Shown one piece after another: positions 1 to 33,634 of a stretch of DNA of 33,634 bases. Numbering within the stretch: the stretch's first letter is position 1; every line of letters begins with the position of its first letter. Origin of the DNA: Intrasporangium sp. (lineage in GTDB: Bacteria > Actinomycetota > Actinomycetes > Actinomycetales > Dermatophilaceae); NCBI RefSeq assembly GCF_030452765.1, contig NZ_JAKDLO010000023.1, positions 1 through 33,634 of the forward strand, read 5' to 3'. The notes beneath the pieces are model-generated. The model made no database searches. It was not told the origin of the DNA and saw only the letters and a list, made by a program, of their open reading frames with translations. Position numbers and translations under genes: made by a program.

Positions 1-713
1 AAACACACACGCGTCCGGTCGCCTACCACTCCCTGCTGCGTTGGTTCACCACGGCCGCGTCCACCGGTCCCACAGGTCGTTCGGCCCGACGACCGGTCGC
101 GTCCGCGCACTCTCGGGATCGGACAGCCCGTGGTGGGACCAGAGGGCCACCGGCGCACCGAGCCCGCCATCGGACACGTCCTGGGCGCGCATGTCAGCCC
201 AGGAAGTAGGCCGGGTCGGCGGGGTAGCGTGCCCCGGCCGCCGGCCGCTTGGCACCGTAGAACGGCATACCGCCCGACGTGCCCGGCGCGCTACCGCTCG
301 CGGCAGCGGTCACCGCGGTGCCGACGCGCCGAGCTTGCCTGCCCACCGGCGCGGGCACCACTGCTGAGGCTGGCGGCCATCTGCGGACCGTTCCGTCGCG
401 ACCGGCCCGGGCCGCCCGGGCGGGGACCCGGTGGGAATGCTGCTGCGTTGACATCTGCGTTTGGCCTGCCTACTCGAAACCAGCTCCTGAGTAAGCTGCC
501 GGGGTCTAGGGCAGCACCACGAGAATGTGTGCCAATCCTCGCGGCCGGGGTCCGGGGCCGCGCAACAAAAAGATAGCAACGACGCCACGGAATGCCCAGA
601 CCCCTGCACAGACTCCGGTCCGCCGTCCGGGACCTCGGTGCCCACCTGGGCGGCCGCCCCGGGATGCGCCCAGATGTGCACGGACGCGGGGCTCCCACGC
701 CCTGCCGGCCGGT
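1..713. other. Region without a confident gene
   Basis: No frame here gives a recognisable protein. Two small minus-strand frames have coding-like G/C third positions. One runs 192 to 46 (48 aa, ATG start, ending in DRWTRPW). The other runs 313 to 194 (39 aa, GTG start, ending in ADPAYFLG) and stops 1 nt before the first begins. They could be tiny genes, or decayed remnants downstream of the threonine aldolase. On the plus strand, TTGACA at 448-453 lies 17 nt before TACTCG at 471-476, a weak promoter-like pair. I found no tRNA, rRNA or convincing terminator. Confidence 0.5.
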
Positions 714-1793
714 CTACCGCCCCGTTCGGCCCCGAGCGGTCCGTTCGGGGGCGAGCAGGTCGGTCACGACGTCGACGGCGTGGTCGGTGGCCGCGTCATC
801 GACGTCGAGGTGCCAGACGAGTCGCACCAGCGCCGGCCCGACGGCATACAGCCGGACACCGCGCTCCAGGGCCGCAGCGACGAAGTTGGGCGCGGTCCAG
901 CCTGCGGCGGAGACGTCGGCGATGACGATGTTCGTCCCGACACTGTCGGGCACGACGCTGCCGGGGGCCGCGTCGGCCATCGCCACTGCGGCGCGGTGGG
1001 CCCGCGCGTGGTCCTCGGCGAGCCGCTCGATGTTGTGGTCGAGGGCGTACAGCCCGGCCGCGGCGAGGATGCCGGCCTGCCGCATCCCCCCGCCGAAGCG
1101 CTTGCGCCAGACCCGCGCCTCGGCCATCGCCTCGGCAGACCCGAGCAGGACGCTACCGACCGGCGCGCCCAGGCCCTTGCTCAGGCATACCGACACGGTG
1201 TCGAACTCCCGGCCGTAGTCGGCGAGGGCGACCCCTGTCGCCACGTGGGCGTTCCAGAGCCGGGCCCCGTCCAGGTGCATCGCAACCCCGGCCGCCCGGG
1301 TCAACCGCCGGGCGGCGCGGATCTCCTCGAGGGACTGGACCGTGCCACCGCCGAAGTTGTGGGTGTTCTCGACGACCACGACGCCGGTGCAGACCTGGTA
1401 GGGCCCGACGCCGGTGACCATCATCGCGGCCGCATCCTCCGCGCGGAACCGGCCGGCTTCGGCGACCCACGTGCGCGACGTGATCCCCGAGAGCGCGGCC
1501 GCGGCGCCGAGCTCGGCCCGCACGACGTGCGCCAGCGAGTCTGCGACGAGCTCGGCTCCGGGGCCGGCGTGCAGGCGCACCCCGAGCTGGTTGGCCATCG
1601 ACCCGGACGGCGTGAAGAGCCCCGCCGGCTGGCCGATCAGCCCGGCGACCCGCTCCTCCAGGGCCCGCAGGGTCGGGTCCTCACCGAAGACGTCGTCGCC
1701 GACCTCGGCCTGCGCCATCGCCTCCCGCATGGCGGGCGTCGGTCGGGTGAGCGTGTCGCTCAGCAGATCGGCAACGATGGACGCCCCGCTCAC
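714..1793 (-). CDS. Low-specificity L-threonine aldolase (beta-eliminating lyase family)
   Basis: A PLP-dependent fold-type I enzyme that would cleave L-threonine or allo-threonine to glycine and acetaldehyde in the cytoplasm. The 359-aa product is of usual family length. The N-terminal half has DDVFGEDPT and the motif FTPSGSMANQL typical of the family; HLDGARLWNA is near residue 173, and the Schiff-base lysine is in SVCLSKGLGAPVGS (about K206). The GTG start at 1793-1791 overlaps the TGA stop of the upstream DAHP synthase gene (1792-1790), so the two are probably translationally coupled in one transcript. The start choice rests on this overlap; a longer upstream reading in the same frame is only a shadow of the DAHP synthase gene. 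Substrate stereospecificity cannot be read from sequence. Confidence 0.93.
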   Translation of the reverse strand: MSGASIVADLLSDTLTRPTPAMREAMAQAEVGDDVFGEDPTLRALEERVAGLIGQPAGLFTPSGSMANQLGVRLHAGPGAELVADSLAHVVRAELGAAAALSGITSRTWVAEAGRFRAEDAAAMMVTGVGPYQVCTGVVVVENTHNFGGGTVQSLEEIRAARRLTRAAGVAMHLDGARLWNAHVATGVALADYGREFDTVSVCLSKGLGAPVGSVLLGSAEAMAEARVWRKRFGGGMRQAGILAAAGLYALDHNIERLAEDHARAHRAAVAMADAAPGSVVPDSVGTNIVIADVSAAGWTAPNFVAAALERGVRLYAVGPALVRLVWHLDVDDAATDHAVDVVTDLLAPERTARGRTGR

Positions 1794-3175
1794 GCCTGGC
1801 CCAGCATCTCGGCGACGAGGAACGCCAGCTCGAGCGACTGTTGGTGGTTCAGGCGCGGGTCGCACAGCGACTCGTAGCGCTTCTCGAGGTCGGTGTCGTT
1901 GATCTGCGCGGTGCCCCCGAGGCACTCGGTTACGTCGGTGCCGGTCAGCTCGACATGGATGCCGCCGGGGACGGTCCCGAGCGACTGGTGCACCTCGAAG
2001 AAGCCTCGCACCTCGTCGACGATGTCGTCGAAGTTGCGGGTCTTGCGCCCGGTGGTCGCCTCGAAGGTGTTGCCGTGCATCGGGTCGCAGATCCAGGTCA
2101 CCTTTGCGCCCGAGCCGCCGACCTTGTCGAGCAGCGCCGGCAGTGCCTCCCGGATCGTGTGCGCGCCCATCCGGGTGATGAAGGTCAGCCGCCCGGGCGT
2201 GCGGTCGGGGTCGACCTTGTCGATGATCCGCAGCACCTCGTCGACATCCGCCTTGGGACCGAGCTTGACGCCGATCGGGTTGCTGATCCGCGAGACGAAG
2301 TCGATGTGGGCGCCGTCGAGCTGACGGGTACGCTCCCCGATCCAGACGAAGTGGCCGGAGGTGTCGTAGAGCTTGCCGGTGCGCGAGTCGATGCGGGTCA
2401 GCGGCCGCTCGTAGTCGAGCACGAGCGCCTCGTGCGCGGCGAAGAACTCGACGGTGCGCATCTTGTCGAAGTCGGCCCCGCAGGCCGCCATGAAGCGCAT
2501 CGCCTTGTCGATCGCGCGCGCCAGCTGCTCGTACTTGGCGTTGGCCGTCGTGCGGACGAAGCCGCGGTTCCACTCGTGGACGTAGCGCAGGTCGGCGAAG
2601 CCGCCGGTGGTGAACGCGCGGACCAGGTTCAACGTCGCCGAGGACGCGTGGTAGGCCCGGACGAGGCGCTGCGGGTCGGGCGTCCGGGCGGCCTCGTGGA
2701 AGGTGAAGTCGTTGACCATATCCCCTCGGTAGGCCGGGAGGGACACGCCCTCACGCGTCTCAATCGAGGCCGAGCGTGGCTTGGCGAACTGGCCGGCCAT
2801 CCGACCGACCTTGACGACGGGCTTGCTCGCACCGTAGGTGAGCACGGCCGCCATCTGCAGGATCGTCTTGATCCTGTCCCGGATGCTGTCGGCCGTGGCA
2901 CCCGCGAACGTCTCGGCGCAGTCGCCGCCCTGCAGCACGAAGGCGTCGCCGTCGGCGGCTGCGGCCATCCGCTCGGCCAGGATGTCGCATTCACCGGCGA
3001 AGACGAGCGGCGGGTACGAGCGGAGCGTCTCGACCACACCGGCCACCGCCGCCGTGTCGGGCCAGCCGGGCTGCTGTACCGTCTCGAGCTCGGACGCCGC
3101 CGCGAGCATGGCGGCGAGCCTGTCTTCCCCTGCGGGGATCGACGCGGTGGTGGGGTCGGACGCGCTCGTGGTCAC
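1790..3175 (-). CDS. aroG: Class II 3-deoxy-D-arabino-heptulosonate 7-phosphate synthase
   Basis: Condenses phosphoenolpyruvate with erythrose 4-phosphate, the first step of the shikimate pathway for aromatic amino acids. The 461-aa product matches the plant/actinobacterial class II (AroAII) type in length and motifs: FVLQGGDCAETF near residue 80, YRGDMVN near 149, the metal/substrate motifs TRMGAHTIREALP and WICDPMHGNTFE, and HVELTGTDVTECLGG near the C-terminus. The GTG start at 3175-3173 is the first in-frame start after a TANNNT hexamer 7 nt upstream, and the only G-rich stretch (GGAG) is too close to serve as a ribosome site, so the mRNA may be leaderless. Feedback regulation by aromatic amino acids or by a partner chorismate mutase is known for this class but cannot be judged here. 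trpD lies 11 kb away. Confidence 0.97.
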   Translation of the reverse strand: MTTSASDPTTASIPAGEDRLAAMLAAASELETVQQPGWPDTAAVAGVVETLRSYPPLVFAGECDILAERMAAAADGDAFVLQGGDCAETFAGATADSIRDRIKTILQMAAVLTYGASKPVVKVGRMAGQFAKPRSASIETREGVSLPAYRGDMVNDFTFHEAARTPDPQRLVRAYHASSATLNLVRAFTTGGFADLRYVHEWNRGFVRTTANAKYEQLARAIDKAMRFMAACGADFDKMRTVEFFAAHEALVLDYERPLTRIDSRTGKLYDTSGHFVWIGERTRQLDGAHIDFVSRISNPIGVKLGPKADVDEVLRIIDKVDPDRTPGRLTFITRMGAHTIREALPALLDKVGGSGAKVTWICDPMHGNTFEATTGRKTRNFDDIVDEVRGFFEVHQSLGTVPGGIHVELTGTDVTECLGGTAQINDTDLEKRYESLCDPRLNHQQSLELAFLVAEMLGQA

Positions 3176-3182
3176 GCTCCAC

Positions 3183-3188
3183 AGGGTA
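3183..3188 (-). promoter_or_regulatory. Candidate -10 element of aroG (leaderless)
   Basis: TACCCT on the minus strand sits 7 nt upstream of the GTG start of the DAHP synthase gene. That is the spacing at which an actinobacterial sigma-A -10 hexamer (TANNNT) would place the transcript start on the start codon. No clear -35 is visible. Confidence 0.5.
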
Positions 3189-3295
3189 GACGGCGGGCAT
3201 CCGCACGGACGGCCGGGTCCGGATGCCGAACCCTGGGCGACCGGATGCCGCTCAGCCGGCTCCCCTGCGCCTGGCGGGCTCGGCGAGACGTGGCG

Positions 3296-4150
3296 TCACG
3301 AGGCCACGGAGGCGTCGCCGCCGGACTGCTGCTCGCCCGCATCGGTGGGGGGCGTCAGCTGCCTGGGCACGACGGGCTTGCCCTCGGCGGCGTCGAGGGC
3401 CTCCTCCAGCTCGGGCGCCGTGCTGCCCGGCTTGGCGGCCTCCTGCAGCTCCCGGGCCTTCGCGCGGGCGGCAGCGACGATGCGGTCCTTCATCGACGTC
3501 GCATACATGTCGACGTACTCCTGCCCGGACAGCAGCATGAGCTCGTAGATGATCTCGTCGGTGATGGAGCGCAGCACGAAGCGGTCGTCCTGCATGCCCT
3601 CGTACCGGGAGAAGTCCAGGGGCCGGCCGATCCGGACACCGATCCGCATGATCCGCGGCAGCCTCTTGCCGGTCGGCTGCGCCTTGTCGGTGCCGATCAT
3701 GGCGACCGGGATGACCGGTACACCGGCCTCGAGGGCCATCCGGGCGACCCCGGTGCGGCCTCGGTAGAGGCGGCCGTCCGGGGAACGGGTGCCCTCGGGG
3801 TAGATGCCGAGCAGCTCGTCGCGTCGCAGCACCTTGAGCCCGGAGGTGAGGGCCGCGTTGCTCGCCGTGCCACCGGATCGGTCGACGGGGAGCTGGCCGA
3901 CGCCTCGGAAGAACGCGGCTGTGAGCCGGCCCTTGAGTCCGCTGCCGGTGAAGTAGTCGCTCTTGGCGAGGAACGTGACGCGGCGCGACACGACGACAGG
4001 CAGGAAGATCGAGTCGGAGAACGACAGGTGGTTGCTGGCCAGGATGGCGGCCCCCTCGGTGGGGACGTACTCCTCGCCCTCGACCCATGGCCGGAAGAGC
4101 AGCCTGAGGATCGGCCCCAGCACGATCGTCTTGAGGAACCAGTAGAACAC
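3296..4150 (-). CDS. 1-acyl-sn-glycerol-3-phosphate acyltransferase (PlsC/lysophospholipid acyltransferase family)
   Basis: Expected to transfer an acyl chain to a lysophospholipid such as lysophosphatidic acid at the inner face of the membrane. The product is 284 aa. A hydrophobic N-terminus (residues 1-20) precedes the catalytic HX4D box, seen as NHLSFSD (H41, D46); the second block EGTR is at 119-122 in YPEGTRSPDG, and VPVIPVAMIGT follows. The C-terminal 50 residues are Ala/Glu/Pro-rich and probably disordered. The GTG start at 4150-4148 has GGGAGG at 4163-4158, 7 nt away. It is divergent from the membrane-protein gene at 4231. Some actinobacterial paralogues acylate other glycolipid acceptors, so the acceptor is unassigned. 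Confidence 0.9.
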   Translation of the reverse strand: MFYWFLKTIVLGPILRLLFRPWVEGEEYVPTEGAAILASNHLSFSDSIFLPVVVSRRVTFLAKSDYFTGSGLKGRLTAAFFRGVGQLPVDRSGGTASNAALTSGLKVLRRDELLGIYPEGTRSPDGRLYRGRTGVARMALEAGVPVIPVAMIGTDKAQPTGKRLPRIMRIGVRIGRPLDFSRYEGMQDDRFVLRSITDEIIYELMLLSGQEYVDMYATSMKDRIVAAARAKARELQEAAKPGSTAPELEEALDAAEGKPVVPRQLTPPTDAGEQQSGGDASVAS

Positions 4151-4179
4151 TCGCGCGCCTCCCGTCGTCGCCCGCCTGA

Positions 4180-4185
4180 ACTCTA
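4180..4185 (-). promoter_or_regulatory. Candidate -10 element of the acyltransferase gene
   Basis: TAGAGT on the minus strand lies about 30 nt before the GTG start at 4150, leaving room for the GGGAGG ribosome site at 4163-4158. This would be a conventional leadered promoter. Confidence 0.4.
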
Positions 4186-4230
4186 CGACACTCGCCTACC
4201 CGGGCGGCGGCGTGCGAGGATTCGATCATC

Positions 4231-4737
4231 ATGAACGACCATGAGCTGGACGCGGAGTTCGAGCGGATCGTCGCCGGGTGGGACGAGACCGCTGACGAGC
4301 CGGCTCCTGCTGCCGATCCGCCGCCCCGCCCGGGCCCGGAGCGTCCGGACGAGCCCGACGAACCGCCACCTGCCAGCGGTGCCCTGCCGCTGCCGGGCAC
4401 GATACGAGGGCTGCCGGTCACCCCGACGACGCCTCAGGTCTGGCGTGGCGGCACCGGCGATGATGACGAGGCGGTCGCACCCGAGGACGACGAGGACGAC
4501 CACTTCATCCCGCCGCCGGTGGAGCTGCCGTCGGCGGAGGACGACCCGATGTACTGGGCCACGGTGTGCCTTCTCGCGGGCGGGCCGCTGCTACTGCTCT
4601 ACGTCCTCATCTTCGACCGCGGCGGCAGCGGCTGGTGGGTCGTGACCGCGGTGGCCATGACCGTCGTCGGCTTCGTCATGCTCGTCGTGCGAGGTGGCTC
4701 CAACCGCGACCCCTTCGACGACGGCACCCGCGTCTGA
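4231..4737 (+). CDS. Uncharacterised protein with acidic/proline-rich N-terminus and two C-terminal membrane segments
   Basis: I do not recognise the family. The 168-aa product has a long disordered region (residues 15-100) rich in Pro, Glu and Asp, with an acidic run near residue 85. Two hydrophobic segments follow at about 108-127 and 132-151, and a short basic/polar tail. The acidic part therefore probably faces the cytoplasm, anchored by a hairpin. The ATG follows a GAGG sequence about 11 nt upstream. It diverges from the acyltransferase gene across an 80-bp gap. Third-position G/C is high and supports a real gene. Function unknown. Confidence 0.75.
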   Translation: MNDHELDAEFERIVAGWDETADEPAPAADPPPRPGPERPDEPDEPPPASGALPLPGTIRGLPVTPTTPQVWRGGTGDDDEAVAPEDDEDDHFIPPPVELPSAEDDPMYWATVCLLAGGPLLLLYVLIFDRGGSGWWVVTAVAMTVVGFVMLVVRGGSNRDPFDDGTRV

Positions 4738-4861
4738 CCCCGTCGCCCAGGCCAACGCCATCATGGCCGGGTGTACAGCTGGTCGACTTGCGATCACGAC
4801 GTCGACGCCATCCACCGGGCCGCAGCACCTACCGGTCGGGTCCAACAGCTCCCGGGCGCGC

Positions 4862-5297
4862 TCAGGTGAGCCTGTGGAGCGCCTGCTCGAGCGCGGCGGA
4901 CACCTTCTTGGACTGCGCCGCGGCGTTCTTCAGCAGCGTCGTGACCTCGTCATCAGGTGCCGGTACCGGAGCCGGCTGGGTGATCGGGGTGAAGACCGTG
5001 CAGTCGCCGTCCCGGCCCAGCAGAGTCTGGAAGTCGGCGAAGGAGAACCATGCCCTGCCCGCCTGGCCCCAGGAGGTGCCCCACGTGTTGGTCATCCAGA
5101 TGCGCTCGGTATCGGTGTCGAGCTGGTCGAGGACGTACTCATGGCCGCCCTCGACCGAGCCATCCGGGTGCAGCCGGCCGTCCGGGTCCGGGGTGAACAT
5201 GGCCTTGGTCCAGTCCGTGCCCACGATCACCGGTTGGCTCGACAGCGCGGTCAGCAGCGCATCGAGGCTGAACGCGTGGGTGTGACCGCCGCCAAAC
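4862..5297 (-). pseudogene. C-terminal part of a papain-like (C1-type) cysteine peptidase, 5'-truncated
   Basis: The readable product carries the second half of a papain fold. The catalytic His lies in EGGHEYVLDQLD, and the Asn in MTNTWGTSWGQ, followed by AWFSFADFQTLL and a short helical tail ending at 4862. The N-terminal half, with the catalytic Cys and oxyanion Gln, is absent. Upstream, the frame runs directly into the 3' end of the next minus-strand gene (stop at 5299-5301). An ATG at 5338 exists, but everything before about 5297 overlaps that gene and looks like a shadow. I therefore read this as a deletion remnant. An alternative is a small non-catalytic homologue starting at a minor start codon. 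The third positions still look coding, so the loss is probably recent. Confidence 0.65.
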
Positions 5298-5298
5298 G

Positions 5299-5988
5299 TC
5301 ACGGACGGGCCACCGGGAGGATGAGGTCGGCCCAGCACGGCCGGTGGTCCGATGCGGCAACGAGGTCCTCGTGAAGGGGATGCACGACGGGGTCCACCGG
5401 TGTCGTGCTGACCTCCGGGCTGGCGAAGATGACGTCGAGGGCTGACGTCGGGTGGTCGGCCGGGAAGGTCGGATGCTCACCCGAGACCTTCCGGTAGGCG
5501 GCGGCGAGGCGTGCCCAGGCGGCACCGGTCGCGCCCTCGTTGAGGTCCCCGGCCACGACGGCGGGGTGCGACACGCCGGCCAGGACCTCGGCCAGGTGTC
5601 GCTCCCGCTCGTCGGCACGCAGCCCGAGGTGGACGCTGGCCACCCACAGCGGCTGGGCACCGGGCACCGACAGCAGCTGAGCGGCATACCCCCTCGTCCG
5701 GTCGGGGAAGCGAACGGTCAACCGTCGCGTCACGGCGCGGTGCGTGTGCACGCGCAGGGCCGTGAGGATTGCCGTGCCGCCGGAGCCGCGGCGTCCGCCG
5801 GCCCAGTAGAGGCCGCATGCGCGCGCGAAGGCAGGCAGACAGAACTCCGTCGTGAGCCGACGTGGCACCTCCTGGAGGCACAGGACGTCAGGCTGGATGG
5901 CGCGCACGACCCGGGCTGCAGCCACCCGGTCGTCGAGCAGGTCGCGCAGGTTGTAGCTCGCGAGCCGGACCCGGCGGCCCTCGATCAT
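5299..5988 (-). CDS. Endonuclease/exonuclease/phosphatase (EEP) family hydrolase
   Basis: A metal-dependent phosphoesterase of the DNase I-like fold, 229 aa. Diagnostic blocks appear in order: SYNLRDL near residue 10, the metal-binding Glu in LCLQEVPRR near 36, WVASVHLGLRADER near 122, VVAGDLNEGATG near 145, and the C-terminal catalytic ASDHRPCWADL near 213. No signal peptide or membrane segment is seen, so it is probably cytoplasmic. ATG 5988-5986 overlaps the TGA of the ROK glucokinase gene (ATGA), and it is the distal intact gene of the SRPBCC - Cys protein - glucokinase - EEP run. The substrate (DNA, phosphoinositide-like or other) cannot be told from sequence. Confidence 0.88.
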   Translation of the reverse strand: MIEGRRVRLASYNLRDLLDDRVAAARVVRAIQPDVLCLQEVPRRLTTEFCLPAFARACGLYWAGGRRGSGGTAILTALRVHTHRAVTRRLTVRFPDRTRGYAAQLLSVPGAQPLWVASVHLGLRADERERHLAEVLAGVSHPAVVAGDLNEGATGAAWARLAAAYRKVSGEHPTFPADHPTSALDVIFASPEVSTTPVDPVVHPLHEDLVAASDHRPCWADLILPVARP

Positions 5989-6950
5989 CCGCCGGCCCGT
6001 GCCAGCTCGGCGGCCCCGATGAGCCCGGCGTCGGCACCGAGCCGGGCTCGGACGATCGCGGCCTCGGGACGGTAGCCCCGACCCGGCAGCTGACGGCGGA
6101 AGGCCTCGCGGGCCGGGCCGAGCAGCAGCTCCCCGGCGGCACTGACACCGCCGCCGACGACGAAGCATCCGGGGTCGAGCGCTGCAGCGAGGTTGGCGAT
6201 CCCGAGGCCGAGCCACTCGCCGACATCCCCGAGCAGCTCCCGCGCCGTCGGGTCGCCCGCCTGCGCTGCCTCGGTGATGAGCGGGCCGGTGAGGGCGGAC
6301 TCGTCGGAGCCGAGCCGTTCGCGCAGGTCGCTGACGACGGGGGAGCCGGCCGTGATGAGGTCGCGCGCCTCGCGCACGAGCGCGTTGCCGCTCGCGTACT
6401 GCTCCCAGCAGCCCCGGTTGCCGCACTCGCAGCGCAGCCCGGCGGGCACCACCTGCATGTGGCCGAACTCGCCCGCGATCCCGTGGCGGCCGCGGGTCAC
6501 GTGCCCGTCGACGAGGACCGCACCACCGATGCCGGTGCCGAGCGTGATCATGACGACATGCGACTCGCCGATGGCGGCGCCGAAGCGCGCCTCGGCCCAG
6601 AGGGCGGCATTCGCGTCGTTGTCGATCGTCACCGGTGGGTCGAGCCGAGCCTGGAGCCGGTCTCGAAGCGGCTCGTTGCGCCACGACAGGTGCGGGGCGA
6701 ACACGACCGTCGCCCGGTCCGCCCCCACGAAGCCGGCCGCACCGACCCCAACGGCGACGATCTGCTCACCGTCGCTGCTCTCGAGCAGCTCCTCGACGCA
6801 CGCGACGATCGTGTCCTCGACGACCTTGGGCGAGGTCGACCGGTGCGGGGTGCTGCGGCGAGCCCGGTGCAGGATCTGCCCGGACTCGTCGACCACTCCC
6901 CCGGCGACCTTGGTACCACCGATGTCGATCCCGACCGCCAGACCACGCAT
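5985..6950 (-). CDS. ROK-family glucokinase
   Basis: ATP- or polyphosphate-dependent phosphorylation of glucose to glucose 6-phosphate is the usual role in actinobacteria. The 321-aa product shows the N-terminal phosphate-binding motif GIDIGGTKVAGG (residues 6-17), NDANAALWAEA, the ROK block ITLGTGIGGAVLVDG, the glucose-binding GEFGHMQV with Glu/His, and the zinc motif CECGNRGCWEQ. VVGGGVSAAGELLL lies near the C-terminus. ROK repressors carry an N-terminal winged helix; none is present, which favours a kinase. ATG 6950-6948 shares its first base with the preceding gene's TGA (TGATG); an in-frame GTG just upstream (6953) is also possible. The third gene of a tightly overlapping minus-strand operon. 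Confidence 0.93.
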   Translation of the reverse strand: MRGLAVGIDIGGTKVAGGVVDESGQILHRARRSTPHRSTSPKVVEDTIVACVEELLESSDGEQIVAVGVGAAGFVGADRATVVFAPHLSWRNEPLRDRLQARLDPPVTIDNDANAALWAEARFGAAIGESHVVMITLGTGIGGAVLVDGHVTRGRHGIAGEFGHMQVVPAGLRCECGNRGCWEQYASGNALVREARDLITAGSPVVSDLRERLGSDESALTGPLITEAAQAGDPTARELLGDVGEWLGLGIANLAAALDPGCFVVGGGVSAAGELLLGPAREAFRRQLPGRGYRPEAAIVRARLGADAGLIGAAELARAGG

Positions 6951-7369
6951 CACACTCCGCCCTCGGCAGGGTGTCCACGCTCGTCCCCATCGCTGCTGTC
7001 CGCCTCGGCCGGCTGCTCGCGGTCCCGACGGGAGCGCTGCACGACCGCAAGGTCGCGCAGCCCCGTCGCCGCGAGCTCGACGACCTCTGCGAGCCGGTCG
7101 ATCGTCTCCGGGCTGACCCGTTGCACGAAGGCGATGAGCTGACAGACTGGGCAGAGTCCACACGCCGCGGGCCGCTGACCGCCGCACGTGCAGGTCGGCG
7201 AAGCATCGGCGCTGCCCTCATCAGGCTGCCCGGAGGGCTTGGAGGGCGTCCTCGTGGCCGAACCGCCGACACCGAGCCCCGAGAGCAGGTCGACGAGCCG
7301 GGCCGCCTCCTCGGCGACCGTGCCGACGGCGGGGCGGTCGCCGTCGTGGCCGTCCGCGCTCGTGGTCAC
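6950..7369 (-). CDS. Uncharacterised small Cys-rich protein
   Basis: 139 aa. Residues 1-55 look disordered. A compact Cys cluster follows, CTCGGQRPAACGLCPVCQL, with spacing suited to a small zinc site, and then an amphipathic stretch (FVQRVSPETIDRLAEVVELAATGLRDLAVV) likely to form helices. The tail is charged. GTG 7369-7367 overlaps the TGA of the SRPBCC gene, and its own stop overlaps the glucokinase start, so it is locked into the operon by coupling at both ends. Similar Cys-rich proteins sit between SRPBCC and ROK genes in other actinobacteria (from memory); function is unknown. Confidence 0.8.
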   Translation of the reverse strand: MTTSADGHDGDRPAVGTVAEEAARLVDLLSGLGVGGSATRTPSKPSGQPDEGSADASPTCTCGGQRPAACGLCPVCQLIAFVQRVSPETIDRLAEVVELAATGLRDLAVVQRSRRDREQPAEADSSDGDERGHPAEGGV

Positions 7370-7818
7370 GCGGGCGGAGCCTCGACCCGCCTCTTGAGCT
7401 CCTTGAGCGCGGTGTCGATGATGACCTTCTCCGCCTTGCGTTTGAGCATGCCGAGCATCGGGATCTTGAGGTCGACGGCGAGGCGGTAGGTCACCGTCGT
7501 CGCATCTCCGGCACGGGTCAGGGTGTACGAGCCGTCGAGGGCGGACAGGACGGTCGCCGAGACCATCGTCCACGACACCACCCCGCTGCCATCCTCGACG
7601 ACGTCCCAGTCGTAGCTGAGCACGTACGTGTCCTTGATCGCGCCCGCGTCCAGCGTGAACTCGACTCGGTCCGCCCAGCCATCGCCATCCTCGGCGAGGA
7701 TCGCGGCGTGCTTCATGTCCCCGGCCCACTCGGGGTACGCCTCGAAGTCCGCGATGACGTCGAGCACCTCGGCGGGTGGCGCATCGATGGTGATGGTGCT
7801 CTCGGTCCGATTTGCCAT
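7366..7818 (-). CDS. SRPBCC-family (START/polyketide-cyclase-like) protein
   Basis: A 150-aa single-domain protein of the helix-grip fold. The N-terminus MANRTESTITIDAPPAEV and VLDVIADFEAYPEW are typical of the family. The central strands and the C-terminal helix (about 120-147, KAEKVIIDTALKELKRRVE) complete the fold. These proteins bind hydrophobic ligands; the divergent neighbour is an acyl-CoA ligase, so a lipid ligand is a reasonable guess but only that. The start codon lies 7 nt after a TAGTCT hexamer with no ribosome site, so its mRNA may be leaderless. First gene of the operon running to the EEP hydrolase. Confidence 0.9.
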   Translation of the reverse strand: MANRTESTITIDAPPAEVLDVIADFEAYPEWAGDMKHAAILAEDGDGWADRVEFTLDAGAIKDTYVLSYDWDVVEDGSGVVSWTMVSATVLSALDGSYTLTRAGDATTVTYRLAVDLKIPMLGMLKRKAEKVIIDTALKELKRRVEAPPA

Positions 7819-7825
7819 GCGCCGA

Positions 7826-7831
7826 AGACTA
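7826..7831 (-). promoter_or_regulatory. Candidate -10 element of the SRPBCC operon (leaderless)
   Basis: TAGTCT on the minus strand is 7 nt before the ATG at 7818. There is no purine-rich ribosome site between them. The spacing would place transcription start at or next to the start codon. Confidence 0.5.
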
Positions 7832-7856
7832 GCGCCTCGACGCCCACCCCCCCGGG

Positions 7857-7862
7857 TAGGGT
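7857..7862 (+). promoter_or_regulatory. Candidate -10 element of the acyl-CoA ligase gene
   Basis: TAGGGT lies 34 nt upstream of the GTG start, ahead of a near-consensus AAGGAGG ribosome site at 7885-7891. This leadered promoter is back to back with the leaderless candidate of the SRPBCC operon within about 30 bp. Confidence 0.45.
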
Positions 7863-7896
7863 GCAGACACGACTCCCCCAGGCCAAGGAGGCACCC

Positions 7897-9690
7897 GTGA
7901 TTGAGCTTGTGGTCGAGGCACTCGTCCCCGACACCACCGAGGGCAGCCTTGCCGACCTGCCAGGTCGCAATGCGCATCTCGACCCGCAGGGGATCGCGTT
8001 CTCGAAGAAGGCCTCGGCGGGGTCGTGGTCCCATGTGACCTGGTCGGAGTTCGCCGCAGACGTCGACTCCGTCGCCAAGGGCCTCATCGCACAGGGCGTG
8101 GCGGTGGGCGACCGGGTCGGGTTGATGTCGCGGACCCGCTACGAGTGGACCCTGCTCGACTTCGCCGTCTGGCGGGCCGGCGGTGTGGTCGTGCCGATCT
8201 ATGAGACGTCGTCCGCCGACCAGGTCCAGTGGATCCTCGGCGACTCGGACGCGCGGGTGGTCGTCGTGGAGACCGACGCCCACCGAGCGACCGTCGAGGG
8301 GGCTCGGGAGTCCCTGCCCGTGCTGGAGCACATCGTCCAGATCGAGGGCGGCGGCGTCGACGGGCTGCGCGAGCAAGGGCAGGACGTGCCCGAGTCCGAC
8401 CTGCACGACCGGTCCTCGTCCCTCGACCGCTCGAGCATCTCGACGATCATCTACACCTCTGGCACGACGGGTCGCCCCAAGGGGTGCGAGCTGACCCACG
8501 ACAACTTCCTCGCGCTCGCCGAGAACGCCATCGAGAAGCTGAGCGGCGTCGTTCGCGCCAGCGGCTCCTCCACGCTGCTCTTCCTCCCCCTCGCGCATGT
8601 CTTCGCCCGGTTCATCGAGGTGCTCTGCGTCGCCGCACGGGCCCGGATGGGGCACTCGTCGGACATCAGGTCGCTGCTCGACGACTTCGCGACCTTTCGC
8701 CCCACCTTCGTCCTGGCGGTCCCCCGCGTCTTCGAGAAGATCTACAACTCGGCCGAGGCGAAGGCCGCCGCGGACGGCAAGGGAAAGATCTTCCTGCGCG
8801 CCGTCACCGTCGCCATCGCCCACAGCGAGGCGCTCGACGCGGGTGGCCCCAGCCTGCCGCTCCGGGTCCAGCACGCCGTCTTCGACCGGCTCGTCTACGG
8901 CAAGCTGCGGGCCGCGATGGGCGGCCAGGTCAGCTACGCCGTCTCGGGCGGCGGGCCGCTCGGGACGCGGCTCGGCCACTTCTTCCGCGGGATCGGCGTG
9001 ACGATTCTCGAGGGCTACGGCCTGACCGAGACGACGGCCCCCGTCACCGTCAACACCCCGGACAAGATCAAGATCGGCACGGTCGGTCCGCCGCTGCCCG
9101 GGTGTGGTGTCCGGATCGACGCGGACGGCGAGATTCTAACCCGAGGAGTCGGAGTCTTCGCGGGATATCACGACAACGAGCAGGCCACCCATGAGGCGAT
9201 GGACGACGATGGCTGGTTCCACACTGGTGACATCGGCGAGCTCGACGCGGACGGTTACCTGAAGATCACCGGTCGCAAGAAGGAGATCATCGTCACTGCC
9301 GGGGGCAAGAACGTGGCGCCGGCCGTGCTCGAGGACCGGCTCCGGGCCCACCCGCTCGTCTCCCAGTGCATCGTCGTCGGCGAGGGCAAGCCGTTCATCG
9401 GAGTTCTCGTCACGCTCGACAGCGAGATGTGGCCGTTGTGGGCGAAGGCTCACGGGCTTGCTGACCTGTCGATCACCGAGGCACCGAACACCCCGGTCGT
9501 CCTCGAGGCCCTCCAGACGGCGATCGACCGAGCCAACGAGGCCGTCAGCCGGGCGGAGTCGATCCGCAAGTTCGCGATCCTGCCCGACGACTTCACCGAG
9601 GAGAACGGTTACCTGACGCCGTCGCTCAAGCTGAAGCGTCCGCTTGTGCTCAAGGACTTCGCGGACGAGGTCGAGAAGCTCTACGGCTGA
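7897..9690 (+). CDS. Long-chain fatty acid-CoA ligase, FadD15 type
   Basis: Activates fatty acids through an acyl-adenylate to acyl-CoA. The 597-aa product has the full ANL architecture: the AMP-binding P-loop IIYTSGTTGRPKGCELTH (about residue 187), LPLAHVFARF, the adenine motif GYGLTETTAP (about 375), and the hinge/C-terminal motifs GWFHTGDIGELD and ITGRKKEIIVTAGGKNVAP, with the catalytic lysine expected further on in NGYLTPSLKLKR. The GTG start is fixed by AAGGAGG at 7885-7891. The 3' end overlaps by 10 bp with the convergent lipoprotein gene. Divergent from the SRPBCC operon, so the two may share control. Confidence 0.95.
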   Translation: MIELVVEALVPDTTEGSLADLPGRNAHLDPQGIAFSKKASAGSWSHVTWSEFAADVDSVAKGLIAQGVAVGDRVGLMSRTRYEWTLLDFAVWRAGGVVVPIYETSSADQVQWILGDSDARVVVVETDAHRATVEGARESLPVLEHIVQIEGGGVDGLREQGQDVPESDLHDRSSSLDRSSISTIIYTSGTTGRPKGCELTHDNFLALAENAIEKLSGVVRASGSSTLLFLPLAHVFARFIEVLCVAARARMGHSSDIRSLLDDFATFRPTFVLAVPRVFEKIYNSAEAKAAADGKGKIFLRAVTVAIAHSEALDAGGPSLPLRVQHAVFDRLVYGKLRAAMGGQVSYAVSGGGPLGTRLGHFFRGIGVTILEGYGLTETTAPVTVNTPDKIKIGTVGPPLPGCGVRIDADGEILTRGVGVFAGYHDNEQATHEAMDDDGWFHTGDIGELDADGYLKITGRKKEIIVTAGGKNVAPAVLEDRLRAHPLVSQCIVVGEGKPFIGVLVTLDSEMWPLWAKAHGLADLSITEAPNTPVVLEALQTAIDRANEAVSRAESIRKFAILPDDFTEENGYLTPSLKLKRPLVLKDFADEVEKLYG

Positions 9691-10961
9691 GCCGTGACGC
9701 GGAGCAGCTCCGCGACCCGCCGGCGCCACGCGATCAGCTCCGTGCCCTCCTCGGTGCCCACCGCACGGAACGCTGACGCCATCGTCCCGCTGTCCGTCGC
9801 CGTGCGGTAGAGGGCGAGCAGGCCTGCCTGCCCGTGCCGGCCGGCGATCGTGCGACACGCGAGCAGCGCCAGCCCGTATGACGCCGAGAGCGTGCCGCTG
9901 TCCGGCGCGAACTGCGCGTCGGAGGGCCAGTGCGTCGGCATGCCGGCGCGCCTCGCCTGCTCGAGAGCCGGCCGGACGATAGCCGGCTCGGGCATGCGCA
10001 CGTCGCGGTACGCGACGTACTCGGCGAGCCCCTCGGACAGCCACAGCGGGACCCCCCGGCCTGCGGTGGCGCGCGTCGTCAGGTGGGTCAGCTCGTGCGC
10101 CAGGACGACCTCACGGCCTGCCGTGCTCAACGCGGACCAAGCCGTGGGGACCAGCACGACCCGGTCCGCTCCGGCCCGACCATTCTGCTCGAGCGGACCG
10201 TCCGTCACGGCCGCCACCCCATCCAGCCGGCCCGGCGCCCGGCCCAGCAGGTACGCTGCCGAGGCGTCTGTGTCGGGCACGACGACGACCGCCGGCCGGG
10301 TGCCACCGAGCACTCCCGCGACGCGACGTGACGCGACCGTCGCCTGCCGGGCGATGGCCTCCGCACGTGACGGCGTCCCGGAGACGGCGACGAGAACGGA
10401 GGGGCCCGCACGGACCTGCAGGTCGGGCAGGTCCCACGGCTGGGGCCGGTCCAGCGGGCGAGAGCCGATCAGGGCCACTTGGCTCTTCCCGGCAATCTCG
10501 TGCGGGCCGGCCGTTGTCCCGTCCACCGTCACCTCGAGGCTGAACCGCCGCGGGGCCGTGTCGAAGCCGGTGAGCCGGTAGGACAGGTCGACCGCCATCC
10601 GTCGAGTCCAGCCGCTGGCCCGGTCCTCGGCCGGACCCAGGGAGCGGACCCCCATCAGGCGGACATCGCGCACCCGAAGCATCCGCATCCGGTCGAACAG
10701 CGCCTGTTGCCGGGCGATGAGGTCGGGACCCCTGAGTCCCTGCAGCCACCTGCGCAGATCTGCGCGCCGCAGGCCCTCGATGCGGGTCTCGAACAGGTCG
10801 TGGACCGCCTGCTCGGTGCTCGTGCCGAGGGGGGCACGAGTCTGGGCCACGCTCTGGTGGCGTGCGGGGAGATCAGCGACCGGGCGACCTGACCAGGCGC
10901 ACCCTCCCACGAGGACGGCCATGGCCAGCAGCGCCGCCGGCGCCGGCGCGAGGCGGCGCAT
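9681..10961 (-). CDS. Secreted lipoprotein with a gluzincin-type HExxH metallopeptidase domain
   Basis: 426 aa. The N-terminus has basic residues, a hydrophobic run and the lipobox LVGGC (Cys at about residue 21), so it should be lipid-anchored outside the membrane. The first half (about 45-215) is an unassigned domain like those that normalise extracellular proteins. The second half has the zinc motif AHELTHLTT (HExxH at about 289-293) and the downstream glutamates in LSEGLAEYVAY, the peptidase MA-clan pattern. ATG 10961-10959 follows the stop of the small Cys protein by 2 nt, so the two genes form an operon. Natural substrate unknown; cell-wall or surface-protein processing is possible. Confidence 0.85.
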   Translation of the reverse strand: MRRLAPAPAALLAMAVLVGGCAWSGRPVADLPARHQSVAQTRAPLGTSTEQAVHDLFETRIEGLRRADLRRWLQGLRGPDLIARQQALFDRMRMLRVRDVRLMGVRSLGPAEDRASGWTRRMAVDLSYRLTGFDTAPRRFSLEVTVDGTTAGPHEIAGKSQVALIGSRPLDRPQPWDLPDLQVRAGPSVLVAVSGTPSRAEAIARQATVASRRVAGVLGGTRPAVVVVPDTDASAAYLLGRAPGRLDGVAAVTDGPLEQNGRAGADRVVLVPTAWSALSTAGREVVLAHELTHLTTRATAGRGVPLWLSEGLAEYVAYRDVRMPEPAIVRPALEQARRAGMPTHWPSDAQFAPDSGTLSASYGLALLACRTIAGRHGQAGLLALYRTATDSGTMASAFRAVGTEEGTELIAWRRRVAELLRVTAQP

Positions 10962-10963
10962 CG

Positions 10964-11248
10964 TCAGCCGGCGGCACGCCGGTGCCCGGCTCGGGCCCGA
11001 GGTGGCCGGGGATCCTGCACCGCCCGGGCCGCGCGCGCGGTCTCGGACCTGACGAGGCCGGCCGAGACCAGAGCCGAGACGGCTCGCCGCTCGGCACGGT
11101 CCAGTGGCAGGCCCTTGGCAGCCGCGGCAGCCTCCGGCCCGCTCCACACCGGCGCGCCGGACTGCACGGGCAGGTGCCCGAGCGCCGTCACCAGACACTC
11201 GGCGCAGCGGACCTTGCGGACCGGACAGGTATCGCAGTCGACAAGCAT
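10964..11248 (-). CDS. Small protein with an N-terminal CxxC-x(6)-CxxC zinc-type site
   Basis: 94 aa starting MLVDCDTCPVRKVRCAEC, four cysteines spaced for one zinc or a small Fe-S site, then helical segments and a basic tail. An upstream in-frame ATG (11302) would extend it by 18 residues, but I prefer the ATG at 11248 because AAGGAGG lies 8 nt before it. Proteins beginning with this MLVDCDTC signature are common next to metallopeptidase-like lipoprotein genes in actinobacteria (from memory) and have no known function. Its stop lies 2 nt before the lipoprotein start. Confidence 0.8.
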   Translation of the reverse strand: MLVDCDTCPVRKVRCAECLVTALGHLPVQSGAPVWSGPEAAAAAKGLPLDRAERRAVSALVSAGLVRSETARAARAVQDPRPPRARAGHRRAAG

Positions 11249-11256
11249 TCTGATCG

Positions 11257-11263
11257 CCTCCTT
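11257..11263 (-). promoter_or_regulatory. Ribosome binding site deciding the start of the small Cys protein
   Basis: AAGGAGG on the minus strand, a near-perfect match to the 16S rRNA 3' end, with 8 nt to ATG 11248. It lies inside the longer open frame that begins at 11302, which argues that the longer form is not the real protein. Confidence 0.75.
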
Positions 11264-11368
11264 CACATCGTCACGCACCATCGTCACGATCATGTGGCCC
11301 ACACGCTAGGTGCTCCCTCCGACAGACCCCGTCCGTCGCGCCTCCCGGGCCATGTCGGTGGCCCGCCA

Positions 11369-11374
11369 TACGGT
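11369..11374 (+). promoter_or_regulatory. Candidate -10 element of the fusion nuclease gene (leaderless)
   Basis: TACGGT ends 6 nt before the ATG at 11381 and no ribosome site lies between. A leaderless transcript is the simplest reading. Confidence 0.45.
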
Positions 11375-11380
11375 CGGCAC

Positions 11381-13132
11381 ATGCAAGCGATCCAGAGCAC
11401 CTTCGACGACCTCGGCACTGCGTTGGCCGAGGTCACGTTCGTCGTGGTCGACCTGGAGTCGACCGGCGGCAGCCCGGTCGAGTGCGCCATCACCGAGATC
11501 GGGGCCGTGAAGGTCCGCGGCGGGCTGGTGCTCGGCGAGTTCCAGACGCTGGTCAACCCTGCCGAGCCGATCCCGGCGTTCATCTCCGTCCTCACCGGCA
11601 TCACCGATGCGATGGTTGCCGACGCGCCCCGCATCGAGTCGGCCCTGCCTGCGTTCCTCGAGTTCGCCCGCGACAGCGTCCTGGTGGCCCACAACGCCGC
11701 CTTCGACATCACCTTCCTCAAGGCGGCGGCGGCACGCACGGAGCAGGTCTGGCCCGGCTTCGAGGTCGTCGACACCCTCCACCTCGCCCGTCATCTCGTG
11801 GGTCGCGACGAGTCGCCCAACCACAAGCTCTCATCCCTGGCCCGCGTGTTCTGCGCCCGCACGACACCCGACCACCGTGCCCTGCATGACGCCAGGGCCA
11901 CCGTCGACGTCCTGCACGGCCTCATCGAGAGGGTGGGCAACCTCGGCGTGCGCACCATCGAGGAGCTGGGCAGCTACACCTCACGGGTGACGCCGGCGCA
12001 GCGACGCAAGGCCTACCTCGCCGATGGCCTCCCCCATGCCCCGGGTGTCTATCTCTTCAAGGACGGCGACGGCCAGGCCCTCTACGTCGGCACGAGCCGT
12101 GACATCCGGTCGCGGGTCCGCACCTACTTCACCGCAGCCGAGCAACGCAGCCGGATGACCGAGATGGTGCGCCTGGCCCACGTGGTGGCGCCCATCGTGT
12201 GCCAGACCGTCCTCGAGGCCCAGGTGCGAGAGGTGCGACTGATCGACGAGCACGCACCGCGCTACAACCGCCGGTCCAAGAACGCCCGCCGCGCGGTCTG
12301 GGTCCGGTTGACCCGAGAGCGTTTCCCGAGGCTCTCGATCGTCCGCACACCACCGGGAGACGGCTCCGCCTGCATCGGACCGTTCCGCTCCCGTGCCGTC
12401 GCGCAGGAGGCGGTCGACGCCGTCCACGAGATCCTGCCGTTGCGCCAGTGCACCAAGCGGCTGACGGGCCCGTCGTCGGCGTGCGCCCTGCTCGAGATGG
12501 GGCGGTGCAGCGGGCCGTGCACCGGCACGCAGCAGGTCGACGAGTACGCGGTCGTCGTCGCCGAGTGCGAGGCGATCTTCCGAGGCGACGCCCGGCCGGG
12601 TGCCGACAAGCTGCAGGCGCGCCTGTCCGCCCTGGCCCGGCAGGAGCGGTTCGAGGACGCCGCGATCGTGCGGGACCGGTTCCTGCACCTCGTGCGTGGC
12701 GCCGCGCGGGCGCAGCGCCTCGCACCCTTGGCTGCGACGCCAGAGCTCGTTGCCGCACGGCGCCACCACGAGGGTGGCTGGGAGCTCGTCTGTGTCCGTC
12801 ACGGCCGGCTGGCGGGCACTGCGGTCAGCCGCCGCGGCACCGACCCGATGGTCCAGGTCTCGACACTGAGGGCAACCGCCGAGGTCGTCGTGCCGGACGG
12901 GGGCCGGCCGGCCGCCCTGACCGAGGAGACCGAGCTGGTGCTGCGCTGGCTCGAGCAGCCGGACGTCCGGATCGTCGACCTGGACGGCGAGTGGAGCTGT
13001 CCCGTCGGGGGCGCCGACGCCATCCGCCACGCCCTCGAACCCGTCGTTGCCTCCGCCGGGCAGGTGCCGAGCTTCGATCGCGACGCCTCTCATCCCGTCC
13101 GGCGGGGCTCAGCCCTGCTGCGCGCTGGATAG
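11381..13132 (+). CDS. DEDDh 3'-5' exonuclease fused to GIY-YIG endonuclease and UVR motif
   Basis: 583 aa in three parts. Residues about 15-180 form a DnaQ-like exonuclease with FVVVDLESTGGSP (first Asp-x-Glu), VAHNAAFDITFL and HRALHDARATVDVL (DEDDh residues). Residues about 215-300 form a UvrC-like GIY-YIG nuclease (HAPGVYLFKDG, ALYVGTSRDIRSRVRTYF). A Cys-containing segment (SSACALLEMGRCSGPCTG) follows, then the UVR helix pair ARQERFEDAAIVRDRFL. It resembles UvrC-related Cho-type enzymes plus a proofreading nuclease, a combination known in actinobacteria. It should act on damaged or branched DNA in the cytoplasm. The start is ATG 11381, 6 nt after TACGGT. The stop TAG at 13130-13132 lies in the first of two promoter-like repeats for the next gene. 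Confidence 0.92.
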   Translation: MQAIQSTFDDLGTALAEVTFVVVDLESTGGSPVECAITEIGAVKVRGGLVLGEFQTLVNPAEPIPAFISVLTGITDAMVADAPRIESALPAFLEFARDSVLVAHNAAFDITFLKAAAARTEQVWPGFEVVDTLHLARHLVGRDESPNHKLSSLARVFCARTTPDHRALHDARATVDVLHGLIERVGNLGVRTIEELGSYTSRVTPAQRRKAYLADGLPHAPGVYLFKDGDGQALYVGTSRDIRSRVRTYFTAAEQRSRMTEMVRLAHVVAPIVCQTVLEAQVREVRLIDEHAPRYNRRSKNARRAVWVRLTRERFPRLSIVRTPPGDGSACIGPFRSRAVAQEAVDAVHEILPLRQCTKRLTGPSSACALLEMGRCSGPCTGTQQVDEYAVVVAECEAIFRGDARPGADKLQARLSALARQERFEDAAIVRDRFLHLVRGAARAQRLAPLAATPELVAARRHHEGGWELVCVRHGRLAGTAVSRRGTDPMVQVSTLRATAEVVVPDGGRPAALTEETELVLRWLEQPDVRIVDLDGEWSCPVGGADAIRHALEPVVASAGQVPSFDRDASHPVRRGSALLRAG

Positions 13133-13150
13133 GGTCGTGCTGGATAGGGT
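13124..13150 (+). promoter_or_regulatory. Duplicated -10-like 12-mer ahead of the RAM-domain gene
   Basis: GCTGGATAGGGT occurs at 13124-13135 and again at 13139-13150, a 15-bp period. Each copy holds TAGGGT, an actinobacterial -10 hexamer. The second ends 7 nt before the GTG at 13158, the spacing of a leaderless start. The first contains the stop codon of the nuclease gene. No ribosome site is seen. Confidence 0.5.
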
Positions 13151-13157
13151 AACGAGC

Positions 13158-13442
13158 GTGATCACCGCCATCGTCATGATCAGCTGCGAGGTCGACCGTA
13201 TTCCAGAGGTCGCCGAGACCGTCGCGAACATCCCGGCCGTCTCCGAGGTCTACTCCGTCACCGGAGACTCTGACCTCATCGCCATGGTCCGGGTCCGAGA
13301 GCACGATGAGTTCGCAGACGTCATCGCCGACCGGCTCAACAAGGTCGAGGGCGTGACAGGCACCTCGACCCACATCGCCTTCCGCACCTACTCGGCCCAT
13401 GACCTCGAAGCGGCCTTCAGGCTGGGGCTCGACGACGAGTGA
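13158..13442 (+). CDS. Stand-alone Lrp/AsnC-type ligand-binding (RAM) domain protein
   Basis: 94 aa made of a single RAM (ACT-like) domain: alternating strands and helices with the motif SEVYSVTGDSDLIAMVRV, which is the family signature. There is no helix-turn-helix, unlike full-length Lrp/AsnC regulators, so it cannot bind DNA in the usual way. Such proteins usually form dimers or octamers that bind amino acids. The GTG start at 13158 is 7 nt after TAGGGT and lacks a ribosome site. Linkage to the tryptophan gene trpD and to the ctaE-qcr genes is common in this bacterial group (from memory), but the job of the protein is unknown. Confidence 0.9.
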   Translation: MITAIVMISCEVDRIPEVAETVANIPAVSEVYSVTGDSDLIAMVRVREHDEFADVIADRLNKVEGVTGTSTHIAFRTYSAHDLEAAFRLGLDDE

Positions 13443-13527
13443 GCGCGGGGCGAGGTTCCGGCCGGGCAGCGGTATGCCGCCGAGGTGGCGGGCAACGGGC
13501 AGCCCCGGACCTCTGGTGGCCGGGCGG

Positions 13528-14574
13528 TCAGAGCTCGATGACGACTTTGACGTCGCCGGCCTGAGGCGTGAAGGCCTCGCGGAACCTCTCGAGCGGGACC
13601 CGACGGGTGACGAGCCGGTCCAGCCAGCCGAGGTCGGCCTTGGCGAGGGCGTCGGCGCCCTGCTGGTAGTGGCGCAGGTTGGCGTTGACACTGCCGAGCA
13701 CGACGTCATTCTCCAGGACGAGGTCGCGGTTGACCTGCCCGAGGTCGACGTCGAGCGAACGTCCGCCCGAGGACACCCCGGTCAGGCACGAGATGCCATA
13801 GGACGCGGTCTCGGCCATCGCGGCCAGGACCAGCTGGCTGACCCCGGTGGCCTCGATGACCACGTCGGGGTGGACCCGCTTGGCCACGGCGTCGACGGGG
13901 TCGTGGTGGTAGCTCGCGCCGAGGTCGGTGACCAGCCCCGGCTTGGGGCCGTCGGTGACGACATCGAGCACGTGCACGTCAAGGCCTCGCTGGGTGCCCA
14001 GCAACGCTGCGAGCAGACCGATCGGGCCGGCTCCGGTGACCAGCACGGTCCGTGGCTCGAACCAGGCTCGGGCGCCGATCCGCTCGACCTGCTCCCACGC
14101 CTTCGCGACGACTGTGGTCGGCTCGAGGAGCATCCCGACGTGCTCGAGCCGCGGATCGAGACCCACAGCGTAGTCCTGCTCCACGGACCACTGCTCGCTG
14201 CAGTAGCCGTGGATCTGTTTGATGCCACGCTCGGTGTACCGGCCGTTACGGCACATGTCGAACTCGCCGTGCGCGCAGGCACCGCACGGGACCGGGTCCG
14301 GGCGCCGGACCACCCCGACGACCAGGTCACCCTCGCGAAAGGCGCTGCCCTCCGGCGCCGCTCGCACCCGACCGAGCGACTCGTGGCCCAGGACGAGACG
14401 CTCCTGGCCGGGCGGCGCCCAACCGTAGTCCCCGGCCGCGATCTCCTTGTCCGTGCCGCACACCCCGACCGCGATGCCGGCGACGAGCAGGTCGGTGCTC
14501 GAGGCCACCGGCTCCGGCACATCGCGCACCTCGAGGGTGTTTGGGGTCAGCGGGATCGTCGTCAGGGCTCGCAC
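13528..14574 (-). CDS. Zinc-containing medium-chain dehydrogenase, glucose 1-dehydrogenase-like
   Basis: 348 aa, NAD(P)-dependent alcohol/polyol dehydrogenase. The catalytic zinc site is in GVCGTDKEIAAG and LGHESLGRV. The usual four-Cys structural zinc loop is reduced to PCGACAHGEFDMC (three Cys). The Rossmann motif is VLVTGAGPIGLLAALL (about residue 180), followed by ATGVSQLVL and a C-terminal GSVNANLRHYQQGADAL typical of the glucose-dehydrogenase C-terminal domain. This favours an aldose such as glucose as substrate, giving the lactone, but sugar specificity is inference. The start GTG 14574 is 6 nt after TATGTT. It follows trpD on the same strand across a 70-bp gap. Confidence 0.87.
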   Translation of the reverse strand: MRALTTIPLTPNTLEVRDVPEPVASSTDLLVAGIAVGVCGTDKEIAAGDYGWAPPGQERLVLGHESLGRVRAAPEGSAFREGDLVVGVVRRPDPVPCGACAHGEFDMCRNGRYTERGIKQIHGYCSEQWSVEQDYAVGLDPRLEHVGMLLEPTTVVAKAWEQVERIGARAWFEPRTVLVTGAGPIGLLAALLGTQRGLDVHVLDVVTDGPKPGLVTDLGASYHHDPVDAVAKRVHPDVVIEATGVSQLVLAAMAETASYGISCLTGVSSGGRSLDVDLGQVNRDLVLENDVVLGSVNANLRHYQQGADALAKADLGWLDRLVTRRVPLERFREAFTPQAGDVKVVIEL

Positions 14575-14580
14575 CTGCTC

Positions 14581-14586
14581 AACATA
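14581..14586 (-). promoter_or_regulatory. Candidate -10 element of the dehydrogenase gene (leaderless)
   Basis: TATGTT on the minus strand lies 6 nt before the GTG at 14574, again with no ribosome site between them. Confidence 0.4.
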
Positions 14587-14644
14587 CCCATCAGCTGCTG
14601 CTCGTCGAGGCAGTCGCTCAGGGTAAAGGGCGGTTGCCGGCGGA

Positions 14645-15703
14645 TCAGTGCTGCGGACGCGTGGCGGCCACCCAGCGGGACACGAGCTCGGAGGCGGCGC
14701 CGTGGTCGATCGCCTCGGCCGCCCCGGCCATCCCTGCCCGCAAGTCGCGCTCGAAGTCGTCCTGGGTCGAGCCGGAGTCGCGCTGCGCGAGGGCGAGCGC
14801 GATACCGGCGTTGAGCAGGACCGCGTCCCGCACGGCACCGGGTGCACCGGAGAACACGTCGCGCACGACCTGGGCGTTGTGCCCGGCATCCCCACCACGC
14901 AGCGACTCGACCGGGTGCAGCGGCAGGCCTACGCGCTGGGGGTCGACGCGGCGCTCGACGACCGTGCGGTCGCGCACCCACCACACGCGGGTCGTCGTCG
15001 ACACGGTGACCTCGTCCAGCCCGTCGTCGCCACGGAACACCGCGGCGTCCGTGCCGCGCTGGGCGAACACCCCGGCGATGAGCGGCGCCATCCGTGCGTC
15101 GGACGAGCCGACGGCGGCATACGTGGGCTGCGCCGGGTTGGTCAGCGGGCCGAGGAAGTTGAAGGCGGTGCCGATGCCCAACTCACGACGAGGCACCGCC
15201 GTGTGGCGGAAGGACGGGTGGAAGATCTGCGCGAAGCAGAAGGTGATGCCGACCTCCCCCGCGATCTCGGCGACCCGCTCAGGCGTGAGGCCGAGGTCGA
15301 TCCCGAGGGCCTCGATGACGTCCGCCGAACCCGACGAGGACGACGAGGCCCGGTTGCCGTGCTTGACGACACGAATGCCGGCGGCTGCGGCCACCATGGC
15401 CGACATGGTCGAGATGTTGACGGTGTGCGCCCGGTCCCCGCCGGTTCCGACGATGTCGAGGCTCGGCCCGGCGACCTCGATGCGACGCGCGTGCGCGAGC
15501 ATCTGGTCGGCGAGGGCACGCATCTCGGTGACGCTCTCCCCCTTGGCCCGCAGGGCCATGAGGAACCCCGCGATCTGCGACGGGGTTGCCTCCCCCGCCA
15601 TGATCTCGTCCATCACCCATCGGGCCGACTCGGTGTCGAGGTCGGTGCCGGCGAGAAGGGTCGACAGGACGGCGGGCCAGGTGGGTCGGTGCTCCTGGCT
15701 CAT
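14645..15703 (-). CDS. trpD: Anthranilate phosphoribosyltransferase
   Basis: Second step of tryptophan synthesis: transfers phosphoribosyl from PRPP to anthranilate. The 352-aa product has the PRPP-binding glycine loop DIVGTGGDRAHTVNIST (about residue 83), VKHGNRASSSSSGSADV (about 113), FCFAQIFHPSFRH and the GIGTAFNFLGPLTNPA block, all characteristic. The start ATG 15703 lies 3 nt after the stop of the receiver-like gene, so the two are co-transcribed. It stands apart from other trp genes, as is usual for actinobacteria. No leader-peptide attenuator is visible upstream because the upstream gene abuts it. Confidence 0.97.
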   Translation of the reverse strand: MSQEHRPTWPAVLSTLLAGTDLDTESARWVMDEIMAGEATPSQIAGFLMALRAKGESVTEMRALADQMLAHARRIEVAGPSLDIVGTGGDRAHTVNISTMSAMVAAAAGIRVVKHGNRASSSSSGSADVIEALGIDLGLTPERVAEIAGEVGITFCFAQIFHPSFRHTAVPRRELGIGTAFNFLGPLTNPAQPTYAAVGSSDARMAPLIAGVFAQRGTDAAVFRGDDGLDEVTVSTTTRVWWVRDRTVVERRVDPQRVGLPLHPVESLRGGDAGHNAQVVRDVFSGAPGAVRDAVLLNAGIALALAQRDSGSTQDDFERDLRAGMAGAAEAIDHGAASELVSRWVAATRPQH

Positions 15704-15706
15704 GCC

Positions 15707-16162
15707 TCAGGCGACCGACGTGGTGGTCCGCGCGAGATCCGCCACGGCCGACGCGAGGGCGATCGGGTCGAGTGGGTGCGGTACGGCCAGATCGGCGAGC
15801 GACCAGGCCGCCAGCCAGCTGTCCTGCGGCCGACCCGTGAGGACGATGACCGGCGGGCAGTCGAAGATCTCGTTCTTCAGCTGTCGGCAGATTCCCATTC
15901 CGCCGACCTTGGCGGCCTCGCCGTCGAGGATGAGCATGTCGAATCGGTCGGCCCGCACCGCGCTCTCGACCGCGGCGTGCGTCGCGCACTCGTGCCAGCG
16001 GACCACCTCGACGTCCTTGGCGGGGCGCCGACCCACGGCGGCGCGCACTGCGTCGCGCGTCGTGATGTCATCGCTGTAGAGCAGCACGCTGACGCGGTGC
16101 AGGCCCGAGCCCGCCCCGCTCGGGGCGTTGCCGGACGTCGTGCCGGGGGTCGAAGCGGTCAT
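15707..16162 (-). CDS. Receiver-domain-like protein lacking the conserved lysine
   Basis: 151 aa, a single CheY-like domain after a disordered N-terminal 22 residues. The acidic pair is in VLLYSDD (D31/D32), the presumptive phosphoacceptor in [13 protein letters not shown] (D80), and the switch Thr in VLTGRPQD (T109). The position of the invariant Lys is LAVPHPLDP, with His (about H129) in place of Lys. No output domain follows. It may therefore be an atypical receiver that signals by binding rather than by phosphorylation. It precedes trpD in an operon and diverges from ctaE. ATG 16162 is 7 nt after TAGCAT. Its role is unknown; a role in linking respiration and biosynthesis is only suggested by position. 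Confidence 0.8.
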
Positions 16163-16169
16163 GCGGGCG

Positions 16170-16175
16170 ATGCTA
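16170..16175 (-). promoter_or_regulatory. Candidate -10 element of the receiver-trpD operon (leaderless)
   Basis: TAGCAT on the minus strand is 7 nt before ATG 16162, without a ribosome site. The 167-bp gap to ctaE (16163-16329) must hold both divergent promoters; I could not place the ctaE -10 with confidence. Confidence 0.5.
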
Positions 16176-16329
16176 CCGGGCTGCGGTGCAGCCCACTGTC
16201 AGGCCGGGCCGAACATCGGTAACGTCTGGGGCACTGGGCCTGGTTCCAGCAGGTCTTGATCACGAATCGACGGCATCCGCTCGGAAAAGCGGGGGGTCGC
16301 TACCGCACAGCGCACGGAATGTGGGAATA

Positions 16330-16986
16330 ATGACCGACGTGGCCACAGCATCGATACCTCCCAGCGCTCTTGCCGACACCGGGCACGGCCCCGCGACCCG
16401 CCCGAACATGGTCGCGGTGGGCACGATCGTCTGGCTGTCGAGCGAGCTCATGTTCTTCGCCGGCCTCTTCGCGATCTACTTCCAGTTGCGCGCGGTGCGC
16501 CCGGAGCTATGGGCGGAGAAGACGGAGCAGCTGAACGTCACCTTCGCAGCCATCAACGCTCTGGTCCTGGTCATCTCCTCGGTGTGGTGCCAGCTCGGCG
16601 TGTGGAAGGCGGAGAAGGGTCAGAAGGCCCGCACCGGTTCACTGCTCGACATCGCGAACTGGGGCATGCGCGAGTGGTACGTCGTCACGTACCTCTTCGG
16701 CTCCTTCTTCATCGCCGGCCAGGTCTTCGAGTACTCGGAGATGGTGCACGACGGGATCACCCTGTCGTCCGACGCCTACGGCTCGATCTTCTACATGGCG
16801 ACCGGCTTCCACGGCCTGCACGTGACCGGCGGGCTCATCGCGTTCCTGCTCATCATCGCCCGCACGTTCACGACCCGGCGCTACACGCATGCCAACGCCA
16901 CCGGCGCGGTCGTCACCTCGTACTACTGGCATTTCGTCGATGTCATCTGGATCGCGCTCTTCTTCACGATCTACATCCTGCAGTGA
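16330..16986 (+). CDS. ctaE: Cytochrome c oxidase subunit III
   Basis: Membrane subunit of the aa3-type oxidase. 218 aa with five hydrophobic segments, as in actinobacterial CtaE; signature blocks are [15 protein letters not shown] near residue 36, [10 protein letters not shown] near 160 and [19 protein letters not shown] at the C-terminus. It stabilises subunit I and feeds oxygen and lipid channels. I chose ATG 16330; a GTG 9 nt upstream in frame is also possible and would add three residues. First gene of ctaE-qcrC-qcrA-qcrB, the usual actinobacterial arrangement, which makes the bcc-aa3 supercomplex. Confidence 0.96.
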
Positions 16987-17029
16987 CCTCCAACCAGCGA
17001 CCTATCACCATGGACGACAGGACCTCACA

Positions 17030-17836
17030 GTGAAAGCACTGGCCGCACGCCGCCGACACCCTGCTGCGATCGCTCTGCTGATTCTCGTCGGCCTGCTGGT
17101 CACCGGCGGCGCCTACTCGTTCGCCGCGCCGAAAGACGCGAACGCCTCGGCGGCTGCCGCCGACACCGTCGCCCAGGGCAAGACCCTGTTCCTCGCCAAC
17201 TGCGCCTCGTGCCACGGCACCGGCGCGCAGGGCACCAACGAGGGGCCCTCGCTCTACGGCGTCGGAGCAGCGGCAGTCGACTTCCAGATGAGTACCGGGC
17301 GCATGCCCATGACATCACCCAACGTCCAGGCCCCGGCTCAGCAGGACATCAAGTTCACCAGCGACCAGATCGCCGCCATCGCCGCCTTCGTCGCCTCGCT
17401 GGCTCCAGGCCCTGCCGTCCCGGACCAGCAGTACACCACCGTCATCGAGCCGGGCACCCAGGAGAACAACGAGGCAATCGCCCGGGGCGGTGAGATCTTC
17501 CGGGTCAACTGCGCCATGTGCCACAACTTCGCCGGCGCCGGTGGCGCCCTGACCCGAGGCAAGTACGCACCCCCCCTGCAGGGCATCGATCCGGTGCACA
17601 TCTACGAGGCGATGGTGACCGGCCCGCAGTCCATGCCCGTCTTCAGCGACACGAACATCAAGCCCGCCTCGAAGCAGCAGCTCATCTCCTACCTCCACGC
17701 CATCGAGAACAGGCCGGAGCAGGGCGGCATGACGCTGGGCAACCTCGGCCCGGTCTCCGAGGGCCTGTTCGCCTGGACCTTCGGCATCGGCATCCTCATC
17801 GGCTGCGCCATCTGGCTCGGGAAGAAGGCCGCATGA
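17030..17836 (+). CDS. qcrC: Dihaem cytochrome c subunit of the bcc menaquinol oxidase complex
   Basis: Carries electrons from the Rieske centre to the aa3 oxidase without a soluble cytochrome c. The 268-aa product has an N-terminal membrane segment (about 12-32), two haem c sites, CASCH (C58/C61/H62) and CAMCH (C161/C164/H165), with distal Met candidates in RMPMTSP and SMPVFSD, and a C-terminal membrane anchor (about 244-264). Both haem domains face outside. GTG 17030-17032 follows an AGGA-containing site (17016-17024). Length and order fit actinobacterial QcrC. Confidence 0.97.
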   Translation: MKALAARRRHPAAIALLILVGLLVTGGAYSFAAPKDANASAAAADTVAQGKTLFLANCASCHGTGAQGTNEGPSLYGVGAAAVDFQMSTGRMPMTSPNVQAPAQQDIKFTSDQIAAIAAFVASLAPGPAVPDQQYTTVIEPGTQENNEAIARGGEIFRVNCAMCHNFAGAGGALTRGKYAPPLQGIDPVHIYEAMVTGPQSMPVFSDTNIKPASKQQLISYLHAIENRPEQGGMTLGNLGPVSEGLFAWTFGIGILIGCAIWLGKKAA

Positions 17837-17884
17837 GTCTCCCGCGCCTCGCCCCGACCACGCCCGACGGACAGGACCCATCCG

Positions 17885-18985
17885 ATGACTGAGCACGAGA
17901 ACGGAGCGCCAGCACAGTCGACCGACCTCGCCCACGCGAGCAGCTCCGGCGCACTCACCACCCGTGGCGCCCTGCCCGAACGGTTCGAGAACCCAGGGCT
18001 GCCCCCCCACGTCTACCGAGCGGCCGACGTCGAGCCCCAGGCGGCCAAGCACGCGGAGCGGCAGGTCGCCACGCTCTTCGCGCTGTCCATGGTCGCCACG
18101 CTCGTCTTCCTCGTCACCTACTTCGCGATCCCCGAGGAGTCGACGTTCTTCTTCCCCGGCGTCGGCACGATCAACACGCTGCACGTCGCGCTCGGCCTGT
18201 CGATGGGCTTCTCGCTCTTCCTGATCGGCATCGGAGCTGTCCACTGGGCCAAGACCCTGATGCCCGACCACGAGATCGTCGAGGAGCGCCACCTCCAGCG
18301 CTCGACCGACGAGCAACGAGCCTCGGCCGTCAACGTCGTCGTCGAGGGCGGCCGCAGCGCGCAACTCGATCGCAGGCCCCTGCTGAAGTACACCTTGGGG
18401 GGCGCGCTCGGGCTCTTCGCCCTGCCCTTCGCCTTCCAACTCGTCGGCTCCCTCGGGCCGGTCACGGTCGGGGAGCTCAAGGAGACGATCTGGGACCCGG
18501 AGGAGAACGACGGCAAACCGATCCGCCTCATGCGCGACCCCGAGATGACGCCGATCAAGCTCTCCGACGTCACCCAAGGCTCCGTCTTCCACGTCATGCC
18601 CGAAACCTTGCAGAAGTACCTCGACGAGGGACGTCACGTGCTCGAGGCGAAGGCCAAGGCTGCGGTCATCCTCATCCGTATCGACCCTGACCTGATCAAG
18701 GTCAAGAAGGCCAAGGACTGGAGCGTCGACGGGGTCGTCGCCTACTCGAAGATCTGTACCCACGTCGGGTGTGCGGTCGGCCTCTACGAACAGACGACGC
18801 ACCACCTGCTGTGCCCCTGTCACCAGTCGACCTTCGACCTCACCCATGACTGCGCCGTCATCTTCGGCCCGGCCAAGAGGCCGCTGCCACAGCTGAAGAT
18901 CACTGTCGACGATGCCGGCTACCTCGTCGCGCCGGAGGGGTTCCACGAGCCCGTCGGCCCGAGCTTCTGGGAGCGTGCACGATGA
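17885..18985 (+). CDS. qcrA: Rieske iron-sulfur subunit of the bcc complex
   Basis: 366 aa, the long actinobacterial form. The first 60 residues are polar; three membrane segments follow at about 63-82, 99-120 and 165-184, then the soluble Rieske domain. The 2Fe-2S ligands are in CTHVGC (C291, H293) and CPCHQS (C310, H313), with C296 and C312 placed for the stabilising disulfide. It takes electrons from menaquinol and passes them to QcrC. The start ATG 17885 has the same AGGA-type ribosome site (17870-17878) as qcrC. The stop overlaps the qcrB ATG. Confidence 0.97.
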   Translation: MTEHENGAPAQSTDLAHASSSGALTTRGALPERFENPGLPPHVYRAADVEPQAAKHAERQVATLFALSMVATLVFLVTYFAIPEESTFFFPGVGTINTLHVALGLSMGFSLFLIGIGAVHWAKTLMPDHEIVEERHLQRSTDEQRASAVNVVVEGGRSAQLDRRPLLKYTLGGALGLFALPFAFQLVGSLGPVTVGELKETIWDPEENDGKPIRLMRDPEMTPIKLSDVTQGSVFHVMPETLQKYLDEGRHVLEAKAKAAVILIRIDPDLIKVKKAKDWSVDGVVAYSKICTHVGCAVGLYEQTTHHLLCPCHQSTFDLTHDCAVIFGPAKRPLPQLKITVDDAGYLVAPEGFHEPVGPSFWERAR

Positions 18986-20724
18986 GCACCATCAACGAGG
19001 AACGTCCCGCGGACGCGCTGCGCGCCCACGACGCCGCCGCCCGGCGCGACCACGAGGAGACACGTCCGCTGGGCGGCATCGCCGGCTGGGTCGACGACCG
19101 CACCGGCGGCACCAAGGGCGTCTCGACCCTGATGAAGAAGGTCTTCCCCGACCACTGGTCGTTCATGCTCGGCGAGATCGCGATGTACTCGATGATCATC
19201 TGCCTGCTGACCGGCGTGTTCCTCACCTTCTGGTTCATTCCGAGCATGACGCAGAGCCCGTATGACGGCTCCTACGTGCCGTTGCAGGGGGTCATGGTCT
19301 CCGACGCCTACCGGTCGACCCTCGACATCTCGTTCGACATCCGCGGCGGCCTGCTCATCCGACAGATCCACCACTGGGCGGCCCTGATCTTCGTCGTGGC
19401 CGTCTTCTGCCACATGGCCCGGGTGTTCTTCACCGGCGCCTTCCGCAAGCCTCGCGAGATCAACTGGGTGTTCGGCACGATCCTGTCACTGCTCGCGTGC
19501 ATCGAGGGCTTCGCCGGCTACTCGCTGCCCGACGACCTGCTCTCGGGAACCGGCATCCGCGCGATGAACGGGTTCGTCCAGTCGATCCCGGTGATCGGCT
19601 CGTACATGGCCTACTTCATCTTCGGTGGGGCCTTCCCGGGCGAGCTGATCATCCCCCGCCTGTACTCGCTGCACATCCTGCTGGTTCCGGCGGCACTGGT
19701 CGGCCTGTTCACCGCCCATATCCTGCTCGTGTTCCTCCAGAAGCACACCCAGTACCCCGGCCCGGGGCGCACCAACAACAATGTCGTGGGCTACCCGTTC
19801 ATGCCGGTCTACATCGCCAAGGCGGGTGGCTTCTTCTTCATCGTCTTCGGCGTCATCGCCCTCATCTCGGCGGTCGTCTCGATCAACCCGATCTGGGGTT
19901 ACGGGCCGTACGACCCGTCACCCATCACGGCCGGCTCCCAACCGGACTGGTACATGGGCTTCGCCGACGGAGCACTGCGCCTGCTGCCCGGGTTCCTCGA
20001 GTTCGTGGCCTTCGGGTTCACCTTCAGCATGAACATCTTCCCGGGCTCGATCCTGCTGCTGCCGATCATGTGGACCATCATCGGCATCTACCCCTTCGTC
20101 GAGAAGTGGGTCACCGGCGATGACCGCGAGCACCACCTGCTCGACCGGCCGCGCAACGCTCCGGCCCGCACCGGCATCGGGGTCGCTGGGATCGTTCTCT
20201 ACAGCGTGCTCTTCTTCGCCGCCGGCAACGACCTCATGGCGATCAAGCTGCACCTGTCGATCAACGACATCACCAACACGCTGCGTGTGCTGTTCTTCAT
20301 CGGCCCGCCGATCGCCTACTGGATCACCAAACGCATCTGCCTGAGCATGCAGCAGTACGACCGCGACAAGGTGCTGCACGGACGCGAGACCGGTACGATC
20401 TGGCGTCACGCCAACGGCGAGTTCGAGGAGATCCATGCGCCCCTCACGCCGCGCGAGCGGTGGCACCTCGTCCAGCAGGAGGTCCAGGAGCCGTTCGTCG
20501 TCACCGAGACCACGGACGCGCATGGCGTCGCCAACCCAGTCGCGCGCAAGGATCAGTGGCGGGCCAAGCTGTCCCACTTCTACTTCAAGGACCGGGTCGA
20601 CCCGGTGACGCCGGCGGAGCTCGAGGCGGCCCACCACGCCCACGGGCCGGCCCTCGCCACCGAGCCGACCGAGACCGAGGCCGCCGAGACCGAGGCTTCC
20701 GAACCGGCCATCGAGCGACACTGA
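18982..20724 (+). CDS. qcrB: Cytochrome b subunit of the bcc complex
   Basis: 580 aa; binds two b haems and both menaquinone sites. The b-haem histidines are in RQIHHWAALIFVVAVFCHMARV and SLHILLVPAALVGLFTAHILL. The quinol-oxidising site motif appears as PDWY (in SQPDWYMGF) in place of the PEWY of many bacteria, as is frequent in this phylum. Eight or more membrane segments are followed by a C-terminal cytoplasmic tail ending in a Glu/Thr/Ala-rich stretch (about 550-580). ATG 18982 overlaps the qcrA stop (ATGA), giving translational coupling. It is the last gene of the operon; a 15-bp-stem hairpin follows. Confidence 0.97.
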   Translation: MSTINEERPADALRAHDAAARRDHEETRPLGGIAGWVDDRTGGTKGVSTLMKKVFPDHWSFMLGEIAMYSMIICLLTGVFLTFWFIPSMTQSPYDGSYVPLQGVMVSDAYRSTLDISFDIRGGLLIRQIHHWAALIFVVAVFCHMARVFFTGAFRKPREINWVFGTILSLLACIEGFAGYSLPDDLLSGTGIRAMNGFVQSIPVIGSYMAYFIFGGAFPGELIIPRLYSLHILLVPAALVGLFTAHILLVFLQKHTQYPGPGRTNNNVVGYPFMPVYIAKAGGFFFIVFGVIALISAVVSINPIWGYGPYDPSPITAGSQPDWYMGFADGALRLLPGFLEFVAFGFTFSMNIFPGSILLLPIMWTIIGIYPFVEKWVTGDDREHHLLDRPRNAPARTGIGVAGIVLYSVLFFAAGNDLMAIKLHLSINDITNTLRVLFFIGPPIAYWITKRICLSMQQYDRDKVLHGRETGTIWRHANGEFEEIHAPLTPRERWHLVQQEVQEPFVVTETTDAHGVANPVARKDQWRAKLSHFYFKDRVDPVTPAELEAAHHAHGPALATEPTETEAAETEASEPAIERH

Positions 20725-20736
20725 CCCGGGCTGCTC

Positions 20737-20770
20737 CGCGAGAAGGCCTCCCCGCGGAGGCCTTCTCGCG
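20737..20770 (+). terminator. Strong hairpin after qcrB
   Basis: A perfect 15-bp stem, CGCGAGAAGGCCTCC paired with its complement, around a 4-nt CCGC loop, starting 12 bp after the qcrB stop. No U-run follows, which is common for high-GC actinobacterial terminators. It ends 15 bp before the next gene's start. Confidence 0.75.
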
Positions 20771-20785
20771 TGGGAGACTTCGCCC

Positions 20786-21136
20786 ATGCATCTCACCGAC
20801 GACGAGTTCGAGACAGCCGTCGCCGATGCGCTCGACTCCATCCCGCCCCTGCTCACCGACGCGATGGACAACGTGGTGGTTCTCATCGAGCCAGAGCCGC
20901 CCGGGGACGACCCCGCCCTGCTCGGCGTCTACGAGGGCACGCCACTGACCGAGCGGGACAGCTGGTGGAACGCGGGGGCCCTGCCCGACCGGATCACGAT
21001 CTTCCAGGGACCGCTCCAGCGGATGTGCACCAGCGCCGGAGAGCTCCGCGAGGAGATCGCCGTGACCGTCGTGCACGAGGTGGCCCACCACTTCGGCATC
21101 GACGACGACCACCTCCATGAGCTCGGTTGGGGCTGA
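20786..21136 (+). CDS. Small zincin-like metallopeptidase-family protein
   Basis: 116 aa, with the zinc signature VHEVAHHFGIDDDHLHELGW (HExxHxxGxxD) near the C-terminus and an N-terminal helix starting MHLTDDEFETAV. The family (zincin-like, often found beside respiratory or GTPase genes) has the peptidase motif but no proven substrate. No signal peptide is seen, so it is cytoplasmic. ATG 20786 follows GGGAG about 11 nt upstream, just after the qcrB hairpin. Confidence 0.9.
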   Translation: MHLTDDEFETAVADALDSIPPLLTDAMDNVVVLIEPEPPGDDPALLGVYEGTPLTERDSWWNAGALPDRITIFQGPLQRMCTSAGELREEIAVTVVHEVAHHFGIDDDHLHELGWG

Positions 21137-21195
21137 GCCAAGACGAACCAGGCTCCACGAAGGACCACAACCCCTGAAGGGACCAGGACCGTCCG

Positions 21196-22248
21196 ATGCC
21201 TGCCCGGCAGTTGCTGAACCCGCCCAAGGCCGCCCCCGGCGACGGGGTCGCCGTCGTCTCGCCGTCATACGCCGCACCAGGATACGCGCCCGCCGTGCAC
21301 GGGCAGGCGATGGCCCGCCTCGCCGAGATCACCGGGCTCACGCCCGTCGAGTACCCGACGACCCGCCTGCTCGAGGCATCCCCCGAGCAGCGCGCCGCAG
21401 ACCTCAACGCGGCGTTCGCCGACCCCGGCATCCGGGCGGTCCTCGCCACCATCGGCGGCGAGGACCAGATCACCGTGATCCCGCACCTCGACCCCGCCCT
21501 CGTCCGGGCCGACCCCAAGCCCTTCCTCGGGTACAGCGACAACACCAACCTGCTCAACTGGCTGTGGACCGTTGGCATCGCCTGCTTCCATGGCGGCTCG
21601 ACCCAGGTTCACCTGGGTCCCGGACCGGCGGTCGACGACATCCATGCCCGGTCGCTGCGCGCGGCGCTGCTGACCGGTGAGCGGCTCGAGGTGACCGACC
21701 CGGGAGTGTCGGAGGACTTCGGCACCGACTGGCTCGACCCGGCGGCCCTGACCGACTTCGGGGAGCGCGAGCCCACCGAACCGTGGACCTGGGCCGGGCC
21801 GGCCCGGGCGGTCACCGGTCCCACCTGGGGTGGCTGTATCGAGGTCGTCCAGTCGATCCTCACCGCCGGTCGCTTTCCGGCTGACCCAAAGGTCCTCGGC
21901 GGCGGCGTGCTGCTCGTGGAGACCTCGGAGGAGCTGATCCCGGCCCGGGAGTTCGGCTGGATCCTGCGTTCCCTCGGCGAACGCGGCGTGTTGAACGCGG
22001 TGGAGGCTGTTGTCGTGGCGCGGCCGCCGTCGTCGTCCTTGGCGGATCGTCCCTCACGTGAAGAGCGGGCAGCCCGTCGGGCCAGCCAACGCGACGTAGC
22101 CGTCGAGACGGTGCAGCACTACAACCCCGAGGCAGTCATCGTGGTGGGCGTGCCGTTCGGCCACACGCGGCCACAGTGGATCCTCCCTTACGGGGGTCGC
22201 CTGAGAGTCGACGGCACGGCCCAGCGCATCTGGGCCGACTACTCCTGA
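21196..22248 (+). CDS. S66-family LD-carboxypeptidase/MccF-like serine peptidase
   Basis: 350 aa. The expected Ser-Glu-His triad is visible: the nucleophile in FLGYSDNTNLL, Glu in VLLVETSEELI and His in VPFGHTRPQWILPYG. The family cleaves the terminal D-Ala from murein tetrapeptides or, in the MccF branch, hydrolyses microcin-type acyl-adenylates. The N-terminus PGDGVAVVSPSYAAPG is typical. No signal peptide is seen, which fits a cytoplasmic recycling or immunity role. ATG 21196 has a weak AGGA-type site. It is the last gene before the left edge of the island: its stop lies 22 bp before the direct repeat. Confidence 0.92.
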   Translation: MPARQLLNPPKAAPGDGVAVVSPSYAAPGYAPAVHGQAMARLAEITGLTPVEYPTTRLLEASPEQRAADLNAAFADPGIRAVLATIGGEDQITVIPHLDPALVRADPKPFLGYSDNTNLLNWLWTVGIACFHGGSTQVHLGPGPAVDDIHARSLRAALLTGERLEVTDPGVSEDFGTDWLDPAALTDFGEREPTEPWTWAGPARAVTGPTWGGCIEVVQSILTAGRFPADPKVLGGGVLLVETSEELIPAREFGWILRSLGERGVLNAVEAVVVARPPSSSLADRPSREERAARRASQRDVAVETVQHYNPEAVIVVGVPFGHTRPQWILPYGGRLRVDGTAQRIWADYS

Positions 22249-22269
22249 GCCGGCTGGGTGCCGCGCGCC

Positions 22270-22626
22270 TCAAGAAGACCCCGATGATGAACAGCCACCA
22301 GTGGAGCGGGCAGCGAGCCTTCCGGCCAGGGCGAAGCCGGCGGCGATGACGGCGTCGGAGAGCGCGGCGCGGCGGTGGCGTCGGTTCAGCAGCCCGAGCC
22401 CCAGCATGCTGACCGCGTGGGCCAGGTCGACCTGTGCGCCAAGGGCGAGCACCGGGTAGCCCGGCCGGGCCCCCGAGCCGAGCGCCTGGACGAGCTGGCG
22501 GGAGGCGAGCACCCGGGCCACGACCCGCTCGCGCGGGCCGAGCCCTCGCCGCAGCAGCCCACCGGCCACCCGGTCGGGCCAGGCCAGCACCACGATTCCG
22601 TAGCCGGCGCGAGCCACCGCCAGCAC
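22270..22626 (-). CDS. Small hydrophobic protein of unknown function; C-terminus formed by the island junction
   Basis: 118 aa from a GTG at 22626, resembling small actinobacterial membrane proteins with the pattern RxxxARVLGxRxLxQ (here RVVARVLASRQLVQA) followed by VDLAHAVSMLGLGLLNRRHRRAALSDAV. Three or four short hydrophobic stretches. The last 11 codons (ending TGGCSSSGSS) are read from the ctaF-derived repeat in a different frame from ctaF, so the natural C-terminus has been replaced. The N-terminus is uncertain: an open frame runs up to 22857 through a 25-bp tandem duplication that shifts the frame. It may be a disrupted gene. Confidence 0.5.
   Translation of the reverse strand: MLAVARAGYGIVVLAWPDRVAGGLLRRGLGPRERVVARVLASRQLVQALGSGARPGYPVLALGAQVDLAHAVSMLGLGLLNRRHRRAALSDAVIAAGFALAGRLAARSTGGCSSSGSS
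22271..22300 (+). repeat. Left copy of the 30-bp direct repeat (ctaF fragment)
   Basis: Matches 33136-33165 at 29 of 30 positions; the only difference is G here versus A there at the 13th base. Read on the minus strand it encodes WWLFIIGVFL, the same ten residues as in CtaF. The flanks on both sides are unrelated to ctaF. Confidence 0.9.
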
Positions 22627-22715
22627 CGTGCCGGGGGCGGGCGTCGTTGCCCACCCGTCAGTATGAAGCGCGCCCTGAACCACGGCCGGACCCCCGTTCT
22701 GTGCTGGTGCTGCGT

Positions 22716-22765
22716 CCCTCGGCTTGTACCCAGAAATCGGCCCTCGGCTTGTACCCAGAAATCGG
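22716..22765 (+). repeat. Perfect 25-bp tandem duplication
   Basis: A 25-bp unit beginning CCCTCGGCTTGTACCC occurs twice without a gap (22716-22740 and 22741-22765). Since 25 is not a multiple of 3, it shifts any reading frame that crosses it. It lies upstream of the minus-strand small membrane-protein gene and about 140 bp before the plus-strand operon at 22905. Confidence 0.95.
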
Positions 22766-22904
22766 CCCGTTCGCCGATCACGCAGAGCGTCCGGAGCCGG
22801 CGCAGCCCGGGTGGCCGGGCCCGACCCGGGCCCGGTCCGGGTAGCGCGCCGGCTCATCGGGTATGTGCCGGTTGGTTGCCCGTCGAATCACCCCGGAGGT
22901 GTTC

Positions 22905-23375
22905 ATGTCCTGGTTCCACCACAGTCCAGCCCACGAGCGCGAGGTCGAGCACCTCGTCGACCGGATGGTGCGCAACGTCGAGCACGGCCGGTTCGAGCGG
23001 TCGCTGTCCGGGCTGACCGCGATCGCCGCGCTGCTCACCACCGCGGAGGTGTTCGCCGAGCATTACAAGGCCAGCTTCGGCAACAAGTGGATGTGGTCGC
23101 CGATCCTGGTCACCCCGCCGGTCGTCGTCGCCGGTGTCGCCGGGGTCTACAGCAAGCGGTGGGCCAAGACGGTCCTGCCGGTCGCCGCCGGGATCTACAC
23201 CGCGAACGGGCTGGCCGGTGAGTTCTTCCACGCCCGCGGAGTGGCCCGCAAGCCGGGCGGATGGGCGCTGGCGTCATACAACGTGCCGATGGGCCCCCCG
23301 ATCGCGGCGCCGGGCTTGATGTGCGTGGTCGGCGGGATGGGGCTGCTGGCCGCGCTGCTGCGCCGGGAGAAGTGA
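22905..23375 (+). CDS. Small integral membrane protein linked to the GMC dehydrogenase
   Basis: 156 aa, family not recognised. A charged N-terminus (HSPAHEREVEHLVDRMV) is followed by about four hydrophobic segments near residues 34-54, 66-86, 90-108 and 133-151. ATG 22905 follows CGGAGG by 7 nt; an upstream in-frame ATG at 22863 lacks such a site. Its TGA shares a base with the next ATG (TGATG at 23373-23377). Being coupled with a subunit-3-like protein and a GMC dehydrogenase, it is a candidate membrane anchor or quinone-side partner for them. That is inferred from position only. It has no CxxCH haem motif. Confidence 0.8.
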   Translation: MSWFHHSPAHEREVEHLVDRMVRNVEHGRFERSLSGLTAIAALLTTAEVFAEHYKASFGNKWMWSPILVTPPVVVAGVAGVYSKRWAKTVLPVAAGIYTANGLAGEFFHARGVARKPGGWALASYNVPMGPPIAAPGLMCVVGGMGLLAALLRREK

Positions 23376-24142
23376 TGGCGGCCAGCGACCGGGCGGACAA
23401 GGTCGACATGGACAAGGGTGAGCACCTGCCGCACCGACGGGCCGACGGGCAGCCGCCGCACCCGTCCTGGCTACCCCGGCAGCGGGTCGGCACCACCCCG
23501 CAGATGATCGGACGCTACCCCGACTACGACGTGCTGGCGGCGGCCGGCACCTGGGACGAGGCCACCAGGAAGGCGGTGTTCGCCCGGCTGGAGCCGCCCG
23601 GGCCGTTGCGGTTCTTCACCGCCGCCGAGGAGCCGACGCTGCGTGCCTTCTGCGATGTGTGCACCGCCCAGGACGTTGAGCCGCGGGTTCCGGTGGCCGA
23701 GTCGGTGGACACCAAGTTGGCCGACGGCAAGCTCGACGGGTTCCAGTACGCCGACATGCCCGATGACCGGGACACCTGGCGGCTGGTGCTCGCCGGCCTG
23801 GACGAGACGGCCCGGGACCGGGCTGGGACGCGGTTCGCCGACTGCGACCTGCCCGCCCAGGGGGCGATCGTCGGCGATCTCGCCGCGGGCAACCTGTCCG
23901 GCGGGTCGTGGCAGCAGTTGAACGTGGCCCGCGCGTGGTCGGTGTGCATGCGCGCGATCCTGTCCGGGTTCTACTCGCACCCGTGGGCCTGGAACGAGAT
24001 CGGCTTCGGCGGCCCGGCCTATCCGCGCGGTTACATGCGCACCGGACCGGTCAGCACCCTGGAGCCGTTCGAGAAGCCCGGGGCGACGTCCGAGGACGCA
24101 GCCGTCGTGGTGTCCGCGCACCCAGAGGAGTTCGACGAATGA
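23375..24142 (+). CDS. Gluconate 2-dehydrogenase subunit 3-like protein
   Basis: 255 aa; the central part (about 80-215) matches the small subunit of membrane-bound sugar-acid dehydrogenases: RFFTAAEEPTLRAFCDVC, a helical region with DTWRLVLAGLDE, and the C-terminal AFYSHPWAWNEIGFGGPAYPRGY-like block (here GFYSHPWAWNEIGFG). In the classic complexes this subunit is exported by the Tat route carrying the GMC subunit with it. Here no twin-arginine signal or hydrophobic leader is visible, so the pair may stay cytoplasmic. Its start overlaps the membrane protein stop, and its TGA (24140-24142) overlaps the GMC ATG, so the three are made together. Confidence 0.85.
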   Translation: MAASDRADKVDMDKGEHLPHRRADGQPPHPSWLPRQRVGTTPQMIGRYPDYDVLAAAGTWDEATRKAVFARLEPPGPLRFFTAAEEPTLRAFCDVCTAQDVEPRVPVAESVDTKLADGKLDGFQYADMPDDRDTWRLVLAGLDETARDRAGTRFADCDLPAQGAIVGDLAAGNLSGGSWQQLNVARAWSVCMRAILSGFYSHPWAWNEIGFGGPAYPRGYMRTGPVSTLEPFEKPGATSEDAAVVVSAHPEEFDE

Positions 24143-25860
24143 ACCGCCAGACCGGTCGCTTCCGTGGCCTGCTCAAGGGCTCGGTCGGGCCCGTCGACAA
24201 CGACTCGCGGTACCTGCTCGACGTGCACTCCCGCCAGCTGCCCGGCGAGGCCACCATGCGGCACTACGACGAGGACGAGCAGGTCGACCTGGTCGTCGTC
24301 GGGGCGGGCGCCGGAGGGTCGGTGCTGGCCCAGCGGCTGGCCCGGCGTGGCTGGCGGGTGGTGATCCTCGAGGCCGGCCCGTTCTGGCACCCCGACGAGG
24401 ACTGGGTCTCCGACGAGGCCGGCTCGCACGGGCTGTACTGGACCCAGAAACGGATCATCGGCGGAGCCGACCCGATCGAGCTGGGCAAGAACAACTCCGG
24501 ACGCGGGGTCGGCGGCTCGATGATCCACTACGCCGGCTACACACCCCGGTTCCACCCCTCCGACTTCGAGACCTTCACCCGGGACGGGGTCGGCGCGGAC
24601 TGGCCGATCCGGTACGAGGACCTGCTCGGCCACTACGAGCGGGTCGAGGCCGAGCTGCCGGTGGCGGGACAGGACTGGCCCTGGGGCTACCCGCACCGCT
24701 ACCCGTTCAGCCCGCACCCGGTCTCGGAACAGGCCACCACGCTGTGGCGCGGCGCCCGCAAGCTCGGGATCCAGATGCGGGTCGGGCCGGTCGGGATCGT
24801 CAACGGCACGTTCGGCAACCGGCCGCACTGCATCTACCGCGGGTACTGCCTGCAGGGCTGCAAGGTCAACGCCAAGGCCAGCCCGTACGTCACCCACCTG
24901 CCCGACGCGCTGGCCCACGGGGTCGAGATCCGGGCCGGCTGCATGGCAGCCCGGGTCGAGCTCGACGAGGCCGGCCGGGCGCGTGGTGTCGTCTACTTCG
25001 ACGAGGCGGGCGGGCCCGAGCGGCTGGCGCGGGCCCGGTTCGTCGCGGTTGCCGGGTACTCGATCGAGACCCCCCGGCTGTTGCTGGGCTCGACCTCGGC
25101 CCGGTTCCCCGACGGGCTGTGCAATGACCACGACCAGGTCGGTCGGTACGTCATGGTCCAGGGCGCCACCCAGACCGCGGGCCGGTGGCCCGATGAGATC
25201 CGGATGTACAAGGCACCCCCGCCGGAGGTCTCCAGCGAGGACTTGTACGAGACCGACGAGTCCCGCGGCTTCGCCCGCGGCTTCTCCATCCAGACCGTCT
25301 CCCCGCTGCCGATCGGCTGGGCCGAGCACGTGCTGGCCGACGGGCACTGGGGCCGAGCGATGCGCGAGTACATGCGCGACTACAATCACTGGGCCACTGT
25401 GGGCGTGCTCAACGAGCTGCTGGCCCACCCGGACAACCGGGTGACCCTGGCCGAGGAGACCGACCCCTACGGGTTGCCGGTGGCGCGGATGGACTACACC
25501 CTGACCGACAACGACAAGGCCAACATGGCCTACTCCACCCACGTGATCACCGACATCCTGCGGGCCGGCGGCGCGCAGGACGTGCTGACCATCCACCGCT
25601 ACGCGCACCTGATCGGCGGCGCCCGGATGGGCAGCAGCCCGGAGGCCAGCGTCGTCGATGCCAACCAGCGCGCCTGGGCGGTGCCGAACCTGTTCCTGGC
25701 CGACGGGTCGGTCTGCCCCACCCAAGGATCGGCCAACCCGGCCCTGACCATCATGGCGCTGGCTTCCCGGCTGGCCGACCGGATGGCCGACGGGACCGCT
25801 ATGGACGAGGACCCACAGGCCCGCACCGGAACCACCCCGGCACGCCAACCGACCGGCTGA
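24139..25860 (+). CDS. GMC-family FAD dehydrogenase, gluconate/glucose-dehydrogenase-like large subunit
   Basis: 573 aa, an FAD enzyme oxidising a sugar, sugar acid or alcohol. The FAD-binding Rossmann motif is VVVGAGAGGSVLAQRLA (about 53-69), followed by VVILEAG; the second GMC block is GRGVGGSMIHYAG (121-133). CIYRGYCLQGC (C231, C237, C241) has the C-x5-C-x3-C spacing that binds a 3Fe-4S cluster in direct-electron-transfer glucose dehydrogenases. The C-terminal catalytic block is HLIGGARMG, then FLADGSVCPTQGSANPALT with the conserved His and Asn. There is no signal peptide. ATG 24139 overlaps the preceding TGA, and this decides the start. The usual multihaem cytochrome c partner is missing. 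The substrate is not predictable. Confidence 0.9.
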   Translation: MNRQTGRFRGLLKGSVGPVDNDSRYLLDVHSRQLPGEATMRHYDEDEQVDLVVVGAGAGGSVLAQRLARRGWRVVILEAGPFWHPDEDWVSDEAGSHGLYWTQKRIIGGADPIELGKNNSGRGVGGSMIHYAGYTPRFHPSDFETFTRDGVGADWPIRYEDLLGHYERVEAELPVAGQDWPWGYPHRYPFSPHPVSEQATTLWRGARKLGIQMRVGPVGIVNGTFGNRPHCIYRGYCLQGCKVNAKASPYVTHLPDALAHGVEIRAGCMAARVELDEAGRARGVVYFDEAGGPERLARARFVAVAGYSIETPRLLLGSTSARFPDGLCNDHDQVGRYVMVQGATQTAGRWPDEIRMYKAPPPEVSSEDLYETDESRGFARGFSIQTVSPLPIGWAEHVLADGHWGRAMREYMRDYNHWATVGVLNELLAHPDNRVTLAEETDPYGLPVARMDYTLTDNDKANMAYSTHVITDILRAGGAQDVLTIHRYAHLIGGARMGSSPEASVVDANQRAWAVPNLFLADGSVCPTQGSANPALTIMALASRLADRMADGTAMDEDPQARTGTTPARQPTG

Positions 25861-25871
25861 AGGGAGGGCGG

Positions 25872-26219
25872 ATGCCCGGCTTCTTCCCCTACTGGGTGGT
25901 GGTCACCCACTTCCTGAACATCTTCCTGCTGCTGCTGCTGGCCCGCTCCGGGCTCGAGGTGATCTCCGCCTTCCCCAAGCTCTACTGGCACGACGACTGC
26001 CCACCCGGACGGTAGTGGCTGGCCCTGGACATGAACGGCGCCCCGCTACCGGTCGAGCACGGAGCCCCCATCCGGCTCCGCGTCGAGACCCAGTTCGGCT
26101 TCAAGATGGTCAAGTGGATCGCCGCGATCGAGTTCGTCGACGACATCACCGACATCGGCATGGGCATGGGCGGCTTCCGCGAGGACCAGCAGTTCTACGC
26201 CAACGCCGCCGGAATCTGA
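25872..26219 (+). pseudogene. Collapsed cytochrome b/sulfite-oxidase-type molybdopterin fusion gene
   Basis: One frame runs through the whole interval with a single TAG at 26013-26015. Before the stop lie 47 codons, MPGFFPYWVVVTHFLNIFLL and on to FPKLYWHDDCPPGR, the first membrane helix of a cytochrome b561-like domain. After it lie WLALDMNGAPLPVEHGAPIRL, FGFKMVKWIAAIEFVDD and GGFREDQQFYANAAGI, the C-terminal end of a sulfite-oxidase-fold molybdopterin enzyme. The remaining helices and the molybdopterin domain, several hundred residues in intact fusions, are gone. The TAG stands where relatives usually have Glu before Trp (from memory), so it could be a GAG-to-TAG change. ATG follows GGAGGG in AAGGGAGGGCGG. 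It lies 11 bp after the GMC gene. Confidence 0.75.
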
Positions 26220-26236
26220 AGAAGGGTCGAGCAGCC

Positions 26237-28006
26237 GTGCCACCACAAGCCCACCCGCACCGAGGTTTCCCGCCATACGTGCTGCGCGAGTACGCGCTGC
26301 TCGCCGACGGAGAGCGCGGCGCCCTGCTGGGCCCACGCGGCGACGTCGCGTGGCTGTGCGCGCCGTGCTGGCACTCCGAAGCCGTGTTCTCCAGCCTGAT
26401 CGGCGGCGCAGGCTACTATGCGGTCACCCCGGTCGACGAGTTCGTGTGGGGCGGCTACTACGAGCAGGGGTCGCTGGTCTGGCGGTCTCGGTGGGTCACG
26501 AGCACCGGGATCGTGGAGTGCCGCGAGGCCCTGGCCTTCCCGGGCGACCCGGAACGGCTGGTCTTGGTGCGACGAGTCGTCGCCGTCGAGCACGACGCTC
26601 ACGTACGGGTGCTGCTCGACCCGCGGGCCGGGTTCGGACAGCACCCGATGACCGACCTGAGCAAGGACCACGGGATCTGGACCGCGACCTGCGGACCGTT
26701 GCGGATGCGCTGGTCGGGCGCTGCGCAGGCCAGGCGGCGATCCGGAGGCGAGCTGGCCCTCACTCTGCGACCGGCCACCGGGGAGCACCATGACCTCGTT
26801 CTCGAGCTGACCTCGGGCAGGCTGCCGGACCGACCACCCGATCCGGATGCGGTGTGGGAGGCGACCGAGCACGCGTGGTCGGTCGCCGTGCCCGACCTGG
26901 CCGACTCGGTGGCTCCGCGCGACGCCCGGCACGCCTACGCCGTCCTGCGCGGGCTGACCAGCCACGGCGGTGGCATGGTTGCCGCAGCCACCATGAGCCT
27001 GCCGGAGCGGGCCGAGCAGGGCCGCAACTACGACTACCGGTACGTGTGGATCCGCGACCAGGCCTTCACCGGTCAGGCGATCGCGGCCGCCGGCGCCCAC
27101 CCGCTGCTCGACGAGGCGGTCCGGTTCGTCTCAGCCCGGCTGCTCGACGACGGTCCGGACCTGGCCCCGGCCTACACCATCCTGGGTGGACCGGTCCCCG
27201 ACCAGCGCACCCTCGACCTACCAGGGTATCCCGGCGGCCACGACATCACCGGCAACCACGTCAACGCCCAGTTCCAGCTCGACGCGTACGGCGAGGCGCT
27301 GCTGCTGCTTGCCGCCGCCGCCGGTCACGACCACCTCGATGCCGACGGCTGGCGGGCCGCCGAGACCGCGGTCGCGGCGATCGGTGCACGCTGGACCCAG
27401 CCGGAGGCCGGGATCTGGGAGCTGCAGCCACGCAACTGGACCGAGAGCCGGCTGATCTGCGTGGCCGGGCTGCGTGCCATCGCCTCGGCCGGTGCGCCAC
27501 CGGCACAGACCGGCGCCTGGCTCGCCCTGGCCGAGCGGATCCTCGCCGAGACGGCCGCCACCAGCACCCATTCGTCGGGCCGGTGGCAGCGTGGCCCCGA
27601 TGACGACGGCCTGGACGCCGCGCTCCTGCTGCCACCGCTGCGAGGCGCCGTACCCGCCGACGACCCGCGCACCGTCAGCACCGTATCGGCCCTGCTCGAG
27701 GAGCTGGCCGACGACCACTTCCTGTACCGCTTCCGGCAACAGCCCGGACCCCTGGCCAACGCAGAGGGCGCGTTCGTGCTGTGCGGATTCGTGATGGCGA
27801 TGGCCCAGCACCAGCAGGGCAACCAGATCGAGGCGTTCCGCTGGTTCGAGCGCAACCGCGCCACCTGCGGGCCGCCGGGGCTGTTCGCCGAGGAGTACGA
27901 CGTGGCCCAACGCCAGCTGCGCGGCAACCTGCCTCAGGCCTTCGTGCACGCACTCATGCTCGAGGCCTCGATCCGGCTCGCCGAACCCACAGCGGGTCCC
28001 CGATGA
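26237..28006 (+). CDS. Glycoside hydrolase family 15 protein (glucoamylase/trehalase-like)
   Basis: 589 aa: an N-terminal beta-sandwich (about 1-215) and the alpha/alpha-toroid catalytic domain. Catalytic blocks: NYDYRYVWIRDQAFT (about 265), the general acid in AGIWELQPRNW (about E395), and the second Glu in GLFAEEYDVAQRQLRGNLPQ (about E552/E553). Bacterial members cleave alpha-1,4-glucans, or alpha,alpha-trehalose in some actinobacteria, to glucose. No signal peptide, so the substrate is intracellular. The GTG start at 26237 precedes PPQAHPHRGFPPYVLREYALL, the normal N-terminus of the family; GGGTCGAG lies upstream. Released glucose could feed the neighbouring dehydrogenase. The stop overlaps a small ORF. 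Confidence 0.88.
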   Translation: MPPQAHPHRGFPPYVLREYALLADGERGALLGPRGDVAWLCAPCWHSEAVFSSLIGGAGYYAVTPVDEFVWGGYYEQGSLVWRSRWVTSTGIVECREALAFPGDPERLVLVRRVVAVEHDAHVRVLLDPRAGFGQHPMTDLSKDHGIWTATCGPLRMRWSGAAQARRRSGGELALTLRPATGEHHDLVLELTSGRLPDRPPDPDAVWEATEHAWSVAVPDLADSVAPRDARHAYAVLRGLTSHGGGMVAAATMSLPERAEQGRNYDYRYVWIRDQAFTGQAIAAAGAHPLLDEAVRFVSARLLDDGPDLAPAYTILGGPVPDQRTLDLPGYPGGHDITGNHVNAQFQLDAYGEALLLLAAAAGHDHLDADGWRAAETAVAAIGARWTQPEAGIWELQPRNWTESRLICVAGLRAIASAGAPPAQTGAWLALAERILAETAATSTHSSGRWQRGPDDDGLDAALLLPPLRGAVPADDPRTVSTVSALLEELADDHFLYRFRQQPGPLANAEGAFVLCGFVMAMAQHQQGNQIEAFRWFERNRATCGPPGLFAEEYDVAQRQLRGNLPQAFVHALMLEASIRLAEPTAGPR

Positions 28007-28140
28007 ACACCACCCGACCAGTCGATGCCCTCCGCTCGACCGACCCTCGCCATCGCCGCGCCGCACCCACCCACGCAGCCCTCGCGACATCGTTCGCCGC
28101 CCGAACCACCGATCCGACCACCTGGAGAGAGCACAGATGA
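28003..28140 (+). CDS. Possible 45-aa linker ORF between the GH15 and SDR genes
   Basis: Its ATG (28003-28005) overlaps the GH15 TGA, and its TGA (28138-28140) overlaps the SDR ATG, both as ATGA. The product (MNTTRPVDALRSTDPRHRR to TTWREHR) is basic and of unknown family. Third-position G/C is lower than in the neighbours (about three quarters by eye). It may be a real small protein, or only a translated bridge that lets ribosomes reach the SDR gene. The SDR gene also has its own GGAGAG ribosome site. Confidence 0.35.
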   Translation: MNTTRPVDALRSTDPRHRRAAPTHAALATSFAARTTDPTTWREHR

Positions 28141-29192
28141 CACATGCAAGCACATCCAAGACGCATCAGGCGCGTGGCACCGGCAAGATAGTCGTCGTCA
28201 CCGGAGGAACCGGAGGCATCGGCCGGGCGACCGTCCGCGCCTTCGCCGCCGCCGGGTATGACGTCGCGGTCCTCGCCCGCGGACAGGCCGGCCTCGACGC
28301 GGCGGTCCAGGACGTGGCGTCGGCCGGCTCCCGCTCGCTGGGCATCGAGACCGACGTCGCCGACTACAGCGCCGTGCGAGGCGCGGCCGACCATGTCGAG
28401 GACAAGCTCGGCCCCATCGACTGCTGGGTCAACGTCGCGTTCACCTCGGTCTTCTCCCGGTTCGTCGACATCGACCCCGACGAGTACCGCCGAGTCACCG
28501 AGGTCAACTACCTCGGCTTCGTCTACGCCACGATGGTGGCGCTGTCCAAGATGCTCCCGCGAGACCGCGGCACGATCGTGCAGGTCGGCTCCGCCCTGGC
28601 CTACCGCGGCATCCCGCTGCAGACCGCGTACTGCGGGTCCAAGCACGCCATCCAGGGCTTCCACGAGGCGCTGCGCTGCGAACTGCTGCACGAGAAGAGC
28701 AACGTGCACGTGACGATGGTGCAGATGCCCGGCACGAACACGCCCCAGTTCGACTGGGTGCGCTCCAAGCTGCTCAAGAAGGCGCAACCCGTGCCGCCGA
28801 TCTACCAGCCCGAGATCCCGGCCACCGCGGTCCTGTATGCCGCCGAGCATCCACGCCGCCGCGAGTACTGGGTCGGCGGCTCGACCGTTGGCACCCTGAT
28901 CGGCGACAAGCTCGCGCCCGGCCTGCTGGACCGATACCTGGCCAGGACCGGGTTCTCCTCCCAACAGACCGACACCGACCGGCCGGCGAACCAGCCGGAG
29001 AACCTGTGGCAGCCGGCCGACGGCCCCGACGGACGCGACTACGGCGCCCATGGACGGTTCGACGAGCAGGCCAAGACCCGCAGCTACCAGCTGTGGGCCT
29101 CCCAGCACCATGGGCTCGTCGCCACCGGCGCGGCGGCCGTCGGTGCAGGCGCGGGCGCGCTCGCGTGGTGGGGTCGTCAGCGCCATACGTGA
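28137..29192 (+). CDS. Short-chain dehydrogenase/reductase with a C-terminal membrane anchor
   Basis: 351 aa. Classical SDR: the cofactor motif VVVTGGTGGIGRA (about 19-31), the catalytic Ser152 in VQVGSALAYRG, and Tyr165/Lys169 in TAYCGSKHA. The NAD-strand motif usually NNAG reads CWVNVAF here, a family variant. After the SDR fold (to about 260) there is a polar linker and a hydrophobic segment (about 329-347, GLVATGAAAVGAGAGALAWWG), so the enzyme may be tethered to the inner membrane with the catalytic domain in the cytoplasm. The start ATG 28137 follows GGAGAG by 7 nt. Substrate unknown. Confidence 0.88.
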   Translation: MTHASTSKTHQARGTGKIVVVTGGTGGIGRATVRAFAAAGYDVAVLARGQAGLDAAVQDVASAGSRSLGIETDVADYSAVRGAADHVEDKLGPIDCWVNVAFTSVFSRFVDIDPDEYRRVTEVNYLGFVYATMVALSKMLPRDRGTIVQVGSALAYRGIPLQTAYCGSKHAIQGFHEALRCELLHEKSNVHVTMVQMPGTNTPQFDWVRSKLLKKAQPVPPIYQPEIPATAVLYAAEHPRRREYWVGGSTVGTLIGDKLAPGLLDRYLARTGFSSQQTDTDRPANQPENLWQPADGPDGRDYGAHGRFDEQAKTRSYQLWASQHHGLVATGAAAVGAGAGALAWWGRQRHT

Positions 29193-29258
29193 GAGAGCCA
29201 GAGGCATCCCAGCGGCGGACGCCGCAAGCCACGACCCGAAACGCAAGGAGAATGTGCC

Positions 29259-30640
29259 ATGAGCAGCACGGTCAGCGACGTCATCATCGACCGGTTGATC
29301 CAGTGGGACCTGCACCGGTTCTACGGGTTCCCCGGCGACGGGATCGGCGGCTTCGACGCCGCACTGGAGCGCGCCGAATCCGACGGGAAGGACTTCCGCT
29401 ACATCCGCCCCACCCACGAGGAGATCGCCGCCTTCCTCGCCTGCGCGCACGCCAAGTTCACCGGCGAGGTCGGCGTGTGCATCGCCACCTCCGGTCCGGG
29501 TGCGGTGCACCTGCTCAACGGCCTGTACGACGCCAAACTGGACAACCAGCCCGTGGTCGCCATCGTGGGCCAACAGGGCCTTGTGTCGCTGGGCAGCGAC
29601 ACCCAGCAGGAGATGGACCTCGAGGCCATCTTCGCCGACGTCGCCGGCTACGTGCAGACCGTCACCACCCCCATGCAAGCCCCGATGGTCCTCGACCGCG
29701 CCGTCCGGATCGCTGCCGCCGAACGCTGCCCGACCGTGGTCATCCTGCCTGCAGATGTGCAGAACCTGGCGGCGGTCGAGCCGGCGGCCGAGCACTGGGT
29801 CTCCCGCACCGGCGTCGGGCACGGATCGACCAGCCTGGTCCCACCCGACGACGAGCTCGATCGCGCCGCCGAGGTCCTGAACGCCGGCAGCAAGGTCGTG
29901 ATGATGGTCGGCCAGGGCGCCCGCGGCGCCACCGACGAGGTCATCGCCGTCGCGGAGCGGCTCGGCGCGGGTGTGGTCACCGCCCTGCTGGGCAAGGACG
30001 TCGTGCCCGGCGACCTGCCGTACCACACCCAGCAGCTCGGGCTGCTCGGCTCCAAACCGAGCTACGACATGATGCAGGACTGCGACACCCTGCTCATGGT
30101 CGGCAGTTCGCCCACCCGGGCCGCCCGGTGGTGTGCACCATCGGTGACGGCGCGTTCCAGATGCTCGGCATGAACGAGCTGCTCACCGTCAAACGGCACT
30201 GGCGCGAGTGGGAGAACCCGTGCTTCATCGTGCTCGTGCTGCACAACGGCGACCTGACCCAGGTGTCGTGGGAGATGCGCGAGGTCGGCGACCCCCGCTA
30301 CGACACCAGCCAGCTCGTCGAGGACATGGACTACGCCGGGTACGCCGGGCTGCTCGGCCTGCGCGGCATCACCGTCAAGCGACCCGAGGAGGTCGAGGAC
30401 TTCTGGGAGCAGGCCTTCGCCGCCGACCGGCCCGTCGTCCTGGACGTGCACACCGACCCCAACGTCCCGCCCCTGCCCGCCCACATCTCCTTCGACGAGG
30501 CCAAGGGCTTCCTTTCCACCCTGCTCAAGGGCGATCCTGCCGAGTCGGCCGTGATCCGCAACTCCGCCCGAGCGATGGCGGCGCAGCTTTTCGCCAAGGC
30601 CAAGGACGCCGTCACCCACGACGACACGACGCAGCCATGA
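29259..30640 (+). pseudogene. Thiamine-diphosphate enzyme (pyruvate oxidase/decarboxylase-like) with internal deletion and frameshift
   Basis: The N-terminal 284 codons encode the pyrimidine-binding domain and the start of the central domain: GFPGDGIGGFDAAL, the catalytic-Glu motif RPTHEEIAAFL (about 50-60), IATSGPGAVHLLNGLYDAK, and MVGQGARGAT. At about 30105-30112 it leaps from MVGSS into AHPGRPVVCTIGDGAFQM in another frame, the C-terminal diphosphate-binding domain (GDG motif, HNGDLTQVSWEMRE where most have HNN), which ends at 30640. About 130 residues of the usual 570-600 are missing. The uncorrected frame stops at 30173. ATG 29259 follows AAGGAG. The intact enzyme would decarboxylate or oxidise a 2-oxo acid. 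Confidence 0.85.
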
Positions 30641-30755
30641 GCGGTCGACGAGCTGCTGGTCGGACCACGATAATCGGCTGGTGCACGCCGCTGCCTACAC
30701 CATCCGCCCGAAGCCACCGCAGCAGATGGCATCGCCGCCTGACTGATGGGATCGT

Positions 30756-32711
30756 GTGGATGGGGAGATCGAGGTCAACGTCGTGAGCGGGAAGTCTGAC
30801 ACAGGTTCCAGCGCAGGGCGGGACGAGGCCGCACGCGAGGGTTGGGCCAAGCAGGCGCTCGTGGCGTTGGCCACGCTCGGCGTCGTCTACGGCGACCTGG
30901 GCACCAGTGTCATCTACTCGCTGCACACGGTGTTCACCGGCGGCGACCGGGTGCTCGCACCGAATCCGGTGAACGTGCTGGGCGTCCTGTCGCTGGTGTT
31001 CTGGACGTTGATCCTCATCGTCTCGGTCAAGTACATGGTCTTCGTGCTGCGTGCGGACAACCGCGGTGAGGGCGGCATGTTCGCGCTGATCGCCCTGCTG
31101 CGCCCATGGCGGAACATGCAGCGTCTGTCGCGCCGCGGCCTGGTCCTGCTCGGGTTGGCCGGAGCGTCGATGCTCTATGCCGGCGTCATGATCACCCCCG
31201 CGATCTCGATCCTCAGCGCGGTCGAAGGGTTGCAGGTCGCCTCGCCCGGTATGGCGCGCTTCGTGCTCCCGGTGACGCTGGTGATCCTGGTCCTGCTGTT
31301 CGCCGTGCAGCACTTCGGGTCGACACGGGTCGGCTGGACATTCGGGCCGATCATGGCGGTGTGGTTCCTGGTCATCGCGGCGCTGGGTGCGTACGGCATC
31401 ACCGTGCAACCGCAGGTGGTGTCCGCCGTCAACCCAGCGCATGCCGTCGAGTTCTTCAGCCGCAACGGGGTGGAGGCCTTCCTGATCCTCTTCGGCGTCT
31501 TCCTGGTCACCACCGGCGCCGAGGCTCTGTACGCCGACATCGGACACTTCGGGCGCAGTCCGATCCGCTGGATCTGGTTCGTGTTCGTGCTGCCGGCGCT
31601 GCTGCTCAACTACTTCGGGCAGGGCGCGATGCTGCTGCAGGACACGCGACGTACGGAGCAGCCTTTCTATCACCTCATTCCTTCGGCGTTGCTCTACCCG
31701 CTGGTCGGCCTGGCGATGCTGGCCACGATCGTCGCGTCGCAGGCTGCGATCACGGGCGCCTTCTCGATGACGCACCAAGCCGCCAGGCTCGGCCTCGTGC
31801 CACGCTCACGGATCGTGCAGACCTCCGAGGAGACCTCCGGCCAGGTGTATGTGCCCTTCGTGAACTGGGTGCTGATGGCTGCGGGGATCGGCCTGGTGGT
31901 GTTGTTCCAGAGCTCGAACAAGCTGGCGAGCACCTACGGCATCAGCATCAGCACAACCATGGTCGTCACCACGGTCCTGGCGTTCGTCGTGGCCCGCGAA
32001 TGGGGTCGCTGGCCGTTGTGGCAGGCCCTGGTGTTCCTGATCGGGTTCTTGGCCATCGACCTGACGTACTTCGGCTCCAACCTGATGCGGATCCCGCACG
32101 GAGGCTGGTTCCCCGCCGCGATGGCAGCCCTGCTCTTCACGATGATGGCGACGTGGCGCCGCGGCGGTGAGCTACTGGCGCGGCGGGCCGACACGGACGC
32201 GAAGACCATGGAGGAGCTGCTCGGCGAGATGGAGCGGGACAGCGTGGCGCGCGTCCCTGGCACCGCCGTGTTCGTGACTCCGCGGCTCACCGACACGCCG
32301 GCGTCGCTGGCCCACCACGTGCGACGCAACCATGCCCTGCAGGAGCAGGTGGTGCTGCTGACCGTCCTCGGCGAGGACGTGCCCCGCACCACCCGTGAGG
32401 AGCGGCGGGACTTCGACGACCTGGGCGCCGGGTTCTTCCGCGTTGTGCTGCACTACGGCTACATGCAGCAGGCCAACGTCCCCTCCGAGCTGGCAACCTG
32501 CACGGACGATGGCCTCCAGATCGACCTGAAGGAGGCCACCTACTACATCGAACACGAGTCCCCGCTCAGTAGCGGAGGTCGACTGCGCGGCCTGACGGTC
32601 TGGCGACGTCGCTTGTTCGGCTTCCTGGTGCGCAACTCGCTCGACGTCACCATCCACTACCAGATCCCGAGCCGGCAGGTCGTGGACGTGAGCCTGCGCG
32701 TGCGCATCTGA
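30756..32711 (+). CDS. kup: Kup-family potassium uptake protein
   Basis: 651 aa potassium/proton symporter of the KUP/HAK family. About 12 membrane segments lie between residues 30 and 465. Signature stretches are VVYGDLGTSVIYSLHTVF (about 43-60), ADNRGEGGMFALIALL (about 100), GVMITPAISILSAVEG (about 146) and TTGAEALYADIGHFGR. A cytoplasmic domain of about 185 residues follows. GTG 30756 gives the listed frame; a second GTG at 30783, with GAGG about 9 nt upstream, is equally plausible and would shorten the N-terminus by nine residues. It is the only transporter in the island and is followed by a hairpin. Potassium uptake is consistent with a stress-related island, but this is inference. Confidence 0.93.
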   Translation: MDGEIEVNVVSGKSDTGSSAGRDEAAREGWAKQALVALATLGVVYGDLGTSVIYSLHTVFTGGDRVLAPNPVNVLGVLSLVFWTLILIVSVKYMVFVLRADNRGEGGMFALIALLRPWRNMQRLSRRGLVLLGLAGASMLYAGVMITPAISILSAVEGLQVASPGMARFVLPVTLVILVLLFAVQHFGSTRVGWTFGPIMAVWFLVIAALGAYGITVQPQVVSAVNPAHAVEFFSRNGVEAFLILFGVFLVTTGAEALYADIGHFGRSPIRWIWFVFVLPALLLNYFGQGAMLLQDTRRTEQPFYHLIPSALLYPLVGLAMLATIVASQAAITGAFSMTHQAARLGLVPRSRIVQTSEETSGQVYVPFVNWVLMAAGIGLVVLFQSSNKLASTYGISISTTMVVTTVLAFVVAREWGRWPLWQALVFLIGFLAIDLTYFGSNLMRIPHGGWFPAAMAALLFTMMATWRRGGELLARRADTDAKTMEELLGEMERDSVARVPGTAVFVTPRLTDTPASLAHHVRRNHALQEQVVLLTVLGEDVPRTTREERRDFDDLGAGFFRVVLHYGYMQQANVPSELATCTDDGLQIDLKEATYYIEHESPLSSGGRLRGLTVWRRRLFGFLVRNSLDVTIHYQIPSRQVVDVSLRVRI

Positions 32712-32723
32712 GTGTGCATCTGC

Positions 32724-32834
32724 TCAGGGCTCCAACCGGCCGAGTTCGATGGTGACCGTGTGAGGTTCGCCCTGGCGCACCATCTTGAGGTCGTCCAGTG
32801 GATCCTCACTCTTTACTCCGGGCCTTGAACGGGG
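32724..32834 (-). pseudogene. Possible 3' remnant of an unidentified gene
   Basis: A minus-strand frame without a start codon reads VKSEDPLDDLKMVRQG, then EPHTVTIELGRLEP and a TGA. The composition and the alternating hydrophobic ending resemble the C-terminus of a PDZ-like or other beta-rich domain, but it is too short to assign. It faces the kup gene tail to tail, 12 bp from its stop. Confidence 0.3.
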
Positions 32835-32881
32835 TTACGGTCGTCAATACCCAGTCACCGATCGGGACGGAGGTACCGAAG

Positions 32882-32926
32882 ATGTTGTCTCCCACACGAT
32901 CGCACCGGCGACCGGAAGGCCCGTGA
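32882..32926 (+). CDS. Possible 14-aa ORF ahead of a hairpin
   Basis: ATG followed by 13 codons (MLSPTRSHRRPEGP) and TGA. GGAGG lies 8 nt upstream, and a perfect 12-bp-stem hairpin starts 15 bp after the stop. This leader-peptide layout normally precedes a regulated gene, but the next gene (ctaF) faces the other way. It may be an orphaned leader left at the island edge, or coincidence. Confidence 0.3.
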   Translation: MLSPTRSHRRPEGP

Positions 32927-32941
32927 AGAGGTGACTCACCC

Positions 32942-32970
32942 AAGGGGAAGGCGTTGACCGCCTTCCCCTT
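32942..32970 (+). terminator. Perfect hairpin downstream of kup
   Basis: A 12-bp stem, AAGGGGAAGGCG with its exact complement, around a TTGAC loop, followed by CTTC. It could stop transcription from the kup side and, being symmetrical, from the ctaF side as well. Confidence 0.7.
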
Positions 32971-33075
32971 CTTCATGTCTGTCAGTCCTCATGCCGGTTG
33001 GGTCCCTGCCTGCCAAGGCCTCAGGTCTGTTGGGCGTGCCTGCCCGTCGACCGCGTCGGGCCCGGCACCGCCTGA

Positions 33076-33477
33076 TCAGATCGAGTAGTCACCAGAGAAG
33101 GACTCGAAGACCCACAGGATCAGGGCGAAGATGCCCAAGAAGACCCCAATGATGAACAGCCACCACCCGACTGCCAGCCCGAGGAACATGATCGCACCGG
33201 AGCCGCCCAGCCACAGCGGCGTCCACGAGCTCGCGACGAAGTAGCCGTAGTTGCCCTCGGCCTCCGCGATCTCACCGGTCAGGTTGTCCTCGGGCCGCAC
33301 GGGCAGATGCTTGCCGGTCTGCCACAGGTAGAACGCGACGAGCAGGAGCAGACCTGCGGTCAGCAGCAGGGCGACGACGCCGATCGGCTCGCTCCAGCCG
33401 GACCAGAACCCGTACACGAGCGTGACGGGGCCGAAGAAGAGGAACAGGTAGAAGAAGAGCTTTGTCTCGACGCGCAT
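33076..33477 (-). CDS. ctaF: Cytochrome c oxidase subunit IV, actinobacterial type
   Basis: 133 aa membrane subunit of the aa3 oxidase. Four hydrophobic segments: about 6-26, 33-50, 88-104 and 105-125, matching actinobacterial CtaF. The C-terminal part is WWLFIIGVFLGIFALILWVFESFSGDYSI in two blocks (WWLFIIGVFL, then GIFALILWVFESF). ATG 33477 lies 3 nt after the ctaD stop, with GGAGAGG upstream, so ctaD and ctaF are co-transcribed. The gene is intact although one copy of the island's direct repeat (33136-33165) lies inside it. Confidence 0.95.
   Translation of the reverse strand: MRVETKLFFYLFLFFGPVTLVYGFWSGWSEPIGVVALLLTAGLLLLVAFYLWQTGKHLPVRPEDNLTGEIAEAEGNYGYFVASSWTPLWLGGSGAIMFLGLAVGWWLFIIGVFLGIFALILWVFESFSGDYSI
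33136..33165 (+). repeat. Right copy of the 30-bp direct repeat, inside ctaF
   Basis: Pairs with 22271-22300 (29/30 identical). Being inside an intact gene, this is the parental copy, or the copy restored by an incoming element. Confidence 0.9.
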
Positions 33478-33480
33478 TGG

Positions 33481-33634
33481 TCACCTCTCCTGGGTCGCGT
33501 CTGGCCTGCCGGCATCCTCAGGACCGAGATCACTCACCGGCGTACCCCGGTCGGGCCGCAGACCGGCAGCGACCGTGGTATCGGGTGCGTGCCAGGAGCG
33601 CGGCGCGGTCTCGGGGTGGTGCAGGTCGAAGGCG
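33481..33634 (-). CDS. ctaD: 3' end of cytochrome c oxidase subunit I gene (partial, runs off the window)
   Basis: The last 50 codons: AFDLHHPETAPRSWHAP and on to GRPDATQER, stop TGA 33483-33481. The FDLHHPE block follows the last membrane helix in actinobacterial CtaD, and the position directly before ctaF supports the call. The haem-copper core lies outside the window. No ATG is expected in this fragment. Confidence 0.85.
   Translation of the reverse strand, partial: AFDLHHPETAPRSWHAPDTTVAAGLRPDRGTPVSDLGPEDAGRPDATQER

Follow-up and report, generated by a model that had tools for sequence, protein, structure and literature searches.

Gene content of the locus

The window analysed here, 33,634 nucleotides long, is the entire contig C259 of the source genome (Intrasporangium sp., G000), a 329-contig draft. 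Towards its right end an accessory block of sugar, redox and potassium-transport genes lies between an LD-carboxypeptidase (LDC) gene and a conserved segment that precedes ctaF (Table 1). Near the left end of the block a 25-bp unit is repeated 2.1 times with no mismatch (22716-22768); it has no exact match in viral contigs and occurs in five of 203 loci, every one of which comes from the window's own contig.

The left edge of the block truncates the tail of a gene. Homologues of the small hypothetical gene align up to residue 184-185, where its frame enters a scrap of ctaF, and the homologue in Intrasporangium chromatireducens Q5-1 (G001) stops two codons later. Judging from comparison with other genomes, two block genes were broken by internal deletions. 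At 26018/26019 about 1.14 kb is missing relative to G017, whose intact protein carries PF01292 and PF00174, and there is an in-frame stop; at 30104/30105 about 442 bp is missing relative to G001 and G033 (445 bp relative to G017) and the frame is changed.

Table 1. Features around the accessory block, in window positions
Feature	Position	Strand	Basis
Zincin-like metallopeptidase gene, putative ancestral left neighbour of the gap	20786..21136	+	PF06262; upstream of the segment in 10/10
LD-carboxypeptidase gene (LDC), apparent earlier arrival in the gap	21196..22248	+	PF02016/PF17676
ctaF scrap, 30 bp (left repeat copy)	22271..22300	-	29/30 to 33136-33165
Small hypothetical gene at left block end, 3' end running into the scrap	22301..22857	-	Homologue alignments
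170-aa protein without known family	22863..23375	+	No Pfam, PHROG or NCBIfam match
Gluconate_2-dh3 subunit gene	23369..24142	+	PF13618
GMC oxidoreductase gene, start uncertain	24139..25860	+	PF05199, PF00732
Cytochrome b561/molybdopterin oxidoreductase gene, remnant	25872..26217	+	Comparison with G017
GH15 gene, trehalase-like, start uncertain	26270..28006	+	PF00723, PF19291; below NCBIfam trehalase cut-offs
SDR oxidoreductase gene	28137..29192	+	PF00106; NF005495 above cut-off
Thiamine-pyrophosphate (TPP) enzyme gene, broken	29259..30640	+	N and M domains matched
Kup potassium transporter gene	30756..32711	+	PF02705/PF22776
Conserved segment, putative ancestral right flank of the insertion point	32808..32977	+	86% identical to G001; pattern in 10/186 family genomes
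ctaF, intact, containing right repeat copy 33136-33165	33076..33477	-	Cyt_c_ox_IV, PF12270, E 7.5e-41

A direct repeat shared with ctaF

A sequence-only reading of this DNA had described a 30-bp direct repeat, an accessory block between its copies, a left copy that is a ctaF scrap beside the LDC gene and a right copy within intact ctaF, and all of this is borne out. The two copies have the same orientation and a spacing of 10,865 bp. The repeat is real and far exceeds a chance match: the next-best place for the 30-mer in the window has 10 mismatches, the best match in ten order-2 Markov versions of the window has 10-12, and 22180-22420, searched against the whole source genome, matched only itself and the ctaF copy (E 5.3e-7). 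The right copy corresponds to ctaF codons 105-114 (WWLFIIGVFL), and the left copy begins 22 nt past the LDC stop. Similarity between the copies ends abruptly at the borders of the 30 nt, and neither flank of the scrap resembles ctaF.

The scrap differs from the resident ctaF at one position and from the ctaF of 41 other loci, several of which are second stretches of one genome, at three or more. The one base that separates the scrap from the resident gene is G in the scrap and A in the gene; G is also the state in 28 of the 29 ctaF loci within 8 mismatches. The scrap therefore seems either to retain an older state of its own lineage's ctaF or to come from a sister strain. When 22200-22900 was searched against 186 family genomes, matches were found in 119, those outside the own genome being short pieces at E 9e-8 or weaker. 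Matches falling on the scrap were checked in G084, G083, G185, G199 and G171, and every one lay inside a ctaF gene. Literature searches on ctaF as an integration site, on templated insertion and on insertion hotspots, which included the available part of PMC7719229, found nothing on the Intrasporangium ctaF locus, and neither did searches on the genus, small proteins and the block gene set.

Position of the insert in the congener and the family

Comparison within the genus comprised two genomes, the source and the one congener I. chromatireducens. On the congener's contig C269 (NZ_AWQS01000269.1) a stretch matches window 17777-22249 with 81% identity over 4.5 kb; there the LDC stop is followed by 33 nt and then by the conserved segment, and the block is absent from the corresponding place. 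A relative without the block, which the sequence-only reading had suggested looking for, is thus available, on a contig that stops 65 bp beyond the segment, with ctaF outside the view.

Across the family the segment pattern was present in 10 of 186 genomes, the source and the congener among them, and the backward control gave 0. A zincin gene stands upstream of the segment in all ten, and the eight genomes besides these two have the order zincin, segment, ctaF. In the stretches taken from those eight no LDC gene lies between zincin and segment. Among 80 LDC loci taken from genome contigs, a single one, from I. chromatireducens, showed the segment next to LDC (blastn at E ≤ 1e-6, on stretches differing in length). 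Since LDC lies between zincin and the segment in the two Intrasporangium genomes alone and the order is zincin-segment-ctaF elsewhere, the LDC gene looks like an earlier arrival in the zincin-ctaF gap, and the block seems to have come later, entering between LDC and the segment.

Because the congener has LDC, 33 nt and the segment in succession and eight further genomes have the segment before ctaF, the insert runs from about 22301 to 32800 (~10.5 kb), between LDC and the segment. Its right end falls after kup, which stops at 32711, and at 32807 at the latest, and the alignment with G016 starts at 32795. A 27-residue reading on the minus strand (32727-32807) was considered as a gene tail cut at the right edge, without result; 27 of 186 family genomes matched it at E ≤ 1, the own genome included, and the best match elsewhere had E 0.105. 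On the left, the exact breakpoint is not fixed by the alignment, as the 22-nt spacer between LDC and the scrap has no obvious match to the congener's 33 nt; the microhomology spotted by eye at this junction is only weak (GCC). With its right edge at or before 32807, the insert stops some 330 bp short of the right repeat copy. The 30-bp repeat does not mark both ends of an inserted element, and the claim that it frames a 10.9-kb island holds for the repeat itself and fails for the framing of the inserted DNA.

The 3' end of ctaF and known classes of insertion

According to the sequence-only reading, an element had entered at ctaF and restored its 3' end. An imported end should differ from the rest of the gene in its resemblance to relatives. 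In comparison with eight relatives, the last 20 codons of ctaF (stop included) are 73-87% identical and the first 103 codons 72-83%, and the gene lacks the divergence step that an imported end would leave. The 3' end is thus as native as the remainder of the gene, and ctaF itself is evidently not the insertion target. A Pfam and PHROGs scan of eight block proteins, all of them outside the remnants and small ORFs, matched neither an integrase or other recombinase nor a transposase, and the window holds no tRNA gene. On the congener's uninterrupted site outside ctaF, the native 3' end and the lack of an integrase among the scanned proteins, ctaF was rejected as an attachment site. The same reading also offered the alternative of a ctaF piece copied to the far side, and this is the option we favour. 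The sequence-only interpretation as a whole is thus partly supported, its integration-site version not supported.

The locus also differs from an integrase-type island in its geometry. The right repeat copy starts at 33136, beyond the right edge of the insert, no restoration of a tRNA or gene end is seen, and the congener shows LDC next to the segment and not next to a shortened ctaF. Were the repeat copies to recombine, LDC would be fused to a ctaF that lacks its end, and the congener is not arranged in this way. Nor does the locus look like a transposon or composite transposon, as the scanned proteins include no transposase and the right edge has no repeat copy next to it. It has what an illegitimate insertion with filler DNA leaves behind, namely an insert absent from the same place in a relative and a junction sequence that matches nearby DNA, here ctaF ~330 bp off.

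Similar variable segments are attributed to illegitimate recombination in the available part of PMC2884548, which estimates that this process lies behind 41-56% of small variable loci in E. coli. The block resembles those segments in being present or absent at one place, in having no recombinase found, in the short repeat at its base and in its intergenic site. It differs from them in that one repeat copy lies ~330 bp beyond the insert edge, inside a gene, rather than at both bases. The block and the scrap are ordinary in kind, and nothing here is new in kind. The lesson is that even where a direct repeat convincingly surrounds an accessory block, its copies need not be a pair of attachment sites, which is a warning against calling islands from repeats only.

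Relatives and origin of the block

The larger pieces of the block are 66-76% identical to G001 and G017, compared with 80-81% for the adjoining backbone. Short pieces reach backbone-level similarity (79-86% to G017 for 25873-26217, and 87% to G001 for 67 bp), and the GC content of the block is not set apart from its surroundings. Identity below the backbone in the larger pieces, set against the short pieces and the GC content, makes a horizontal (foreign) origin likely, though short of proven. No donor was identified among the relatives and plasmids compared. G017 has the gene families of the block, Kup and the small minus-strand gene excepted, in a different order within ~14 kb.

A plasmid search with the first 8 kb of the block matched 210 records, none of which covers 80% of the query; the commonest first name among them is Rhizobium (50 records). 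Deinococcus sp. D7000 p_2 matches best, followed by Frondihabitans and Streptomyces plasmids, with DNA identities of 68-71% across 41-51% of the 8-kb query, and relatives of the sugar/redox gene set occur on plasmids of Deinococcus, Frondihabitans, Streptomyces and Rhodococcus. The sets on Deinococcus sp. D7000 p_2, Frondihabitans plasmid 1 and the Streptomyces sp. NBC_01230 plasmid resemble the block in having gluconate-dehydrogenase-subunit-3/GMC, TPP-enzyme, SDR and GH15 families side by side, but their order and neighbours differ and the window copy is partly broken. The right flank of the insert has no match among the plasmids. On p_2 (CP058536.1, 1-15661) the TPP-enzyme/SDR/gluconate-dehydrogenase/GH15 set stands beside cytochrome oxidase, Rieske and cytochrome b genes, which parallels the position of the window block beside qcr and cta genes; this may be either coincidence or a functional link.

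The congener carries a GMC block of its own on contig C150 (4720-7621), and the island was considered as a relocated version of it. The C150 block shares 73% identity with that of the island, and its flanks match contig C202 of the source genome (4791-9378) with 88% and 85% identity around other genes; the island copies therefore do not look like its orthologues, and the idea was rejected. There the source genome holds two genes, one transporter-like and one aminopeptidase-like as judged by eye, and the two genomes thus differ in such a block at a second place as well.

A possible course of events

Taken together, we propose with moderate confidence, as an evenly balanced judgement, that the block is foreign DNA taken up through illegitimate end joining and that its 30-nt scrap is filler, templated by ctaF ~330 bp away from the break. 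A break would have occurred in the gap between LDC and the conserved segment before ctaF, and foreign accessory DNA would have entered by illegitimate recombination. Repair would have added 30 nt to the LDC-side end, presumably in the same event as the insertion and with ctaF, which in the ancestral order lay ~330 bp off, as the template; the extended end would then have been joined to the incoming DNA within the final codons of one of that DNA's genes. Internal deletions would subsequently have removed pieces of the block. The end-joining machinery may have been at hand, Ku being encoded in all six genomes searched (the source and 5/5 relatives). In favour of filler capture are the empty site in the congener, the zincin-segment-ctaF order in eight genomes, the native end of ctaF and a scrap nearest to the own ctaF, together with the non-ctaF flanks of the scrap, the cut gene tail, the two deletions, the plasmid relatives and the lower identity of the block. 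Against it are that no intermediate was seen, that one congener was compared, the unfixed left breakpoint, the backbone-like short pieces and the indistinct GC content. The base by which the scrap departs from the resident ctaF means that a sister strain's ctaF could be an alternative source. If this reading is true, the locus is a readable fossil of integrase-free DNA entry into an actinobacterial chromosome.

Other histories were weighed. Homology-facilitated illegitimate recombination would require donor DNA in which the block was already joined to the ctaF region, with a homologous crossover on one side, an illegitimate join on the LDC side and a scrap that is donor ctaF. The process is described for naturally competent bacteria in the available parts of PMC3240628 and PMC2884548, it likewise joins foreign DNA illegitimately on at least one side, and it would fit a scrap base that 28 of 29 close ctaF copies share but the resident gene does not. 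However, no homologous anchor on the block could be shown of the kind that the available part of PMC3240628 describes, no genome was seen with the block beside ctaF in another order, and ctaF has no divergence step marking an imported end; we regard this history as unlikely. Somewhat less probable again is that the ctaF region was once doubled and its left copy almost entirely lost except for 30 bp, since neither a trace of the segment nor further ctaF sequence flanks the scrap, and the congener shows none, even though the scrap is near-identical to ctaF and in its orientation.

An assembly error at the left junction would be conceivable in so fragmented a draft, in which the contig runs on for 157 bp beyond the start of ctaF. 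A false join at the repeat would, however, keep true ctaF on one side, and here both sides are non-ctaF, such that two false joins would be needed; the copies also differ by one base, and we rate an error slightly below the doubling. Least plausible, and to our minds highly improbable, is a site-specific element that used ctaF as its attachment site, restored the 3' end and later lost the old one. The 30-bp direct repeat around the accessory block speaks for it, but the insertion point outside ctaF, the native 3' end, the lack of an integrase in the scanned proteins and of a tRNA gene in the window all speak against it.

The gap beside ctaF and its conserved segment

At least three different inserts occur beside ctaF among the ten genomes with the segment, namely LDC (G000 and G001), the block and a ferric-reductase-like gene (G199). 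It is conceivable, although we think it rather doubtful, that the family preferentially captures DNA in the gap that separates ctaF from the metallopeptidase gene after qcrB, and that this gap was filled independently by LDC, the 10.5-kb redox block and the G199 gene, with ctaF templating the repair scar; three inserts in ten genomes do not establish a hotspot. The G199 gene, on contig C408 (2628-4022), lies between the conserved segment and ctaF.

The segment itself consists of a promoter-like start, GACGGAGGT, a 14-codon ORF (MLSPTRSHRRPEGP in the window) and a terminator-like repeat. Its search against Rfam gave no match at gathering scores, with three weak matches far below the cut-offs. 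No covariation was seen in the CGAUC/CGAUCG stem among the ten genomes, and codon position 3 of the ORF varies only slightly more than positions 1 and 2, so that a peptide, a leader and a small RNA cannot be told apart from these alignments. We consider the hairpin beside ctaF, with its pairing of the Shine-Dalgarno sequence, a more interesting by-product than the block. In all ten single folds an upstream CGAUC is predicted to pair with CGAUCG within the ORF, placing the Shine-Dalgarno sequence in the stem, and the upstream arm, which lies outside the search pattern, is yet invariant in all ten genomes.
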